NCBI RefSeq assembly: GCF_000429325.1
Contig: NZ_AUBQ01000016.1
Coordinates: forward strand, 1-64,000
Direction of reading: 5' to 3'
Length of the DNA: 64,000 bases
Source of the DNA: Fundidesulfovibrio putealis DSM 16056
GTDB taxonomy: Bacteria; Desulfobacterota; Desulfovibrionia; Desulfovibrionales; Desulfovibrionaceae
Part shown: positions 1 to 64,000 of the stretch, one piece after another
Layout: every line of letters begins with the position of its first letter
How positions within the stretch are numbered: the stretch's first letter is position 1
Program-made: the position numbers and the translations under genes
Notes under the pieces: generated by a model
Database searches by the model: none
Told to the model about the DNA's origin: nothing
What the model saw: the letters and a program-made list of their open reading frames with translations, nothing else

Positions 1-124
1 GGACCTGGGCCAGCTTTCTGCGGCCCATGAGGTGTGTCTTGGCTATCTGCCTGTCCGATTCGCCAAGGCGCATCCGGACAAGAGCATGGCGATATTCAAA
101 CATCTCGAACCTCCGATTGGACAT
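1..124 (-). CDS. istA: IS21-family transposase IstA, N-terminal part
   Basis: Read on the minus strand from ATG at 124, the product begins MSNRRFEMFEYRHALVRMRL and continues with GESDRQIAKTHLMGRRKLAQ, which matches the usual N-terminus of IS21-family IstA transposases, where this part forms the first helix-turn-helix. A GGGAGG ribosome binding site lies about 8 bases upstream. The frame is open to the window edge, so only about 41 residues are visible. IstA carries out cut-and-paste transposition with the ATPase IstB, which must lie further left if present. Identification rests on the N-terminal pattern and on the terminal repeats to its right. A second possible start is ATG at 103. Confidence 0.8.
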   Translation of the reverse strand, partial: MSNRRFEMFEYRHALVRMRLGESDRQIAKTHLMGRRKLAQV

Positions 125-204
125 CCCGCGTACCTCCCGCTCGTGAATCCGGCGGAAATACGTGGCATCTCGAAGGTCCGAAACCCGGTTCGGCCAGGCT
201 AGAC

Positions 205-312
205 TGGCTCCATTACCTGATCATCAAATGGCCCCATTGCGTGAGCACTGGGTGGCTCCATTAGGTGAACATCCGGTGGCTCCATTGGGTGAACATCGAA
301 TGGACCCATAGG
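205..312. repeat. 24-bp periodic terminal repeats of the IS21-like element
   Basis: The motif TGGCTCCATT, or a variant, starts at 205, 229, 253, 277 and 301, exactly 24 bases apart. The units at 253 and 277 share TGGCTCCATT(A/G)GGTGAACATC; the others are diverged. IS21-family elements are known to carry multiple terminal repeats that bind the transposase, and these probably serve that role. Confidence 0.8.
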
Positions 313-362
313 GGCGGTCGCCGACAAAGGTGGGGCATTTTGAACTTTCCCTGCCGTCCACA

Positions 363-1475
363 ATGTTTTCAGACGTAATTGTGCTGGATGACAGGCCCAC
401 TCGTGGGGGAGGTTTGCCGGACTTTTCTCATGCAGTAATTGCAAGACTTATATCATCGCTAGAAAGCAATCCTAATGCTAGTGTTGTTTATTTAATTGGT
501 GACCAGGCGAATGGGAAGAACACAGTATCAGAGTTGAGGCAATTCGATAGTAAGTCTATTGACATTGACCGTGTGTCTAATAAGACTATGATGCCTCACA
601 GTAGTATTCGAAACGTTGCAGATAGAATTGCTGGAAATATTGTTTTTTGTAGTGGTGAAGCGGACATTTCAAGTGATCTTGCAAACAGGTTGAGGCTAGC
701 TCGCGATTTAAAATATAAACAATTTGTAAATAACGAGTCATCAAAAATATTTTTAAATAGGAATCTCAAGGATTTGGAGTTTAGCCTTAGGCGCGAGGAT
801 GGCTGTCGTTTGCATACTGCCTCTGAAGCATATCCGACGGTTCTTGAGATCGCACGTACATCTGTTGGTATCCCACTTATAACTGATCAGGCTGGTCAGG
901 AGTTGCGTGAACTTGATGATTTTAAAGTTTACCTTGAAAATCCTACAAAAGACAGAATACCTGAATTCCTGCATGATGAAACTGAGCAGTTGAATAATTA
1001 TTTTCAAAAAACTTTTCTGGATGAGGAAAGTCTTTTTGGAAAACCCTTGCAAAGAGATAAGCAACTTGAATGTGTGTTAAGGCATGTCAAAAATATTCTT
1101 ACTGAACGTAATAGATTCGCAACAAGGCGTGCGATTTTGGTTGTTCCTCATGACGTTAAGGAGGGTTCTGACATTTCACCGCTGGGACTAGTTTCTGTTC
1201 GAATTCTTCCCCGCTTTGAAAATGATAGGGCCATACTTCATTATAGTTTTACGTGGCGAACTGTTGAGGTACTTGTTGGCTTTCCATATAGCTTGTATGG
1301 CTCAATTTGTTTTGGTGAGTATCTAACTGATAAGGTCAAGTCGATGTGTGGACCAGCCCTTGAAAATGGTGTTAAGATGGGGTCTTTGTCTTATGTTGCT
1401 CACAGTTTGCATATGTTTGTTGATGGATATGGGCAAAACATAGCTAGGTGGATTGTTAATAGCGCGACAAAGTAG
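363..1475 (+). CDS. Thymidylate synthase-fold protein lacking the catalytic cysteine (unknown function)
   Basis: The C-terminal half resembles thymidylate synthase. An Arg-Arg pair (about residues 255-256, ATRRAILVV) matches the phosphate-binding arginines, HYSFTWRTVEVLVGFPY matches the QRSxDxxLGxPF region, and AHSLHMF lies where THLYSNH would be. The segment that should hold the Pro-Cys-His nucleophile reads SPLGLVS (about 271-277), so classical dTMP synthesis looks impossible. The N-terminal 200 residues are unrecognised. It is the first gene of an AT-rich operon, 3 bases before the methyltransferase at 1479. ATG 363 is chosen; a GTG at 330 gives 11 more residues but sits 4 bases from the IS end and has no convincing ribosome site. 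The true 5' end may have been cut by the IS. The fold call is from visible motifs only. Confidence 0.6.
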   Translation: MFSDVIVLDDRPTRGGGLPDFSHAVIARLISSLESNPNASVVYLIGDQANGKNTVSELRQFDSKSIDIDRVSNKTMMPHSSIRNVADRIAGNIVFCSGEADISSDLANRLRLARDLKYKQFVNNESSKIFLNRNLKDLEFSLRREDGCRLHTASEAYPTVLEIARTSVGIPLITDQAGQELRELDDFKVYLENPTKDRIPEFLHDETEQLNNYFQKTFLDEESLFGKPLQRDKQLECVLRHVKNILTERNRFATRRAILVVPHDVKEGSDISPLGLVSVRILPRFENDRAILHYSFTWRTVEVLVGFPYSLYGSICFGEYLTDKVKSMCGPALENGVKMGSLSYVAHSLHMFVDGYGQNIARWIVNSATK

Positions 1476-1478
1476 TTT

Positions 1479-2234
1479 ATGGTTGAAATTTTTACTGATG
1501 AGTTCTTGACCTATAGGGTCATGCAGTTGTTAGGTGATAACAATTTTTCTTGTCGTTGTATGGGGCAAGGTGTTATTTGGTGCTCAGGTTCACTTGGCTT
1601 GGTTCATCAGGTGTTGTCTGCAAATTTATTGTTTGAAGTGCGCCGCTATCTGGATAAATATATTTTGGTTTTTCCTGACAACTGCGACAGGTGCCAACAG
1701 GTTGTCGATGCATTCTTTTCAAATAAATCATTTGATTATGATCAGTCTGTTGACCAGTTTCGTAATATTGAAAACATCAATAATCTTTTTTCTATTGTAC
1801 GTTCATGCGGTCTTTCCGAAAATGCAACTATTCTTGACTACGGGTGCGGTAGCGGTGTTTCGGCTTCCATTGCCTTGCCATCTTCTTGGACAATGTTAGG
1901 CGTTGATAGATGTGCAGATATGCGATGTCTGGCCAGCGCGAACGGGTTGAGTGTTCTTAGTCCTTCCGAATTTAATGTTTCATATCTTTCGCACTTTGAT
2001 GCGATATTCTCTTCATATGCAATGCATCTTGTTTATAGCACGTTTGATTTGCGTGCTTTGTGGCAGTCATTGAGGGAAAATGGTGTTTTTGTCGCTAATT
2101 TTCATAAGGGTTATGGGGTGAAGCGCATTTCTTTGTTTTTTGAGCAGCTTGGGGCTGTGGTTGTCAGTGCGCCATTTAGCGGCAACGTTTATGATCATGG
2201 TCCATATATTATTTTTAGGAAAGGGTCGAAGTAA
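1479..2234 (+). CDS. Class I SAM-dependent methyltransferase (cassette gene 2)
   Basis: The 251-residue product has a Rossmann methyltransferase motif I, ILDYGCGSG (residues about 118-126), followed by a motif II-like GVDR acid. The N-terminal 110 residues contain scattered cysteines and match no domain I know. The start ATG lies 3 bases after the stop of the thymidylate synthase-like gene, and the next gene starts 1 base after this stop, so the three are very probably one transcript. The substrate cannot be read from sequence; the context suggests a nucleotide, nucleic acid or small-molecule target. Base composition is AT-rich like both neighbours and unlike the chromosome to the right. Confidence 0.75.
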   Translation: MVEIFTDEFLTYRVMQLLGDNNFSCRCMGQGVIWCSGSLGLVHQVLSANLLFEVRRYLDKYILVFPDNCDRCQQVVDAFFSNKSFDYDQSVDQFRNIENINNLFSIVRSCGLSENATILDYGCGSGVSASIALPSSWTMLGVDRCADMRCLASANGLSVLSPSEFNVSYLSHFDAIFSSYAMHLVYSTFDLRALWQSLRENGVFVANFHKGYGVKRISLFFEQLGAVVVSAPFSGNVYDHGPYIIFRKGSK

Positions 2235-2235
2235 T

Positions 2236-4002
2236 ATGGTATTTCTTTCTTTAAATGATCTGATGAAGAACTGCACAGGTTGTCCCGGCCCTGATGCTTG
2301 TTTTAAAGCGGCGCGTGTGCTCATTGAGAGTTGTATTCTCCCCGTGTTTGTTGATAATGGAAATGATGTTGTTCTTGTGTCTGATTATATGAGGTTAAAA
2401 TATGTTCTCGAGCAGCTTGCTGCTGATGATAGTCAGGCTTTGTCGGGTGAACTTCTCGTGCAAAAAGATTCATTTATTCGACTTAAACTTTCGAGTGACA
2501 CAACTGTTTATTTTCCTAGGTGCGCTTCTGTTAAAAATTCTTCATTCTATTCATCAATTCACGGTCTTATTTCGAGTGTCTCGGATTCTACTAATGAAGA
2601 TACTTGTACAGTGATTGAGGGGAGATCATATTTCTTGCCTTCTAAAGTTTTCACACGTTCCCATTTTATCGTGCACTCATGTGAGTCGCATCTCGAAAGA
2701 TCAAGTGTTTTATCGACAGTTGAAGCGTCACAATTTGCAAACACCGCATACTATATGGGGTCAAAGCGTTCAGTTCTCGGGTTTCTTGTGGAGGCTGTGT
2801 CGCATATTACTCCTGATGATGGCGTTGTTGTTGATCTCATGTGTGGATCTGGTTCCGCTACTGCCGGTTTTAGTAGGTATTGGCCTACCATTTCTTCTGA
2901 TGTTCAAAGCTTCTGCACTTGTTTGTCAAAGGTTCAAGGTGGAGGTTTTGATCGCAACAAGGCTTCATCTTTAATTGACAGGTTAATTCCCCATGCACGT
3001 GCTCATTTGGGGGATTTATGTAATAGTCTGAGTCCCATGGTTGATAAAGAAGACGATTTCTTTCATAGTGATATTGATTTGGATCTTGTACGGCAATATG
3101 TTGAATTTCATAAAGATTACGTTGTGTATCCTCGCACTGGAAATAATCTTGCTTGGTCTCCTTATGCTGAGGTGCAACGTCGAAGAAAAGTTCACAGCTT
3201 ATATCCTTATTGTCTGTTTACGGCATATTATGCTAATATATTTTTAGGAGTTAGGCAGTGCATCGAAGTTGATAGTCTTCGATTTGCTATAGATCAATTG
3301 ACTGACGACAATGAGAGGTTGTGGGCTCTTGGGGCTCTTGTTGCAACTGTTAGCTCTCTCGCTACGACTTATGCTGGACATTTTGCTCAACCGCCCTTTT
3401 CTAATATTGAGAATCTTACCATCCCAAAAGTTGCGAAACTTATCGACAAGAGATCTAATCCAATTACTCAAGAATTTTGTATTCGTCTTTTGGCGTTGTC
3501 TCGAGAAAGTGAACTGGCTTCGTATCCTGTTGAAGTTGTGCCAGGTCCGTGGAAAATAGCTTTGGATGAGTGTGAAAAAACTTTAAGTGAAAAACCGGTG
3601 ACTGTTTATCTTGACGCTCCTTATACAAGGGATGAGTATAGCCGATATTATCATGTTCTTGAAACTTTGGTGGCGTATAATTATCCATCTGTCAGTGGAA
3701 AGGCTAGTGTTCCAGATAAACGCACTGGGGGACGAGCCCATTCTGAGTTTTTTACAAGGAATAAGCATAATACTGAACTTGCTCTTGCTAATGTAATATC
3801 GAGTGTTGTTGCGCGTGGTTGGAATTGCCTTTGGAGCTATTCTGATACTGGTTGTGCCAATATGGCAAATGTGATTGAAAATGTTGTTAAATTTTCAAAA
3901 TGTCATGTTAAATCATGTGTTGCGCCTCATAGACATAATTCTCAAGGAGGAATGCGTCCCAAGCAGGTTTTAGAGTATGCTGTTTCGTTTATTTCACCTT
4001 AA
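2236..4002 (+). CDS. D12-class DNA adenine methyltransferase-like protein (cassette gene 3)
   Basis: This 588-residue protein has the D12-class order: AYYMGSKRSVLGFL (about 171-184) resembles the N-terminal GSK element, VVDLMCGSGSAT (198-209) is the SAM-binding motif, and YLDAPYTRDEYSRYYHVLE (from 458) is the catalytic loop. The loop reads DAPY rather than the usual DPPY. The first 170 residues are extra; they start with a Cys-x2-Cys-x5-Cys cluster (CTGCPGPDAC) and could be a target-recognition or metal-binding module. The family normally methylates adenine N6 in DNA. No nuclease is visible beside it, so it is either an orphan modification enzyme or part of a different chemistry with the two upstream genes. 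ATG 2236 lies just after an AAAGGG-type site. Confidence 0.7.
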   Translation: MVFLSLNDLMKNCTGCPGPDACFKAARVLIESCILPVFVDNGNDVVLVSDYMRLKYVLEQLAADDSQALSGELLVQKDSFIRLKLSSDTTVYFPRCASVKNSSFYSSIHGLISSVSDSTNEDTCTVIEGRSYFLPSKVFTRSHFIVHSCESHLERSSVLSTVEASQFANTAYYMGSKRSVLGFLVEAVSHITPDDGVVVDLMCGSGSATAGFSRYWPTISSDVQSFCTCLSKVQGGGFDRNKASSLIDRLIPHARAHLGDLCNSLSPMVDKEDDFFHSDIDLDLVRQYVEFHKDYVVYPRTGNNLAWSPYAEVQRRRKVHSLYPYCLFTAYYANIFLGVRQCIEVDSLRFAIDQLTDDNERLWALGALVATVSSLATTYAGHFAQPPFSNIENLTIPKVAKLIDKRSNPITQEFCIRLLALSRESELASYPVEVVPGPWKIALDECEKTLSEKPVTVYLDAPYTRDEYSRYYHVLETLVAYNYPSVSGKASVPDKRTGGRAHSEFFTRNKHNTELALANVISSVVARGWNCLWSYSDTGCANMANVIENVVKFSKCHVKSCVAPHRHNSQGGMRPKQVLEYAVSFISP

Positions 4003-4012
4003 CATTTCACTC

Positions 4013-4037
4013 AGAGTCGCCTTTCGGCGACTCTTTG
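4013..4037 (+). terminator. Terminator after the three-gene cassette
   Basis: A hairpin with perfect arms AGAGTCGC and GCGACTCT follows the cassette stop by 10 bases and is followed by TTT. The facing minus-strand gene ends at 4043, so it may also serve that side. Confidence 0.7.
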
Positions 4038-4042
4038 GACTG

Positions 4043-4525
4043 CTACCGAAACAACTTCGGAACGTGAATAAACAATAATGGCATTATTACCCCTACACCG
4101 AGGCATGCGGTAAATAATTGTATTAAATAACTTCGATGGAAGTCGCTATGCATGGTCTTTGCCTTATCATATAATTCGGCAGCTTTCTTGGCTGCATCTT
4201 CGCAACGGGCAACGCAAACTTCAAGTCGTGTGGAAAGCTGTGAGACGACTTCAACGGGATAGGTCCTGACCTCGTTTGCGGATGATCTCACGTTCTCGCT
4301 CGCGCTCTTTATGTCCCGCTGCAAAGTCTGCAAGAGGGAAATTACCTCCGACGTACTCTTGGCACGAAGGAATTCCTGCTTGTTCAAAAGAGCAAGCCTG
4401 TCCTGGAGCATGGCCGCCTCTTCCGAATCCGGCATCTGCTGCGTCCTGGTGGCTCCTCCCCATCTCCCGTCCGAGCCAAGCCCCATCCCCAAGCTCTTGT
4501 TGCGAACGTCCTCTGTCTTGCTCAT
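4043..4525 (-). CDS. MobB-like mobilization protein with C-terminal membrane helix
   Basis: The 160-residue product, starting MSKTEDVRNKSLG, is mostly helical with a predicted coiled-coil centre (about 60-125) and ends in a hydrophobic segment (YLIQLFTACLGVGVIMPLLF). An AGAGGT site precedes ATG 4525. It overlaps the last 275 bases of the relaxase gene in another frame. The overlap and the C-terminal membrane helix recall mobA/mobB of RSF1010, where MobB anchors the relaxosome; that comparison is an analogy, as I see no clear sequence match. Confidence 0.6.
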   Translation of the reverse strand: MSKTEDVRNKSLGMGLGSDGRWGGATRTQQMPDSEEAAMLQDRLALLNKQEFLRAKSTSEVISLLQTLQRDIKSASENVRSSANEVRTYPVEVVSQLSTRLEVCVARCEDAAKKAAELYDKAKTMHSDFHRSYLIQLFTACLGVGVIMPLLFIHVPKLFR

Positions 4526-5264
4526 GGCGTAAACCTCTTTGCTGAAGTGAATTCCAAGTATAGCTTTTGCCGAGCTTGCTCCCCTTGAAGGCGACGCCAT
4601 CAAGAGAGAAGCTGATTCCCGAGACGAAACCCGTACTGGCTGTGTTCAGGCGGACTTCAACCCCTACCAAGGCCAGCCGGTCGCGGAAGGCGTCCAGTGA
4701 ACACCCACGGCCAAGCGCTGTGTCCACCGCGTTTTGCAGTTTCATCCGAGCCGAGGACTCTCCCGTCCTCAGGGAGTGCTCAAGTTCTCCCTTTTTGGGG
4801 GCTGTACGGCCCACTTCCTGGCTTGGTGGCACCATACGCAAGCCGAATTGACGCTCCAGGCCGCGAACGATGGTCTCCTGGCGTTTGTAGTCGTGGGAGT
4901 CGCTGACTACCTGGCCGTCCAGCATGATCCGGTTAACCAGAATATGAATGTGCGGATGCTTCGCGTCGGTGTGATGGCTGATGATGTATTGATTGTTCAC
5001 GAACCCCATGCCCTGCATCCAGGCGTGAGCCGCCTCACGCCATTGGTCGTCGGTCAGGCGCTCATCAGGATGGATGCTCAGGCTCGTGTGGCAGACCGCC
5101 TTGGCGAGCCTAGGTCGCATGACACGCACGGCTCCGAATTCGGAGGCAAGCGCGCGTGGCGTTTCCCCGGCCATGTTGGTTTCCAGCAACACGCTCTTGC
5201 CGGGTTGCAGGTCGTATTCCACCGCGCCACGGAAGCCTTTCCCCTTGATCAGCTTGGCAATCAC
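4251..5264 (-). CDS. Relaxase / mobilization nuclease (MobP/VirD2-type)
   Basis: It nicks DNA at oriT to start conjugal transfer. The N-terminal 150 residues follow the PF03432 pattern: MIAKLIKGKGFRGAVEYDL, a likely catalytic tyrosine region, then SHHTDAKHPHIHILVNRI with the HxH-type metal ligands (HPHIHIL). The start overlaps the mobC stop by 4 bases (ATGA). After about residue 245 (SYTWNSLQQRG) the sequence becomes low in hydrophobics and rich in Arg, Gly and Gln, and from there it overlaps the MobB-like gene in another frame. The nuclease domain is intact, so the protein may be functional. Confidence 0.85.
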   Translation of the reverse strand: MIAKLIKGKGFRGAVEYDLQPGKSVLLETNMAGETPRALASEFGAVRVMRPRLAKAVCHTSLSIHPDERLTDDQWREAAHAWMQGMGFVNNQYIISHHTDAKHPHIHILVNRIMLDGQVVSDSHDYKRQETIVRGLERQFGLRMVPPSQEVGRTAPKKGELEHSLRTGESSARMKLQNAVDTALGRGCSLDAFRDRLALVGVEVRLNTASTGFVSGISFSLDGVAFKGSKLGKSYTWNSLQQRGLRHEQDRGRSQQELGDGAWLGREMGRSHQDAADAGFGRGGHAPGQACSFEQAGIPSCQEYVGGNFPLADFAAGHKEREREREIIRKRGQDLSR

Positions 5265-5635
5265 AATTCTTCCCCCAGCAAAGCCCGCTGAAGGCGAATG
5301 ATTTCCTTGCGGACGCCAAGGAGGATAGTGGACGAAACAACGGCGCGCCCCTCGTTGGCGGCCCGGGCGATTTGGTTGATGTTGACGGCAAGGCGCGTCA
5401 ATTCGCCATAGGCTTCACGATTGGCCTCGGGTACGGGTGCAGGTGGCAACTGACGACTCAACGCCGCAGTGCGAAGCCATTGCGCTGGGCTCATGCCCAT
5501 GTGACTGGCCTTGCGCTGGAGTGTTTCCCATTCGGTGGCATTGACGCGGACACCGATTGTAATCCGGCGCACGGCAGAAGGATCGCCCTTGGGGCGTCCC
5601 CCTGGTCGAATTCTTCCTTGGAGTCTGTCTTCCAT
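5261..5635 (-). CDS. MobC-family relaxosome accessory protein
   Basis: The 124-residue product has the ribbon-helix-helix-like start RRITIGVRVNATEWETLQRK and the typical MobC segment REAYGELTRLAVNINQIARA with the conserved NxNQIAR element. It binds near oriT and helps the relaxase melt DNA. ATG 5635 has a strong AAGGAGGAAGG site, so the longer open frame upstream is not used. It is translationally coupled to the relaxase gene. Confidence 0.85.
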   Translation of the reverse strand: MEDRLQGRIRPGGRPKGDPSAVRRITIGVRVNATEWETLQRKASHMGMSPAQWLRTAALSRQLPPAPVPEANREAYGELTRLAVNINQIARAANEGRAVVSSTILLGVRKEIIRLQRALLGEEL

Positions 5636-5968
5636 CACGGCCTTCCTCCTTGAGCCCGGGGCGTGCCATGGGCCACGCCAGCCCGGGCTGGAAGGCCTTG
5701 CCTCGCAGAGCAAGACGTTTGAGCGCAGCGAAAACATGGCTTGCTACAAACCGGCTGCCCCGCGCCACGACAAGTTGACGCATCCGGCTGAGGCGTGGCG
5801 GTCATGGATTTCAAGCGTGACGCCAGGGAAGAAACGGTGAAAACACACTTAAGAGCAAAATTCGCAATATTCGCAGAAAGCCCGCAAACGCCCCCAGAAG
5901 GCATTTTCGCGAATACTGCGAATATTGCGCTATAGGTCTTTTTTCGCGGCGTGAGGTCAGGGTTCATG
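5636..5968. other. Candidate oriT region with long inverted repeat
   Basis: No gene fits this 333-base gap between mobC and the DUF3987 gene. It holds a perfect 14-base inverted repeat, CGCAATATTCGCAG at 5863-5876 and CTGCGAATATTGCG at 5916-5929, with a 39-base spacer, next to AT-rich sequence. Intergenic DNA upstream of mobC is the usual place for oriT of MobP-type systems. The alternative is a terminator of the DUF3987 gene. Confidence 0.45.
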
Positions 5969-7465
5969 TCATGACTCCGAAGTAGGATCGGCGTGGATGC
6001 AGGGATTGACCAAGAACACCCGGGACGGTCGCCCGCGTCCGCCAGTCGCATGATCCCGAGGCAGAATGAAGCCGCGCTCCTCAAGTATGGTCAGGCCCAT
6101 GTTCACCAGGGCCATTTTGGGCCATCGTCCCTTGACCTTTTCCAGAGCGCCGCGCCCCGTGAAGGACGCCAGCCGGTCTTGCCGGAGCCACTGCAAAATC
6201 ACTTTCGCGCACTCGATGCTATCGTCCGCGCCCATGAGACTGAACACTGCCCGAGAGTGCTCGATCAGATGCTTGGCGAGCTTCACCGCACTTTCAAGGG
6301 TCTGCCCGGAGATGGGATGATGCTGGGGAACATCGTGAAGCGTGACATGGCACAGTCCGGCCAGACGAAGAGTCTGTCCGGGGAGTTTGCCGCCCCAGTC
6401 GCGCATGCGGCTGAGCGGCCCCCCGTCCGCCAGATCGGCTTCGATGGAGTTGGCGAAAGCGTACCAGATGGCTCGCGCTTCGTGGCTCAATGGCAGCAAG
6501 TAAGGGACGATGTTCCCCTGAGCATCCCTCTTCCATGGAAGTTGAAGCAGGTTTCTCAAGGTGGAGCCGTAGGCATCGCTGAGGTCCGAGGGGATGGGCA
6601 AGGTTTCCACCGCCCGCGTTCCAACAAGACTCTTTGGCAGCAGGAAGAGCATGCGCCCAAGCAGGCCGCGACCTCGAAAGGCAGGCGTCTGGGCTGCCCC
6701 GGCCAGCACGTCGGGCTGTGCGCTGAGGATAAGTGTCAAGGTAGGTTCTTCAATCAGGATGGGTTCGGCGTGACGGCGGTCGATCCGCACGGCTTCCCCG
6801 CTCCACGACTTGAGCACCGCATCCAGGTTGGGAGCGCCGTGGCTGTAGCGCCCTGCAAGGATGTCAAGAAAGCCGCCCTCGGCCTCGATCATGGCGATGC
6901 GCTGGTCCTGCTGGGCCATCAAGGCGGCCAGTCCTTCGGGAGTGGCGTCGTCCGCCAGCAGCCGGGGAGCCACCGGAAGCGATTCCATCTCTTCGCGGAG
7001 CTGCGCCACCTGACGGATCAAGTCACGCTGTTCGGAGGAATCCTGGCAGCGTTTGGCCTTGGCGATGGCCACGCGGGTCAACTCTTCCTGCACTTGGCGC
7101 TGGGCGTGCGCGTATTTCAGGATTTCAGCGGTCTGTCGCTGCTGTTCGCGTTCCCATTCCAGGAGCGGTGCACGGCAGGCGTCCTTGGCAGCGCTTTTAC
7201 GCTCGCCAGGGGGCAGGATGGCTACTCCATAGATGTTGAGCGTCTCCGTATACCCCTCTCGGATCAGCACGCGGTATTTTCGCTGGCTGGTCGCCGCTAC
7301 CGCTCCTAGGGCATTGAGCAACGGCAACTCAAAGGGGACCTGGATCGAAGCGCTAACGGCAGAGGCAAATTCACCGATTACGCCAGGGAGGATATCATGG
7401 GGAATGGCTCCCGGGGACTGCTCCTCGAAGAGCACAGGGCTGCCGAAAGTGATCTGCTCAGGCAT
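5969..7465 (-). CDS. DUF3987 domain protein (mobile-element helicase/primase-associated)
   Basis: The 498-residue protein matches the DUF3987 layout found in prophages and integrative elements: an N-terminal PFELPLLNALGAVAATSQRK segment, a degenerate P-loop-like ILPPGERKSAAKD (about 83-95), a charged coiled coil (about 100-170), then the conserved RGRGLLGRMLFLLP segment. Members are thought to act in element replication, often beside primases. It overlaps the end of the upstream HTH gene by 8 bases, so the two are coupled. No separate primase domain is visible. Confidence 0.75.
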   Translation of the reverse strand: MPEQITFGSPVLFEEQSPGAIPHDILPGVIGEFASAVSASIQVPFELPLLNALGAVAATSQRKYRVLIREGYTETLNIYGVAILPPGERKSAAKDACRAPLLEWEREQQRQTAEILKYAHAQRQVQEELTRVAIAKAKRCQDSSEQRDLIRQVAQLREEMESLPVAPRLLADDATPEGLAALMAQQDQRIAMIEAEGGFLDILAGRYSHGAPNLDAVLKSWSGEAVRIDRRHAEPILIEEPTLTLILSAQPDVLAGAAQTPAFRGRGLLGRMLFLLPKSLVGTRAVETLPIPSDLSDAYGSTLRNLLQLPWKRDAQGNIVPYLLPLSHEARAIWYAFANSIEADLADGGPLSRMRDWGGKLPGQTLRLAGLCHVTLHDVPQHHPISGQTLESAVKLAKHLIEHSRAVFSLMGADDSIECAKVILQWLRQDRLASFTGRGALEKVKGRWPKMALVNMGLTILEERGFILPRDHATGGRGRPSRVFLVNPCIHADPTSES

Positions 7466-7685
7466 GGGGGCCTCGCAGGATTTCAGCGGTGTCGCGGGTC
7501 TCGACGATCCTAGACGCAGAATAATCGTCTAAGTCTTTAATTTCATAGATAACCCTCCGTCCGTGCTTTCGAAAGCGGGGTCCTTTCCCAAGGGATCGCC
7601 AGACTTCGAGGGTGCCAGGACTGAGGCCGAGATAGGCGGCTGCTTCTCGGTTGTTTAAGGTCCGCTTAGGTACGATGTGGGGCAT
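7458..7685 (-). CDS. Small helix-turn-helix protein (AlpA/excisionase-like)
   Basis: The 75-residue protein has the HTH_17 pattern: LNNREAAAYLGLSPGTLEVW followed by a basic stretch and RRVIYEIKDLDDY. Such proteins act as excisionases or as regulators of element genes. A good AAGGAGAG site precedes ATG 7685, so the 14 extra upstream residues of the open frame are not needed. It leads the DUF3987-mobC-relaxase direction and may control transfer or excision. Confidence 0.75.
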   Translation of the reverse strand: MPHIVPKRTLNNREAAAYLGLSPGTLEVWRSLGKGPRFRKHGRRVIYEIKDLDDYSASRIVETRDTAEILRGPHA

Positions 7686-7776
7686 GCTGCTCTCCTTTGC
7701 CGGGTTAAGTTCGGCAAAGGAAAGCATAGGCAGGACGCGTTAGCACTCTACGGCAAGGTAGAGTGGTTGTTTGCGC

Positions 7777-8583
7777 TTAAATTCTGATTACGCTCACGGG
7801 ATCAAGCAGGGGAACCTCCGACTTCTTGGGCTTGAAAGCAACTCCGTGCTCCCGGTATTTCTCCGCAAGAGCAAGAAAGGCTCCAAGGCCAGAACCAGAG
7901 ACACTGCGCTCAGCAATGTTGAACTTACTAAAATCAACAAAACAAGCTTGGGCAGGGTCGTCAATTACTTTACCTCGAAAAAAAGCAGCCCAATAATGAG
8001 CAACATCCTTGTACCTTGGCCAAATATTGTTAGCAATATTGGACTCTGTAAACCTCACATTGACGCCGTTGACCATGTATTCGCTGACACGCTTACAGCA
8101 ATCATTCTGAATCTTTTCTATATACATCCTGATTGCTCTTGACTTGCTGATTTTTTCAGAGAGGCAAAGAGCAAGGACAGCGCCAGCGCTAAATCCTTTC
8201 ACAAGCATTTCACTGAACTGTTGCCTGAAATAGTCCCCGCGCGGCTTCGATATCGCCATCGAATAGTCGTGAATATTCCCGATCCTATTGATAGCTACAG
8301 ACTGAAGTGTCGACAAATACCTGCTTGATGTGTTTTCATCAAGACCTTTGGAAACCATCAGTGCATATGATTGAGAGGTGTATTCAGGAACAGTCAGATA
8401 CATGTACTCTGTCTGCTTCTCTTTGTCCCCTGGGAAAAGCATGACAGAGTTTATACGTATCATATTCACATAGTGGCAAGACTGAGCATTCAACAGGTCG
8501 GAAATAAAATTGTACATATACGACTTAAAAACCTTTCGCAGCGATATCCAGACGCCAAACATCAAAACAACAAGGCCATACAA
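7777..8583 (-). CDS. Unknown AT-rich cargo protein
   Basis: I do not recognise this 268-residue protein. It starts with a hydrophobic segment (MYGLVVLMFGVWISL) that could be a membrane anchor, followed by a mixed alpha/beta body with many Ser, Asn and Lys and no catalytic motif I can name. The gene is clearly richer in A and T than the integrase and mobilization genes, a sign of later acquisition. It lies alone between the HTH gene and the toxin-antitoxin pair, a common place for accessory or defence cargo. Confidence 0.6.
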   Translation of the reverse strand: MYGLVVLMFGVWISLRKVFKSYMYNFISDLLNAQSCHYVNMIRINSVMLFPGDKEKQTEYMYLTVPEYTSQSYALMVSKGLDENTSSRYLSTLQSVAINRIGNIHDYSMAISKPRGDYFRQQFSEMLVKGFSAGAVLALCLSEKISKSRAIRMYIEKIQNDCCKRVSEYMVNGVNVRFTESNIANNIWPRYKDVAHYWAAFFRGKVIDDPAQACFVDFSKFNIAERSVSGSGLGAFLALAEKYREHGVAFKPKKSEVPLLDPVSVIRI

Positions 8584-8649
8584 ACGTTAAGGTCGCAACA
8601 ACTCGCTGCTACTCCTTATGCCGCAGAGGCAGCTGACTCTCCTCACGGT

Positions 8650-8895
8650 CTACCGTCCGGCTAGGAAATCCACGGACACCCCGGCGCGTTTCAGCCCGGC
8701 CAGAGCACGGCACAGGGCCTCCGTCTCGGCGTCCTCCACGGACTCGGGCCGGACGGCGTGAAGCACATCCTGAATTGCCAAGGCCAGGGCGTGGGGGTCC
8801 CCGTCCTCCATGGCGGCCCGCAAGTAGTGCGCCGCCTGTTCCGGGTCGCTCAGAAGCTCTTTCAGAGTGTCGTCATAATCACGAATAGGGCTCAT
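8650..8895 (-). CDS. HigA/XRE-like antitoxin of a type II toxin-antitoxin pair
   Basis: The 81-residue product has the addiction-module antidote start (DYDDTLKELLSDPEQAAHYL) and helices resembling HigA-type DNA-binding antitoxins. It would neutralise the toxin encoded just upstream and repress the operon. Its start overlaps the toxin stop by 17 bases, and the toxin-first order is typical of HigBA. It is shorter than the usual 95-100 residues and its C-terminus departs from the typical HTH. Confidence 0.75.
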   Translation of the reverse strand: MSPIRDYDDTLKELLSDPEQAAHYLRAAMEDGDPHALALAIQDVLHAVRPESVEDAETEALCRALAGLKRAGVSVDFLAGR

Positions 8896-9229
8896 ACTTT
8901 TCCCCCTTGTAGGCCGCCCAGAGGTCGCGGGCCTTGCTGATGTCCTTGGTCTGGCTGGACTTGTCGCCGCCGCACAGCAGGATCACGAGCGTCTGGCCGT
9001 CCTGCCCGAAATAGACCCGATAGCCGGGACCAAAGTCAATACGCAGTTCGTACAGGCCTCCGTCCAGGGACTTGCAGTCGCCCATGCTCCCGGCCCTGAC
9101 AGTCGCCAGCCGAGATAAGACTTTGGCCATGGCCCGCTTGTCCTTGAGGCCGGTGAGCCAATCCCGAAAAGGCGTTTGTCCGTCTGGCGTCTGATATTCC
9201 AGGGTGCGCTTTGGTGTCGCTATCGGCAT
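8879..9229 (-). CDS. RelE/HigB-family toxin (Gp49-like)
   Basis: The 116-residue protein carries the pattern of phage-derived Gp49-like RelE-superfamily toxins: PFRDWLTGLKDKRAMAKVLS, then LDGGLYELRIDFGPGYRVYF and a final TLVILLCGGDKSSQTKDIS. These toxins cut mRNA on the ribosome. The basic residues in RIDFGPGYRVYF and the CGGDKSSQ segment match the usual active-site neighbourhood. It lies 6 bases from the integrase stop and overlaps the antitoxin gene. Its likely role is to stabilise the element. Confidence 0.85.
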   Translation of the reverse strand: MPIATPKRTLEYQTPDGQTPFRDWLTGLKDKRAMAKVLSRLATVRAGSMGDCKSLDGGLYELRIDFGPGYRVYFGQDGQTLVILLCGGDKSSQTKDISKARDLWAAYKGEKYEPYS

Positions 9230-9235
9230 TATAAT

Positions 9236-10441
9236 CTATTCCCCTACACCGATCTTGAGCACTTTCTTGCCTGTGCCCGCCTTGGCGTCAAGCCCCGCAT
9301 GGCTGGCCAGCAATTCCGCAGCCTTGTCGCTGGCCCGCTTCTTGGCGTCTGGGAGGAACTGCCCATAGCGCCGGGTCATGGCCGTTGACTTGTGTGTAAG
9401 AAGTTCACCGATCATGTCCAGAGTGAATTCTCCCGAGTTGGCCAGGGTCACGGCGAAGTGATGGCGCAGACCGTGGAAAATGCGGAAGCGAGACGGGATT
9501 CCAGCGGTCTGCTTGATACGGCATACGGCTCCGCAAGCCACCCGTTGTTCACCCGCCTTGCCGGGAAAGACGTACGGGCTCTGTGGGAACGCTTCCGCCT
9601 TCCAGGCGAGTTGCTGCTCCAAGATGGTGCGGGCGATGGAGTTCATTGGAATACTCACCGTCTTCCCACCCTTGGGAGCCGTAATGGTAATGAGCGCGGT
9701 CCGGAAATCAATGTCCTGGTCTTTCAGTTTGAACACCTCGCCGCGCCTCATGCCGGTAAACATGGCGAGCTCCAGCATCCGGGCGGCGTCCCGCGACGGC
9801 CAAGAATCTAGCACTTCCTTTAGCCTCGCTGCTTCCTCTGGCTCCAGATATTCGACGACCTCATTGTCCTTCTTGGGCATCTCGATGACAAAGGGCAGGG
9901 GAGGGCAGAGCTTGGCTCTGGCCCCGAAATTTACGATGCGCCGTACCAGTTCCAGGGCGTTCCAGATGGTGGCCGGGGCGCGGCCCTCCATTGCTTTGCG
10001 CAGGCGCACCATATCCAAGGGAGAGAGTTTGCTTGCGCGAAAATTCCCCAGCACAGGCAGGACGTGCTTTTCGTAGCGGTTATGGTCCGTGACGGCACCT
10101 TTGAGGCTGTCGCCCTTGGATGCAAAGTAGGCTCGGGCGATTTCGTCAATGGTCTTGTCGCGCTTGTCGCGTTCGCGTGCAATCTCCTTGGCGGTCTTTA
10201 CGTCCTGGCCGTGCCGAGCTGCTTTGACCCGTTCCGCCCGGACTTCCGCCGCCACTTGCGGCGTGTAGCCTTCGGACTTCCAGCCCACTTTCTCCCAGCG
10301 TTTTTTGTCTCCCACCTTGTAGGTGATCCATAGGCACAAATCAGGCTTGCCATCACGGAGTTTGTCCTTGCTTTCATAATAGTAGACGCCCGGCCAACGC
10401 TTGGCGTCCGCTCTTTGTTTCTGGTTCCGCTCCATCTCCAA
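9236..10441 (-). CDS. Tyrosine recombinase / integrase of the element
   Basis: The 401-residue integrase has an N-terminal arm-binding DUF4102-like part, a SAM-like core-binding domain (about 95-185) and a C-terminal catalytic domain with all key residues: Arg 232 (FTGMRRGE), Lys 257, His 323/Arg 326 (HGLRHHF), His 350 (LLTHKS) and Tyr 359 (TRRYGQF). It catalyses integration and excision at the initiator tRNA-Met site just to the right. TGATACCC repeats lie immediately upstream of its start, so it may regulate its own promoter. Confidence 0.95.
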   Translation of the reverse strand: MEMERNQKQRADAKRWPGVYYYESKDKLRDGKPDLCLWITYKVGDKKRWEKVGWKSEGYTPQVAAEVRAERVKAARHGQDVKTAKEIARERDKRDKTIDEIARAYFASKGDSLKGAVTDHNRYEKHVLPVLGNFRASKLSPLDMVRLRKAMEGRAPATIWNALELVRRIVNFGARAKLCPPLPFVIEMPKKDNEVVEYLEPEEAARLKEVLDSWPSRDAARMLELAMFTGMRRGEVFKLKDQDIDFRTALITITAPKGGKTVSIPMNSIARTILEQQLAWKAEAFPQSPYVFPGKAGEQRVACGAVCRIKQTAGIPSRFRIFHGLRHHFAVTLANSGEFTLDMIGELLTHKSTAMTRRYGQFLPDAKKRASDKAAELLASHAGLDAKAGTGKKVLKIGVGE

Positions 10442-10448
10442 CCTCCGT

Positions 10449-10659
10449 TGATACCCAAGTGATACCCCGACGCCTGGGAAGGCACTTCAACACGCGGATT
10501 TTTGATACCCTATTGGTACCCAAAAGGGCAAATCCGGTTCAATTTCGTTAAGCAGTGTTCGGGTGAATGACCCGAGGTGGGATAGTCTGTCAAGCTTGAA
10601 AATAAAGGATAAAATGCGTCCATTAAACTCGGTTTAGCTGGGTATCAAATCGGGTATCA
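10449..10659. repeat. Integrase arm-type repeats between int and the attachment site
   Basis: TGATACCC occurs at 10449 and 10460 (11 bases apart) and at 10503, and the inverted form GGGTATCA occurs at 10640 and 10652 (12 bases apart) beside the tRNA fragment. A variant (TTGGTACCC) lies at 10514. Paired, helically phased repeats between int and att are the usual form of arm-binding sites for tyrosine integrases. Confidence 0.7.
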
Positions 10660-10670
10660 ATGGCAGGTGT

Positions 10671-10720
10671 CCGGGCTCATAACCCGAAGATCGTGGGTTC
10701 AAATCCCACCCCCGCAACCA
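10671..10720 (+). other. attR: 3' fragment of initiator tRNA-Met
   Basis: The anticodon stem-loop CCGGGCTCATAACCCG (anticodon CAT), the T arm GTGGGTTCAAATCCCAC and the acceptor end CCCGCAACCA match the 3' half of tRNA-fMet, including the CCA. The sequence to the left (TGGGTATCAAATCGGG) does not form a D arm or 5' acceptor strand, so this is a fragment and not a gene. It marks the right end of the integrated element; the complete tRNA gene should lie beyond the left edge of the window. Confidence 0.85.
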
Positions 10721-10728
10721 GAGAAATC

Positions 10729-10764
10729 AAGGGCTTACGGAATAAACACCTTAGGCCCTTTTTT
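10729..10764 (+). terminator. Terminator of the original tRNA gene
   Basis: AAGGGC pairs with GCCCTT across a 20-base loop and is followed by TTTT and more pyrimidines. It sits 8 bases after the CCA of the tRNA fragment and probably ended the intact tRNA transcript. Confidence 0.5.
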
Positions 10765-11383
10765 CTTTTCCAATCGCATTTCCACCCTCCACTTGTTTTG
10801 AAAATGCCGGGCATGGGCGGCACGGGCTTTCTGGTCACGGTCCGGGGGGGGCTCGCCCGCCACCATGCGCAACATGCTCACGGGACACGGCGTCATGTCG
10901 GCCATGGAGGCCACCGAGCTCATCTTGCATGGCAAACCATCCGGGCGAAGCCCGGTCGGGCAGCATTTGCGATGTTCTCGCATGAGCCTGTCAGGCACTT
11001 GCGAGCCGCCTGACAGGCAGCTTTGGACTTTTCGGCCTGGACTCGGGAGGGCTGAAAGTAGCTTTCGTGTGAACGAGCTTAGAACACGCGAACTGTCCTT
11101 GGTCTTTTCTTGTTGTTTTATGGGCATTCATCTGGTCCGGATTTCCGTTTCCACAGCAAACTAGAGCCTGGTGGTTTTAGCCATCAGTCAGCTAGGCAAT
11201 TCCACGCAACTACATTTTAGCGCAAGCTTATATGTATGTATAAATTGAAATTGATAACAGTACTCACTGGATAAAAGGGCAAGTATAATCCATGTGTGCC
11301 CTCTTGCCAGACGTGGAAAAATTATTAGAATACTATTCCGCAGCGAGTTTTACGGCAACATATAACAAATGAGGCTAGAAATT
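10765..11383. other. Region without a supported gene
   Basis: Open frames here have no ribosome sites or recognisable motifs. The first half is GC-rich, with a short repeat GCCTGACAGGC near 10990-11025. The second half (11200-11380) is strongly AT-rich and probably carries the promoter of the small gene at 11384. Confidence 0.4.
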
Positions 11384-11653
11384 ATGAACGTTCATAATGA
11401 CTTGTCGCATCCAAGAGATTGCTTTTGCTGTCGGTATGAGCCAGTCTGGTATCAAAGCGGAGAGGAGTTTGCTGGGCGCTGCAGGAAGCCAGATGGTAAG
11501 GGGGTAATCGTGTTGGCAGCAGGGTGCCGGCTGTTTTTTGAAAAGGGGGATGGGCGAGCACCTTTAGGAACTTGCCCTCGATGGACGAGCATGCTTGAGG
11601 TCTCAACCTCCGCCCCGCCACGACGATCCCGTTCACGCCAAAATGGCGCATAG
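11384..11653 (+). CDS. Small cysteine-containing hypothetical protein
   Basis: The 89-residue product begins MNVHNDLSHPRDCFCCRYEP and has paired cysteines spaced like a small metal-binding fold (CFCC, GRCRKP, AGCRLFF, GTCPRW). I do not recognise the family; similar small Cys proteins occur in prophages. ATG 11384 is chosen because GAGG stands about 10 bases before it, rather than ATG 11369. The last 20 residues are Ser/Arg/Pro-rich and may lie beyond the folded part. Confidence 0.5.
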   Translation: MNVHNDLSHPRDCFCCRYEPVWYQSGEEFAGRCRKPDGKGVIVLAAGCRLFFEKGDGRAPLGTCPRWTSMLEVSTSAPPRRSRSRQNGA

Positions 11654-12405
11654 CCACTCTCCATGACAACGCAAGCGCATACGCGGGAGCAGGGCAGGCC
11701 ACCCTTCGCCTCGCTCTGGCCAGACGCCAAGGCACCCCAGGGGTAATCCAAGGGATGCTGCATTACTGGCGTTGGTTGGGCCTGCTTCACTCTGTCAAGA
11801 ATTGCTGCCGCTCCTGTTTCTGCATTTCCCGGCACATTTGCAGGGAGATTCCCTTTGGCTACGTTGCGAGCTAGTCAATGAAATTCATGCGGCGCCGGTC
11901 ATGTTCTCGTTAGGCCAATGCCGACGCCCCTAGGGATGGACCATTAGGGCGCTATTTCGTGGGGCTGACAACCCTGCGGTCATTTCCATGGTCAACACAA
12001 GGTGTTCCCGCACTTCCGCACTTCCCTCGAAACTTGATCTCTTTCACCGTATGCCGCCATATCTTAGGGCGTTCCTGTCCCTCGTGACGCTCCTGATGAC
12101 TTGCCGCAATGAAAGCAGCTGCGGCCATCAGGTATCGTTGGTTGCTGGCCGCCCCTCTCAGGCAGGTCAACACGTGGTGCCTCCTCCGTGGCCGAGTCCA
12201 GCGTCATGCCCCCTACCTGCTTACAGCCATAAAGTACTTGGCCACCCCCGCCGACTTGCACGTGAGGTGAACCTTCCGAGCTATGTACACCGAATGCTTG
12301 GAGACTCTTGGAAAGCGCCGTCATATGTGTATTCGCACTTGTTGACTTATTCACATCAATATGATGCATAATACACGGTCAGAAATTTATTCTGGGAGGT
12401 GCTCC
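11654..12405. other. Region without a supported gene
   Basis: About 750 bases of mixed composition with only short, overlapping open frames on both strands. None has a convincing ribosome site or family pattern. It may be decayed coding DNA beside the integration hot spot. The last 60 bases before 12406 hold GGGAGG and probably the promoter of the next gene. Confidence 0.4.
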
Positions 12406-12765
12406 ATGTTTACCCACAGGATTTATGGTGTCGTGTCGGCTTTGTTTTTAACCTTGTACTTGGCTGTAGGGCTTGATGTCAGTGCAGCGTATTCCCAGCA
12501 ATATCCATATGGTACGGATAGACAGACCAGGGAACAGTATGAACGCGAGCGCGCCCGCGAGGAAGGCAGGCGGGAGGGGCAGCGCGAGGAACAGGAGCGG
12601 AACCGGGATGACTATCGGAATGAAAGCAGCCAGTACCGGGGTGGAAACTGTAATGTGCAGTGGGACTCTTGCGTACGGGATTGCAATACTATTCGCAACG
12701 CCAATCAACGTATGACGTGCGTTGGAAACTGCAACAAGGAACTTGAAAGGTGTAATAAACGCTAG
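12406..12765 (+). CDS. Small exported cysteine-rich protein
   Basis: The 119-residue product starts MFTHRIYGVVSALFLTLYLA and has a signal peptide ending near AAYSQQ. A strongly charged Arg/Glu/Gln stretch follows (about 45-75), then a C-terminal domain with six cysteines in the order CNVQWDSC, RDC, TCVGNC and ERC. The spacing suggests a disulfide-bonded periplasmic mini-domain. A GGGAGGTGCTCC site supports ATG 12406. I cannot assign a function. Confidence 0.7.
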   Translation: MFTHRIYGVVSALFLTLYLAVGLDVSAAYSQQYPYGTDRQTREQYERERAREEGRREGQREEQERNRDDYRNESSQYRGGNCNVQWDSCVRDCNTIRNANQRMTCVGNCNKELERCNKR

Positions 12766-12959
12766 TATCGGTCAGCCACGTCCTGGTGCGCGTCTAGGGC
12801 GCGAGTCCGTTCGGTCCGGATAGGTCCGTAACGCCCATTCCCGACCCAACTCCATACAGCCGGATCTCTGTTGCCGTAGCAGGTCCGCGCTCCCTCCTTG
12901 AAACCAGGAATCTGCGGCGTACCGGGTGCATCCTGGAGCCTCATCCAAAGGAGACGGCC

Positions 12960-13202
12960 GTGAAGATGCACACGAAAGATTTGAGCGTCGATGCTGACAA
13001 GGTGGCCCAGGCCAGGGAAATGTGCCTGTCCCGCCTGCGCATGGTCCCACGGGAGAGACGCGAGGCCGTGGCCGACTCGATACTCGCGCTTGCCGAGCCT
13101 GAGTGGTGGGAACAACGCCAGAAGGGTGCGGACGTGTTTCTTCTTATCCTCGAACTGCGCAAGGCCAAGGTGATGCAGATCATGCAGGAGGCTTCCAAGT
13201 AG
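12960..13202 (+). CDS. Hypothetical protein, 80 residues
   Basis: The product (starting MKMHTKDLSVDADKVAQARE) is helical and charged with no membrane segment or known motif. GTG 12960 has AAAGGAGA about 8 bases upstream; ATG 12966 is an alternative. It stands alone, with intergenic DNA of about 200 bases on each side. Codon use and GC content match the chromosome. Confidence 0.6.
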   Translation: MKMHTKDLSVDADKVAQAREMCLSRLRMVPRERREAVADSILALAEPEWWEQRQKGADVFLLILELRKAKVMQIMQEASK

Positions 13203-13414
13203 CCGCCGCATCCCTCTGGCACGGCTGTTGCGTTCCCTGTGCATGATATGAACGCGTGCTATGCGCTGCCGTGGCAAACCCACGGCCCACGGGCGTTCCT
13301 GCGGAGAATGCCGGTGCTGTTCAGAAACGGATGTTTCAAAAACGTCCGGACAGGGTACATTTTTGTAGCAAGTCCCGCCTGTGATCATCTCAGGCCTGGG
13401 CGTAAAGGGACACA

Positions 13415-14455
13415 ATGAAAGCTCTCGACGACCTGATGCTCTCCATCCGCCGCATGGGCGAGGAGGACGAAACCCCTTCGCTTCCCGAGAAGCCCGCCGA
13501 CCTCCTTCTCTACGCGCCGTGCCCGGTGAAGCTCGTGGTGAAGGACTCCATCGACGCCATCATCGCGCAGTACGCCGCGCGCGGTGTTGAACTTACCGCC
13601 CACATCCCCATGGGCTGCACCTCCATCGACCCCTACGACCCCATCTACCGCCAGCCTGACCCGGACAAGCTGCCCGGACTCATCGGTTCCATCGGCTTTG
13701 GCGACTTCTGGCGGCGCGAGTTCGTGGACAACCACGTGCGCGCCGGGGTGTTCGAGGCGGCGCTGCCCGAGAAGGTGAACCCGCTGCACGTGAAGGCCGG
13801 GCTCCTGGACCCGCGCGGAGCCTACACTGTGTACGGCGTCACTCCGTACGTGTTCATGGCCGACACTCGCCGCCTGGGCGATCTGCCCCTGCCGCGCACC
13901 TGGGAGGACATCCTGCACCCGCGCTACAAGGGCGAGGTAGTCATGTGCGGCGACGGCGACGACATGGCCGACGCCGTGGTGCTGAATCTGTACAAGGATT
14001 TCGGCATGCAGGGCCTGGACGCCCTGGCCTGCAACAGCAAGGGGCTCATGCACTCGTCCTCCATGGTGAAGTCCGCCGGTTCCCGGGACGAGGACGCGGG
14101 CGCGATCTATGTCATCCCGGCCTTCTTTGCCGAGAGCACCCGCCAGCCCGAGCACATCAAGGTCATCTGGCCGGAGGACGGCGCGGCGGCCAGCCCGCTG
14201 TACCTGCTGGCCCGGCGCAGCGAGCACCACAGGCTGTCGGAACTGGCATCGTTTTTCGCGCGCGGGTTCGCTTCCATCGAGAGCGCGGGATGGTTCGCGC
14301 CCATGGACGGGTCCGTGCCCTCCAGGCTGCCTGCCGGAGCGTCGCTCAAGTGGGTGGGGTGGGACTTCATCGAGGACAACGATGTGAGCGAACTGCGTGA
14401 CAAGCTGAACGTGCTGTTTCGGTCTATGGTCAGGAAGAGCGCGTGCGCCTCATAA
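13415..14455 (+). CDS. Substrate-binding-protein-like protein without a signal peptide
   Basis: The 346-residue protein has the architecture of periplasmic binding proteins of iron or spermidine-type ABC systems: a DLLLYAPCPVKLVV first strand, PLPRTWEDILHPRYKGEVVM near the hinge, and a late SEHHRLSELASFFARGF helix. The N-terminus (MKALDDLMLSIRRMGEEDET) has no signal peptide, so it should stay in the cytoplasm. It heads a tight operon with a G3E GTPase (13-base overlap) and an ABC ATPase, and no permease is present. I infer a cytosolic metal or cofactor-handling role; the ligand is unknown. Confidence 0.7.
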   Translation: MKALDDLMLSIRRMGEEDETPSLPEKPADLLLYAPCPVKLVVKDSIDAIIAQYAARGVELTAHIPMGCTSIDPYDPIYRQPDPDKLPGLIGSIGFGDFWRREFVDNHVRAGVFEAALPEKVNPLHVKAGLLDPRGAYTVYGVTPYVFMADTRRLGDLPLPRTWEDILHPRYKGEVVMCGDGDDMADAVVLNLYKDFGMQGLDALACNSKGLMHSSSMVKSAGSRDEDAGAIYVIPAFFAESTRQPEHIKVIWPEDGAAASPLYLLARRSEHHRLSELASFFARGFASIESAGWFAPMDGSVPSRLPAGASLKWVGWDFIEDNDVSELRDKLNVLFRSMVRKSACAS

Positions 14456-15147
14456 CCGTGGCCGGGCCGCCCTCCTGCGGCAAGACCTCCGTGGTGGCCA
14501 AGGCCTGCGGGGTGCTCCAGGAGAGCGGCCAGCCCTGCGCGGTGGTCAAGTTCGACTGCCTGCAAAGCCGCGACGGCGACCTGTACCGCGCCGCCGGTGT
14601 CCCCGTGTCCGTGGCCTTTTCCGGCGGGCTCTGCCCGGACCACTTCTTCGCCACCAACCTGGAGGAAGCCTTCGCCTGGGGCGTGGAGTCCGGGGCGCAG
14701 GTGGGCCTCATCGAGACTGCTGGGCTGTGCAACCGCTGCTCCCCGCACATCCGGGGCGCGCTGGCCGTGTGCGTGATCGACAACCTCATGGGCATAGACG
14801 CGCCCGAGAAGATCGGCCCCATGCTTCGCATGGCGGACATCGTCATCGTCACCAAGGGGGACCTGGTCTCCCAGGCCGAGCGCGAGGTCTACCGCTACCG
14901 CATCCGCCAGATGAACAAGCGGGCGGTCATCCGCCACGTCAACGGGCTCACCGGCCAGGGCTGCGCGGAGCTGGCGGCCATCATGGCCAGGGCTCCGGAC
15001 ATCGACTCCGTCACGGACATGAAGCTGCGGTTCTCCATGCCCGCCGCCGTGTGTTCCTACTGCCTGAGCGAGACGCGCATCGGCGGGCGCTACCAGAAGG
15101 GCAACGTGAAAAAAGCGAAATTTGCAGGGGGCGTCCATGCTGAGTGA
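14443..15147 (+). CDS. G3E-family GTPase (HypB/UreG/CobW-like)
   Basis: The 234-residue protein starts at GTG 14443 with a Walker A, TVAGPPSCGKTSVV, and has VGLIETAG as the switch/Walker B region, then VTKGD as the guanine-specificity motif. Cysteine pairs CNRCSPH (about 95-101) and CSYCLSE near the C-terminus may bind metal. G3E proteins use GTP hydrolysis to deliver metals or cofactors, such as Ni for HypB and UreG. It overlaps both neighbours, so the three are translationally coupled. Confidence 0.8.
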   Translation: MRLITVAGPPSCGKTSVVAKACGVLQESGQPCAVVKFDCLQSRDGDLYRAAGVPVSVAFSGGLCPDHFFATNLEEAFAWGVESGAQVGLIETAGLCNRCSPHIRGALAVCVIDNLMGIDAPEKIGPMLRMADIVIVTKGDLVSQAEREVYRYRIRQMNKRAVIRHVNGLTGQGCAELAAIMARAPDIDSVTDMKLRFSMPAAVCSYCLSETRIGGRYQKGNVKKAKFAGGVHAE

Positions 15148-15949
15148 AGACGCCGGGTCGGACGTCCAGGACGCGCAGCACGAGAACAGGGTCTACGCCC
15201 CCGCCAGCATGACCCTGACCGCCGGGCGCGACAAGTCCGGCAGGCCGGAAGCCGCGGACGTGGTGTTCCGCTCCGGCGAGATCACGGCGCTGCTCGGGCC
15301 TACCGGTTCGGGCAAGAGCCGATTCCTGTCGGACATCGAGTCCCTGGCCTGCGGAGACACGCCCACCGGGCGCACGCTCCTTCTGGACGGGCGCGCCCCG
15401 GACGCGGACGAGCGCTTCGGGTTGCAGGGGCGGCTGGTGGCGCAGCTGACCCAGAACATGAACTTCGTGCTGGACATGAACGCGCGCGATTTCGTGCTGG
15501 CCCACGCCATGAGCCGCGAGGTGACGGACCCCGAGGCCGCCGCGCGCCGGGTGCTGGACGCGGCCAACGCGCTGGCCGGGGAGCCTTTCGGCCCTGGGGC
15601 GCAGCTGACGCAGCTCTCGGGCGGACAGTCGCGGGCGCTGATGATCGCGGACACGGCACTCTTAAGCTGGTCGCCGGTGCTCCTGATCGACGAGATCGAG
15701 AATGCTGGCGTTGACAAGCGCAGGGCGCTGGACCTGCTGCTGGCCAGCGACAAGATCATCGTCATCGCCACCCATGACCCGGTGCTGGCCCTGTCGGCGG
15801 ATCGGCGGCTGGTGTTCGAGCACGGGGCGGTGCGGTCGGTCCAGACTCGCACCGGGAGTGAGGAGGCGATCCTTGCGCGCCTTGAGCATATGGAGACCGA
15901 AATGTCGCGAGTGCGGGCCATGCTGCGCGCCGGGAAGGCGTTGGGCTGA
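15137..15949 (+). CDS. ABC-type ATPase subunit
   Basis: The 270-residue protein has Walker A LLGPTGSGKSRF, a Q-loop (LVAQLTQNMNF), signature LSGGQSRALM, Walker B VLLIDEIENAG and the H-loop ATHDP. The Walker B glutamate is followed by Ile-Glu rather than the transporter-like Pro-Thr. No permease gene accompanies it, so it may power a soluble maturation process rather than transport. ATG 15137 (after AGGGGGCG) overlaps the GTPase stop by 11 bases. Confidence 0.8.
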   Translation: MLSEDAGSDVQDAQHENRVYAPASMTLTAGRDKSGRPEAADVVFRSGEITALLGPTGSGKSRFLSDIESLACGDTPTGRTLLLDGRAPDADERFGLQGRLVAQLTQNMNFVLDMNARDFVLAHAMSREVTDPEAAARRVLDAANALAGEPFGPGAQLTQLSGGQSRALMIADTALLSWSPVLLIDEIENAGVDKRRALDLLLASDKIIVIATHDPVLALSADRRLVFEHGAVRSVQTRTGSEEAILARLEHMETEMSRVRAMLRAGKALG

Positions 15950-16409
15950 TGCCGCGCCCTTAAGGTCAGATCAAACAACTTGTGAATCTATCTGCCTGGA
16001 ATTATACAGTTTGTATGTACTGGCATGGTCATGAGTGACATGCACACTTCGCAGTAGGCGGAACGCCTCCGCAACTCTTTCCCGCGACGCTCCACGTACA
16101 CGCACCACCTCCCCATGCCCGGAGACGAGAAGCAGTGCTGCCCGGCAGAGCAGGGCACCCTGGGTGCTGATGTATCTTCTTCCGGAAAATGATCCTTTTC
16201 TGTTGTGCTGTGTGGAAAATGTGGTATGATTCAAGAGTCTGTAGTATTGTGTAAGTAATACAGGCGGTTGTGAGTGTTTTACTTTTGTGTGCTGCTTTGG
16301 ATGCGGAGTCGTCAGTCCGACGGAAAAGTTCGAATAACATCTGCTTCGCCTCGGCGGGTAAGATTCATCACCAACTGCTGATGGACGATGACGGGAAATG
16401 AGGTATGTT
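15950..16409. other. Region without a supported gene
   Basis: About 460 bases with no convincing open frame. The stretch 16180-16280 is AT-rich and may carry the promoter of the small membrane protein at 16410. No RNA structure was recognised. Confidence 0.4.
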
Positions 16410-16514
16410 ATGTCTGACAAACAAAGCGGAAAGATCGGATGGGCTTTGCTTTGGATTTTGGGTGTTCCTTTGCCAATCCTTTTTGTGGTGTATCTCTTGC
16501 GCGGGTGTTCCTAG
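16410..16514 (+). CDS. 34-residue membrane peptide
   Basis: ATG 16410 to TAG 16514 encodes MSDKQSGKIGWALLWILGVP and then PILFVVYLLRGCS: a short charged N-terminus, one membrane helix with a central Gly-x-Pro-x-Pro, and a C-terminal Arg-Gly-Cys-Ser. GAGG lies shortly upstream. The composition and ending (LLRGC) resemble small single-helix proteins found in many proteobacteria, but I cannot name a family with certainty. A terminator follows 70 bases later. Confidence 0.65.
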   Translation: MSDKQSGKIGWALLWILGVPLPILFVVYLLRGCS

Positions 16515-16587
16515 GAGGACCTCGTGCCGCTTTCCCCGTCGGCGTGTGGGAGAGCAACACTCGTGCTGTCGAGTGATTACCATAGGA

Positions 16588-16615
16588 GAGGCCGGGGGCT
16601 TTCGCCCCCGGCCTC
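16588..16615 (+). terminator. Terminator after the small membrane protein
   Basis: Perfect 12-base arms GAGGCCGGGGGC and GCCCCCGGCCTC enclose TTTC and are followed by TTC. It lies between the plus-strand small gene and the minus-strand gene ending at 16668 and may act in both directions. Confidence 0.75.
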
Positions 16616-16667
16616 TTCATGTCTGTTTTCGCTTACGAACGCTCCCGGCAAATGCCGCATCTCTGGC

Positions 16668-16952
16668 CTATTTTTCCCACTCCCTGCGGCGTCTGGCCAT
16701 CTCGGCCTTCAGCCGGGACACCGTGCGCTCATAGCCGCCGGGGTGATGGGGCTTCAGGCACTTCGTGCAGTCCTTGATGGGACCGAGCATGTCGTAATCG
16801 CCCTCGCAGTCCTCCAGGAAGTACAGGGGGCAGTAGCAGAACAGGCAGTTGAAAACGTCCGTATCCGCGCCGGGATGGCAGGGAAAGTACTTGCAGGCCC
16901 GGTTCTGGTAGAAAGCGTGGGACGCCTCCTGGCATGCGGATTGCTTATCCAT
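16668..16952 (-). CDS. Cysteine-rich small domain protein
   Basis: The 94-residue protein matches the 'cysteine-rich small domain' family (PF04071): CKYFPCHPGADT, then FNCLFCYCPLYFLEDC, then KDCTKCLKPHHPGGY. The nine or so cysteines probably bind zinc or an iron-sulfur cluster. The family is often found near cobamide or metal-enzyme genes, but its function is not established. It is divergent from the gene at 16985, with a 32-base gap. Confidence 0.85.
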   Translation of the reverse strand: MDKQSACQEASHAFYQNRACKYFPCHPGADTDVFNCLFCYCPLYFLEDCEGDYDMLGPIKDCTKCLKPHHPGGYERTVSRLKAEMARRRREWEK

Positions 16953-16984
16953 GATGCAGACTCTTCTTCCAAGGGGTTAACGTC

Positions 16985-18190
16985 ATGGTTATGACGCCGC
17001 AGAATATCGCCGCCGCCCTGGCGGCAAGGCCGGAAGTGACGAGGCTCGGCGCTTCCCGGCTGTCGCAGGACCAGGGCGCGTTCAAGACCATGCTCACCAG
17101 CGAACTGGGTGTAAGCCAGGAGGTTCTGCGGGGCAAGGGCAAGGACGCGCTGTCGCTGCTCAAGCAGAATTCTCCCACAACGCCCGGATTCCAGGACGCT
17201 CAAGCAACCGTCGGGAAAGGCGCGTCCGGGGCCATGCAGGCCCTGATGCGCGAGCAGGCCAAGGCTCAGAATCAGTCCCAGTCCCAGACCCAGAACCAGG
17301 CCCAGGCCAAAAGCACCGCTCCGGTGCGCACGGGCGAGGTGCGCGGCAAGATCGCCTCCAACGAGGCGCGCGGGGTGATCAACCTGAACGCCCGCCACTC
17401 CGAGGACCTGGGCCACCTGCCCGGAAACTCCAGCAAGACGGGGCTCCCCGCAGGATTCACCAAGGCCGAGGAGGACCTCCTGTTCGCAGCAGCTGCAGCC
17501 GAGTCCAAGTTCCTGGCGGCCAAGCGCCAGTCCGTGCTGGCCCGCGACGACGCCAAGTACGAGCGTTCCGATAAGATCGGCATCCTGTCTGCGGCATACG
17601 AGTCGCGCGGGGCCATCGACGCCATCGGCTACGACGGCCGGGGCGGCACCTCCTACGGCACCTACCAGATCGCCTCGGGCGTGGGCACCATGAGCCGCTT
17701 CCTGAACTATCTGGAGGCCAAGGCCCCGGATCTGGCCGCACGCCTGTCCACCTCCGGCCCGGCCAACACCGGCGGCCGCGAAGGCGCCATGGCCAACGAG
17801 TGGAAGAACATCGCCTCCCAGCATCCCAAGCGCTTCGAGGCCCTGCAGCACGAGTTCATCGGCGACACCCACTATCAGCCCGCGCTCAAATCCGTCACCC
17901 TGTCCACCGGGGAGGACCTGTCCAAGCGCTCCCAGGCCGTGCGCGAGGTGCTCTGGAGCACCGCCGTGCAGCACGGGCCGAACGGCGCGGCGGACATCTT
18001 CACCTCCGCCGTGGAGAAGCTCCAGGCCAAGGGGCAGGAGAAGTCCGACAAGGCCCTCATCGAGGAAGTCTACGCCCAGCGCATGACCCAGTTCGCCGGG
18101 AGGGGACGCCTGCGCGTCGCCGTGACCACCCGTCTTGCCGACGAGAAAGAGTCCGCCCTGGCCATGCTCGGCGGCAGAAGCCTGAGCTGA
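16985..18190 (+). CDS. Putative peptidoglycan hydrolase-like protein with Gln-rich linker
   Basis: The 401-residue protein has an N-terminal disordered half with a low-complexity Gln/Ser/Ala stretch (about 88-105), then a globular part with the motif AYESRGAIDAIGYDGRGGTS followed by YGTYQI. This resembles lysozyme-like or phage-tail murein hydrolase folds, in which Glu before Ser-Arg-Gly would be catalytic. No signal peptide is visible, so export would need a dedicated route such as a flagellar, type VI or phage path. The assignment is tentative. Confidence 0.55.
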   Translation: MVMTPQNIAAALAARPEVTRLGASRLSQDQGAFKTMLTSELGVSQEVLRGKGKDALSLLKQNSPTTPGFQDAQATVGKGASGAMQALMREQAKAQNQSQSQTQNQAQAKSTAPVRTGEVRGKIASNEARGVINLNARHSEDLGHLPGNSSKTGLPAGFTKAEEDLLFAAAAAESKFLAAKRQSVLARDDAKYERSDKIGILSAAYESRGAIDAIGYDGRGGTSYGTYQIASGVGTMSRFLNYLEAKAPDLAARLSTSGPANTGGREGAMANEWKNIASQHPKRFEALQHEFIGDTHYQPALKSVTLSTGEDLSKRSQAVREVLWSTAVQHGPNGAADIFTSAVEKLQAKGQEKSDKALIEEVYAQRMTQFAGRGRLRVAVTTRLADEKESALAMLGGRSLS

Positions 18191-18370
18191 TCCTTTTCCT
18201 TCTTCCCCGACTGTCCGCCCATGGGCGGGCTGCCGCGCAGGCGCTTGCGGCGTAGGCCTGCGTTGCCGCAGCGCCAGCAACGCAGCGGTGCGCTCTTTCT
18301 TCAAGCCCGCGCTTGCCACGCGGATGCCCTGCGGCTATCACTGTCCCATACGGTTGAACGGGAGGAGAGC

Positions 18371-19048
18371 GTGGCAGGACTGATCCGTTGTGTTCTGATG
18401 ATTGTGATGGTCGCGGTTTTTGCCGTGCCGTGTCTGGCGGCATCCAAGGCCAGGATATCCCCGCTTTCCAAGGGGTTCGGCTCCGTCTCCTGGGGCGAGG
18501 ACGTGAGCAAGCGCAAGGATTTTCTGAAGCTGCGCTCCGAAGACGGCGTGGACTACTTCGTGAGCCTGCGCGAAACCTACGACATGCAGGGCTACGGCAA
18601 GCCCACCGTGTTCTACGGACAGTCCGGCGGCAGGCTCTATGCCGCTCACCTGCGCCTGAGGGAAGACGCCTCCTACGACAAGCTGGCGGGCGAGCTCAGC
18701 CGCCTGTACGGTCCCGGCAAGAAAATGCGCGAGGGCGACACCTCCGTGATGCGTTGGAAGACCGGACCCGTGCGCGTGAAGCTCAAGAAGGACCCGGCGG
18801 GCGGTGTGAAGCTCTCCTTCTACTACCAGCCCGTGGCCGTCACCCTGTCCATGATCCAGCGCGAGGCCGAACCCGTCTCCGATGAACTGACGCGGCTTCT
18901 GCCCTCGGGCGACACCCCCATGGCCGTTCCCACGGGGGCCTTGCCGCCCAAGCAGGAGGATTACGTGGGCATCGACGTGCTGAAATACCTTCGCGAGGGC
19001 AGCCAGCTCCTGAAGCTGGACCTTCCCAAGACCCGCCCCGCCCAGTAA
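18371..19048 (+). CDS. Exported protein of unknown function
   Basis: GTG 18371, preceded by GGGAGGAGAGC, starts a product with a clear signal peptide (MAGLIRCVLMIVMVAVFAVP, cleavage after CLAA). The mature 200 residues contain a repeated-strand region (SLRETYDMQGYGKPTVFYGQ) suggestive of a small periplasmic beta domain that tests whether a calcium-type or lipid ligand is present; that last point is only a guess. The longer open frame upstream is not used. Function unknown. Confidence 0.65.
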   Translation: MAGLIRCVLMIVMVAVFAVPCLAASKARISPLSKGFGSVSWGEDVSKRKDFLKLRSEDGVDYFVSLRETYDMQGYGKPTVFYGQSGGRLYAAHLRLREDASYDKLAGELSRLYGPGKKMREGDTSVMRWKTGPVRVKLKKDPAGGVKLSFYYQPVAVTLSMIQREAEPVSDELTRLLPSGDTPMAVPTGALPPKQEDYVGIDVLKYLREGSQLLKLDLPKTRPAQ

Positions 19049-19190
19049 GCAGGATGGCTGGCAGTCTGGCAGGCAGGCGCGACCAGGGGCTATTGGCCGG
19101 AGGATGCTCGTGTGCCTTCTCTGTGTTGCAGGTGATGTCCTGATTGTGGCCGGAGATATGAGAAAGCTTGGGGCGTGTGGTCGGGGGAGA

Positions 19191-19242
19191 AGCCTCCGGC
19201 GGCCAAAGGGGCGAGCCCCTCTGGACACCCTTATTGGCTCTG
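19191..19242 (+). repeat. Dispersed palindromic repeat, copy 1
   Basis: AGCCTCCGGCGGCCAAAGGG, GCGAGCCCCT and TTATTGGCTCTG in series match, in opposite orientation, the copies at 28114-28167 and 61528-61581. The core is an imperfect CCAAAGGGG...CCCCTCTGG hairpin here and a perfect one in the other two copies. Confidence 0.8.
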
Positions 19243-19312
19243 TGGTCCGGCGGGTTGTGAAGAGCGTGCGATTGCAGGTGTGAGGCGGGAAGAGTCTCCC
19301 CGAAATATTGAG

Positions 19313-19343
19313 AGCGCGGCGTCCCTGGGGACGCCGCGCTTTT
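19313..19343 (+). terminator. Strong hairpin terminator
   Basis: Arms AGCGCGGCGTCC and GGACGCCGCGCT (12 bases, perfect) enclose CTGG and are followed by TTTT on the plus strand. It lies between convergent genes ending at 19048 and 19371. Confidence 0.75.
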
Positions 19344-19370
19344 GCGTTGGAGGAGAAGGCGGGGAGGAGG

Positions 19371-20903
19371 CTATTCCTGGGCGGTCTTCACCACGCCAAG
19401 CTTGCCGAGAATCTCACCCAGCTTGGCCTGCACGTTCTGGGTGGCCTTGGCCACCAGCGTCATGTTCACCAGGGTCACCGCCTCCACCTTGAACTCCTGC
19501 CTGTTCCACAGGGCCAGCAGCCCGTGCGTCAGGTGCGGCTCCATGTTGGAGAGCTGGGTGGCCTCGGCCAGCTCCTGGGGGGACTTGGCCTTGAAGTAGA
19601 GCCACTCCGGGGTGGAGGGGTCCTCCTCGAAAAAGAGCTTCTGGCGGATTCGGTTGAACCCCTTGGCTGCCAGGGCGTCCAGGTCGGAGCGCGATGCCCG
19701 GCGCTGCCGCAGGCACTTCACCTGCACCTTGGCCCCCTCGCTCTCCGTCTTGTCGGTTAGCAGGCGGCACAGGGCGAACTCCAGCATCAGCGTGTGGGCC
19801 ACGGCCAGGGAGGCGGGGTCCAGCGCTCCGGCCATGGTCAGGATTCTCTCCTGTTCGCGTGCGGTGAAGTTCTGGATGGCCTTGCCCAGGTCCTCGCGGG
19901 TGATGCCAAGGGCCAGGGCCGCGCCCGCAGCCATGGCCACCATCTGGTTCCGGAGGAACTCCTTGCGGGCCGAGGCGCGCTGCGCCGTAAGCTTCGGGTC
20001 CTCATCCGCCGGATGGCCTTCTTCGGGCTCCAGGGGGAGGCCGTCCACGAACACGCTCACGAAGCGCCCGGCCTCCGGATCAAGCGACGCCACCAGCGCC
20101 AGGGCCTCGTAGTCCTGCCGGGGCGACTTTGAGGGGAGCAACGGCTTGTCCAGGCCGGGCAGCAGGGCAGTGAGGGCCGCGGCGGCCTTCATGGCCATGG
20201 GGTCGGTCCGTGCCGCCTCCACGGTGGACTGGAGGCGGGTCTTGTCGATCTCCTTGTCCGTTCCGGGCATCTCGGCCAGCATGGCGTCCAAAGGAAAGCG
20301 CACGGCCACGAAGGCGCCGTCGCGGCTCAGCTTGAACTGCTGCTTGTTAAGCATCTCGGCGAAGCTCTTGTCGATGAAGCCGAAGACGAAGCGATCCAGC
20401 AAGGCCTTCCAGTAGTTGTCGTCGGAGAAACCGGCGTGGGAAATTTCGTCGATGTCGGCCAGGGCGCTTTCGCCGAAGCGCTTGAGGATCACGTCGTTGA
20501 AGTCGTCGCGGATGAGCCCGGAGAAGATGATGTAGCCTTGCAGGCATTTGGACAGCAGGCTCTCCAGGTTCAGGAGCTGGTCCAGCAGGGCGGACGCCTG
20601 GGCCGTGGCCCCGGTGCGGGCCGCGACCTCGTACTGGTTCAGCACCACCAGGAACTGCGACGCCCACTCGCGGTAGAGCGTGTGGGCGAGCAGGGGTTCG
20701 GCGCGCGACACGATGGTGGCCGTCAGATGCTGTTGGTCGGCCTCCAGGGCGGGCGATTCGGCCAGGCGTTCCCGGTTGGCCTGGAGCACCGCCAGGAGCA
20801 GCTCCCTCTCCAGCACCTCGCGTCGGGGGGAGGATGTCTCCTTGAGGCGACGCAGCGACGCCAGGTAGCTTTCGATGCGGGCAGTGGAGTCGTCTTGGCT
20901 CAT
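19371..20903 (-). CDS. Conserved hypothetical protein, 510 residues
   Basis: ATG 20903 (MSQDDSTARIESYLASLRRL) starts a soluble, helix-rich protein with no signal peptide or membrane segment. The first 130 residues look like a helical bundle; a middle segment (FNDVILKRFGESALADIDEI) and a late one (TPEWLYFKAKSPQELAEATQ) are the least repetitive parts. I do not recognise a catalytic motif or family. It stands alone, separated from the MFS gene by 73 bases that contain its promoter region. Confidence 0.65.
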   Translation of the reverse strand: MSQDDSTARIESYLASLRRLKETSSPRREVLERELLLAVLQANRERLAESPALEADQQHLTATIVSRAEPLLAHTLYREWASQFLVVLNQYEVAARTGATAQASALLDQLLNLESLLSKCLQGYIIFSGLIRDDFNDVILKRFGESALADIDEISHAGFSDDNYWKALLDRFVFGFIDKSFAEMLNKQQFKLSRDGAFVAVRFPLDAMLAEMPGTDKEIDKTRLQSTVEAARTDPMAMKAAAALTALLPGLDKPLLPSKSPRQDYEALALVASLDPEAGRFVSVFVDGLPLEPEEGHPADEDPKLTAQRASARKEFLRNQMVAMAAGAALALGITREDLGKAIQNFTAREQERILTMAGALDPASLAVAHTLMLEFALCRLLTDKTESEGAKVQVKCLRQRRASRSDLDALAAKGFNRIRQKLFFEEDPSTPEWLYFKAKSPQELAEATQLSNMEPHLTHGLLALWNRQEFKVEAVTLVNMTLVAKATQNVQAKLGEILGKLGVVKTAQE

Positions 20904-20976
20904 TGTTGATACCTTCGTGCCTCGTCCTGAAAATGGGACAGGCCGAGCGTACAGCAAAAATAGTTGAAAAAAAAGC

Positions 20977-22398
20977 CTATCCCGCTGACGGCGGGCGCGC
21001 TCTCCAGGGCCGGGCCAGGGAGACAGCCGCAGCCCCCAGCGCCAGACCGGCTGCGCAGACCAGGGAAGCGTCGAACCCGGCGAGGAACGCGGCCTGATCG
21101 CTCAATCCGGCGGCAACGGCGCGGTGGTTCCAGGCCTCGTACACGGCGGTGGAAACCGCGATGCCGCTGGCCATGCCCAATGTGCGCACCAGGGCCATCA
21201 CCGCACCGGCCACGCCGCTCTTGGCCCTTGGCGCGCTGCCAAGCACCGCGTTGTTGTTGGGCGAGACGAAGATGCCGAAACCGAGCCCCAGCACGGCCTG
21301 GCCCAGGGCCATGCGCAGCATGCCGGAGGAGGCGGTCAAAAGCGTCTGGGAATAAAGACCGGCTGCGGCCACGGCCATGCCCACACCTGTAAGCAGCGCG
21401 TGGCTGATCTTTTCGGAGAGATACCCGCTCACCGGAGCGGCGAAGGCCATGGTCAGGGGCATCACCGCCAGCACCAGCCCGGCGTCGCGGGAGCTTAAGC
21501 CCCCCACGTGCACCAGGAAAAAGGGCAGCATCAGCGCGTTGCCCAGAAGCGCCATGAAGCACAGGAGCGAGGCCAGGTTGCCCACGGCCAGACCCCGGAT
21601 GCGAAACAGCGACAGGTCCACCACGGGATGGCGCACGCGGGACTGGCGGCGCAGGAACAACCACAGCGATACGAAAGCCGCGCCCTCGCAGGCCAGGGTT
21701 CCGGGGAATCCCCAGCCCCAGCGTCCGCCGTGGGTGATGGCCGTCAGCAGGAAAATGATGCCTACCGCGTACTGCACGGCTCCGGTCAGGTCGAAGCTGT
21801 CGGCGCTTTGTTTGCGGTCGTCGGGCAGGATGCGCTGCACCAGGAACATGCCCAGGATGCCGATTGGCACGTTGACGTAGAAGATCGACGGCCAGCCAAG
21901 CCAGCCCACCAGGAGTCCGCCAAGCGCCGGCCCGGCCAGCGAGCCAAGCGACACCACCATGCCGATCATCCCCAGGGCGCGGCCCCGCTTGGGACCGGGG
22001 AAGCTCATGACCACGATGGCCGGGCCGTTGGCCATGAGCAGCGCTCCGCCCACGGCCTGGCAGGCGCGCCCGACGATCAGCCACCACATGCCCGGCGCGG
22101 CCCCGCACAGCGCAGACGACAGCGTGAACAGGAAAAACCCCATGCGGTATTTGGCCTTGCGCCCGTTCATGTCGCCCAGGCGGCCGAAGGCGGGCAGCAG
22201 GCAGGCGATGGACAGCAGATAAATGGTGATTACCCATTGGGCGAAGGGCAGATCCGCCCCGAACTGCGCGGCAATGGTGGGAAGGGCCACGTTCACGATG
22301 CCGCCGTCGAGGGTGGCCATGAACGTGCCGGTGGCCGCCACGCCCATGCAGGCCCAGGGTCTGGCGGCGAATGGATTGTCGGGGTGTTCTTGTTTCAT
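20977..22398 (-). CDS. MFS drug exporter, DHA2 (EmrB/QacA-like) family
   Basis: The 473-residue protein has about 14 membrane helices. The family signatures are visible: FMATLDGGIVNVALPTIAAQ in helix 1, GRLGDMNGRKAKYR as motif A in the first loop, and GPALGGLLVGWLGWPSIFYV as motif C. It exports toxic or amphiphilic compounds by proton antiport in the inner membrane. It is divergent from a TetR-type regulator across a 92-base gap with a near-palindrome, so it is probably controlled by that regulator. Confidence 0.9.
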   Translation of the reverse strand: MKQEHPDNPFAARPWACMGVAATGTFMATLDGGIVNVALPTIAAQFGADLPFAQWVITIYLLSIACLLPAFGRLGDMNGRKAKYRMGFFLFTLSSALCGAAPGMWWLIVGRACQAVGGALLMANGPAIVVMSFPGPKRGRALGMIGMVVSLGSLAGPALGGLLVGWLGWPSIFYVNVPIGILGMFLVQRILPDDRKQSADSFDLTGAVQYAVGIIFLLTAITHGGRWGWGFPGTLACEGAAFVSLWLFLRRQSRVRHPVVDLSLFRIRGLAVGNLASLLCFMALLGNALMLPFFLVHVGGLSSRDAGLVLAVMPLTMAFAAPVSGYLSEKISHALLTGVGMAVAAAGLYSQTLLTASSGMLRMALGQAVLGLGFGIFVSPNNNAVLGSAPRAKSGVAGAVMALVRTLGMASGIAVSTAVYEAWNHRAVAAGLSDQAAFLAGFDASLVCAAGLALGAAAVSLARPWRARPPSAG

Positions 22399-22447
22399 TT
22401 CAGTACTGTCACAGAGCGGGGGTCATACGCCTTTTGACAGGTTCAGG

Positions 22448-22470
22448 CAATCGGGCTAAACGCCTGATTG
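22448..22470. promoter_or_regulatory. Candidate TetR-family operator
   Basis: CAATCGGGC-TAAAC-GCCTGATTG is a 9-base inverted repeat with one mismatch, in the gap between the divergent MFS and TetR genes and 20 bases before the TetR start. This is the expected place and form for an autoregulated TetR operator. Confidence 0.5.
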
Positions 22471-22490
22471 AAACGCTTGTTTGAGGACTT

Positions 22491-23186
22491 ATGCTGCAAC
22501 CGGATCAGGACGAAACAAAGCTCAGGCTTCTGAACGCCGCGGGCGAGGTCTTTTCCGAAAAAGGCTTCCAGGCGGGCACGATCCGGGAGATTTGCGCCAA
22601 GGCCGGGGCCAACGTGGCCTCGGTGAATTATCATTTCGGCGGCAAGAGCGGCCTGTATGACGCCCTGTTGGAGCACTGTCATCAGGAGGGCCTGCGCCGC
22701 CATCCCCCCACTGTAGGAATCCCCGAAGACCTGAGCGGCAGGCCCATGGCCGTGGAGGCCCTGGCGGCCTACGTCCGTTCCTTCCTGAAGCGGACTTTGG
22801 GGGCGGACGGCCCCGGCTGGAGCACCCGTTTGATGGCCAAGGAGATGGGCAATCCCTCTCCGGCCCTGGAGCGCATGGTGCAGTCGTCCATCCGCCCCAA
22901 CTTGGAGCGGCTCATGGCCGCAGTGTGCACCCTGCTGGGGGAGGGAGCCACCGAGCAGGACGTGCGCCACTGCGCGCTGTCGGTGGTCGGGCAGTGCCAG
23001 CATTATTACCGGGCACGGGCGGCGATAGAAATTTTGTTTCCGGATGTAACCTGGGACGAGCAAGGCATCGACATACTGGCTTGCCACATCGTGCGATTCA
23101 GTCTGGCGGCGATCCGTGGCTATCGCGAGGCAGGGCTGGGCGGAACGGCAGAGCAGCAAATACGGGAAGGACAGGAAGGGCAATGA
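22491..23186 (+). CDS. TetR-family regulator (CecR/YbiH-like)
   Basis: The 231-residue protein has an N-terminal TetR HTH (LLNAAGEVFSEKGFQAGTIR to VASVNYHFGGKSGLYDALLE) and a C-terminal DUF1956-like domain (LMAKEMGNPSPALERMVQSS) typical of CecR/YbiH. Members repress nearby efflux and membrane-fusion genes. Its stop overlaps the start of the RND adaptor gene (ATGA), so regulator and pump are one operon, and the MFS exporter is divergent. Confidence 0.9.
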   Translation: MLQPDQDETKLRLLNAAGEVFSEKGFQAGTIREICAKAGANVASVNYHFGGKSGLYDALLEHCHQEGLRRHPPTVGIPEDLSGRPMAVEALAAYVRSFLKRTLGADGPGWSTRLMAKEMGNPSPALERMVQSSIRPNLERLMAAVCTLLGEGATEQDVRHCALSVVGQCQHYYRARAAIEILFPDVTWDEQGIDILACHIVRFSLAAIRGYREAGLGGTAEQQIREGQEGQ

Positions 23187-24373
23187 TGAAGTGTCTTAAT
23201 ATCTGGTTTCTGGCGTGCGTGCTTCTCGCGTCGGCCCTGCTGGCGGGCTGCTCGGACGACAAGAAAAAACAGACTCAGGCCAAACGGCCCGTGCCCGTGA
23301 GCGTCGCCAAGGTCGAGTCGGGCTCCATTCCCGTACAGATAACCGCAGTTGGCAACGTGGAGCCCTACCGCAGCGTGGCGCTGCGCTCCCAGGTGGGCGG
23401 ACTGATCGTGGAACAGCGCGTGCGCGACGGCCAGGAAGTCGCGGCCGGAGAGGTGCTCTTCGTGCTGGACCCGCGCCCGTTCCAGGCCGCGCTTAAGGAG
23501 GCCCAGGGCAAGCTCGAGCGCGACCAGGCCCTGCTGAAGAAGGCCGAGGACGACTTTGCCCGCTACACCGGACTCAAGCAGAAGGACGTGGTCAGCCAGC
23601 AGCAGTTCGACCAGTCCCAGACCGACGCCAAGAGCCTGCGCGCCTCCATCAAGCTCTCCGAGGCTTCAATCGAGCAGGCCAGGCTCCAGCTGGAGTACTC
23701 GGTGATGAAAGCGCCCTTCGCGGGGCGCGTGGGCGGCGTGCTTGTGAACCTGGGCAACGTCATAAAGGCCAACGACGACCGCAACCTGCTGGTGATAAAC
23801 CAGATCCAGCCCGTGTACGTGAGCTTCTCCGTGCCGGAACAGTTCCTGCCGGACGTGGCCGCCCGCATGGGCAAGGCCCCGCTGGAAGTGACCGTGTCCC
23901 TGGCCGGGACCGGGGCCGTCACCGACGCGGAGGTAGAAAAGGGCGAACTTGCCTCGGTGGACAACGCCGTGGACCGCTCCACCGGCACCATCCGCCTGAA
24001 GGGCCTGTTCAAGAATACGGAAAAGCGCCTCTGGCCTGGACAGTTCGCCAAGGTGGCCCTGAACCTGGACAACCGCAACAATGTGATCACCGTGCCGGGC
24101 GCCGCAGTGCAGCAGGGCCTGCAGGGCAGCTTCGTCTATGTGGTCAACGCCCAGAACCAGGCCGAGTTCCGTATTGTGGAGACCGGGGCCAACGTGGGTG
24201 AGAGGATCATCATCGTCAAGGGCGTCTCGCCCGGAGAGACCGTGGTCACGGACGGCCACGTGAGGCTCGCGCCCAACTCCCTGGTGGAGGTGAAGGGCGG
24301 GCCGCAGGCCTCCGGGACCAAGACCGCCGACGCCAAAAGTCCCGAAGCCGCCGCCGGGGAGAAGAAGCAGTGA
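23183..24373 (+). CDS. RND efflux membrane-fusion lipoprotein (AcrA/MdtA-like)
   Basis: The 396-residue protein has a lipoprotein signal (LASALLAGC), then the adaptor order: a biotinyl-lipoyl-like strand set (VGNVEPYRSVALRSQVGGLI), an alpha hairpin (about 100-170) and a beta barrel (SRVGGVLV-type region). It links the inner-membrane RND pump to an outer-membrane channel. It overlaps both neighbours by 4 bases. No TolC-like gene is in the window, so the channel must be encoded elsewhere. Confidence 0.93.
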   Translation: MMKCLNIWFLACVLLASALLAGCSDDKKKQTQAKRPVPVSVAKVESGSIPVQITAVGNVEPYRSVALRSQVGGLIVEQRVRDGQEVAAGEVLFVLDPRPFQAALKEAQGKLERDQALLKKAEDDFARYTGLKQKDVVSQQQFDQSQTDAKSLRASIKLSEASIEQARLQLEYSVMKAPFAGRVGGVLVNLGNVIKANDDRNLLVINQIQPVYVSFSVPEQFLPDVAARMGKAPLEVTVSLAGTGAVTDAEVEKGELASVDNAVDRSTGTIRLKGLFKNTEKRLWPGQFAKVALNLDNRNNVITVPGAAVQQGLQGSFVYVVNAQNQAEFRIVETGANVGERIIIVKGVSPGETVVTDGHVRLAPNSLVEVKGGPQASGTKTADAKSPEAAAGEKKQ

Positions 24374-27300
24374 GCCTCTCCACAGGTTTCATCAGACGCC
24401 CGGTCATGACCACCCTGGTCATGGTGGCCATCATGATCTTCGGCGTCATGGGCTACAACGTGTTGCCCGTGTCCGACCTGCCCAACGTGGACTTCCCCAC
24501 CATCCAGGTGACGGCCACCTTCCCCGGAGCCAGCGCGGAGACCATGGCCTCCTCGGTGGCCACCCCGCTTGAGAAGCAGTTCTCCACCATCGCGGGCCTG
24601 GACTCCATGAGCTCCAACTCCACCCTTGGCCTCACTAAGGTGACGCTCCAGTTCGACCTGTCGCGAAACATCGACGCCGCAGCCCAGGACGTGAACTCGG
24701 CCATCGCGCAGGCGGTCAAGAACACCCCCGCCGAGATGACCACGCCGCCCACCTACCGCAAGGTGAACCCGGCGGACCAGCCCGTGCTGTACCTGGCCAT
24801 ATCCTCGCCCACCATGCGCCTGTCCGACCTGAACGAGTACGCCGAGTCCATGCTGGCCCAGCGCATCTCCATGGTCAGCGGCGTGTCCCAGGTGGTGGTG
24901 TACGGCTCCCAGAAATACGCCGTGCGCATCCAGCTGGACCCGGACGCCCTGGCCTCGCGCGAGCTCGGAATCGACGAGGTGGTCACCTCGGTGCGAAACG
25001 CCAACGCCAACCTGCCCACCGGAACCGTGTCCGGCCCCACCAGGGAGTTCACGGTGCAGGCTTCGGGGCAGCTCACGCGCGCCGAGTTCTACGGGCCGAT
25101 CATCGTGGCCTACAAGAACGGCTCGCCCATTCGCCTGAACGAACTGGGCCGCGCCTTCGACTCGGTGGAGAACGACCGCCGCCGCAACTTCTACAACGGC
25201 CAGCCCGGCTTCGTGCTGGCCATCATGCGCCAGCCCGGCACCAACACCGTGGCCGTGGTGGACGCGGTGAAGGCCCTGCTGCCCGGCTTCAAGGTCCAGC
25301 TGCCCGAAGCCGTGAACATGGAGATCATGATCGACCGCTCGGTCTCCATCAAGGAGTCCGTGGAGGACGTCAAATTCACGCTGCTGCTCACCGTGGGGCT
25401 GGTCATCCTGGTCATCTTCCTGTTTTTGCGAAACGTCTCGGCCACGATCATCCCCTCGCTGGCCCTGCCGTTGTCGCTCCTGGGGACGTTCGCGCTCATG
25501 CAGCAGTTCGGGTTCAGTCTGAATAACATCTCGCTTATGGCGCTGACCCTCTCGGTGGGCTTCGTGGTGGACGACGCCATCGTCATGCTGGAAAACATCG
25601 TCCGGCACATGGAAATGGGCAAGCCGCCGCTCAAGGCGGCGCAGGAGGGTGCGGCCGAGGTCAGCTTCACCATCCTGTCCATGACCATCTCGCTCACGGC
25701 GGTGTTTCTGCCGGTGTTGTTCATGGGCGGCGTGGTGGGCAGGCTGTTTCGGGAGTTCGCGGTCACCATCTGCGTGGCCATCCTGTTCTCCGGGTTCGTG
25801 TCTTTGTCGCTGACCCCCATGCTGTGCTCCCTGTGGCTCAAGCGTCACGACCAGGAAAAGCACGGCAGGCTCTACACGATCATCGAGAACGGTTTCACCG
25901 CGATGCTTCACGCCTATGAGCGTTCGCTGCGCTGGGTCATCTCGCACCGCCGCATCACCATGCTCTTCTCACTGTCGCTGCTGGGCGTGACGGGATGGCT
26001 GTTCTCGGCCATCCCCAAGGGCTTCCTGCCGAGCGAGGACATCGGCCAGATCGCCGTGGTCACCGAGGCCGAGCAGGGCATCAGCTTCGACTCCATGGTG
26101 GAAAAGCAGAAGCGCCTCATGGAGATCATCGGCAAGGACGAAAACGTGGAAGGCTTCATGTCGGTGGTGGGCGCGGGCGGCCCCGTGGCCTCGCTCAACT
26201 CCGGGCGCATGTTCGTGAAGTTGAAGCCCCGGCACGAGCGCCCGCTTTCGGCGGACCAGCTCATCCAGAAGCTTCGCCCGCAACTGGCGCAGGTGACCGG
26301 CATCATGGCCTTTTTGCAGAACCCTCCGGCAATCCGCCTGGGCGGCAACTTCTCCAAGGGCCTGTACCAGTACACGCTCCAGAACCCCGACACCCAGGAC
26401 CTGTTCAAGTATTCTGCGGAGCTTGAGGAAAAACTCAAGGAAATCCCGATACTTCAGGATGTGAACTCCGACCTGCAACTGAAGAACCCCCAGGTGCGCC
26501 TGGAGATCGACCGCGACAAGACTTCGGCCCTGGGCATCACCGTTCGCCAGATCGAGGACGCCCTGTACACGGCCTACGGCTCGCGCCAGATATCCACGAT
26601 CTACGCGCCCAACAGCGACTATCAGGTCATCATGGAGCTCTTGCCGCGCTTCCAGGGCGATCCGTCGCTCATGTCGCGGCTGTATGTGCGCTCCCCTGTA
26701 ACCACGAAGCTCGTGCCGCTGGACGTGCTGGTGAAACGCTCCATCGGCGTGGGGCCGCTCTCGGTGAACCACTCCGGCCAGCTGCCCTCCGTGACCATCT
26801 CCTTCAACCTGCGCCCCGGCACGTCCCTGTCGCAGGCGGTGGAAGCGGTGGAGGACGTTTCGCGCACGGTGCTCCCGGCCAGCTTCTCCACCAAGTTCGA
26901 GGGCACGGCCCAGGCGTTCCAGTCCTCGTTCGCGGGCCTGTCCGTGCTGGTGCTGTTGTCCATCGTGGTCATCTACATCGTGCTGGGCATCCTGTACGAG
27001 TCCTTCATCCACCCGCTGACCATCCTCTCAGGCCTGCCGTCGGCTGGCGTGGGAGCGCTGGCAACGCTCATGCTCTTCAAGCAGGACCTGGACATCTACG
27101 GGTTCGTGGGCATCATCATGCTGATCGGCATCGTGAAGAAGAACGCCATCATGATGATCGACTTCGCCCTGGAGGCCCAGCGAGACCAGAACATCAGTCC
27201 GGCGGAGGCCATCTTCCAGGGATGCATGGTGCGCTTTCGGCCCATCATGATGACCAGCATGGCCGCGCTCATGGGCACGCTGCCCATCGCCATGGGGCTT

Positions 27301-27507
27301 GGCGCGGGCGGCGAGGCCCGCAGGCCGCTTGGCCTGGCCGTGGTGGGCGGTCTCATGGTGTCGCAGCTTTTGACGCTGTACTTCACCCCGGTCTATTACA
27401 CCTACCTGGACCGCTTCCAGACCTGGCTCGGCAAGCGCTTCAAGAGCAAGAACGGCGAGGAGGCCCCGGCGGGCGCGAGCCAAGCCCAGCCCCATGCGCC
27501 TCATTGA
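24370..27507 (+). CDS. RND multidrug efflux permease (AcrB/MdtB-C-like, HAE-1)
   Basis: The 1045-residue pump starts at GTG 24370 (MSLSTGFIRRPVMTTLVMVA) and has 12 membrane helices and two large periplasmic loops. The helix-4 proton relay is present in LSVGFVVDDAIVMLENIVRH, which contains the paired Asp residues. Length is normal for the family. It pumps hydrophobic compounds using the proton gradient as a trimer with the adaptor upstream. Confidence 0.95.
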   Translation: MSLSTGFIRRPVMTTLVMVAIMIFGVMGYNVLPVSDLPNVDFPTIQVTATFPGASAETMASSVATPLEKQFSTIAGLDSMSSNSTLGLTKVTLQFDLSRNIDAAAQDVNSAIAQAVKNTPAEMTTPPTYRKVNPADQPVLYLAISSPTMRLSDLNEYAESMLAQRISMVSGVSQVVVYGSQKYAVRIQLDPDALASRELGIDEVVTSVRNANANLPTGTVSGPTREFTVQASGQLTRAEFYGPIIVAYKNGSPIRLNELGRAFDSVENDRRRNFYNGQPGFVLAIMRQPGTNTVAVVDAVKALLPGFKVQLPEAVNMEIMIDRSVSIKESVEDVKFTLLLTVGLVILVIFLFLRNVSATIIPSLALPLSLLGTFALMQQFGFSLNNISLMALTLSVGFVVDDAIVMLENIVRHMEMGKPPLKAAQEGAAEVSFTILSMTISLTAVFLPVLFMGGVVGRLFREFAVTICVAILFSGFVSLSLTPMLCSLWLKRHDQEKHGRLYTIIENGFTAMLHAYERSLRWVISHRRITMLFSLSLLGVTGWLFSAIPKGFLPSEDIGQIAVVTEAEQGISFDSMVEKQKRLMEIIGKDENVEGFMSVVGAGGPVASLNSGRMFVKLKPRHERPLSADQLIQKLRPQLAQVTGIMAFLQNPPAIRLGGNFSKGLYQYTLQNPDTQDLFKYSAELEEKLKEIPILQDVNSDLQLKNPQVRLEIDRDKTSALGITVRQIEDALYTAYGSRQISTIYAPNSDYQVIMELLPRFQGDPSLMSRLYVRSPVTTKLVPLDVLVKRSIGVGPLSVNHSGQLPSVTISFNLRPGTSLSQAVEAVEDVSRTVLPASFSTKFEGTAQAFQSSFAGLSVLVLLSIVVIYIVLGILYESFIHPLTILSGLPSAGVGALATLMLFKQDLDIYGFVGIIMLIGIVKKNAIMMIDFALEAQRDQNISPAEAIFQGCMVRFRPIMMTSMAALMGTLPIAMGLGAGGEARRPLGLAVVGGLMVSQLLTLYFTPVYYTYLDRFQTWLGKRFKSKNGEEAPAGASQAQPHAPH

Positions 27508-28090
27508 CCTGACGGTGCCCGTGGCCGACGGCATGGCCGGGTATCCCGGCGATCCGCCGGTGAGCGTCCGGCAGATCCACGACCTGCCGGTTGAGGGCTG
27601 GCGTCTGAGCGAGATACGTCTTGGGAGCCACGCGGGAACGCACGTGAACGCGCCCTGGCACATGGCCGAGGACGGGGCGCGTCTGGAAGAACTGGCGCTT
27701 ACGCATTTCGTGGGACGGGCACTCGTGCGTCAGCCGGTGACGCGCATGCCGGGAGGACAGAAGGGCGTCACACGTGACGCTTCGCCGGACTCCGGCTGCG
27801 GGACAATCCCGGCAGGCGTTGGCCTGATCTACGCCGACGCGCCCCTGGACGGGGACGAGCTCCCCCTGGTGCTGGCGGCGCGTCCGCCGTTCGTGGCGCA
27901 GGCCGTGGAGCTCCCCATGGACGAGGCTGTCGAGCGCGAACTGTGCCGGGCGGGGATCGTGAGCTTCGAGAATCTGGCCAACACGTCCAAACTGCCCCGC
28001 GACCAAATCTTCCTGTTCATAGGGCTTCCGCTGGCTCTATGCGGCGACGGCGCACCAGTGCGAGCTGTCGCCATGCTCGACTTTGCCTGA
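27494..28090 (+). CDS. Cyclase-family hydrolase (kynurenine formamidase-like)
   Basis: The 198-residue protein belongs to the PF04199 cyclase family. The metal motif HxGTHxDxPxH is present as HAGTHVNAPWH (about 47-57) with Asn in place of the Asp. Other family marks are MAGYPGDPPVSV and the C-terminal SFENLANTSKLP. Members hydrolyse formamides or lactams using zinc. The start overlaps the RND gene by 14 bases, although a functional link with efflux is not obvious. KynB activity is only one possibility. Confidence 0.75.
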   Translation: MRLIDLTVPVADGMAGYPGDPPVSVRQIHDLPVEGWRLSEIRLGSHAGTHVNAPWHMAEDGARLEELALTHFVGRALVRQPVTRMPGGQKGVTRDASPDSGCGTIPAGVGLIYADAPLDGDELPLVLAARPPFVAQAVELPMDEAVERELCRAGIVSFENLANTSKLPRDQIFLFIGLPLALCGDGAPVRAVAMLDFA

Positions 28091-28113
28091 TCTTGACCCA
28101 ATCAACCTGGACA

Positions 28114-28167
28114 CGCAGAGCCCATAAGGGTTTCCAAAGGGGCTCGCCCCTTTGGCCGCCGGAGGCT
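28114..28167 (-). repeat. Dispersed palindromic repeat, copy 2
   Basis: CGCAGAGCCCATAAGGGTTT followed by CCAAAGGGGCTCGCCCCTTTGG-type core and CCGCCGGAGGCT. It matches the copy at 61528 almost base for base and the copy at 19191 in reverse. The core is a perfect 10-base-arm hairpin. Confidence 0.85.
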
Positions 28168-28301
28168 GTCTTCCGCGACACCCTGACCCATGCCAGTCAC
28201 AGACGTTCGTCGCAAGAAACCCCCGTCGCGGAGGCTTTATCCGCAACGGGGGTACAATTATCTACACCGTCACTGTATCTGACGTAAGGGGAACTCCAGT
28301 A

Positions 28302-28559
28302 CTACTTGGGGAGCGCCTTCCAATCCTCAATGACTTTCTTGCAGGCAGGAGTGGCTTTTTCAAGGTTTTCCGGCTTGGCAACGCAACCTCTCCTGCCGCC
28401 GCCGCCGGTTTTGACGTCAGCGCAAGGTCCGCCGGGTGCAATCATCGCAGCGCATTCCTTTTCGAATTGAGCTCTGTTGGCTAAATCTGCAGCTTCATCG
28501 GCAGCGAATGCAGTGGCACTGAACAGCATCAACGAAATCAAAAGCGACAAGATTTTCAT
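28302..28559 (-). CDS. Small exported protein with four cysteines
   Basis: The 85-residue product has a signal peptide (MKILSLLISLMLFSATAFA) and a 66-residue mature part with cysteines in KECAAM, GPCAD, GCVAKP and ACKKV, plus a glycine run (KTGGGGRRG). It is probably a disulfide-bonded periplasmic protein. Function unknown. It stands alone on the minus strand. Confidence 0.7.
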   Translation of the reverse strand: MKILSLLISLMLFSATAFAADEAADLANRAQFEKECAAMIAPGGPCADVKTGGGGRRGCVAKPENLEKATPACKKVIEDWKALPK

Positions 28560-28905
28560 TTCTTACCTCATGATCGTTTCTTGGAGTTCATAGAGAGCCA
28601 AGTCTAACGTGTGCGATTCACCCGTTACCTGCCACAGCCGATTTTTGCGCATTGCGCTCCTGGTTTACGGTTTCTGGACCAAACGAATCCGTTCTTGCAT
28701 CATCCTCTCAGTGGCAAGGATGATCTGCGGACCCATTTCTGATAAAGCGCATTTTTTTTACTATGTCCAGTAAATAAACAACTGTCTGCAGGACAAAGCA
28801 CAGAACCATGGAAATACATGCGAAGAAACACGGTCCGTGTTCCGCAGTGCATCCATGTCGTGCTGAAATTCAAGAGGCAGCTTGTGGGTATTTCAAAAGA
28901 GGGCG
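28560..28905. other. Region without a supported gene
   Basis: About 345 bases holding the promoter side of the small exported protein and the 3' flank of the M20 peptidase gene. I see a TTTTTTTT run near 28752 but no clear hairpin and no credible gene. Confidence 0.4.
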
Positions 28906-29994
28906 CTACACCCCCGACTCCTCGGCGTGCAGGCAGTCCAGGAACCCTTCCAGGCTCCCGACCAAACGTTCCAGGCTTTCGATCACCAGGTATTCACCCT
29001 CGGAGTGCTGCGTGCCCGCGCCTTCCGCGCCCCAGACGATGCCGGGGATGGCGTGCTCGGACAGGAACCGGGCGTCGCTGGCTCCATGGGCGCGGGTCAG
29101 CTCGGCCTTGGGGGCGAATGTGCGCAGGCGGTCCAGCAGGGGGGACTGCCCGCCGTTGAAGATGGAGTCGCGACGAATAAGCGTGACTTCGCCAGCCACG
29201 GCGGCCTTGATGGATTCCAGCAGGGCATCGGGGTCGTCGTGCTCGGTGTAGCGGATGTCCAGGGAGGCCTCGGCACTGGCCGGGACCATGTTCACCACGG
29301 TGCCGCCGCTTATCATGCCGATGTTCAGGGTGCGATGCCAGTGCTCGGGGGCGTCCACGTCGAAGAGGGGTCTCAGCGCCGCCAGATCGGCCATGAGGGC
29401 CTCGATGGCGTTGACGCCCATCCAGGGGCGCGCGCCGTGGGCTGCCTTGCCGCGCGCGGTCAGCTTCAGGCGCAGGACGCCCTTTTCCAGCACCACCATG
29501 CTCTCGGGGTTGCCGCCGTCCAGGGCGATGCAGAAGTCCGCCGAGACCTGCTTCAATGCCTGTTGCGCGCCGCGCCGTCCGCCGACCTCCTCGTCGCCGC
29601 TCAGGAGTATGCCCAGAGTGCCTGTGGAGCTGGGTTCGCCGCGCTCCCGCAGGCGCTTGAGCAGCACCATGGATGTGGCCACGGCGTACTTGTCGTCGTT
29701 GGCTCCGCGACCAAAGAGCTTGCCGTCCTTCACTTCGGGGGTGAACAGGTGCTCCGGCGCGTCCACCACGTCGAAGTGGGCCATGAACAGCACGCGGCAA
29801 TGTCCGGAATCGGGCAGGGCCAGGATGCTGTCCACGCCGTCCACTGTGACGCGCTGGCTTTCGATGCCGTGGCGCTTCAGCCAGGCGACGATGAAATCGG
29901 CGCAGGCCGTGCGCTCGGCCTGGTTGGAGGCGGTGGAACGGAAGCGGATAAGTTCGCCTGTAAGCTCGATGATTTCATGAAGTGTGGCGTTCAT
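28906..29994 (-). CDS. M20-family metallopeptidase (ArgE/DapE/CPG2-like)
   Basis: The 362-residue enzyme has the M20 zinc motifs: FMAHFDVVDAPEHLF (His-x-Asp), FGRGANDDKYAV with the bridging Asp, GDEEVGG with the catalytic Glu pair, and a late TQHSEGEYL histidine. The central segment GKAAHGARPWMGVNAIEAL is the usual dimerisation domain. It hydrolyses peptides or acylated amino acids; the substrate is not clear. The start at 29994 (MNATLHEIIELTGE) is preferred to a longer frame from 30078, although neither has a strong ribosome site. Confidence 0.88.
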   Translation of the reverse strand: MNATLHEIIELTGELIRFRSTASNQAERTACADFIVAWLKRHGIESQRVTVDGVDSILALPDSGHCRVLFMAHFDVVDAPEHLFTPEVKDGKLFGRGANDDKYAVATSMVLLKRLRERGEPSSTGTLGILLSGDEEVGGRRGAQQALKQVSADFCIALDGGNPESMVVLEKGVLRLKLTARGKAAHGARPWMGVNAIEALMADLAALRPLFDVDAPEHWHRTLNIGMISGGTVVNMVPASAEASLDIRYTEHDDPDALLESIKAAVAGEVTLIRRDSIFNGGQSPLLDRLRTFAPKAELTRAHGASDARFLSEHAIPGIVWGAEGAGTQHSEGEYLVIESLERLVGSLEGFLDCLHAEESGV

Positions 29995-30121
29995 GAGGGC
30001 AATGTGTACCCGCCGCGGTTGGCGCGCAAGCGAAAAATGCTTGTGCGCCGGGGGGTTGCCTGTCGGGGGAGTGTGCATTATTTAGGCTCTTCCCCAACCG
30101 TAAAAGGAGGATACTCCTGAC

Positions 30122-30637
30122 ATGGATCCCCGCGAGGCAGTCATGCGGCTGCACATTCACAAGGTTCTCTATCAGCGCACCCTCGAATCCCAGGACGGCC
30201 GCCAGGAGGCCATCCGCGAACTGCTCGGAGCCGTGCGGCCCGACATGTCCAGCCAGGCTGCCGCCTGCGTGGCCGAAACCGTGCCCCCGCTGCTGCCCGA
30301 GTTGCACCGCAAATGGATCGGCATGTTCGTGGACCGTCTGTTCGAAACAGCCGAGGCGTCGCAGGTGGAAGTGCTGTGCGACGGATCAGAGGAGAACAAC
30401 GCGGCCCTGGCCCTGGCCTACGTGATGTTCCTGGAGTCCGAGCGCATGGAGAAGGTTATCGCAGAGGACCTGCAAAGCGTGGAAGCCATGGGCGGCCAGG
30501 GAATGGCCGAAGTGGCCGCGTCGCTGTGCGCCCGGCTGTCGCGCGTGGAGGAGGCCATCCTGGAGGCGCGCGAGGCCAAGGCCCGGGAATACAAGGCTTC
30601 CGGCAAGGCAAGGCCTGGTTCGGACAAGACCCACTGA
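30122..30637 (+). CDS. Hypothetical helical protein, 171 residues
   Basis: The product (MDPREAVMRLHIHKVLYQRT) is acidic and helical throughout with a C-terminal coiled coil (SRVEEAILEAREAKAREYKA) and no membrane segment. AAAAGGAGG lies 12 bases before ATG. It ends at a strong terminator and is separate from greA. I do not recognise the family. Confidence 0.65.
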   Translation: MDPREAVMRLHIHKVLYQRTLESQDGRQEAIRELLGAVRPDMSSQAAACVAETVPPLLPELHRKWIGMFVDRLFETAEASQVEVLCDGSEENNAALALAYVMFLESERMEKVIAEDLQSVEAMGGQGMAEVAASLCARLSRVEEAILEAREAKAREYKASGKARPGSDKTH

Positions 30638-30699
30638 TCGCCACGCCGGGGAACTTGACCCGGCCTGAGGGCTAGGGTATCTGTACTTCATCGGAACAC

Positions 30700-30734
30700 G
30701 CCCGGGGCCGTGAGGCCTCGGGCAACCCTTTTTT
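30700..30734 (+). terminator. Terminator before greA
   Basis: GCCCGGGGCC and GGCCTCGGGC form a 10-base stem around GTGA, followed by AACCC and TTTTTT. Confidence 0.75.
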
Positions 30735-30789
30735 ATTTCATATCGCGTCCCCAGGGGCCTCCCCTTGGGGCAAGTTTGAGGAATCGAAA

Positions 30790-31272
30790 ATGCAACGTGT
30801 CCCCATCACCATGGAAGGTTTCAGACGTCTCGAAAAGGAACTTGGCGACCTCAAGAACGAGCGTCCTGCCGTCATCGAGGCCATCAAAGTCGCCCGGGAA
30901 GAAGGCGACCTGCGCGAAAACGCGGGTTACGAGGCCGCCCGTGACCGCCAAGGGATGCTGGAAGCGCGTATCCGTTACATTGAGGGCCGTCTGGCCACCA
31001 GCCAGGTCATCGATCTGAGCACACTGAGCGGCGACAAGGTCATCTTCGGCGCCACCGTGGAAATCGAGGACTCCAACAGCGGCGAGGTGAAAACCTGGAC
31101 GCTGCTCGGCCCCGACGAGTCCGAGCCCAGCAAGGGCAGCATCTCCATCCTCTCTCCCGTGGGGCAGGCGCTGCTCGGCAAGGGGGAAGGCGACGAGATC
31201 ACCGTGGACGCCCCGCGCGGCCGCATCAGCTACGAGATCGTGTCCATCCGCTTCCTGGGCACGCAGTCCTAA
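30790..31272 (+). CDS. greA: Transcription elongation factor GreA
   Basis: The 160-residue protein is collinear with GreA: the N-terminal coiled coil with MTMEGFRRLEKELGDLK-type start, the tip acidic pair in AREEGDLRENAGYEAARDRQ, and the C-terminal FKBP-like domain (SISILSPVGQALLGKGEGDE). It stimulates transcript cleavage by stalled RNA polymerase. It is monocistronic between two terminators. Confidence 0.97.
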   Translation: MQRVPITMEGFRRLEKELGDLKNERPAVIEAIKVAREEGDLRENAGYEAARDRQGMLEARIRYIEGRLATSQVIDLSTLSGDKVIFGATVEIEDSNSGEVKTWTLLGPDESEPSKGSISILSPVGQALLGKGEGDEITVDAPRGRISYEIVSIRFLGTQS

Positions 31273-31304
31273 TATACTCCCGAGCATACAGGCTCACCCC
31301 TTCA

Positions 31305-31333
31305 AGCCCCGGCCACCCGCCGGGGCTTTTTCT
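31305..31333 (+). terminator. greA terminator
   Basis: AGCCCCGG and CCGGGGCT form an 8-base stem with a CCACCCG loop, followed by TTTTTCTTT. Confidence 0.85.
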
Positions 31334-31427
31334 TTCCCGTCGCCGGACTGGCGCAGTCATGTTGCACTCAGGGCACGCGCGCGCGGTATTTGGCAAGTCG
31401 CGCCGTTACGCCAAGGGAGCCTGTGCC

Positions 31428-31643
31428 ATGTCCATCGAAGCCATCGATTCCATCCTTGACCATATCCTGGAGGGTTGCCCGGAAACGCCGTCCTGCCAGT
31501 GCGGCAACGCCCGGTCCCATACGCCCAAGACATTGGACGAAGTGGTGGACCATCTGGTGTCCGGCACGCCCGCAAGCCCCCTCCGCCCCGTTCTGCCCGA
31601 GTCTGTCAGGGCGTGCGCGTCCAGCTCCCAACCCCTTTCCTGA
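31428..31643 (+). CDS. Small hypothetical protein, 71 residues
   Basis: The product (MSIEAIDSILDHILEGCPET) has a CQCG motif after PSCQ and a Thr/Pro-rich second half. AAGGGAG lies 9 bases before ATG 31428, which supports translation. No family recognised; it could be spurious because the C-terminus is low in structure. Confidence 0.4.
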   Translation: MSIEAIDSILDHILEGCPETPSCQCGNARSHTPKTLDEVVDHLVSGTPASPLRPVLPESVRACASSSQPLS

Positions 31644-31810
31644 GATCCGCAACCGGATTCCCTGAAAGCTCCTCCGGCTATACCCGGACATTCCCCAGCC
31701 TCCCCGGCACTTGCCACTTCCCGCCCCATCCTATAGGGATTCGGGGTTTGCCCGGACATCCGGGCACGTGGGTTGAGCAGACAGCAGGCACACCAAATGA
31801 GGAGGCACTC

Positions 31811-32599
31811 ATGAAACGCATCTGGATTCTGGCTCTGGCGATGGTTCTGTGCGGGTTCACCGGATTGGCCCAGGCCGCCGACGGCTCCTGGGACGCGGTC
31901 AAGAAGGAAGGCAAGCTGGTCATCGGCCTGGACGATTCCTTCCCCCCCATGGGCTTCAAGCAGGACGACGGCAAGCTGGTCGGCTTCGACATCGACGCCG
32001 CCGAAGAGCTCGGCAAGCGCCTGGGCATCAAGATCGTGTGGCAGCCCACCGCCTGGGACGGCGTGATCCTGTCGCTCGACTCCAAGAAGTTCGACTGCAT
32101 CTGGAACGGCATGACCATCACCAAGGAGCGCGCCGAGAAGGTGCTCTTCACCAATCCCTACATCATGGACGGCCAGATCGCCGTTGTGAAGGTCGACAGC
32201 AAGGCCAAGGGCTTTGACGACCTGGCCGGCAAGGTCGTGGGCGTCCAGAAGGGTTCCTCCGCCGTGGAAGCCGTGAAGAAGCTCCCCAAGGCCCCCGCCG
32301 AGGTCAAGGAATACGACGCCAACCCCAAGGCCTTCCTGGACCTGGATTCCGGCCGCCTGGCCGCCGTGGTGATCGACAACGTCTCCGGCCGCTACTTCGT
32401 CGCCACCAACCCCGGCAAGTACAAAGTCCTGCCCGGCTTCATCACCAAGGAGCCCTTCGGCATCGCCTTCCGCAAGGCCGACGCCGACCTGAAGAACATG
32501 GTCCAGAAGACCATCGACCAGATGGTCGCCGACGGCACCATGGGCAAGATCAGCAAGAAGTGGTTCGGTGAGGACATCACCAACCCCAAGAAGTGGTAA
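31811..32599 (+). CDS. Polar amino acid ABC transporter, substrate-binding protein
   Basis: The 262-residue protein has a signal peptide (MKRIWILALAMVLCGFTGLA) and the PF00497 pattern: LVIGLDDSFPPMGFKQDDGK, LVGFDIDAAEELGKRLGIKI and RLAAVVIDNVSGRYF. The periplasmic protein captures a polar amino acid for the permease and ATPase encoded downstream. GAGG lies before ATG 31811. A strong hairpin separates it from the permease gene, which would let the binding protein be made in excess. Confidence 0.93.
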   Translation: MKRIWILALAMVLCGFTGLAQAADGSWDAVKKEGKLVIGLDDSFPPMGFKQDDGKLVGFDIDAAEELGKRLGIKIVWQPTAWDGVILSLDSKKFDCIWNGMTITKERAEKVLFTNPYIMDGQIAVVKVDSKAKGFDDLAGKVVGVQKGSSAVEAVKKLPKAPAEVKEYDANPKAFLDLDSGRLAAVVIDNVSGRYFVATNPGKYKVLPGFITKEPFGIAFRKADADLKNMVQKTIDQMVADGTMGKISKKWFGEDITNPKKW

Positions 32600-32619
32600 G
32601 AGTTAAGACCAAGAGAAGA

Positions 32620-32655
32620 GCAGGGGGAAACTTTTTGAAAAAAGTTTCCCCCTGC
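32620..32655 (+). terminator. Hairpin between binding-protein and permease genes
   Basis: GCAGGGGGAAACTTTTT pairs with AAAAAGTTTCCCCCTGC almost perfectly around TGA. The adjacent CACCCCCTTCAAAAACTTTCC belongs to the same intergenic unit. It may attenuate read-through into the permease gene or stabilise the upstream mRNA. Confidence 0.6.
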
Positions 32656-32689
32656 ACCCCCTTCAAAAACTTTCCATAGGCTTCGCGTC

Positions 32690-33745
32690 GTGAACGGCAA
32701 ATCATACAGTTTAAGGCATCTGAGAGTCGCTCTGAAAAGAGGGCTTATCGTCCTGTGCGCCCTATGCGCTCTGTCCGCGCTGCTGGGGGCTCTTCCCGCC
32801 CAGGCGCAGGACTCCGAAACGCTGATGCGCCAGGGGCGCGACGCCATGGCCGAAGGCCGTCTCCAGGACGCCGAGGCCATCTTCCTGCAAGTCCCCGCGC
32901 CCATCGCCGACGCCGAGGACGAAGGGCTCTACGCCAGCGCCCGCATGCAGGTGGCGCGGCTTCGCATCGCCTCCAAGGATTTCAACGGCGCGGTCGCCGC
33001 CGCGCGCGAGGTGCTGGCCCACTATTCCGAGCACGCCGAAGCCAAGAACCTCATCATCTCCATCGAGCGCGAGCGCATGCCCGCCTGGGAGCGCTTCCTC
33101 CAGGACTGCTGGCGTTTTCTGCCCTCGCTGCTGGTGGGTGCGGGAATGACGCTGCTGCTGGTGTTCTGCACCATCATCATCTCCCCGGTGGGGGGCCTGC
33201 TCATTGCGCTTGGGCGCATAAGCTCCTTTAAATTTCTGCGTGCCCCGTGCTGGATGGTCATCTGGCTGTTTCGCGGCACGCCGCTCCTGCTCCAGCTCTT
33301 TTTCATCTACTACGGCCTGCCGTCCATGGGCATCACGCTAAAGCCACTGTCCGCCGCACTCATCGGCCTTGGCGTGAACTACTCGGCCTATCTGGCCGAG
33401 ATCATCCGCGCAGGCATCGAGTCCATCCCGCGCGGGCAGATGGAGGCGGCCAAGGCCCTGGGCATGACCTACGGCCAGGCCATGCGCCGGGTCATCGTTC
33501 CCCAGACCTACAAGCGTCTGGTTCCGCCCATCGCCAACGAGTTCATAGCGCTCATCAAGGACACGGCCCTGGTCTCCACCATCGCCATGGTGGAACTGAT
33601 GCGCGCCGCCGACCAGATGTTCAACACCTACTTCAACGTGACCGCCATCATCCTGGCGGGCATCATCTACCTGTTCTTTACCACCGTGTTCACCTTCATC
33701 TTCGAGCGCATCGAGGCGCGCGTGGGCATTTATGAGCAACGCTGA
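32690..33745 (+). CDS. Amino acid ABC permease with N-terminal TPR-like periplasmic extension
   Basis: The C-terminal 220 residues are a HisM/GlnP-type permease: about five membrane helices with the EAA loop IPRGQMEAAKALGMTYGQAM and the preceding GVNYSAYLAEIIRAGIESIP. The N-terminal 125 residues are unusual: a signal-like segment (LIVLCALCALSALLGALPAQ) and a helical, tetratricopeptide-like region (ETLMRQGRDAMAEGRLQDAE). GlnP-type permeases are normally about 220-240 residues, so this is a fusion. The start GTG 32690 lies inside the intergenic repeat and lacks a clear ribosome site. The downstream ATPase gene overlaps by 14 bases. Confidence 0.85.
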   Translation: MNGKSYSLRHLRVALKRGLIVLCALCALSALLGALPAQAQDSETLMRQGRDAMAEGRLQDAEAIFLQVPAPIADAEDEGLYASARMQVARLRIASKDFNGAVAAAREVLAHYSEHAEAKNLIISIERERMPAWERFLQDCWRFLPSLLVGAGMTLLLVFCTIIISPVGGLLIALGRISSFKFLRAPCWMVIWLFRGTPLLLQLFFIYYGLPSMGITLKPLSAALIGLGVNYSAYLAEIIRAGIESIPRGQMEAAKALGMTYGQAMRRVIVPQTYKRLVPPIANEFIALIKDTALVSTIAMVELMRAADQMFNTYFNVTAIILAGIIYLFFTTVFTFIFERIEARVGIYEQR

Positions 33746-34511
33746 CACGCATCCCCTCATCGAGTGTCTGAACCTGCGCAAACGCTTCGGCGAGCACGAC
33801 GCCCTGGACGACGTGTCCATGACCGTGTCGCGCGGCGAGAAAGTGGTCATCATCGGCCCCTCGGGTTCGGGCAAGTCCACCCTGCTTCGGGCCATGAATT
33901 TCCTGGAGACCATCGACGCGGGCGAGATCCGCTTCGAGGGCAGGAGCGCGGGATACAGGCAGGTGGGCGGCAAGCTCGTGCTGGACACGCAGCAGAACCT
34001 GTGCGCGCTGCGCACCCAGATCGGCATGGTGTTCCAGCAGTTCAACCTGTTCCCGCACATGACCACCCTGGGCAACGTGATGGAAGGTCCCGTCACCGTG
34101 CTTGGCCGCCCCAGGAACGAGGCGCGCGACCTGGCCATGGAGGTGCTCGGCAAGGTGGGCATGGCCGACAAGGCCGACCGCTTCCCGGCCACGCTCTCGG
34201 GCGGGCAGAAACAGCGCGTGGCCATCGCGCGGGCCTTGGCCATGCAGCCCAAGCTGATGCTTTTTGACGAGCCGACCTCGGCGCTGGACCCGGAACTGGT
34301 GGGGGAAGTGTTCGAGGCCATCAAGAAGCTGGCCTTCGAGGGAATGACCATGGTCATCGTCACGCACAACATGGGCTTTGCCCGCGAAGTGGCCGACACC
34401 GTGGCTTTCATGGAGGCCGGGCGCATCCTGCTGGCCGACCCGCCAGCGAAATTCTTCGGCTCCGACTGCGAGATGCCGCGCATCCGCTCCTTCATGGATA
34501 AGATCATGTAG
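33732..34511 (+). CDS. Amino acid ABC transporter ATPase (GlnQ/HisP-like)
   Basis: The 259-residue ATPase has Walker A IIGPSGSGKSTLLRAMNFLE, Q-loop VFQQFNLFPHMTTL, signature LSGGQKQRVAIARALAM, Walker B MLFDEPTSALDPELV and the H-loop VTHNMGFA. It energises the permease encoded upstream. Its last 8 bases overlap the convergent butyrate kinase gene. Confidence 0.95.
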   Translation: MSNADTHPLIECLNLRKRFGEHDALDDVSMTVSRGEKVVIIGPSGSGKSTLLRAMNFLETIDAGEIRFEGRSAGYRQVGGKLVLDTQQNLCALRTQIGMVFQQFNLFPHMTTLGNVMEGPVTVLGRPRNEARDLAMEVLGKVGMADKADRFPATLSGGQKQRVAIARALAMQPKLMLFDEPTSALDPELVGEVFEAIKKLAFEGMTMVIVTHNMGFAREVADTVAFMEAGRILLADPPAKFFGSDCEMPRIRSFMDKIM

Positions 34512-35604
34512 CGGCGGCGGGCTCCGGCGGATACGTCTGGACGGGCAGTTTGCCCGACAACGCAAGCTCCGCGCCACGGGCCATGGTCTCCATCTCTTCC
34601 AGCCCGGCCACCACGACCACCGGCCCCAGATAGGCGGTCAGGCGCGTCAGCTCGTGCGTCAGGCGTGTGCTGCGGGCCATCCCGCCTGTGAAAACCACCG
34701 CCTCCACCCGGCCTTCCAGGGCAGGGGCCATCGAAGCCACTGCCTTGGCGATAGCGTATACCATGGCCTCGAACACCTGCCGGACCTTTTCGTCGCCCGC
34801 GTCCATGCGCGCTTCCACCCGGCGCAGGTCGCTCTCGCCCAGGTGCGCCGCGAGCCCGGCCCGGCGCGTCAGCACCTCGCGCAACTGCGCGGGAGTGTAC
34901 ACCCCGTCCTCGATCAGCTTCAGCACCGGCAGAAGCGGCAGCGAGCCCGAGCGCTCGGGGCTCATGGGGCCTTCGCCGTCCAGGGCGTTGGTCACGTCCA
35001 CCACGCGCCCCTTCAGGTGCGCGCCCACGGAAATTCCCCCGCCCAGGTGGGCCACGATGAAGCGGCCCCGCTCGTAGTCGAGCCCAAGCCTGCGCGCTGC
35101 CTCGCGTGCGGCCCCGCGCTGGCCCAGCGCGTGGAAGATGCTGCGGCGCGGCGCTTCGGGCAGGCCGGTCAGGCGTGCGGCGTCCATCAGCTCGTCCGTG
35201 GCCACCGGGTCCACGATGAGCGCCGGGCATTCGAAAAGCTCCGCGAACTCGCGCGCCATGAAGGCCCCCAGGTTGCTGGCGTGATCCCCGTGCGCGGCCA
35301 CGCTCAGTTCGTCCAGCATGGCCTGGCTCACGGCGTAGACCCCGCCGGGGATGGGAGCCAGAAAGCCCCCGCGCCCGACCACGGCGTCCAGCCTGCCGAG
35401 CGCGGTCGGATCGCCCAGTTCGGCCTTCAGGCGCTCCACCCGGTGTTCCAGCTGGTCGATCACGCGTGCAAAGCGCCCCAGTTCGCTCCTGTCGTGGGCC
35501 AGTTCCACCTCAAGCAGGCATTTCCCGCCTTCGAAAAGAACAGCCTTGGTGGAGGTGGAGCCCGGATTTATGGTCAGGATTCGGTGCGTCATGCGGGTTG
35601 TCAT
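34504..35604 (-). CDS. buk: Butyrate kinase
   Basis: The 366-residue enzyme is an ASKHA kinase with the butyrate kinase order: ILTINPGSTSTKAVLFEGGK, FVGRGGFLAPIPGG-type segment, SNLGAFMAREFAE, FIVAHLGGGISVGAH and VVFTGGMARS. It makes ATP from butyryl phosphate, or runs in reverse to activate butyrate and related acids. No phosphotransbutyrylase gene is adjacent, so the partner must be elsewhere. Branched-chain or other short acids are possible substrates. Confidence 0.9.
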   Translation of the reverse strand: MTTRMTHRILTINPGSTSTKAVLFEGGKCLLEVELAHDRSELGRFARVIDQLEHRVERLKAELGDPTALGRLDAVVGRGGFLAPIPGGVYAVSQAMLDELSVAAHGDHASNLGAFMAREFAELFECPALIVDPVATDELMDAARLTGLPEAPRRSIFHALGQRGAAREAARRLGLDYERGRFIVAHLGGGISVGAHLKGRVVDVTNALDGEGPMSPERSGSLPLLPVLKLIEDGVYTPAQLREVLTRRAGLAAHLGESDLRRVEARMDAGDEKVRQVFEAMVYAIAKAVASMAPALEGRVEAVVFTGGMARSTRLTHELTRLTAYLGPVVVVAGLEEMETMARGAELALSGKLPVQTYPPEPAAAT

Positions 35605-35723
35605 CTCATATCCCCGAAATTTTTCAATAAGATGAATCAGATTATTTGCCGTTGCTGGCGGAGTCCTGACGATATAGTGTCATTCCAAGCTTTTCTGTCA
35701 CATTGCGACACGCGGGAGAATGC

Positions 35724-36257
35724 ATGAGCGAATCACGTAATCTCCCTGCGGGCGGCCTGTACGGACTCGCGGGAAGACTGAACCGGACGTTGGAAGTGGT
35801 CTGCGGCCTGTGCATGGCCGCCATGGTGGTCATCGTCTGGCTGGGGATTTTCTCCCGCTACACCGTGGACCTCGGTCTCACCTGGACGGAAGAGCTCTCG
35901 CGCTACGTGATGATCTGGGGCGCGCTGCTGGCGGTGCCCATCGGCGCCTACCGGCGCGAGCACATCGGGCTGGATCTCGTGTTCCGGCACTTCTCCCCCT
36001 CCATGCAACGCACGGTCCGCTTCGTCCTGGACCTCATTGGCGTCGCCTTCTTCCTGTTCCTCACCTGGTTCGGCATCGGCATGACCGTCAAGGGCGCGAG
36101 CCAGTTCGCCACCATCTTCCACATGAGCATGGCCGTGCCGTTCGCGGCGGTGCCGGTCTCCAGCATCCTGACCGCCTTCATGATCCTGGCCTCCATGGGA
36201 CACGCCAAGCACGAAGCCGAGGAATGCTCCCTGGCTGGAGGGACCCTCAATGATTAG
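35724..36257 (+). CDS. TRAP transporter small membrane subunit (DctQ-type)
   Basis: The 177-residue protein has four membrane helices and the DctQ marks FSRYTVDLGLTWTEELSRYV and GAYRREHIGLDL. It forms the transport unit with the large DctM subunit in the inner membrane. ATG 35724 (MSESRNLPAGGLYG) follows GGGAGA; the gene overlaps dctM-type by 8 bases. Confidence 0.92.
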   Translation: MSESRNLPAGGLYGLAGRLNRTLEVVCGLCMAAMVVIVWLGIFSRYTVDLGLTWTEELSRYVMIWGALLAVPIGAYRREHIGLDLVFRHFSPSMQRTVRFVLDLIGVAFFLFLTWFGIGMTVKGASQFATIFHMSMAVPFAAVPVSSILTAFMILASMGHAKHEAEECSLAGGTLND

Positions 36258-37530
36258 CGTCGCCATCGCCTTCATCGTGCTCATGTTCATCGGCCTGCCC
36301 ATCGGCTACGTGCTGGGCGTCACCGGCATTCTGGGGCTCTTGCAGATCGGCGGCGTGAACTTCATGGCCATGGCCCCCAAGCGCTACTTCGAGGGCCTGG
36401 ACCTGTTCACCTTCATGGCCATGCCCTTCTTCATCCTGGCGGGCGAGATCATGAACAAGTCCGGCATCACCCTGCGGCTGGTGGCCTTCACCGACGCCCT
36501 GGTAGGGCACATGCGCGGCGGCCTGGCCCACTCCAACATCGTGGCCTCCACCATCTTCGCGGGCATGACCGGGGCTGCCGTGTCCGACGCCGCCGCGCTT
36601 GGCAACACCCTGGTCCCGGCCATGGTCAGCCAGGGCTACACCCGGCCCTTCGCCTGCGCGGTGACGGTGGCCGGGTCCATCATCGGCCCCACCATCCCGC
36701 CCTCGAACCTCATGGTCATCTACGGCTCGCTCATGGGCGTGTCCATCGCCGGGCTGTTCGCGGCGGGCATCGTGCCCGGCCTCATGATCTGCGTGGCCTG
36801 CATGGCGGTCATCGCGTCGCTGGCGCGGAAACTCTGCCTGCCCAAGAGCCGCTCGCACTTCAGCCTGTGGGACATCTTCGTGTCCTTCAAGGCGTCCATC
36901 ATCCCGCTGCTCATGCCGGTTATCATCCTGGGCGGCATCCTCACCGGCATAGTCACCCCTACCGAAGCGGCGGCCATCGCCGTGATGTACGCCATCATCG
37001 TGGGCATGTTCGTGTTCCGCACCGTCACCCTGGGCGACGTGCTGGAGATGTGCATCCGCACGGCGCGGGTCACGGGCATCGTGTTCCTGATCATCGCGGC
37101 GGCGTCCATCCTCTCCTGGTGGATGACATTCGAACAGATCCCCCAGGCCATCGCAGCCTTCTTCTTCTCCATCTCCCGCGACCCCGTGATCATCAAGGCC
37201 CTGATCCTGGTCCTGCTGCTGTTTATCGGCATGATCCTGGACATCAACGCCGCGCTCATCATCCTGGCCCCGGTGCTGGGCACGCTGACCGCCTCCATCG
37301 GCATGGACCCGGTGCACGCGGGCATCATGATCGTCCTGTCCTTGAACATCGGTCTCATGACGCCGCCGGTTGGAGCTTGTCTGTTCGTTTTGTGCTCCAT
37401 CACCGGGGAGAAGCTCGAAAACATCGCCAAATCGCTCTGGCCGTTCATCATCGTGGAGGTGACGGTTCTCTTCATCATCACCTTCTGGACGGACCTGGCG
37501 ATGCTCGGACCACGGCTGCTGTTAAACTAG
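36250..37530 (+). CDS. TRAP transporter large membrane subunit (DctM-type)
   Basis: The 426-residue protein has about 12 membrane helices. DctM signatures are FTFMAMPFFILAGEIMNKSG, SNIVASTIFAGMTGAAVSDA, ACAVTVAGSIIGPTIPPSNL and LMTPPVGACLFV. It moves an organic acid or related anion with sodium. It lies between DctQ- and DctP-type genes in one operon. Confidence 0.95.
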   Translation: MISVAIAFIVLMFIGLPIGYVLGVTGILGLLQIGGVNFMAMAPKRYFEGLDLFTFMAMPFFILAGEIMNKSGITLRLVAFTDALVGHMRGGLAHSNIVASTIFAGMTGAAVSDAAALGNTLVPAMVSQGYTRPFACAVTVAGSIIGPTIPPSNLMVIYGSLMGVSIAGLFAAGIVPGLMICVACMAVIASLARKLCLPKSRSHFSLWDIFVSFKASIIPLLMPVIILGGILTGIVTPTEAAAIAVMYAIIVGMFVFRTVTLGDVLEMCIRTARVTGIVFLIIAAASILSWWMTFEQIPQAIAAFFFSISRDPVIIKALILVLLLFIGMILDINAALIILAPVLGTLTASIGMDPVHAGIMIVLSLNIGLMTPPVGACLFVLCSITGEKLENIAKSLWPFIIVEVTVLFIITFWTDLAMLGPRLLLN

Positions 37531-37563
37531 AACGAAACTTCAACCGCAAGAAGGATGGCAGGC

Positions 37564-38604
37564 ATGCGTAAACTCGTCTCGCTCTTATTGACCGCCGCCC
37601 TGGCCGTGATGTTCGTGCTGCCCGGAGCTGCCCTGGCCCAGAAAGTGATCAAGCTGCACCACCTGAACAAGGACGACCCCTTCGACAACTCCACCGGAGC
37701 CATGGCCCAGGTGTTCAAGTCCCTGGTGGAGGCGGGCACCAACGGCAAGGTGAAGGTGCAGACCTTCCCCAACTCGCAGCTGGGCAAGGACAACGAGGTG
37801 CTCCAGCAGGTGAAGGACAACGTCATCCAGTCCGGCATCTTCTCCGTGGGCGGCTTCGCGGCCATGTATCCGCCCATCGGCGTGCTGGACATCCCCTTCG
37901 CCTTCCCCAACATCTCCGCCACCTACGCCGTGCTGGACGGCCCCTTCGGCCAGAAGCTCTCCGCCGACATCACCAAGAAGACCGGCTTCAAGGTGCTGGG
38001 CTTTGGCGACTCCGGCGGCTTCTTCGCCTTCTCCAACTCCAAGAAGCCCATCAAGACCCCCGACGACCTGAAGGGCCTGAAGATCCGCACCATGGGCCTG
38101 GAAACTCACAAACGCATGGTTTCCGCCCTGGGCGGCCAGCCCGTGGCCATCGCCTGGGCCGAAGTCTACACCGCACTCCAGACCGGCGTGGCCGACGGGC
38201 AGATGAACCCCATCCCCATCATCGCCTTCGCCAAGTTCGACGAGGTGCAGAAGTATCTGACCCTCTCCGAGCACATCTTCGCCCCCTACGTGTGGGTCAT
38301 GAACCCCGAGTTCTACAAGTCCCTGACCCCGCAGGAGATGGACGTGGTCAACTACGCGGCCAAGTCCGCCATCGTGGCCGGACGCGGTCTGGCCCGCGTG
38401 ATTGAAGCCTCGGATCGCGGCTTGCCCGCCCTGGCCAAGAAGATGGAAGTCTACGCCCTGACCGCCGAGGAGAAGGCCAAGTTCCGCGAAGTGGCCGTGC
38501 CTGCCGTGAAGGCCTACATCAAGGAAGCCCTCGGACCCGAAGGCGAACAGCTGATGAACGACTTCCTGACCGCCATCGCCGAGTCCGAGAAGGCTGGCAA
38601 GTAG
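37564..38604 (+). CDS. TRAP transporter substrate-binding protein (DctP-type)
   Basis: The 346-residue protein has a signal peptide (MRKLVSLLLTAALAVMFVLP, cleavage near ALAQ) and DctP features: IKLHHLNKDDPFDNSTGAMA, the GLKIRTMGLETHKRMVSALG carboxylate-binding segment with Arg, and MNPEFYKSLTPQEMDVV. It is preceded by AAGAAGG at a good distance from ATG 37564, which is why the upstream ATG 37555 was not chosen. The family usually binds carboxylates; the exact ligand is unknown. Confidence 0.93.
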   Translation: MRKLVSLLLTAALAVMFVLPGAALAQKVIKLHHLNKDDPFDNSTGAMAQVFKSLVEAGTNGKVKVQTFPNSQLGKDNEVLQQVKDNVIQSGIFSVGGFAAMYPPIGVLDIPFAFPNISATYAVLDGPFGQKLSADITKKTGFKVLGFGDSGGFFAFSNSKKPIKTPDDLKGLKIRTMGLETHKRMVSALGGQPVAIAWAEVYTALQTGVADGQMNPIPIIAFAKFDEVQKYLTLSEHIFAPYVWVMNPEFYKSLTPQEMDVVNYAAKSAIVAGRGLARVIEASDRGLPALAKKMEVYALTAEEKAKFREVAVPAVKAYIKEALGPEGEQLMNDFLTAIAESEKAGK

Positions 38605-38964
38605 GGGAGAGGAGAGGCGCGGGGCTCCGCCCCGGACCCCGGCGGGCTCCGCCCTGTACCCGCCAGGGGAGAAGCCTCCCCTGGACCCGGCTTTCCGCTT
38701 CGCGTCGTGTGCAGGCTGGGCAGGGGGAGCGCGGGGGATACCGCCGGGAACGCCCAAAGCGGCTTATCCCGGCGGCCAGCCATCGCCGAAGACGGCGATT
38801 TCCAAGAATATAAGGCCTGGAGCGCGGTTCGCGCTTCAGGCCTTTATTGTTAGAAGTGACGATATGTTACGCGAAGCTAACTGAGGGTCCAGGGGGATCA
38901 TCCCCCTGGCGGGAGAGTGCAGAGAGGGCGGAGCCCTCTTTGCCCGCCGGAGGCCTTCTCCTCC
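38605..38964. repeat. GC-rich intergenic repeat cluster after the TRAP operon
   Basis: This 360-base gap has no gene but several short inverted repeats: GGGGCTCCGCCCC near 38622, CCAGGGGAGAAGCCTCCCCTGG at 38662-38683, AAGGCCTGGAGCGCG...CGCGCTTCAGGCCTT at about 38812-38843 (a likely terminator), and CCAGGGGGATCATCCCCCTGG at 38889-38909, with GCCGGAGGCCTTCTCC at its end. The last resembles the tail of the 54-base dispersed repeat. Confidence 0.6.
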
Positions 38965-40002
38965 TTACATTCCCGCCATCACGCCGCGCAGCGCCTGGAC
39001 GAACGCCAGCACGTCCTGCTCGGTGGTGTCGAACGAGCACATCCAGCGCACTTCGGGCGCGTCGGCCTGCGAGGCGTTCCACACGTAGAAGAAATAGCGC
39101 TCCTGAAGCGCGGCCACGGCCTTGGCCGGGATGCGCGCGAACACGGCGTTGGTGTCCACGGGGCGGGTGAGCGTGACGCCTGGGACGGCAGCGGCCTCGC
39201 GCGCCAGCAGCCGGGCCATGGCGTTGGCGTTTTGGGCGTTGGAAAGCCACAGCGAGTCGGCGAGGAGGGCGGAAAACTGCGCGGAGATGAAGCGCATCTT
39301 GGAGGCCAGTTGCATGGCCTGCTTGCGCTGGTAGCGGAATTCGCTGGCCAGTTCGGGCCGGAAGAAGACCACGGCCTCCCCGAACATCATGCCGTTCTTG
39401 GTGCCGCCGCAGCTCAGCACGTCCACGCCGCAGTCGCGGCTGACGGCGGCCAGGCTCAGGTTCAGCGCGGCGGCGGCGTTGCCGATGCGCGCGCCGTCCA
39501 TGTGCAGGAACATGCCGTGCTGATGGGCGAAATCGGCCAGGGCCAATATTTCCTGGGGGAGGTAGACGGTGCCCAGTTCCGTGGACTGAGTGATGGAAAT
39601 GACGCGCGGCTGGTTGTGGTGCTCGTTGCCCAGGTCGTTCAGGAAGGGGCGCACGTCGTCCGGCGTGAGCTTGCCGTCCGTGCCGGGGCAGGTGAGCAGC
39701 TTGCAGCCCAGCATGCGCTCAGGCGCGCCGCACTCGTCCACGTTGATGTGGGCGGTTCTGGCGCAGATGACCGCGTGGTGCGAGCGGGTGAGGGCGTTCA
39801 GGGAAAGGACGTTGGCGGCGGTTCCCAGGAACACGAAGAAGGTCTGGGCGTCCGGGCCGAATTCGGTGCGGAAGGAGTCCTGTGCGGCCTCGGTCCAGGG
39901 GTCCGCGCCGTAGCCCACGGCGTGGCCGGTGTTGGCCTTGGCGATGGCGGCGAGGACGGCGGGATGGACGCCGGAATTGTTGTCGCTGGCGAAGCTGTGC
40001 AT
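38965..40002 (-). CDS. ltaE: Low-specificity L-threonine aldolase
   Basis: The 345-residue PLP enzyme matches the beta-eliminating lyase family: SFASDNNSGVHPAVLAAIAK at the start, MFLHMDGARIGNAAAAL with the Asp that holds the PLP ring nitrogen, and LSCGGTKNGMMFGEAVVFF with the PLP lysine in GGTKNG. It cleaves L-threonine or allo-threonine to glycine and acetaldehyde. It stands alone between the repeat cluster and the HD-GYP gene. Confidence 0.9.
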   Translation of the reverse strand: MHSFASDNNSGVHPAVLAAIAKANTGHAVGYGADPWTEAAQDSFRTEFGPDAQTFFVFLGTAANVLSLNALTRSHHAVICARTAHINVDECGAPERMLGCKLLTCPGTDGKLTPDDVRPFLNDLGNEHHNQPRVISITQSTELGTVYLPQEILALADFAHQHGMFLHMDGARIGNAAAALNLSLAAVSRDCGVDVLSCGGTKNGMMFGEAVVFFRPELASEFRYQRKQAMQLASKMRFISAQFSALLADSLWLSNAQNANAMARLLAREAAAVPGVTLTRPVDTNAVFARIPAKAVAALQERYFFYVWNASQADAPEVRWMCSFDTTEQDVLAFVQALRGVMAGM

Positions 40003-40107
40003 GGTGATCCCCTCGGCATGTCTGGCGATCAGGCTGCCTAATCGAGACCGGGGCCGGGCGCAAGATGCGTGTGGCTGGAGGCGGCGGAAATCGGGTGCGA
40101 GGGGAGG

Positions 40108-41850
40108 CTAGCGCGGGGCGATTGAGAGGATGGCGTCGAAATCCTGGTGCATGTCCATGTTCTGGGAATCTTCCTCGATCTGCTCGATGTGTTGCGCCAT
40201 GAGGTTCACCAGGTGCCTGTCCAGCTTGCCTTGTTCGGCTTCGTCCTCCAGCACCAGCAGGGCCTTGGCCCTGGGCAGGGCGGGCTTGTAGTGCCGCTCC
40301 ATGGTGACGGCGTCGTAGATGTCCACGATCATGAGGATGCGGGTTATGAGCGAGATCTCGTCGCCCTTGAGTCCGGAAGGGTAGCCTGAGCCATCCAGGC
40401 GCTCGTGGTGCTGGAAGATGGCGTCCAGGAGGTTCTGCATGTTGCGGGGGAAGGGGATGTGCTGGAGGATGCGGAAGCTTTCGGTGGGGTGGCGTTCTAT
40501 CTCGCGTCGTTCCTCAGGCAGGAGGTTCCCCCGTGCCACCATGAGGGCCATGGCTTCCTCGTCGGTGAGCACCGGCATCAGCTGTCCGTAGACGCTGATC
40601 TCCTGCTGCCCTATCTCCATCACCAGGGCGGCGTCGTCGCGGCTTATGGTGTCGGAGCGATTGATGCGGCGCAGGCGTTCGAAGTTGTTCTTCCAGGGCG
40701 CCCCGATCACCTCGGAGTGCAGGGCCATGCGCATGCCGATGACCTGCATGTGGGAGTCTGGCAGGCGCGACGCCTTGGTGAGCACCTGTTCGCGCACGCC
40801 GATCTTGCCCACGTCGTGCAGCAGGCCCGCGTAAAAGATTTCCGCCAGCCCATTGCCGTCGAAGGCGACGTCCTTGAAGCGGGAGTCGTCCTGATGGACC
40901 ACCTTGCCCAGGGCCACGGCCAGCCGGGCCACGCGGTGGGAGTGCCCGGCGGTGAAGGGGTCGCGTGCGTCGATGGCGGTGGCCAGCGCCTGGAGCAGGG
41001 CCTTCATCAGGGTCTGGATGCTCTCGAAGTGCACGGCGTTGCCCATGGCGGTTCCGGCCACGGAGGCCAGCGTGGTGACGTACTGCAGGTGGGAGGCTTC
41101 CACCGGGATGTCGCGCGCGCTGGCCAGGATGAGCGCCCCCACGCGCGAGTCGGCGGCCACGATGGGCATGGCCAGGAGCGACTTCAGGCCGGGGACCTCG
41201 TCATGCCAGCGGGAATCTGCGGAGAGGTCGCTTATGATCTCGCCTTTGCCGCTGCGCATGATGTCGGCGAAGAACGGCCCGGAGAGGATGCGTTCCAGCT
41301 GGTGCGCGCCTGCGGGGCCGAAGGATGCGATGGGCGAGGGGTCCTCGTTGTCGTTGTCGCGCAGGAAGAGCATGCCCATTTCCATGGGAAGCGCGCCGGA
41401 CTGGCATTCGGCAAGCAGGGCGCGACCGACCTCGCGCAGGCGCAGCGATGTGTTCAGGCCCACGGTGGCCCGGTGCAGCAGGGAGAGCTCCCGGTATTTC
41501 TGCAGGGTGTCCGTGGCCAGGGCGCGCCGGGCTTCGTCCTGCTTGAGGAGCATCTCCAGGCTCTGGGCCAGGAAGTCCGCCACCAGCTGGACGTTCTGGA
41601 CCGCGAAATGGCCGCCCGTGGCCTGGGTCGGAGCCACGACCACATGTCCGGCGGGCTGGCCGGTTGTGGAGAAGGACGAGCTGAAGCGCAAAGCTCCGGG
41701 CTGATCCAGATGGTCGTCCTCGATGCCCAGGCCCGCGAGAAGTCTGCCGCCCTGGACGATGCCCACGCCCCAACCTGGGTCGAGGAGCGCCTTGGCCTTG
41801 GCGAACAGGGGCGAAAGATCGTTGTTTCTGAGAAATCTGCGTAAAACCAT
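40108..41850 (-). CDS. GAF/HD-GYP domain protein (probable c-di-GMP phosphodiesterase)
   Basis: The 580-residue soluble protein has a sensory N-terminus, a GAF domain (about 125-275, including LLHRATVGLNTSLRLREVGR) and a C-terminal HD-GYP domain with HD at 345-346 (LLHDVGKIG) and HHERLDGSGYP at 481-491. These motifs are intact, so cleavage of cyclic di-GMP is expected. A 60-residue insert between the HD and GYP halves (about 385-440) is longer than usual. A receiver-domain protein is encoded 23 bases downstream. Confidence 0.88.
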   Translation of the reverse strand: MVLRRFLRNNDLSPLFAKAKALLDPGWGVGIVQGGRLLAGLGIEDDHLDQPGALRFSSSFSTTGQPAGHVVVAPTQATGGHFAVQNVQLVADFLAQSLEMLLKQDEARRALATDTLQKYRELSLLHRATVGLNTSLRLREVGRALLAECQSGALPMEMGMLFLRDNDNEDPSPIASFGPAGAHQLERILSGPFFADIMRSGKGEIISDLSADSRWHDEVPGLKSLLAMPIVAADSRVGALILASARDIPVEASHLQYVTTLASVAGTAMGNAVHFESIQTLMKALLQALATAIDARDPFTAGHSHRVARLAVALGKVVHQDDSRFKDVAFDGNGLAEIFYAGLLHDVGKIGVREQVLTKASRLPDSHMQVIGMRMALHSEVIGAPWKNNFERLRRINRSDTISRDDAALVMEIGQQEISVYGQLMPVLTDEEAMALMVARGNLLPEERREIERHPTESFRILQHIPFPRNMQNLLDAIFQHHERLDGSGYPSGLKGDEISLITRILMIVDIYDAVTMERHYKPALPRAKALLVLEDEAEQGKLDRHLVNLMAQHIEQIEEDSQNMDMHQDFDAILSIAPR

Positions 41851-41873
41851 GGGACGCGACTTCGGGCGCGTTG

Positions 41874-42263
41874 TCAGCGGGGGATGCCCAGCAGGGTTCG
41901 GGCGGTAGCGAGAACCTCGTCGGGGTCGAAGGGCTTGGTCATGTAGTGGCGGGCTCCCAGTTCCAGGCCCTGGCGCCTGTCGACTTCCTGGCCTTTGGCC
42001 GTCAGCAGCACGATCTGGAGCGAGCCCGAGAGCGTGGGATCGTCCTTGATGCGGCGGCAGACCTCGTATCCGTTCAATTTGGGCATCATGATGTCCAGGA
42101 AGACCACGTCGGGTTTTTCCCGCTTGATGAGCGAGAGCCCCTCTTCGCCGTTGGAGGCGGAAAGGATGGTCACGCCGTGCTCTTCTTCCAGATCCTCAAG
42201 CGTCTGCTCGAGGAGCATGCGGATATGTATTTCGTCGTCAACGATGAGAATCTTGCCGGGCAT
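41874..42263 (-). CDS. Single-domain response regulator (receiver)
   Basis: The 129-residue protein is one CheY-like domain: KILIVDDEIHIRMLLEQTLE with the acidic pair, VVFLDIMMPKLNGYE with the phospho-acceptor Asp, and VLLTAKGQEVDR with the conserved Thr and a Lys further on (MTKPFDPDE). There is no output domain. It lies just downstream of the HD-GYP gene and probably signals to it or to a kinase elsewhere. Confidence 0.92.
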   Translation of the reverse strand: MPGKILIVDDEIHIRMLLEQTLEDLEEEHGVTILSASNGEEGLSLIKREKPDVVFLDIMMPKLNGYEVCRRIKDDPTLSGSLQIVLLTAKGQEVDRRQGLELGARHYMTKPFDPDEVLATARTLLGIPR

Positions 42264-42403
42264 CAGAGCTCCAGAGCATGCAGGTGCGTCGCGATCGGGC
42301 ACTCATACGCCAATTGTTTCGGGAGGTGAAGTGCAACGATGCCAGGATGCGGAGGGACGGTGGAGAAGGGCGGCGGACTGGCCGCCGCCCTGGAGTGCAT
42401 AAA

Positions 42404-42725
42404 CTATTGGGAGCAGGAGCCGGAGGAGCAGGAGCCGGAAGAGCATCCGCCGCCGCCGAGTTCCAGGCTCGAATTGACCTGGAAGCCCATGTAGGACAGG
42501 TCCACGGTGATGGGCTGGGCCTTGGTCATGAGTTCCTTATCCACCACGAAGGAGTAGCCGTCCGCATCGAAAACATCATCGGTATCTTTTGGCTCGTCCA
42601 GAGCCAATGCCAGCCGGGGGCCAGCTCAGCCGCCGGAAGAGAGGTACACGCGGATGGGGGATTTCTCCTTGTCCGCGAAGTACGAATCCAGCTGCTTCTT
42701 TGCAGCTTCGGTCAGGGTAAACATT
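42404..42725 (-). CDS. HesB/IscA-like putative selenoprotein (in-frame UGA; 1-base frameshift in the sequence)
   Basis: ATG 42725, after AGGAGG, begins MFTLTEAAKKQLDSYFADKE. The protein then continues as IRVYLSSGG-U-AGPRLALALDEPKD, where U is a TGA codon at 42626-42628, down to TAG at 42404 and a C-terminus GGGGCSSGSCSSGSCSQ. The paralogue at 42991 has Cys at the U position (SSGSCAGP). A stem-loop that fits a bacterial SECIS lies 18 bases after the UGA. HesB-like selenoproteins are a known family. In this sequence the ATG frame and the UGA frame differ by one base: a run of six G (42656-42661) where five would keep the frame. This is either an assembly or sequencing error or a true frameshift. 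Confidence 0.75.
42589..42607 (-). promoter_or_regulatory. Candidate bacterial SECIS element
   Basis: In the mRNA, UUGGCUC pairs perfectly with GAGCCAA around the loop UGGAC, 18 bases downstream of the UGA at 42626-42628. A G in the first two loop positions and this distance agree with the bSECIS rules for selenocysteine insertion. Confidence 0.65.
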
Positions 42726-42887
42726 GGAGCCTCCTGAGATGATAAAAGTCAATCTGATAGGTAAGCTCAGAGGTCGTCTTTGTCAAATGCGAGATTTATC
42801 TATAGTTGAAAGAGGCAGTGGTAATAACGGCTGAAGGCGAGTTGCTTTGGAAGTACGGCGCCCGGTTCAGCGCTGCGCGAACCATCA

Positions 42888-42931
42888 GCGGCGATGCGTC
42901 CCACCCGTTGCCGGTAGGGACGCATCGCCGC
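42888..42931 (-). terminator. Long hairpin between the two HesB-like genes
   Basis: Perfect 15-base arms GCGGCGATGCGTCCC and GGGACGCATCGCCGC enclose ACCCGTTGCCGGTA. It follows the cysteine paralogue by 60 bases and precedes the promoter side of the selenoprotein gene. It lacks a U tract, so it could also be a protein-binding or mRNA-stabilising element. Confidence 0.5.
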
Positions 42932-42990
42932 AAACGTTCAAAACTGTTGTGAAGTGTCGCCGGTGGCGAGGCCAGGGGGAACGTTTCGGA

Positions 42991-43308
42991 TCAGGAGCAG
43001 CCGCCGCTCGAGCAGGAACAGCCGCCGCCGCAACCGCCGCCGAGCTTCAGGCTGGACTGCACGGCGAAGCCCGCGCCGCCAAATTCCACGGTCAGGGGTT
43101 TGGCTTCCGCCAGGAGTTCCTTGTCCACGACGATGGAATAGCCGTTCACGTCGAACACGTCGTCGGAATCCTTGGGTTCGTCCAGGGCCAGGCTCAGCTG
43201 CGGCCCGGCGCAGGAGCCGCTGCTCAGGAAGATGCGGATGGGAGCTTTGGGATTTTCAGCGAAGTACGCGTCGAGCTGTGCCTTCGCGGTTTCGGTAACT
43301 GTAACCAT
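42991..43308 (-). CDS. HesB/IscA-like protein, cysteine form
   Basis: The 105-residue protein (MVTVTETAKAQLDAYFAENP) has the HesB-like fold pattern IRIFLSSGSCAGPQLSLALD and ends in a Cys/Gly/Ser-rich tail (GGGCGGGCSCSSGGCS). The cysteine in SSGSCAGP aligns with selenocysteine of the neighbour at 42404. The spacing of the C-terminal cysteines differs from the Cys-Gly-Cys of true IscA, so a redox or Fe-S carrier role is likely but not proven. Confidence 0.85.
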   Translation of the reverse strand: MVTVTETAKAQLDAYFAENPKAPIRIFLSSGSCAGPQLSLALDEPKDSDDVFDVNGYSIVVDKELLAEAKPLTVEFGGAGFAVQSSLKLGGGCGGGCSCSSGGCS

Positions 43309-43449
43309 GAATTCCTCCGTTCGGATTATTCTTGACCAGTGAAGTAGGTCTCGATGTGCACTTGGTCAAATACGAAAGTTTGATGACCGGGTTTGCCTTG
43401 CCCGGCGATATCGGATAATATTCAAAAAACAGCATCGTTTGGACAGGTT

Positions 43450-43998
43450 ATGAAGCGCCAAAAAATTGTGATGAACGGCAAGGAAATGTCGCGCACCCTG
43501 GAGCGGCTGGCTTTCGAGATCCTGGAGCGCCACGGCGAGTGCACCGAGCTCGCCCTGGTGGGCGTGCAGCGCCGGGGCGTGGAGCTGGCCCAGCGCCTGC
43601 GCAGGATACTGGAATCGCGCCTCTCCTGCGAACTGCCCCTGGGCAAGCTGGACATCAACCTGTACCGCGACGACTGGACCAATCTGGCGCACCAGCCCCA
43701 GATCAACCAGACGGAAATCCCCTTCGCCATCGACGGGCGCAAGATCATCCTGGTGGACGACGTGCTCTATTCCGGGCGCACCGTTCGCGCCGCCCTGGAG
43801 GCCATCCTCGATTTCGGTCGTCCCAGGAAGGTGGAACTCCTGGTGCTGGTGGACCGGGGACACCGCGAGCTGCCCATCCAGGCCGACTACATGGGCAAGC
43901 TCCTGCCCACCTCGCGCGAGGAGCGGGTGGACGTGTACGTGAAGGAGCAGGACGGCGAGGACAAAGTGCGTCTGGCCGACGGCGACCCGGCGGCATGA
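43450..43998 (+). CDS. pyrR: PyrR: pyrimidine regulatory protein / uracil phosphoribosyltransferase
   Basis: The 182-residue protein (MKRQKIVMNGKEMSRTLERL) has the PRPP-binding motif IILVDDVLYSGRTVRAALEA and the PyrR-specific segments VGVQRRGVELAQRL and VLVDRGHRELPIQADYMGKL. It makes UMP from uracil and PRPP and can bind pyr leader RNA as a regulator. ATG 43450 gives the usual length. It is coupled to the lipoprotein gene that follows (ATGA overlap); no pyr biosynthesis gene is adjacent. Confidence 0.93.
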   Translation: MKRQKIVMNGKEMSRTLERLAFEILERHGECTELALVGVQRRGVELAQRLRRILESRLSCELPLGKLDINLYRDDWTNLAHQPQINQTEIPFAIDGRKIILVDDVLYSGRTVRAALEAILDFGRPRKVELLVLVDRGHRELPIQADYMGKLLPTSREERVDVYVKEQDGEDKVRLADGDPAA

Positions 43999-44360
43999 TG
44001 CGTACCATGCGTTTGCCATTAAGCGCGTTTGCGCTGGCCTGCGTGGCGGTGCTCGGCATGGGCGGCTGCTCCCGGCAGGAGGAATATCCGCAGGCCGTGC
44101 GAGACGAATTCATCGCGGGGTGCATTCCCGCTGCCAAGGAGAGAGTCGCCGGCACGGTGGCCGATCCCGCCGAGTTGGAGCGGCTGGCCAAGGCCTACTG
44201 CGAATGCAGCCTTAAGGGCGTCATGAAGGCGTTTTCACTTAAGGAGTTCGTGGAACTGGAGACCGTCATGAAGATGGGCTCACCGGTGGACGCAGCTACG
44301 GCCAAGAAGCTTTCGGCGGCGATCAGCGAATGTCAGCTCGTGTTCCAGCCCAAGAAATAG
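43995..44360 (+). CDS. Small lipoprotein
   Basis: The 121-residue product has a lipobox (AVLGMGGC) after a signal segment (MRLPLSAFALACVAVLG) and a helical mature part with Cys in AGCIPAAKE, AYCECSLK and SECQLVF. It is translationally coupled to pyrR but has no obvious link to pyrimidines. A terminator follows the stop by 8 bases. Function unknown. Confidence 0.7.
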   Translation: MMRTMRLPLSAFALACVAVLGMGGCSRQEEYPQAVRDEFIAGCIPAAKERVAGTVADPAELERLAKAYCECSLKGVMKAFSLKEFVELETVMKMGSPVDAATAKKLSAAISECQLVFQPKK

Positions 44361-44367
44361 CATGCGG

Positions 44368-44394
44368 GGCGCGCTGCGGCGCGCCTTTTCTTTT
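44368..44394 (+). terminator. Terminator of pyrR-lipoprotein operon
   Basis: GGCGCGC and GCGCGCC pair around TGCG and are followed by TTTTCTTTT. Confidence 0.85.
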
Positions 44395-44416
44395 AGCCGT
44401 ACACGGCGGATAAAGA

Positions 44417-44443
44417 AGGCCCCCGCCGAACCGGCGAGGGCCT
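44417..44443 (-). terminator. Terminator of the minus-strand TPR/argB/hsl operon
   Basis: On the minus strand AGGCCCTCGCCGG and CGGCGGGGGCCT form a long stem with one imperfection, followed by TCTTTATCC. It lies about 40 bases after the stop of the TPR gene. Confidence 0.75.
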
Positions 44444-44482
44444 CAGTCATTTCTAGTCCTGACGGAGCGTGCCGGAACAGTC

Positions 44483-46141
44483 CTACTGGCGCGGCGGAAA
44501 CAGCGCCTCGCGCTGGCGCTTGAGAGACTCCGCCATAGCGGCGTCCTCCAGGCCCCGGAAAGTCTGCTCCAGGGCCCCGTAGGCCCGCTCGGAGACAGGC
44601 TCCCGCGCGCGTGCGCGCTCCGCGTATTTCACGGACAGGGTCCGGGCCAGGTCCCGCGCCGACACCCGGTCTCCGGCTCCGGCCAGGGCGTGGGCCGACA
44701 GCGCCTCCACGAAGAGCGGGTCATGGTGCTTTTGCAGGGGGATGGCTTCCAGGTACCTGCTGGACAGCACGTACTCGCCGCTTTCGAACGCGATGATGGC
44801 CAACCGTTGCAGGGCCAGGGAATATTCAAACATGTCCGGGATGGGGCTGGTCTTCAATACGTCCAGCGCCTTCTCCAGTTCGTCTTTTTCCGGCCCTGTC
44901 TGGCCTTGTCTCCGGAAGGCGGACGCGTTCCAGCGGTACAGGCGGGCCTTGAAATTGAGCAGCATGCTGGCGACTGCCGGGTTGGCGGGCCGCTTCAGCC
45001 GGGCGTCCAGCACCTTGTGCGCCTCCTTGTTCATGTCCATGGCGTCCAGAGTCCTGGCCAGCAGGATGGGCGCCTGTTCTGAGTCAGGAGAGAGGGCCAC
45101 GGCTTTCCTGAAGTGCGCGGCAGCCACGGGGAGGCGTTTTTCGTACCCGGCCTTGTTACCCAGCACCATATGCATCTCGGCCAGCGACGGGCCGACGTCC
45201 GCTCCACGCGTCCTGGCCTTGCGCAAGGCCCAGGGCGTTGCGGCGTCGATGCCGCCCTTGGCCAGGGCGGTCTGCATCATGCCGTCCAGGGCGTCCACGT
45301 TGTTGGGGTCCAGTTTCAGGGCTTTGCGGAAATATTCCTCGTCGGCTGGCGACTGCCGCAGGGCGTGGAGCAGCCAGCCGTGCATATTGGCCACCAGCGC
45401 TGCCTGCGGCGCGGCCCCGGCTGCCTGCCGGGAGAGGCCCAGGTCCAGGTAGGCGCGGTTGCCCAGGTGGGAAAACACCAGATAGGATCCGTAGGAGCGC
45501 CCGAACAGGCGCAGGGCCTCAAGGCTGGTGGCCTCGGGGGCCAGGGCCTTGGCGGCCTGCTGAGGAGGGAAGGCCATCCCGGCCATCCCGGCCTGGGCCT
45601 GCTGCGCGGCCAGGAAATCCATAAGCTCCCTGCGAAAAGCCACAAGCCCGCCCTGGGCGTCCACGGGCAGCACTTTGGAAGCGGTCCTGCCGGTCAGCAG
45701 GTCCATGATCCATACTTCCGCGCGGGCGTCGGAGATGACGGTCCCGCCCAGCACGTAGCGCGCCCCTTCCCGCGCGGCCCCGGCCAGGGGGGCGCTGGCG
45801 TGGCGTTGGCCCCGGATGTAGTCCTGGAGGTCGGCGGCGGTGGGGAAGGGGTCGCGCATGTGGCGCAGGAGATAGGTCTCTTCCAGGGCCGGGTTCAGGG
45901 ACAGCATGTTCTCCATGACGTTCTGGAGCGCCGGTCCGGTTCCGTCGTAGTTCATGCCGGGCGCAGGCTGGAGCGGCAGCACCAGGGTGCGTTGCAAGGC
46001 GGGAGCAGGTGCCGGAGCCTGGGCGGCAGTGGCCGCTGATGGGGAAATATATCCTGCCGCCAGCGCGAGAACGGCCAGGAATGAAGCGAAAAGCGCGGCG
46101 GCCCGCAGGAACCGCCGCGCGAAAGGACTGGGGTGCTTCAC
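44483..46141 (-). CDS. Exported TPR-repeat protein
   Basis: The 552-residue protein has a signal peptide ([20 protein letters not shown]), a Pro/Ala-rich linker, a domain (about 50-175) that resembles the curli/GerN-like periplasmic ligand-binding type used by adventurous secretin helpers only in outline, then TPR helices ([40 protein letters not shown]). It probably acts as a periplasmic scaffold. Its ATG overlaps the argB stop by 4 bases, so it is at the end of that operon. I cannot name a specific role. Confidence 0.7.
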
Positions 46142-47028
46142 GAGTGCTTGTGGGTCACTTCCGTGCCCACGCCGGACTTGGTGAACAGTTCCAGGATGAG
46201 GGAGTTTTCCACTCGCCCGTCAATGATGTGCGCCTTTTCCACGCCGGACTGCACGGCCTCCATGCAGCACTTCAGCTTGGGGATCATGCCGCCCTTGGCC
46301 ACGCCGTCCTGGATTGCCCAGCTGGCCTCGCGAAGGTCCATGGACTCGATCAGGTTGCCCTCGGCGTCCAGCACCCCGGCCACGTCCGTGAGCAGGATCA
46401 GGCGGCGCGCGCCCAGGGCCTGGGCCACGGCCCCGGCTGCGGTGTCGGCGTTGACGTTGTAGGTCTTGCCTGCCTCGTCCACGCCAACGGGCGCTATCAC
46501 CGGGATGACCCCGCTGCCGGTGAGGGTGCGGATGAGCCCGGCGTTTATGTGCACGGGTTCGCCCACGTTGCCCAGGTCGATGATCTCGGGCGGGGCGTCC
46601 TCGCGGGTGAGCACCATCTCGAGCTTGCGCACCTTCATGAGCCAGCCGTCCTTGCCGGAGAGGCCCACGCTCGCGCCGCCGTGCAGGTTGATCAGGTTGA
46701 CGATCTCCTTGTTCACGCGCCCGACCAGCACCATCTCCACCACGTCCATGGTGGCGTCGTCTGTGACGCGAAGCCCCTCGCGAAAATGCGACTCGATGCC
46801 AAGCTGCGTGAGCATCTGGCCGATCTGCGGGCCGCCGCCGTGCACGATGACGGGATTCACCCCGATGTATTTGAGCAGCACCACGTTCAGGGCGAAGCTC
46901 TTCTTCAGGGCTTCGTCCTTCATGGCGTGGCCGCCGTACTTTATGACCACGGTCTGGCCGTGGAACTTGCGGATGAAGGGCAGCGACTCGAGCAGCACGC
47001 GGGCCTGGCTGTGGGCGGTGTTTTCCAT
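46138..47028 (-). CDS. argB: Acetylglutamate kinase
   Basis: The 296-residue enzyme shows the ArgB features: [49 protein letters not shown]-type [18 protein letters not shown] and [20 protein letters not shown]. It phosphorylates N-acetylglutamate, the second step of arginine synthesis. An N-terminal arginine-sensing helix ([19 protein letters not shown]) suggests feedback inhibition by arginine. It lies 13 bases after hslU. Confidence 0.97.
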
Positions 47029-47041
47029 GATGCGGCGTCCT

Positions 47042-48418
47042 TTAAAGGATATAACGGGTGAGGTCGCGATCCTCTGCCACGTCTTTCAGCTTTTCGCGAA
47101 CATATTCCCTGTCGATGACAACCGTCTCGCCGCCCCGGTCGGGGGCGTCGAAGGACAGGTCCTGAATGATCTTTTCCATGATGGTGTACAGGCGGCGCGC
47201 CCCGATATTCTCGGTGTCGTCGTTCACCTTCTGGGCGAACGTGGCAACCTCTTCCAGGCCCTCCATGGGGAACTCCACGGTGACGCCTTCGGTGGCCAGC
47301 AGCGCCTTGTACTGCACGGTCAGCGAGTTCTGCGGCTCGGTGAGGATGCGCAGGAACTCCTCTCGCCCGAGCGCCGACAGCTCGGCGCGAAGCGGAAAGC
47401 GTCCCTGGAGTTCCGGCACCAGGTCGGACGGCTTGGAGAAGTGGAACGCCCCGGCTGCGATGAACAGGATGTGGTCCGTGCGCACCATGCCGTACTTGGT
47501 GTTCACCACGCAGCCTTCCACCACGGGCAGCAGATCGCGCTGCACGCCCTCGCGCGACACGTCGGGGCCTGAGCCGCCCTGGCTGCCGCGCCCGCAGATC
47601 TTGTCGATCTCGTCGATGAACAGGATGCCGGTCTGCTCCACGCGTTCCTTGGCGGCCTCGGCCACCTTGTCCATGTCCACCAGCTTCTCGGACTCCTCGG
47701 CGATGAGGATCTCGTAGGCCTCGCGCACCTTGAGCTTGCGGGCCTTGCGCTTCTGGGGGAACACCTTGGAGAACATGTCCTTGAACTGGCTGCCCAGCTC
47801 CTCCATGCCCGGCATGGCCATGACGTCCACGGTGGGGGAGGGGATGATGACCTCCATCTCCACCTGCTTGTCGTCAAGCGCGCCCTTGCGCCAGAGCTTT
47901 TTCAGCTTGTCGCGGGTGGAGCCGCCCTCTTCGCCCGTGCCAGCCGACCCTCCCGGAGTGACATCGATGGCGTCGGCGGCATAGGACGGCGCGGCGCGTC
48001 CCATGGGGGGCAAGAGCAGGTCCAGCAGGCGCTCCTCGGCGGCGGTCTCGGCCTTGATGCGCACCTTCCCGGCCTCTTCCTCGCGGATCAGGCGCACGCC
48101 AAGCTCCATGAGGTCGCGCACCATGGATTCCACGTCGCGGCCCACGTAGCCCACCTCGGTGAACTTGGTGGCCTCCACCTTGTGGAAGGGCGAGCCGGAG
48201 AGTTTGGCAAGGCGGCGGGCGATCTCGGTCTTGCCCACGCCCGTGGGGCCGATCATGAGGATGTTTTTGGGGGCGATGTCGTCTCGCAGCGCCGGGTCCA
48301 GCTGCTGGCGGCGCCAGCGGTTGCGCATGGCGATGGCCACCATGCGCTTGGCCTGGTGCTGGCCCACGATGTGGCGGTCCAGTTCGGATACTATTTCACG
48401 CGGGGTGAGCGAGTTCAT
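47042..48418 (-). CDS. hslU: HslU, ATPase subunit of the HslVU protease
   Basis: The 458-residue AAA+ unfoldase has Walker [10 protein letters not shown] (57-65), the pore motif [14 protein letters not shown], Walker [11 protein letters not shown] and a C-terminal [17 protein letters not shown] that docks into HslV. Length is normal. The start at 48418 ([16 protein letters not shown]) overlaps the hslV stop by 4 bases, so translation is coupled. Confidence 0.97.
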
Positions 48419-48957
48419 GATTTGTCCACTGTCTCCAGGACGATGTTGGAGTTGGTGAAGACGCACAGCTCGGCTGCGATGTCCATGGCCTTCTGCGCGA
48501 TTTCGGCAGCGCCGATGTCGGTGTTGCGGGCAAGTGCCCGCGCTGCGGCCAGGGCGTAGGTGCCGCCGGAGCCGATGGCGGCCACGCCGTCGTCGGGCTC
48601 GATCACGTCGCCTGCGCCGGTGAGGATCAGGATGGTGGTGGCGTCGGCCACCAGGAGCATGGCTTCGAGCTTGCGCAGGAATTTGTCCTTGCGCCAGTCC
48701 TTGGCCAGCTCCACCGAAGCGCGGGTGATGTTGCCGGAGAACTCCTCCAGCTTGGATTCGAAGCGCTCGAACAGGGTGAAGGCGTCGGCGGTGGACCCGG
48801 CGAAGCCCGCAAGGATGCGGTCCTTGTACAGGCGGCGGACCTTGCGGGCCGAGTGCTTCATGGCCACAGCCTGGCCGAAGGTGACTTGTCCGTCTCCGGC
48901 CATGGCCACGCCCTTGGCGTCGCGCACGGCCAGTATGGTGGTTCCGTGGATGTCCAT
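48415..48957 (-). CDS. hslV: HslV, peptidase subunit of the HslVU protease
   Basis: The 180-residue subunit begins [20 protein letters not shown]; processing after Gly5 would expose the N-terminal catalytic Thr. [20 protein letters not shown] and [14 protein letters not shown] are family signatures. It forms a double hexamer that degrades proteins unfolded by HslU. It starts 9 bases after the macro-domain gene. Confidence 0.97.
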
Positions 48958-48966
48958 TGGGATTTC

Positions 48967-49530
48967 CTACAGGATGCGGCGGGATATGCCCAGCCAGGTT
49001 TCATATGCTTGAAGGGAAAAAAGCGTCATGTGGGCTTCGCGCACCAGCCCCTCGGCGAGGCCCCGAGCCAGTTCGCGCAGCGCGATGGGGGCGGCCAGCT
49101 CAACGGGATAGCCGTAGGCCCCGCAGCTGATGGCGGGAAAGGCCACGGAGCCGATGGCGTGCTCGCGGCACAGGGTCAGGCTGGTGCGGTAGGCCGAGGC
49201 CAGGGCCTGTGGTTCGCCGGAGTGGCCGCCGCGCCAGATGGGGCCGACGGCGTGGATGATGTATCCGGCGCGCAGGCCAAAGCCCGGCGTGATGGCCGCG
49301 TCTCCGGGCGCGACGTCGCCGCGCGCGGCGATGATCGCCCGGCAGGCCGCCGGAAGCTGCGGTCCTGCCGCCGCATGGATGGCCCCGTCCACGCCGCTGC
49401 CCCCGGCCAGCCGGGAGTTGGCTGCGTTGACCACGGCCTGCGTTTCCGAAGAGGCGATGTCGCCCTGGGCCAGGATCAGCACGCCCGGAGCGACGTCGAA
49501 GCGGGTCACGGCCTGAAGGTTCCGGCCCAT
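48967..49530 (-). CDS. Macro-domain protein (ADP-ribose hydrolase-like)
   Basis: The 187-residue protein has macro-domain motifs: [20 protein letters not shown] with the Asn pair, [14 protein letters not shown] and [20 protein letters not shown]. Such proteins bind ADP-ribose and many remove O-acetyl-ADP-ribose or mono-ADP-ribose marks. It overlaps the upstream peptidase gene by 25 bases in another frame and precedes hslV directly, which suggests co-transcription with the protease genes. Confidence 0.9.
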
Positions 49531-50774
49531 CCGGGGTCCACGGTCGGACCCATGACGGCAAGTCCGGCCCGGGCCGGGTCGAGGATTTCTGCGGCCAGGG
49601 CGCGCACTTCGTCCAGGGTGACCTCCTCGAAGCGGGAGGCTGTCTCCTCGGGCGGGACGAAGCGCCCGAGCAGCAGTTGGTTGCGGGCCAGGCGCGACAT
49701 GCGGTCCTCGCTCGATTCCAGGGTCAGGTACAAAACGGAAAGCAGGTGGTCGCGGGCGTGCTCCAGTTCCTCCGGGGTCACGCCGCCGCTTGCAAGCTTG
49801 GCCAGCTCCTGGCGCAGGCAGTCCAGCAGTTCGCCGGTGCGCTCCGGGTCCACGGCGGCGTAGATCTGCTGCACGCCCTGGCCACTCATGGCGTTGGCGA
49901 AAGAGTAAACCGTGTAGGCCAGTCCCCGGCGTTCGCGGATCTCCTGGAACAGGCGCGAGGACATGTTGCCGCCGAGCACGGCGTTCAGCATGCCCATGGC
50001 GAAGCGGCGCTCGTCGGTTGCCCCGAGGCCCGGAAAGCTGATGCCCACGTGGGTCTGTTCGGTGTCGCGCTCGCGCATGAGCACGGCCGGGGTGTAGCGG
50101 CCTAGGGGCGGGGCGGACAGGGGCGAGCCTTCCGGCAGCGACCCGAAGTGGCGCTCCACCATGCCCTGGAAGGCTTCGTGATGCACGTGCCCGGCTGCGG
50201 AGACCAGGATGCTGCCGGGGCGGTAATGGGCGGTGCGCCAGCTCTCCAGCCCGGAAAGATCGAAGCTGCGGACCGTCTCGGGCATGCCCAGGATGGAGTG
50301 CCCCAGGGAGCTCTGCGGCCAGATTTCGCGCCAGAAGGCCTCCATCAGGCAGTCTTCCGGGTCCTCCTCCACCATGGCGATCTCCTGGAGCACCACGTCG
50401 GTCTCGCGGGCCAGGTCGTCCGCCGAGGGGCGCGGCGAGAGCACGATGTCGGCCAGGATGTCCATGGCCTCGTCCAGATGCGTGTCCACCACGCGGGCGT
50501 GGAAGCAGGTGTGCTCGCGGCTGGTGTAGGCGTTGGAGTAGCCGCCCAAGAGATCCAGGGACTTGGCGATGTCCAGGGCGGAGCGGCGCTTCGTGCCCTT
50601 GAAGGCCAGATGTTCCCAGAGGTGGGCCATGCCTTCCTGGCCGGGGGCCTCGTGGACCGAACCTGCCTCTATCCAGATGCCGAAGCTTACGCTGCGGGCT
50701 CCCTGAAGGTGTTCGGTGGCGATGCGCAGGCCGTTGTCCAGGGTGTGGAGGCGGTTGTCGTAGGGGAGTGTCAT
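49506..50774 (-). CDS. M16-family zinc peptidase (processing-protease-like)
   Basis: The 422-residue protein has the inverted zinc motif HLWEHLAFKGTKRRSALDIA (HxxEH) and the downstream glutamate in the AYTSREHTCFHARVV-containing helix region. The second half has the FPGLGATDERRFAMGMLNAV dimer-like fold and RRGLAYTVYSF. The family degrades or processes peptides. ATG 50774 (MTLPYDNRLHTLDNGL) overlaps the upstream permease stop by 4 bases, so it shares a transcript with it. Confidence 0.92.
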   Translation of the reverse strand: MTLPYDNRLHTLDNGLRIATEHLQGARSVSFGIWIEAGSVHEAPGQEGMAHLWEHLAFKGTKRRSALDIAKSLDLLGGYSNAYTSREHTCFHARVVDTHLDEAMDILADIVLSPRPSADDLARETDVVLQEIAMVEEDPEDCLMEAFWREIWPQSSLGHSILGMPETVRSFDLSGLESWRTAHYRPGSILVSAAGHVHHEAFQGMVERHFGSLPEGSPLSAPPLGRYTPAVLMRERDTEQTHVGISFPGLGATDERRFAMGMLNAVLGGNMSSRLFQEIRERRGLAYTVYSFANAMSGQGVQQIYAAVDPERTGELLDCLRQELAKLASGGVTPEELEHARDHLLSVLYLTLESSEDRMSRLARNQLLLGRFVPPEETASRFEEVTLDEVRALAAEILDPARAGLAVMGPTVDPGWAGTFRP

Positions 50775-51691
50775 GAATTCTCGCGGAAGTACGGCTTGCC
50801 CAGGCCCGCCGGGGCGTGACCCCTGCGGCCCAGGGCGGTGGCCAGACTCAGTGTGAGGATTGTGAGAACGTAGGGGAGTATGCGCAACACGTAGAGCGGC
50901 ACCAGATGGATGCCCGTGGCTTGGAAAAAGAACTGGAGCGCGGAGAGAAGCCCGAAGAACAGCGCTCCGGCCATGGCCCACACGGGCCGCCAGCCCGCGA
51001 AGATGACGATGGCCACGGCGATCCAGCCCTGGCCTGCCGTGATGCCTTCCTTCCAGCCGGGCGTGAACACCAGCGACAGATACGCCCCGGCCATGCCCGA
51101 CAGGAAACCGCCCGCGCCAAGCGCCGCGAAGCGCGTTGCGGCCACGGGCGCGCCCATGGCGTCGGCGGCGGCGGGGTTCTCTCCGCAGGCGCGCACGGTG
51201 AGGCCCATGCGGGTGCGGCCAAGGAAATACCAGGATGCAAGGGTGACCAGGATGCCCAGGTACACCACGGCGTTCTGCCTGAAGAGCACCTGCCCGATGA
51301 AAGGGATGTCCGAGAGCAGGGGGATGGGCGTCTCCTGGACGCGCAGGCCGATCTTGCCGATGAGTCCGCGCCCCAGATAGTTGGAGAGCCCCGTGCCCAG
51401 GATGGTCAGGGCGATGCCCGAGAGCAGCTGGTTGGCCCCCAGGCGGATGGCGAAGAACCCGTGCAGGCAGGCCAGCAGCGAGCCCACTGCCCCGGCGGCC
51501 GCGAAGGCCAGCACCGGGCTGCCCGTGACGAAACCCACCCAGAACCCGGTGAGCGCCCCCATGAGCATCATGCCTTCCTGCCCGAGGTTGATCACCCCGG
51601 CGCGTTCGGCAAGCACCTCCCCCTGAGCCGCGAGGAGCACGGCCATGGAGGACTTGAAGGTCAGGGTGAGGAGGAATGCGAGATCGTTCAT
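50771..51691 (-). CDS. BMP-type ABC transporter permease 2 (nucleoside uptake)
   Basis: The 306-residue permease has about eight membrane helices. Family marks are RAGVINLGQEGMMLMGALTG and RACGENPAAADAMGAPVAAT, typical of the second permease of BmpA/NupQ-type nucleoside transporters. Its expected partners (binding protein, ATPase, permease 1) are at 55813-60145, more than 4 kb upstream on the same strand, so the operon is split. The start MNDLAFLLTLTFKS at 51691 is preferred over the longer frame. Confidence 0.9.
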   Translation of the reverse strand: MNDLAFLLTLTFKSSMAVLLAAQGEVLAERAGVINLGQEGMMLMGALTGFWVGFVTGSPVLAFAAAGAVGSLLACLHGFFAIRLGANQLLSGIALTILGTGLSNYLGRGLIGKIGLRVQETPIPLLSDIPFIGQVLFRQNAVVYLGILVTLASWYFLGRTRMGLTVRACGENPAAADAMGAPVAATRFAALGAGGFLSGMAGAYLSLVFTPGWKEGITAGQGWIAVAIVIFAGWRPVWAMAGALFFGLLSALQFFFQATGIHLVPLYVLRILPYVLTILTLSLATALGRRGHAPAGLGKPYFRENS

Positions 51692-51838
51692 GGAGGGCAA
51701 CCCTTTAGCATGTGAGGCGGCGCTTTCCAAGAGCGGTTATGCCCCGCATCCGGGGCATGCGGGCCGGAGTGGGAGAGCGCTGCGGCGTCTGCGTTCCCAG
51801 GCTCGATTGGCGCGGGGCCATCTGGCTCAGCGGACGGA

Positions 51839-52711
51839 TCAATGAGACGTCCCGATCAGGGGGATCATCTCGAACGGGGTGTACAGGTCGGAGTCCATGT
51901 GCAGCTTTTCGCGCATGCTTTCCAGGTACGGGCAGTTGTAGGTTACGTGGGTCAGCTCGAAAGGCAGGACGCCCTTGGAGCACACCGCGATCAGCTTGAA
52001 CGCGAAGAAAACCGGGTATGATTTTCTGATGTCCTCGGGATAACTCACGATTATGGGCGGCTTGTCCGGGTGGCGGGCGGCAAGTTCCACGGGGGGAAAG
52101 CTGACCTGCTTCACCTCCTTGCCCTGGCTCAGGCGCAGGAACGAGACCTTGTCGGGGATGTCCAGGTAGAACTTCTCGATGTTGAGGCCCCCGATAACCA
52201 GGAGCTCCGCCAGGCTGGCCGGGGTGTACCAGCGCAGGTGGCCGGTGTGCCACAGGCCGGGGCCGTAGTGGAAGCGCCCGCGCATGATCTCATACTGGAG
52301 CTCCCAGTACTGGATGTTGGGGGTGGACACGATCAGCAGGCCGTCTTCGGCCAGGAGTTCGCGGATGCGCGAGAGGGTCACCCACGGGTCGTACAGGTGC
52401 TCCACCACGTCGTGCAGGATGATGTACTTGAAATAGCCCTTGTACTCGGGGGGCAGTGTGTCGCCTTTTTCGTAGTCCAGGCACCAGACGTGGTCCACCA
52501 GAGGGGCCAGGCGGATGGCGTCCTCGCGGTTGATTTCCAGGGCGTGCAGGTCCGTGCAGCCCTTGTCGCGCTTGAGGCGAAGGATCAGCCCGCCCGCGCC
52601 GCTGCCGAAATCCAGTATGGACGAGGCCCCGTCGGGAATCATGGTGTACACGTTCCGGCGGAAGGCCGTGTTTTCTATGATGTAGTCGGTCAGTGCGGCG
52701 GTATCGAGCAT
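51839..52711 (-). CDS. Class I SAM-dependent methyltransferase
   Basis: The 290-residue protein has motif I ILDFGSGAGGLILRLK (about 32-47), the acidic LHALEINRED, and YIILHDVVEHLYDPWVTLSR typical of MetW/UbiG-like small-molecule methyltransferases. A C-terminal 100-residue part follows, with no known domain. ATG 52711 has GGAGG 9 bases upstream. The target is unknown; it lies alone between the split parts of the BMP operon. Confidence 0.85.
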   Translation of the reverse strand: MLDTAALTDYIIENTAFRRNVYTMIPDGASSILDFGSGAGGLILRLKRDKGCTDLHALEINREDAIRLAPLVDHVWCLDYEKGDTLPPEYKGYFKYIILHDVVEHLYDPWVTLSRIRELLAEDGLLIVSTPNIQYWELQYEIMRGRFHYGPGLWHTGHLRWYTPASLAELLVIGGLNIEKFYLDIPDKVSFLRLSQGKEVKQVSFPPVELAARHPDKPPIIVSYPEDIRKSYPVFFAFKLIAVCSKGVLPFELTHVTYNCPYLESMREKLHMDSDLYTPFEMIPLIGTSH

Positions 52712-52857
52712 GGATGCCTCCGGTGGAAACTGCGGCCACAGGACGGGTAGCACGGCGCACCGCACTTTCCAAGTAGGGCGGGATTGACTTTCAGCGGCGC
52801 TGATGGCTTATTGTTGGGCAAATCCCGACCATGCATTTCATACACAGGAGGCTCGCC

Positions 52858-53091
52858 ATGACTACCTGGATCTGGGTCGCCCGCTGGTTGAAAAAGCCCG
52901 GCAACGAAGCCGAAATCGCCGCCGCTGCCGCCAATGTCCGCGCCCACTGGGAGCAGTCCGCCCTGGACCAGGGCCTGGACCCGGCCAAGAACGTCACCCA
53001 GGCCGAGGGAGACAAGGAACTGCGCGTGGGAATCTCCGAGGAGATGGACGAGGAATTCCGCGAGGCGTCCGGAGGCTGGCGCTATTATTAA
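52858..53091 (+). CDS. Small hypothetical protein, 77 residues
   Basis: The product (MTTWIWVARWLKKPGNEAEI) is charged and helical and ends GGWRYY. AGGAGG lies 9 bases before ATG 52858, a strong site. It is the only plus-strand gene in this stretch. No family recognised. Confidence 0.65.
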   Translation: MTTWIWVARWLKKPGNEAEIAAAAANVRAHWEQSALDQGLDPAKNVTQAEGDKELRVGISEEMDEEFREASGGWRYY

Positions 53092-53154
53092 CCTGACCGG
53101 GAAGGCGCGTGTCCCGGACGGTTGAACGCCTTGGACGGAGGGGAGCGGCCAGGG

Positions 53155-53526
53155 TCAGCGACCGGTGTTGCCCTCAGCGTTCATGGCGGCCAGGCGTCCG
53201 GCCTCCAGGCAGAGGCGCGCGGTCTCGTGCGGGGGCGGAAAGCCGGGCGGGAACTTCGCGAGGATGTCCGCCTCGGTCATGGCGCGCATGGCGTGGGTGT
53301 CCATGCCGACCACGGCCTCGCACCAGAACGAGGCGCACAGCATGCCTTCGTGGGGGATGTCCGTGAGAAACCCCGCGTTGCGCACGGTCGCCCCTTCCAT
53401 GTCCAGGAACACCTCCACGAACCGGCCCCGCGCGCAGAAGGCCTTGCCCGAAAAGCGCGCCTCGTCGGGAATGCCCAGGAACGGCGGATCGAAGGCCCTG
53501 AAGTCGAGATCCTCCATGTCGCTCAT
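53155..53526 (-). CDS. Degenerate NifU-like (IscU N-terminal) scaffold protein
   Basis: The 123-residue protein follows the NifU/IscU N-terminal fold: FSGKAFCARGRFVEVFLDME, then VRNAGFLTDIPHEGMLCASF and a C-terminal helix PHETARLCLEAGRLAAM. The cysteine in KAFCARG fits the first scaffold cysteine, but the second (GC) is replaced by PH and the third (HC) by ET. Cluster assembly in the usual way is therefore doubtful. It overlaps the small membrane protein gene upstream by 4 bases. Confidence 0.6.
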   Translation of the reverse strand: MSDMEDLDFRAFDPPFLGIPDEARFSGKAFCARGRFVEVFLDMEGATVRNAGFLTDIPHEGMLCASFWCEAVVGMDTHAMRAMTEADILAKFPPGFPPPHETARLCLEAGRLAAMNAEGNTGR

Positions 53527-53672
53527 TTGTGCTCTATCCGTTTGTAGTGCGTGAAATCGAAGTCTCGGGGAAGTTCCTTCCCCCGCCAGTGGCTGGCCAG
53601 CGCGGCCAGCACCATGAGAACCGCCGCGACGCCGAGCCCTGCCAGAAGAAGCCCCGGAAGGATGCGCTCCAT
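53523..53672 (-). CDS. Small single-helix membrane protein, 49 residues
   Basis: ATG 53672, with GGGAGG 6 bases upstream, encodes MERILPGLLLAGLGVAAVLM followed by VLAALASHWRGKELP and a charged tail ending HYKRIEHK. One membrane helix is predicted at about 5-30. Its stop overlaps the NifU-like start (ATGA), so the two are coupled. The shared palindrome lies 100 bases upstream. Confidence 0.7.
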   Translation of the reverse strand: MERILPGLLLAGLGVAAVLMVLAALASHWRGKELPRDFDFTHYKRIEHK

Positions 53673-53771
53673 GGCTTGCCTCCCTGTTTTCCGGGCAGCA
53701 TACCGTGCGGGCGCGGCGGGTCAACGTTGTCGGACTAGTCCGACAAGGCGGGTATTGCGGACACGTGTCGG

Positions 53772-53803
53772 ATTATGAAAAACATGAATATGTTTTTCAT
53801 AAT
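53772..53803. promoter_or_regulatory. Perfect palindrome, copy 1
   Basis: ATTATGAAAAACAT and ATGTTTTTCATAAT (14-base arms) enclose GAAT, and TAAAATCAATGG follows on the plus strand. A related element lies at 55708. Each is upstream of a minus-strand operon (53672 and 55651), which suggests a common regulator. Confidence 0.6.
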
Positions 53804-53867
53804 TAAAATCAATGGTTTTGGAAGTTTGCCCTGAGAATCCGTATGGACGGTTTGTGGAGACGCAACA

Positions 53868-54488
53868 CTAGCGGGAGCCTTCCGTTTCGATGAGCAGGCG
53901 GATGAACGCGGCCGTGGTGGACACCCCGAGCTTGCGCATGGCCCTGGCCCGGTAGGTGCTGGCCGTCTTGACGCTTACTCCCATGTCGCGGGCGATGTCC
54001 GTGAGTTTTTCCCCCGACCCCAGGCGGCGGGCCACCTCGGCCTCCTTGGGGGAGAGCCCGGGCAAGGCCCCGTGTCTTCCGCGCCCGGTGGACAGGTCCG
54101 CAACGAGCGAGGCGCTCACGTAGACGCCGCCGTCCATGACCACGGACAGGGCTTCGGAGAGCTCCTCCGGGGCGGAGTTCTTGCCCAGGTAGCCCTTCGC
54201 GCCAAGGCTCAGGGCTCGTCTGGCGTATTCGGCCTCCTGGTGCATGCTGAGCACGATGACCGGCAGGCCGGGGCGATGGCTGGTCATGTGTTCCAGGAGG
54301 TCCAGGCCGCTGCCGTCGGGCAGGGAGATGTCCAGGACCGCCAGGTCGAAGTCGCCAGCCTCCAGGGCGCGAAGCGTCCCGGCCACGCTGGCCGCTTCGG
54401 TGAAGCGGCAGTCAAAGGGCATGTCCGCCATGATGTCCATGGTGCCGCGCCGAACCACGGCGTGATCGTCCACGACCAGGATGTTCAC
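53868..54488 (-). CDS. NarL/FixJ-family response regulator
   Basis: The 206-residue regulator has a receiver domain (MNILVVDDHAVVRRGTMDIM, with the phospho-Asp in LAVLDISLPDGSG and the conserved Lys in AKGYLGKN) and a C-terminal LuxR-type HTH (GLSPKEAEVARRLGSGEKLT and SVKTASTYRARAMRKLG). Its start overlaps the kinase stop by 4 bases, making a classic NarX/NarL-like pair. Its target may be the palindrome pair nearby. Confidence 0.95.
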   Translation of the reverse strand: MNILVVDDHAVVRRGTMDIMADMPFDCRFTEAASVAGTLRALEAGDFDLAVLDISLPDGSGLDLLEHMTSHRPGLPVIVLSMHQEAEYARRALSLGAKGYLGKNSAPEELSEALSVVMDGGVYVSASLVADLSTGRGRHGALPGLSPKEAEVARRLGSGEKLTDIARDMGVSVKTASTYRARAMRKLGVSTTAAFIRLLIETEGSR

Positions 54489-55651
54489 GGCTTCCTCCTG
54501 CGTCCGGCGGGAAGCGGCAGGCGCACGGACACGGAAGTGCCTCCACCCTCGCGAGCAGCGATGTCCATTTCGCCGCCCACGGAGCGCGCCCGCTCGCGCA
54601 TGCCGATGATGCCGAAGGAATCCGGCGACTCCAGCGCCTGGGTCGAGATGCCGCGCCCGTCGTCGGCGATGGTCATGATGAAGGACTCCCGGCTGCGTTC
54701 AAGGCGGACAACCACCCGGTCAGCGCCGGAGTGGCGGGCTACGTTGGTCAGGGCTTCCTGCAACACCCGATAGAGTGCCGTGGCCGCATCAGGCGAAAGC
54801 CTGGGCGGCCTGCCGGGTTTCACGTCCACGGCGATGCCGGTGCTTTCCCGGAAGGTGCGCGCCCTCCAGGCCACGGCCTCGCCGAAGCCCAGCTCGTCAA
54901 GGATGGGGGGGCGCAGCTCGCGCGAGATGCGGCGCACGCTCTCCAGTGTGGCCGCCACCAGCTCCTTGAGTCCAGCCAGATGGCGCGCGGCCTCGGGATC
55001 GCGTCCGGCCGCGCCCTTTTCCAGGCGGTAGAGCCCCATGTTCAGGGCGGTGAGGTTCTGCCCGAGTTCGTCGTGGATTTCCCTGGAGATGCGGGTGCGT
55101 TCCTCCTCGATGCGCTCCTGGAGGTAGGCGGAAAGCGCCCTGTAACGTTCCCGGGAGAGCTCCAGGTCCCTGGTGCGCGCGAGCACCCGCTCTTCGAGCA
55201 GCTCGCGCGCCTCCCGCAGGGCGCGCTGGGCCTCCACCCGCTCCGTGACGTCGCGAAGCGAGAGCCGAAGCCCCTGGTGGATGCCCGCCGGGGAGAGCAC
55301 GCGGGTGGTCTCCTGGGCCAGCCAGGCCTCTGTGCCGTCCTTGCGGATGATGCGGAAGTCCAGCGAGGGGGCTGCTTTCTCGCGGCTGTCGCGCATGGCC
55401 GCGAGCCAGCCGGGCAGGTCGTCCGGGTGGATGATGCGGTGGAAGAAGAGCGGGTCGCACAGGACTTCGCCGGGCTCAAAGCCCGTGATGCGCCGGCAGG
55501 AGGGCGAGACGTAGCGGGCCGCGCCGGTCGGGTCGAGCCAGATTTCCCAGTCGTAGGTGAAGTCCGCGACGGTGCGGAAGGTCTCAAGCTCCCGGCGAAG
55601 GCGGGCCAGGGGGCGCAGCCTTCTCCGGGAGACGCAGTGCGAACGGGTCAT
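54485..55651 (-). CDS. PAS-domain sensor histidine kinase (NarX/DesK-type HisKA_3)
   Basis: The 388-residue kinase is soluble. A PAS/PAC domain (about 30-145, YDWEIWLDPTGAARYVSPSC) is followed by a coiled coil, a HisKA_3 dimerisation box (RISREIHDELGQNLTALNMG with the phospho-His) and an ATPase domain (EALTNVARHSGADRVVVRLE, DDGRGIS, GIIGMRERA). No membrane segment is seen, so it senses a cytoplasmic signal. It is coupled to the regulator gene by overlap. Confidence 0.94.
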   Translation of the reverse strand: MTRSHCVSRRRLRPLARLRRELETFRTVADFTYDWEIWLDPTGAARYVSPSCRRITGFEPGEVLCDPLFFHRIIHPDDLPGWLAAMRDSREKAAPSLDFRIIRKDGTEAWLAQETTRVLSPAGIHQGLRLSLRDVTERVEAQRALREARELLEERVLARTRDLELSRERYRALSAYLQERIEEERTRISREIHDELGQNLTALNMGLYRLEKGAAGRDPEAARHLAGLKELVAATLESVRRISRELRPPILDELGFGEAVAWRARTFRESTGIAVDVKPGRPPRLSPDAATALYRVLQEALTNVARHSGADRVVVRLERSRESFIMTIADDGRGISTQALESPDSFGIIGMRERARSVGGEMDIAAREGGGTSVSVRLPLPAGRRRKP

Positions 55652-55707
55652 GGGGCATCATCTTGCAGCGCGAGCGGGAAAGCAAGGCCGGATGATCTCG
55701 TGTCGCG

Positions 55708-55737
55708 TTTTTGAAAACATGAATATATTTTCAAAAA
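55708..55737. promoter_or_regulatory. Near-perfect palindrome, copy 2
   Basis: TTTTTGAAAACAT and ATATTTTCAAAAA (one mismatch) enclose GAAT, followed by TAAAATAAATGG on the plus strand. It shares the centre CATGAATAT, the arm pattern and the right flank with copy 1 at 53772. It lies 57 bases upstream of the kinase gene. Confidence 0.6.
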
Positions 55738-55812
55738 TAAAATAAATGGTTCTGTCGGGTTAGGTTCGTAAATCGTGTGAATGATCTTTGAGAGAGCCTC
55801 GCCCGCGCGTCA

Positions 55813-56829
55813 TTAACGCTTCGCCGTTCTGGTCTGGAGCCACAGCAGGCTGAAAAGAAGCGCCGCCTCGATGACCAGGCTGGCCGCCGAGGGCAGGCGC
55901 ATCCTGGTCTGCAAATATTCGCCGCCCACCAGCACCGCCGCCAGCACCACGGCCCCGACAGGAGCAAGCCCTGGCCGCAGCCGGGCCAGGCAGGCCACGA
56001 TCACGCCGTCGTACCCGTAGCCCACGGCCACTCCCTGTTGCAGGCGGTGGTGGATGGCCGTCACTTCGGCCATTCCGGCAAGTCCCGCTATGGCTCCGCT
56101 TAAGATCAGCACCCAGAAGCCGCGTTTAGCGGCGTCCATGCCCGCGTAGTCCGCAGCCTTGGGGCCAAGGCCCATGACGGTCAGCTCGAAGCCCCAGCGG
56201 GTCTTGGCCAGCGCCCAGGCCAGCAGGCCCGCGCCGATAAGGCCGAAGATCAAGCCCGGATGCACGCGGGTTCCGGGGAAGCGCGGCAGGTGCGCCGCGT
56301 CTGCGAAGATGGCCGTGCCGGGAAAGCCGAAGCCCGCCGGGTCGCGCCAGGGGCCAAAAAACATGTGCTCCATCAGGGCTATGGCCACGTAGTTGAGCAG
56401 CAGCGTGGAGATGATCTCGCTGACCCCAAGGCGCGAGCGCAGCCACGCCGGACCGCTGGCCCAGACCGCGCCGCCAGCCGCGCCGCCAAGGAAGAGTATC
56501 GGCAAAAGAATCAGCGACGGCAGCGTGTTTCCAAGCCAGAGCGCAAACCCCGACGCGAAGATCGCGCCCATCACCAATTGTCCCTCGCAGCCTATGTTCC
56601 ACAGGTTCATGCGCGCGGCCAGGATCACGGCCAGCCCGGTCAGGGTCAGTGCCGAAGCCTTGACCAGCACCTCGGAGAAGCGCGCCCAGGTGCCGAAAGC
56701 GCCCTCGAACATCACGGAGTAGGCGGTCAGGGGGTTGGCCCCCATGAACGCGAAGATGGCCGCTCCGGCCAGCAGGGGAATGGCCAGGGCCAGCGCCCAG
56801 AGCGCGATCTTGCTGGTGCGTCCGCTCAT
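55813..56829 (-). CDS. BMP-type ABC transporter permease 1
   Basis: The 338-residue permease has about nine membrane helices. NLWNIGCEGQLVMGAIFASG and VSEIISTLLLNYVAIALMEH are typical of NupP/YufP-type nucleoside transporters. ATG 56829 overlaps the ATPase stop by 4 bases. The matching second permease is not adjacent but at 50771, because of the intervening genes. Confidence 0.92.
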   Translation of the reverse strand: MSGRTSKIALWALALAIPLLAGAAIFAFMGANPLTAYSVMFEGAFGTWARFSEVLVKASALTLTGLAVILAARMNLWNIGCEGQLVMGAIFASGFALWLGNTLPSLILLPILFLGGAAGGAVWASGPAWLRSRLGVSEIISTLLLNYVAIALMEHMFFGPWRDPAGFGFPGTAIFADAAHLPRFPGTRVHPGLIFGLIGAGLLAWALAKTRWGFELTVMGLGPKAADYAGMDAAKRGFWVLILSGAIAGLAGMAEVTAIHHRLQQGVAVGYGYDGVIVACLARLRPGLAPVGAVVLAAVLVGGEYLQTRMRLPSAASLVIEAALLFSLLWLQTRTAKR

Positions 56830-58343
56830 TGGCGCACCCCCGCCATCATGGGGCTTATGCGCGCCACCTGATCCGGCTCGGCTGCGTCCACCACGCCAAG
56901 AATACGGCCCGCAAACATGACGGCCACGCGGTCGGCCAGGGTCAGGGCCTCGGTGAGGTCGCCGGTGACTATCAACACGCCCGCGTGCTCGCGCGCCTCC
57001 AGCAGGCTTCGCCACACGTCTTCGGACGCGCCCACGTCCAGGCCCTGGGTCGGCTGATGCACCACGAGCACCTCGGGCCTGCGCGACAGCTCGCGGGCCA
57101 AAAGAAGTTTCTGGAGGTTGCCGCCGGAGAGCTCCCCGGAGGCCTGCTCCGGCCCCTCGGCCTTGATGGCGAAGCGCTTTATTGCCTGGCGGGTGGCGGC
57201 AGAGCCTCCGGTCCAGTCCAGCAGCATGCCGCGCGTGAAGTCCTTCAGGCGGGTGAGCAGAAAGTTGTGGGTGAGCGACAGCGGCGGGATGCTGCCCTCG
57301 TGGTGGCGGTCTTCGGGGACGTAGGCCAGGGCGTCTTTGGGAGCCTTGGCCCAGAGCGCGCCCGGATGCGTCGTGCCGCCGAACTCCACGCTTCCGGCGA
57401 AGCAGGGGGCAAGCCCGGCCAGCGCCTCGGTGAGCTCCGTCTGGCCGTTTCCGGCCACGCCCACCACGGCCAGCACCTCGCCCCGGCGCAGGTCCAGGTC
57501 GATGTCCTGAAACGTCGGGCGGCCCGGTTCGTTGCCGCCGGTCAGGCCCTTGACCACCAGCACCTGCGGCCCGATGGGCACGGGGGGCTTGTCGATGGCG
57601 AAGATCACCTCGCGCCCCACCATCATGCGGGCCAGGTTGCGCTTGCCCCCGGCTTCGGTCGGGGTCGTGCGGGCCACCAGCTTGCCCCGGCGCAGGATGG
57701 AGATGCGGTCGGAGAGCTCCAGGGCCTCCTCCAGCTTGTGGGTGATGAACACGATGGTGCGGCCTTCGCGGCGAAGCGTGCGCAGCACCTCGCAGAAGCT
57801 GTCGATCTCGGTTGGGGTAAGCACCGATGTGGGCTCGTCGAAGATGAGCACCTGGGCTCCCAGGCGCAGGAGCTTGAGGATCTCCACGCGCTGGCGCTCG
57901 CCCATGGACAGCTCGCAGACCTTGCGGTCCGGATGGGCCTCCAGGCCGAAGCGCTCCGAGAGTTCCCGGATGCGCGCTGCTTCGCCCTCAAGGTCCAGGA
58001 TCATGCCGCCGCCTGCCGCCAGGGCCACGTTTTCAGTCACGGTGAAGGCGTCCACCAGCATGAAGCGCTGGTGCACCATGCCCACGCCCCGGCGCAGGGC
58101 GTCGGCAGGGGACTCGAAGCGCACGGCCTCGCCGTTTAAGCGTATCTCGCCCTCGTCGGGGTGGTAGCGCCCGGACAGGATGGACATGAGCGTGGACTTG
58201 CCCGCGCCGTTCTCGCCCAGCAGGGCGTGGATCTCGCCCGCGTGGGCCATGATGCTCACCTTGTCGTTGGCCACGGTGGGGCCGAAACGCTTGGTGATGC
58301 CTGAGAGCTCCAGGCTGACGCTCGCGTGGCTCACGGGACTCAC
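56826..58343 (-). CDS. BMP-type ABC transporter ATPase with two nucleotide-binding domains
   Basis: The 505-residue ATPase has two ABC domains. The first has Walker A LLGENGAGKSTLMSILSG, signature ELSMGERQRVEILKLL and Walker B VLIFDEPTSVLTP; the second has the weaker VVGVAGNGQTELTEALAG Walker A, signature ELSGGNLQKLLLAREL and a HQPTQGLD Walker B in place of DEP. This is the usual pattern for this family. GTG 58343 overlaps the phosphoribosyltransferase stop. Confidence 0.94.
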   Translation of the reverse strand: MSPVSHASVSLELSGITKRFGPTVANDKVSIMAHAGEIHALLGENGAGKSTLMSILSGRYHPDEGEIRLNGEAVRFESPADALRRGVGMVHQRFMLVDAFTVTENVALAAGGGMILDLEGEAARIRELSERFGLEAHPDRKVCELSMGERQRVEILKLLRLGAQVLIFDEPTSVLTPTEIDSFCEVLRTLRREGRTIVFITHKLEEALELSDRISILRRGKLVARTTPTEAGGKRNLARMMVGREVIFAIDKPPVPIGPQVLVVKGLTGGNEPGRPTFQDIDLDLRRGEVLAVVGVAGNGQTELTEALAGLAPCFAGSVEFGGTTHPGALWAKAPKDALAYVPEDRHHEGSIPPLSLTHNFLLTRLKDFTRGMLLDWTGGSAATRQAIKRFAIKAEGPEQASGELSGGNLQKLLLARELSRRPEVLVVHQPTQGLDVGASEDVWRSLLEAREHAGVLIVTGDLTEALTLADRVAVMFAGRILGVVDAAEPDQVARISPMMAGVRQ

Positions 58344-58990
58344 GAGCGCGCCCGGAATATGGGCGCGGGCAGCTGGGCCACGCTCACCACGGGTTCGATC
58401 GCCGGGGTTCCCTCCACTGCGGCGCAGGCCATGGCCAGCACCGGCGGGACGGCGGGAAGATTCGCGAAGCGGGCGGAGGATTCCAGCAAGGCCTGGAGGG
58501 CCAGCATGGTGGACCCGGTGGAGATCACGTCGTCCAGCAGGATGACGCCGTCTGCGGCCTCGTTCACGATGGACAGGGAGCGCTCGTAGAGTGCGAGAAA
58601 TTTGTCGCCGCTGGTGATGGAGTCCGCGCCCACCTGGAGCACGGGGCGGCGAGCGGGTTCCATGTGGGGCTTCACCCGGTTGTGGGCCACGGCGATCTCG
58701 TCGAAGCCCAGCTCCTCGGCCACCACCTGGGCCAGTTGCAGGGACTTTTCCACGGCGGTGAGCATGGCCACGCGCTTCTTTCCGGCCAGCAGCGGGCGCA
58801 GCTTGGCGGCCAGCAGGCGGCCCAGGTCGCGGTTCAGGCGGGTCTGGCCGACGAGGTCCAGGGAGGCGATGCGGATTTCTCCGCTGTCGGCGGGCAGCCA
58901 TACCCAGGGAAGCTGGACGGCGTAGCCCAAGCCTTCCACCTCGAGGGTGAATTTCTCTCCGGACTCGCGCACGGGGCGTTCATAGGTCAT
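58340..58990 (-). CDS. Phosphoribosyltransferase (adenine PRT-like), linked to purine uptake
   Basis: The protein has the PRPP motif GVILLDDVISTGSTMLALQA and the dimer-like fold of type I phosphoribosyltransferases, with an N-terminal extension of about 65 residues and a C-terminal tail. Its place inside the BMP operon suggests salvage of the imported base. ATG 58990 has GAGG 7 bases before it; ATG 59005 adds five residues but lies against the hairpin U tract without a ribosome site. Confidence 0.8.
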   Translation of the reverse strand: MTYERPVRESGEKFTLEVEGLGYAVQLPWVWLPADSGEIRIASLDLVGQTRLNRDLGRLLAAKLRPLLAGKKRVAMLTAVEKSLQLAQVVAEELGFDEIAVAHNRVKPHMEPARRPVLQVGADSITSGDKFLALYERSLSIVNEAADGVILLDDVISTGSTMLALQALLESSARFANLPAVPPVLAMACAAVEGTPAIEPVVSVAQLPAPIFRARS

Positions 58991-59010
58991 GTGGGCCTCG
59001 GACATGAAAA

Positions 59011-59036
59011 AGGGACGGTCCGGGCGGACCGTCCCT
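59011..59036 (-). terminator. Intra-operon hairpin after the BMP binding-protein gene
   Basis: AGGGACGGTCC and GGACCGTCCCT (11-base perfect arms) enclose GCCC on the minus strand and are followed by TTTTTC. It lies between the binding-protein stop and the phosphoribosyltransferase start, so it probably sets a high ratio of binding protein to the rest. Confidence 0.75.
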
Positions 59037-59053
59037 TACGTCGTTTCGGTCGG

Positions 59054-60145
59054 TTACTCGGGCAGCTTTCCGTTCACGCCCTTGAGCAGCCAGCGCATGG
59101 TGTAGAGTTCCTTGACGGAGGCGCGCGCGCCTTCGGGGATCATCACCTTGCCGTCCTGGGCGACCATGGGGCCGAGGAAGGAGTTGTCGGTGCCTTTCTT
59201 CATCAGGTCAAGCTCGGCGTCCACCTTCTGGCGGATGGGCGCGGGCACCTTGTCGCCGTAGGGGGAGAGCTTCAGGGCGTCCTTTTCGAAGCCCCAGTAG
59301 AGCTCCTCGGCCTTCCACTTGCCGTCGAGCTTGGCCTGGACCAGCTCCACGTAGAACTTGCCCCAGTTCCAGATGGTGGAGACCAGCACGCATTTCGCGC
59401 CGAACTGGGCGGCGTCCGCGCCGTAGCCGATGGCCGGGACGTTCTTGGCGCAGGCGGCCAGGGAGGCGTCGGGGGTGTCGGCCATCTGGCGGATCAGGGT
59501 GCAGCCGCGCTGCACCAGGGCTTCGCTCATGGTGGTTTCGCCGATGGGGTCGCGCCAGCTCTTCAGCCAGACCACGGTGTTCACGCTGTCCGGGTTGAAC
59601 TTCGCGCCGGATTCCTTCAGGCCGCGCAGCAGGCCGTGGGTGAAGCCGTTGATGCCGCGGATGGGCTCGGGGATGGGGTTGGTGGCCACGGTGCCCACGT
59701 TGTTATAGCCCATCAGGCCGGCCATGTAGCCGACGAGGTACTCGCCCTGCTCGATGCGGGCCATGTAGTTGCCCATGTTGGGGGCCAGCTTGTAGCCGGA
59801 ACAGTGCTCGAAGGCGGTGTTGGGGAAGTCCTTGGCCACCTGGAGCATGGGGTCCATGTGCTCGAAGGTGGTGCCGAAGATGATGTCGTAGCCGTCCTGG
59901 GCGTACTGGCGGAACACGCGCTCGGCGTCGGCGGCCTGGACGTTCTCGGTGTAGCTCACCTCGATCTTGTCGCCCAGCTGTCGCTTGAGGTCCTCGATTC
60001 CCACGTAGTGGGCGTGGTTCCAGCCCTGGTCGTTGATTGTGCCGAGAAGGGCGAAAGCCACCTTGAGTTTGGCGGCCTGGGCCAGTCCGGGCAGGGCGGT
60101 GAGCACCGCCAGACAGCAGAGAACGATGAGCGAGCGCCTGCGCAT
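59054..60145 (-). CDS. BMP-family substrate-binding protein (nucleoside/purine)
   Basis: The 363-residue protein has a signal peptide (MRRRSLIVLCCLAVLTALPG, cleavage after AQAA) and the BMP pattern: VAFALLGTINDQGWNHAHYV, GYDIIFGTTFEHMDPMLQVA and VGYMAGLMGYNNVGTVATNP. It captures nucleosides or purines for the permeases and ATPase encoded downstream. There is no lipobox cysteine, so it appears soluble in the periplasm. Confidence 0.93.
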   Translation of the reverse strand: MRRRSLIVLCCLAVLTALPGLAQAAKLKVAFALLGTINDQGWNHAHYVGIEDLKRQLGDKIEVSYTENVQAADAERVFRQYAQDGYDIIFGTTFEHMDPMLQVAKDFPNTAFEHCSGYKLAPNMGNYMARIEQGEYLVGYMAGLMGYNNVGTVATNPIPEPIRGINGFTHGLLRGLKESGAKFNPDSVNTVVWLKSWRDPIGETTMSEALVQRGCTLIRQMADTPDASLAACAKNVPAIGYGADAAQFGAKCVLVSTIWNWGKFYVELVQAKLDGKWKAEELYWGFEKDALKLSPYGDKVPAPIRQKVDAELDLMKKGTDNSFLGPMVAQDGKVMIPEGARASVKELYTMRWLLKGVNGKLPE

Positions 60146-60318
60146 GAAGCCTCCTTGAGCGGATGTGATTGTGACGGATTGCGCGAGCGAAAGATGCCGC
60201 ATTTGGACCTGATTGTAAATCGGTTGACGCGGTCATGCAGAGTGCATGCTAGGCCAAAATCCGGGACAGCGCGCCATAATATCTTGTAACAGATGCCCGT
60301 GCGGTTTACCGTGAGGAC

Positions 60319-61488
60319 ATGGCCGACGAATCACGCGATCTTGAAAAGCAGATCACCGACCTGCGCGGGCAGGTGGCAGACCTGTCGCGCCGGGAGCGCC
60401 ATTGCCAGATGCTCCGGCGCATGCTGGACGACCTGCGCGAGGAATATCTTTCGCTGGCGCAGTCCGCCCCGGACGCCATCATCTCGGCGGACGACCGGGG
60501 GCGCGTGGTGTTCTGGAACCTGGCCGCGCAGAACCTGTTCGGGTACGAACCGGCTGAAATAATGGGCCGCAACGTGGCGATGCTCATGCCGGAGCGCTAC
60601 CGCGAGATGCACGACCGGGGCTTCGAGGCGGCGCTCCGGGCGGGCAGGGCGCTTAAGCCCCACCTGCCTTTCGAGAGCGTGGCGCTTCGCAAGGACGGCA
60701 CGGAGTTTCCCATCGAGCTGACGCATTCCAGCTGGAAGCGCGGCGCGGACCTCTTTTTTGCGGCCTTCATCCGCGACATCTCCGAGCGCAAGCGCTACGA
60801 AAAGCTGCGCGAGGACGTGGAGCGCATCATCCGCCACGACCTCAAGTCGCCGCTTCTGGGCATCGTGGGGTTCGCGAAGCTCCTGCTGGAGGAAAAGGCA
60901 CTGCCGGAGAAGCAGCGCGAGTGGGCGCGGCTCATTCACGATTCGGGCATGCAGATGAACCACCTGCTGGCCAACTCGCAGGCCATGCTGCGCATCCACG
61001 AGGGCAGCTATCAGGTCACGCCCGCTCCGGTGGATCTGGCCAGGCTGCTGGACGACCTGGGCAAGCGCTTCGAGCCTGCCATGCACGAGAAGCGGGTGGG
61101 GTATTCCTGCGACTTGCAGGTCGGAGAGGGCGGCCCTTCCGCCTGCACCATCCAGGGGGAGGAAGCCTTCCTGGACGACATGCTCTCCAACCTCATCAAG
61201 AACGCGGTGGAGGCGTCGCCGCCCGGCGAGGCCGTGAACGTGGGGGTGAGGCACGAGGACGGCTTCGTGCTGATCGACATCCACAACAAGGGCGTCATCC
61301 CGCCGGAAATCCGCGAGAAGTTCTTCCAGCCCTACGTAACCAGCGGCAAGATGGGCGGGACGGGGCTTGGCGCGCACAGCGCCTTATTGATCGCCCGCGC
61401 GCACGAAGGCGAGATATCGTTCACCTCGGACGAGGCAGAGGGCACGCACATCCTGGTGCGGCTGCCGGAATCCGGGAAACCAGCCTAG
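60319..61488 (+). CDS. Soluble PAS-domain sensor histidine kinase
   Basis: The 389-residue kinase has an N-terminal coiled coil, a PAS domain (about 45-160; LAQSAPDAIISADDRGRVVF and NLFGYEPAEIMGRNV), a HisKA box (IIRHDLKSPLLGIVGFAKLL with the phospho-His) and a HATPase domain (DDMLSNLIKNAVEASPPGEA, GGTGLGAHSALLIARAHEGE). No membrane helix or partner regulator is adjacent. ATG 60319 lies in the gap after the BMP gene. Confidence 0.93.
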   Translation: MADESRDLEKQITDLRGQVADLSRRERHCQMLRRMLDDLREEYLSLAQSAPDAIISADDRGRVVFWNLAAQNLFGYEPAEIMGRNVAMLMPERYREMHDRGFEAALRAGRALKPHLPFESVALRKDGTEFPIELTHSSWKRGADLFFAAFIRDISERKRYEKLREDVERIIRHDLKSPLLGIVGFAKLLLEEKALPEKQREWARLIHDSGMQMNHLLANSQAMLRIHEGSYQVTPAPVDLARLLDDLGKRFEPAMHEKRVGYSCDLQVGEGGPSACTIQGEEAFLDDMLSNLIKNAVEASPPGEAVNVGVRHEDGFVLIDIHNKGVIPPEIREKFFQPYVTSGKMGGTGLGAHSALLIARAHEGEISFTSDEAEGTHILVRLPESGKPA

Positions 61489-61527
61489 ACATTCAGCGTC
61501 GTCTTTTTCTCGACAGTCAGCCGAACC

Positions 61528-61581
61528 CGCAGAACCCATATGGGATTCCAAAGGGGCTCGCCCCTTTGGCCGCCGGAGGCT
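61528..61581 (-). repeat. Dispersed palindromic repeat, copy 3
   Basis: CGCAGAACCCATATGGGATT, then CCAAAGGGGCTCGCCCCTTTGG core and CCGCCGGAGGCT. It matches copy 2 (28114) in 50 or so of 54 positions by eye. It lies 40 bases after a kinase gene, where it may end transcription. Confidence 0.85.
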
Positions 61582-61644
61582 CTCCTGACGTCCCAACAAG
61601 CCCCCTGATCCAGAGTGGACTTCACCTTGCGATAGTCGGGAATC

Positions 61645-61899
61645 CTACCGCTCCACCACCTCGTCGAACACGTCCTGAAGCTTGAACTCATTGTAGTAGC
61701 GGCACTCCACGTCCGAGAGAAGTTCCATCACCCGCTCCGCCTGTTCGCGGCAGCCTTCTGGAGCTTCGTCCCTCTTCAGGTACGCGCCCAGCGTCCGCCT
61801 CAGGTCGTCGAAGATGTGGGCGGCTGCCTCCTTGACGACTTCCTTGGAAATGAACTGGGCGTACTGCCGGGAATAGTGCTCGCACGAATTCGAAGTCAT
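61645..61899 (-). CDS. Hypothetical protein, 84 residues
   Basis: The product (MTSNSCEHYSRQYAQFISKE) is helical and acidic with Cys in SCEHYSR, EGCREQ and VECRYYN. It starts 4 bases after the stop of the globin-type kinase, so the two are co-transcribed. No known domain; it could be a partner of that kinase. Confidence 0.65.
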   Translation of the reverse strand: MTSNSCEHYSRQYAQFISKEVVKEAAAHIFDDLRRTLGAYLKRDEAPEGCREQAERVMELLSDVECRYYNEFKLQDVFDEVVER

Positions 61900-61902
61900 A
61901 TT

Positions 61903-63087
61903 CTAGAAATCCTGTTGGGTCTGAAGGTCCGTGCCGTCGATCTGCCCCTTGAGGGGCAGCTTCACGGTGCAGGCCACGCCTTCGGGGGTCTGCTCCAGCG
62001 TCACGCGCCCGAAGCATTTGCGCGCCGCCGCCCTGGCGATGGCCAGGCCGAAGCCGGTGCCTTGTGGTTTTGTCGAATGGAAGGGGAGGAACAACTCGTC
62101 CACCTCGCCTCCCCTGGGGAGTTCGCCGCAGCCCAGGACTATGATGCTCAGGTGCGACGGCGTGGCCTGATCCACGCGGGAGGTGACGGACAGGCTGCGC
62201 TCGGTTGCGGGCATGGCCTGGATGGCGTTCATCAGCACTTCCTTGAAGAGCTCCTTGAGAAGCGCCGGGTCGGCTTCGATCACGGGGTGCTCCGGGGCCA
62301 GGGCGAGCGTTGTCCGCATGCCCTCCGGCCAGTCCGGCCCGGAAGCCAACCCGTCCAGCACCTGCTCCAGGAACGCGATGATGGGCACTTCCTGGAACGT
62401 CGGTTCGGCCATTTCCAGGGAGTTGTAGGTGGATATGTCGCGGGTCAGGCGCTCCAGGCGCAGGGCCTCGTCCAGGATCACCTGGGCCATGCCCTTCACC
62501 TCCGGCCCGCCCGAGCGCATGAGGCGCATGGCCGTGCCGCCGATGATGGTCAGGGGGTTTCTGGTCTGGTGAAACAACCCCTGCAAAAGCGGCTCGGCGC
62601 ACTGGGAGTTGTAGGAGGCGTGGCCCTTGACGCGCACCATGAGGCACAGGTCCAAAAGATCGTTGACGGCGGAGGCCACGGGGCCGCGCTTGTCCAGGGG
62701 CACGTCCTCGCGCACGGCGCGGATGAAGAGCTGGCGGCACTTGACCTCGCCCAGCATCATGTACTGGAGCTCAATGCCCATCCGGGCGGAGTAGACGCCC
62801 TGGCGCCACAGATCGGAGAGGAATTCGTCGTCCCAGGGGCGCGTCCACAGCTCGGAGTACCAGCGGAACCAGAACTCCCTGAGCGTGCCGTTGAAGTACT
62901 CGAGCGTGAGCTCCATCCGGGTGCGGGGCGCGACCTTGCGGAAGAGGCCGTCCAGATAGGCCCCGGCCTTGCGCGCGCGGGAGGAGAGCTTGTCGGCGTA
63001 GGGGCGGATGGCCGTGAGCTTGGTCTCGTCCAGGCCGATTTCCTTGCGGAAGAACTCCAGCCGGGCAAGCGGGATGTCGCCGTTCAT
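61903..63087 (-). CDS. Protoglobin-like sensor histidine kinase
   Basis: The 394-residue protein has an N-terminal globin-type domain (about 1-155, LDETKLTAIRPYADKLSSRA and the GVYSARMGIELQYMMLGEVK helix) followed by an H-box (GLFHQTRNPLTIIGGTAMRL) and a HATPase domain (ELFKEVLMNAIQAMPATERS, GTGFGLAIARAAARK). In heme-binding protoglobins a His precedes the AR-x-G segment; here Ser stands there, so heme binding is doubtful. ATG 63087 (MNGDIPLARLEFF) is chosen for its globin start. Confidence 0.8.
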   Translation of the reverse strand: MNGDIPLARLEFFRKEIGLDETKLTAIRPYADKLSSRARKAGAYLDGLFRKVAPRTRMELTLEYFNGTLREFWFRWYSELWTRPWDDEFLSDLWRQGVYSARMGIELQYMMLGEVKCRQLFIRAVREDVPLDKRGPVASAVNDLLDLCLMVRVKGHASYNSQCAEPLLQGLFHQTRNPLTIIGGTAMRLMRSGGPEVKGMAQVILDEALRLERLTRDISTYNSLEMAEPTFQEVPIIAFLEQVLDGLASGPDWPEGMRTTLALAPEHPVIEADPALLKELFKEVLMNAIQAMPATERSLSVTSRVDQATPSHLSIIVLGCGELPRGGEVDELFLPFHSTKPQGTGFGLAIARAAARKCFGRVTLEQTPEGVACTVKLPLKGQIDGTDLQTQQDF

Positions 63088-63139
63088 GGCCTTGTCTCCT
63101 CTGGGAGCGGAAACCGCGCCGCGCCGGTCGCTGTCGCGG

Positions 63140-64000
63140 TTACTCCGGCAGCTTGAAGGACTGCCCGGCGGCAAAGGCCGAAGCCCAGGCCCAGTGCAGG
63201 TTGTATCCGCCAAGCTGCCCCGTGACGTCCATGACCTCCCCGATGAAGTACAGGTTGGGCGCGGCCAGACTCTCCATGGTTTTGGAGGAGATGGCCTTGG
63301 TGTCCACGCCGCCCGCCGTCACTTCGGCCTTCTTGTATCCGGCCAGCTCCTTGGGGGTGACCTCCCAGGCGGTGAGGCGCTTCACGAGCCACGCGGCCTC
63401 TTCCTTGCGCAGCTGGGCCACGGGCTTGGCGCCCATCTCCGGCGGCACGACCGAAGCCGCCAGCCGCGCGGGCAGAAGCCGCGAGAGGATGGTCTTCACC
63501 TGGGACTTGGTGGTCCTGGCCTTGTTGATGACCTCTTCGGGGGAGACGTTCGGCACGAGGTTAATGCTTATGGGCTTGCCGGGCTGCCAGTAGTTGGAAA
63601 TCTGAAGGATGCTCGGGCCGCTCAGTCCCTTGTGGGTGAAGAGCAGGGCGTCCTCGAAACTGGCGGAGCCGAAACTGACCCGCGCGGGCACGGCGATGCC
63701 GGACAGCGTGGACATCTGCCAGCCGGGGCCGAAGTTCAGCGGCGTGAGCGCCGGGCGCGGCTCCACGAGCTCCATGCCGAAGGTCTCGGCCACGCCGTAG
63801 CCGAAACAGGATGACCCCACCTGGGGCCAGGCCAGACCGCCCGCAGCCACCACGAGGTTGCGCCCCGGCACGGTGCCGCCGGGGTAGGTGACGCGGAACT
63901 CCTCGGTTCGCTCGATGTTCTTTATGCGCACGTCCATGTAGAAGTGGACGCCCGCCTGACGGCAGAGCCTGTCCAGCAGCTCGGCCACGCTCAAGGCTCC
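63140..64000 (-). CDS. HI0933-type NAD(P)/FAD-dependent flavoprotein, C-terminal part
   Basis: The visible 287 residues match the C-terminal two-thirds of the HI0933/YhiN flavoprotein family: VVAAGGLAWPQVGSSCFGYG, EPRPALTPLNFGPGW, FTHKGLSGPSILQISNYW and the closing FIGEVMDVTGQLGGYNLHWA flavin loop. The N-terminal GxGxxG FAD motif lies beyond the window edge. Members bind FAD and may act on tRNA or small substrates, but the reaction is not established. Confidence 0.9.
   Translation of the reverse strand, partial: GALSVAELLDRLCRQAGVHFYMDVRIKNIERTEEFRVTYPGGTVPGRNLVVAAGGLAWPQVGSSCFGYGVAETFGMELVEPRPALTPLNFGPGWQMSTLSGIAVPARVSFGSASFEDALLFTHKGLSGPSILQISNYWQPGKPISINLVPNVSPEEVINKARTTKSQVKTILSRLLPARLAASVVPPEMGAKPVAQLRKEEAAWLVKRLTAWEVTPKELAGYKKAEVTAGGVDTKAISSKTMESLAAPNLYFIGEVMDVTGQLGGYNLHWAWASAFAAGQSFKLPE

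What the first reader, a model, noticed from the sequence alone, without database searches (positions are those of the whole stretch)
363..4002. Three-gene AT-rich cassette: TS-fold protein, SAM methyltransferase and D12-like methyltransferase
Three genes with 1-3 base gaps, all far richer in A and T than the flanking genes, sit as cargo in an integrative element. They encode a thymidylate synthase-fold protein, a class I methyltransferase and a D12-class adenine methyltransferase-like protein. I know of no described defence or DNA-modification system with this set. No nuclease is present, so the hypothesis is a modification-based or nucleotide-manipulating defence system, or a base hypermodification pathway. 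The gene pattern is seen; the role is inference.
Basis: partly seen in the sequence, partly recalled or inferred. Interest (0 to 1): 0.8.

Follow-up and report, generated by a model that had tools for sequence, protein, structure and literature searches.

The report
IS-broken five-gene mobile enzyme cassette
The three genes are the surviving right half of an unnamed five-gene cassette, split here by a jumping gene but whole on mobile elements of distant bacteria, which pairs a signalling-nucleotide synthase with DNA-methylating enzymes and may defend cells against viruses.

Summary
The three reading frames exist, but the cassette is misread. The "TS-fold gene" is the 3' part of a longer gene cut by an IS21-family insertion; the contig begins inside that insertion. 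The missing part lies at the start of another contig of the same genome, next to an IS end, with a matching 5-bp duplication. Rejoined, the gene has 862 codons. The operon has five genes: D12 DNA methyltransferase, HAD-IIB phosphatase, GGDEF-linker-TS-fold fusion, class I methyltransferase, D12-like methyltransferase. It is cargo of a mobilizable element in tRNA-Met (79-bp att repeats). The five genes, in this order, occur in four other loci: a Bradyrhizobium plasmid (GGDEF-TS gene truncated beside an IS), a Planctomycetota MAG, a Prolixibacteraceae MAG (with a SLATT_4 gene) and an IMG/VR contig. I found no named system with this set. GGDEF residues are kept in 5 of 5; the TS nucleophile is missing in at least 4 of 5; the last methyltransferase has DAPY instead of DPPY in 4 of 5. 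Best guess: a mobile conflict/defence module around a GGDEF nucleotide synthase; main rival: a nucleotide- or DNA-modification pathway. Anatomy is well supported; function is inference.

The parts
1..326 (.). End of an insertion sequence (right end ...GGTCGCCGACA), IS21-family by its other end; the contig begins inside it
   Evidence: Recurs in whole or part at the ends of contigs C15, C12, C6 and C8; sequences diverge after window 326. The end on C11 shares the inverted motif GTGGCTCCATTA and encodes an IstB fragment, PF01695 E 8.6e-16
327..331 (.). 5-bp target duplication AAGGT, also beside the IS end on contig C11
   Evidence: sequences, printout of both flanks
332..1475 (+). 3' part of the GGDEF-TS gene (g3): end of linker with DDRPxxGGGLPDF motif, then TS-fold domain
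   Evidence: the whole gene has 862-868 codons in three intact loci
1479..2234 (+). g4, class I SAM methyltransferase, 251 aa
2236..4002 (+). g5, N-terminal domain (about 165 aa) plus D12-like DNA methyltransferase with DAPY motif, 588 aa
4251..5264 (-). relaxase (MobA/VirD2-like) of the mobilizable element
   Evidence: PF03432 E 2.4e-34
5261..5737 (-). mobilization protein (NikA/MobC-like)
   Evidence: PF21983 E 1.9e-14
5969..7465 (-). DUF3987 protein of the element
   Evidence: PF13148 E 9.4e-94
9236..10441 (-). tyrosine integrase of the element
   Evidence: PF00589 E 3.2e-23
10672..10750 (.). attachment site, 79 bp identical to the tRNA-Met 3' end and flank at C11:4190-4268
   Evidence: tRNA

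Best explanation
Shown: the finding is the 3' part of a five-gene operon (D12 methyltransferase g1, HAD-IIB phosphatase g2, GGDEF-linker-TS-fold fusion g3, class I methyltransferase g4, D12-like methyltransferase g5), cargo of a tRNA-integrated mobilizable element and cut inside g3 by an IS21-family insertion; the same five genes in the same order sit in mobile or mobile-like contexts elsewhere. Inferred: it is a conflict (most likely anti-phage) module run by nucleotide signalling. g1 would mark DNA at a sequence. g5, derived from type II modification methyltransferases but with an altered catalytic motif in most copies, would read DNA or nucleic-acid state. The GGDEF domain of g3 would make a guanine-type cyclic or linear dinucleotide. 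Its TS-fold domain, without the TS nucleophile, would bind a (deoxy)nucleotide and gate that synthesis. The HAD phosphatase and g4 would process the signal or its precursor. The output is either a plugged-in effector such as the SLATT membrane protein of one locus, or an unrecognised activity of the five proteins. In this genome the system is probably off.
For: Other half and IS. All five genes in 5 of 5 loci. Mobile contexts. GGDEF: PF00990 E 1.1e-14 (L008) and 4e-19 (L009), PDB profile and fold matches to GGDEF proteins; the DLDxFK...N...GD block and [GS]G[DE]E[FY] are in 5 of 5 (four GGDEF/GGDEY/GGEEF, one SGDEF). HAD catalytic residues (roles recalled) invariant in 5 of 5. g1 has DPPY in 5 of 5. 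Of 6 plasmid records outside Bradyrhizobium that match g5 I fetched 4: all annotated DNA adenine methylase, 2 beside BglII/BstYI-family restriction endonucleases. SLATT_4 (NF033632 E 6.9e-36) lies 48 bp upstream of g1 in L009. GGDEF domains are reported on rare occasions in computationally predicted conflict systems (PMC7159879, passages), and a HAD phosphatase is part of the phage-tested two-gene system DS-9 (PMC13092281, passages; there the other gene was the one mutated).
Against: No dedicated effector or nuclease was recognised in 4 of 5 loci; SLATT occurs in only 1 of 5. No known defence gene was shown beside the cassette (only part of each neighbourhood was scanned). The GGDEF residues predict c-di-GMP, which would cross-talk with the host's own GGDEF proteins (22 matches, 2 of them the two g3 pieces, so 20 others). 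HAD plus three methyltransferases would suit a biosynthetic pathway as well. The TS part has no usable model (pLDDT mostly under 40) and the linker only a weak one (mostly 45-75). Only five loci are known. No expression or phage test.
Confidence: 0.4

Rival explanations
1. Nucleotide or DNA modification pathway: the TS-fold domain, HAD phosphatase and three methyltransferases make a modified nucleotide or put an unusual mark on the element's or host's DNA, for self-protection; the GGDEF domain regulates it.
For: Five predicted enzymes and no clear effector in 4 of 5 loci; TS relation; g1 and g5 related to DNA methyltransferases; thymidylate synthase and 5-hydroxymethyluracil kinase are listed among newly validated defence domains in PMC13092281 (passages seen; whether in one system I did not see).
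Against: No Cys in the ThyA Cys146 column in 5 of 5 by MAFFT and in 4 of 5 by hhalign register; no nucleotide kinase, glycosyltransferase or NMAD-type hit in the set; DAPY in place of DPPY in 4 of 5 g5.
Confidence: 0.3
2. Not defence: regulatory or maintenance cargo (for example epigenetic control of the element's transfer coupled to c-di-GMP signalling).
For: Carried by a mobilizable element, a mobilizable plasmid, an integrase element, a locus beside a serine recombinase and a phage-like contig; GGDEF keeps the guanine-site residues (roles recalled); no defence phenotype known.
Against: The carriers are of different kinds, which makes a role tied to one transfer or replication machinery less likely (whether the relaxases of the window element and the Bradyrhizobium plasmid are related was not tested); the cargo differs in GC from the element itself (0.40 against 0.57).
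Confidence: 0.2
3. Variant restriction-modification system whose nuclease is hidden in g5's N-terminal domain, g3's linker or elsewhere.
For: g5 resembles methyltransferases found beside BglII/BstYI-family endonucleases; two D12 methyltransferases.
Against: No nuclease family hit in the proteins scanned with Pfam, NCBIfam, PHROGs or PADLOC at the thresholds used; GGDEF, TS-fold and HAD have no known place in such a system.
Confidence: 0.08

Closest known systems
Panoptes (OptS/OptE) and CBASS
   Same: Short operon with a nucleotide synthase; the GGDEF, Cas10 and mCpol catalytic domains are related (PMC12657218, passages seen); one locus has a 2TM SLATT protein that matches PADLOC 2TM effector models.
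   Different: g3 has a GGDEF motif and is fused to a linker and TS-fold domain; no mCpol, CD-NTase or S-2TM-beta effector found; no SLATT seen in 4 of 5 loci; HAD and three methyltransferases extra.
TS-containing defence unit named by DefensePredictor (PMC13092281; start of abstract and passages only)
   Same: A thymidylate-synthase domain in a phage-tested defence unit.
   Different: The figure legend also abbreviates dNMP kinase, 5-hmdU kinase and NMAD (not said which system); none of these is in this set, and the term GGDEF was not found in that paper's text.
Type II restriction-modification (BglII/BstYI family)
   Same: g5 of the window aligns with four outside methyltransferases (two beside such endonucleases) over 344-432 positions at 21-26% identity, sharing the YSRxYH block.
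   Different: No endonuclease found; DAPY motif in 4 of 5 g5; extra N-terminal domain of about 165 aa; GGDEF-TS, HAD and g4.
Diguanylate cyclases (PleD, DosC and others)
   Same: GGDEF domain with catalytic and guanine-site residues kept (residue roles recalled).
   Different: Fused to a linker with a DDRPxxGGGLPDF motif and a TS-fold domain; none of the family models that matched g3 covers both domains.
Thymidylate synthase / dNMP hydroxymethylase
   Same: Remote similarity; equivalents of ThyA Arg126/127 and Arg166 kept (roles recalled).
   Different: Nucleophile Cys not in the aligned column (Bradyrhizobium has a Cys there only in the hhalign register; L023 has a Cys two residues after the MAFFT column); fused to GGDEF.

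Membership tests
Thymidylate synthase (ThyA/methanogen type) | score above the family cut-off | tested here: not met
   28.7 bits against 174.55; 30 bits in the genome search
Thymidylate synthase (ThyA/methanogen type) | catalytic cysteine | tested here: not met
   MAFFT: V or I at ThyA Cys146 in 5 of 5; hhalign register: V in four, Cys in Bradyrhizobium; L023 has a Cys two residues past the MAFFT column
Thymidylate synthase (ThyA/methanogen type) | detectable homology | tested here: met
   hhalign score 36.8 against at most 20.4 in 60 shuffles and 14.6 for 4 control profiles; hhalign probability only 53%
GGDEF nucleotide cyclase | Pfam GGDEF above cut-off and signature motif | tested here: met
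   L008 55.0, L009 69.4, Bradyrhizobium 43.8 bits against 23.8 (host half and L023 not run against Pfam); motif in 5 of 5, L023 with SGDEF
GGDEF nucleotide cyclase | makes c-di-GMP or another dinucleotide | not testable with these tools
   needs enzyme assay
D12 N6-adenine DNA methyltransferase | PF02086 and DPPY motif, g1 | tested here: met
   E 8.3e-22 (L008) and 1.8e-27 (Bradyrhizobium); DPPY in 5 of 5
D12 N6-adenine DNA methyltransferase | PF02086 and DPPY motif, g5 | tested here: not met
   PF02086 above cut-off (34.0 against 22 bits) but DAPY in 4 of 5, DPPY only in Bradyrhizobium
Type II restriction-modification | cognate restriction endonuclease | tested here: not met
   no endonuclease family hit in the proteins scanned
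CBASS | CD-NTase (SMODS) synthase | tested here: not met
   synthase-like domain is GGDEF; PADLOC gives 0 families for g3 of L008 and L009
Panoptes | stand-alone mCpol plus S-2TM-beta effector | tested here: not met
   weak Cas10 palm matches only, E 0.00075 and 0.037, below cut-off; no such effector seen
Anti-phage defence system | protects cells from phage | not testable with these tools
   no phenotype data
Phosphoribosyltransferase (linker of g3) | PRPP-site homology | tested here: not met
   hhalign 16.4 against Apt/PyrE/YhgH; 6 of 100 shuffles scored higher (best 21.6); no Pfam or PDB match
Integrative mobilizable element | integrase, relaxase, att repeats at a tRNA | tested here: met

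The most novel reading that the evidence does not exclude
A new kind of immune module: restriction-modification-type DNA methyltransferases, one of them altered into a reader, wired to a GGDEF synthase that is gated by a TS-fold (deoxy)nucleotide-binding domain, so that unmarked DNA or a disturbed dNMP pool is turned into a guanine-based second messenger, with a HAD phosphatase resetting the signal.
Probability: 0.15. Interest if true: 0.92.

Novelty: categorically new. Interest (0 to 1): 0.72.

Why it matters
The gene set matches no named system that I could find, yet it is kept together and in order on different kinds of mobile or mobile-like elements in distant phyla, which speaks for one selected function. 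A GGDEF synthase fused to a TS-fold domain and tied to modification methyltransferases would, if defensive, join two worlds so far kept apart: methylation-based self/non-self marking and nucleotide second-messenger immunity. It also gives a clean test set: three intact loci (L008, L009, L023) against two with a damaged g3. The 'categorically new' label refers to the gene set and architecture; the function is not shown.

Tried and rejected
Structure prediction: g3 of L008 (mean pLDDT 50.2, TS part mostly under 40) and g5 of the window (48.3) were too poor to use beyond the GGDEF domain; the alignments held only four rows. PDB sequence searches with the window's gene 1, gene 3 and the TS-region profile gave only weak hits that look like chance.

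Phosphoribosyltransferase idea: the invariant DDRPxxGGGLPDF motif of g3's linker recalls a PRPP site; hhalign against E. coli Apt, PyrE and YhgH overlapped the motif each time, but the joint score (16.4) was exceeded by 6 of 100 shuffles, and Pfam and PDB gave no such family. Dropped as a claim, kept as a lead.

SLATT as the general effector: seen in 1 of 5 loci; in the window's element no ORF over 100 aa lies between tRNA-Met and g1, and the 140-aa ORF before g1 in L008 has no Pfam match. Rejected as a general part.

More loci: 149, 395, 345, 392 and 149 genomes searched with the window protein or g3 profiles gave only the already known genome at the centre of each search; phages 0 of 50,697 records, plasmids 1 of 72,556, first viral scan with the window protein none, later viral scans for g3 and g5 always the same contig. 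The genome-contig scan used two peptide patterns only, so two loci is a lower bound. g1's family is common: 64 viral loci, one of them the known contig, and 91 plasmid records, one of them Bradyrhizobium; their neighbourhoods were not examined. It is no marker of the system.

The other IS copies: the script looked for the C11-side IS end in the fetched ends of C15, C12, C6 and C8 and found none (those stretches hold the other end), so that both ends belong to one IS is inferred from the shared inverted motif, the duplication and the IstB fragment.

Bradyrhizobium P0006 (149 aa between g2 and the IS1380 transposase gene) as the N-terminal piece of g3: MAFFT places it there but tblastn of four g3 proteins does not detect it, so it is not claimed; what is seen is that the GGDEF part starts at about residue 152 of g3, behind the IS1380 gene.
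Full report
1. The observation. They have GC 0.40, 0.41 and 0.40; the rest of the element (4043-10671) has 0.57 and window 13001-64000 has 0.65. Gene 2 is a class I SAM methyltransferase and gene 3 matches the D12 methyltransferase family. Gene 1 matches the methanogen thymidylate synthase model at E 8.6e-7 but far below its cut-off.

2. Gene 1 is half a gene. The window starts at base 1 of contig C9 of its genome. Window 1-326 recurs, in whole or part, at the ends of contigs C15, C12, C6 and C8 and the sequences diverge after base 326. A search of the same genome with the N-terminal 516 residues of the Planctomycetota homologue finds residues 6-485 at C11:352-1761 (E 1.8e-105) and residues 483-516 at the window's start (E 3.3e-10). 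Contig C11 begins in an IS end that encodes an IstB_IS21 fragment and carries, inverted, the GTGGCTCCATTA motif of the window's IS end. Both flanks carry AAGGT. With one copy kept, the frame is open for 862 codons; the intact homologues have 864, 868 and 862. Beyond that half, upstream in the operon's sense, C11 carries g2 and g1. So the real cassette is g1-g2-g3-g4-g5, interrupted in g3 by a simple IS21-family insertion. The two contigs were not joined by reads here; the join rests on the duplication, the IS ends and homology.

3. The element. A 79-bp perfect repeat links the 3' end of a tRNA-Met gene on C11 (4190-4268) with window 10672-10750. Between them lie the five genes, a relaxase, a MobC-like protein, a DUF3987 protein and a tyrosine integrase: an integrative mobilizable element with an AT-rich cargo.

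4. Relatives. The five genes in the same order occur in each of the four other loci found. Identities are to the window's 370-aa gene 1. (a) Bradyrhizobium japonicum USDA 123 plasmid pUSDA123-1, 32%, behind mob genes; an IS1380 transposase gene lies between g2 and the GGDEF part of g3, which lacks about its first 150 residues, and g5 is in two overlapping frames. (b) A Planctomycetota MAG, 55%, between a serine recombinase and a tRNA-Ala. (c) A Prolixibacteraceae MAG, 44%, between a tRNA-Arg and an integrase, with a filamentous-phage-type replication gene; a 13-bp copy of the tRNA end lies behind the integrase, but a second 13-bp match in the same comparison shows that such length can be chance; a SLATT_4 gene lies 48 bp before g1. 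(d) An IMG/VR contig, 46%, beside tail, holin-like and endolysin-like genes. The system is rare: see the search counts in Tried and rejected.

5. The proteins. g3: GGDEF is clear by Pfam, by PDB profile search and by Foldseek of the model, whose 50 listed best hits are GGDEF proteins. The DLDxFK...N...GD block and [GS]G[DE]E[FY] are in 5 of 5 copies, L023 with SGDEF; by recalled knowledge of PleD the N and D are guanine-recognition residues, so GTP is the likely substrate. The TS relation is remote: hhalign score 36.8, E 1.3e-4, probability 53%, but above all 60 shuffles (best 20.4) and four control profiles (at most 14.6). In the MAFFT alignment ThyA Cys146 faces V or I in all five copies; in the hhalign register it faces V in four and a Cys in Bradyrhizobium; L023 has a Cys two residues further on. 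The arginine pair TRR and the Arg of WRT, which by recalled knowledge hold the nucleotide phosphate in ThyA, are invariant. The reading that this is a nucleotide-binding, non-catalytic TS domain is an inference. g2: Cof-type HAD with invariant catalytic residues. g1: D12 with DPPY in 5 of 5. g5: six plasmid records outside Bradyrhizobium match it; of the four that I fetched, two lie beside BglII/BstYI-family endonucleases, one beside a phospholipase D family protein and another methyltransferase, one near a DUF2357 protein. All four have DPPY, as does the Bradyrhizobium g5; the other four g5 have DAPY. So Bradyrhizobium is the only copy with DPPY in g5 and, in one alignment, a Cys in the TS site; this is a single contrast, not a statistic. 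g4: class I methyltransferase of unknown substrate.

6. Mechanism. I commit, at 0.4, to a nucleotide-signalling conflict module (see best explanation). The strongest reasons are the intact GGDEF residues, the loss of the TS nucleophile and of the canonical motif in g5 in most copies (both argue for sensing rather than catalysis), and carriage by mobile elements. The weakest point is the missing effector: SLATT in 1 of 5. A modification pathway is the main rival at 0.3. That g3 is damaged beside an IS in 2 of 5 loci might mean that g3 is costly, but g3 is also the largest gene, so chance is not excluded.

7. Known or new. PADLOC models hit the methyltransferases (and weakly Mad2 and others) and SLATT, none for g2 of L008 or for g3 of L008, L009 and the window. 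Paper searches for combinations of GGDEF, thymidylate synthase, defence, HAD and methylase terms (listings seen) gave no description of this set; the library lacks most subscription papers and all preprints, and only listed papers were looked at. Passages of three papers were read by term search: PMC7159879 (GGDEF on rare occasions in predicted conflict systems; SLATT predicted as pore-forming effector), PMC13092281, PMC12657218. No named system that I tested is met by the membership tests.

8. Verdict. Observation partly confirmed; interpretation partly supported; anatomy well supported; function open and testable.

Noticed in passing
window 8650-9229 (-): A Gp49-like (DUF891, PF05973) toxin-like ORF (8879-9229) with an adjoining small ORF (8650-8895, not scanned), possibly a toxin-antitoxin pair of the element.
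   Followed up: partly
window 7777-8583 (-): A 268-aa ORF of the element with no Pfam match at E 0.01.
   Followed up: no
G000 contigs C6, C8, C9, C11, C12, C15: IS ends sit at several contig ends, so the IS likely causes the assembly breaks; other genes may be split across contigs in the same way.
   Followed up: partly
window 16001-17000, 28001-29000, 42001-43000: GC dips to 0.55, 0.53 and 0.58 in a 0.65 background, possible further acquired genes.
   Followed up: no
L002 9948-11551: In Bradyrhizobium g5 is two frames overlapping at TTGA, cut between the SAM-binding motif and the DPPY motif: a natural split enzyme or a frameshift.
   Followed up: partly
L023 3860-4312 (-), 509-1297 (-): A DNA repair protein of phrog_10276 (RadC-like, name recalled) and a YhgA-like putative transposase (PF04754) lie on one side of the cassette on the virus contig.
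   Followed up: no
L099 401-1403: A Bacteroides phage has a short thymidylate synthase (212 aa) next to a DNA methyltransferase gene.
   Followed up: no
G000: The methanogen TS model, which rings in 9 of 14 control genomes, finds only the cassette's TS-fold domain in this genome, so the host probably lacks ThyA.
   Followed up: no
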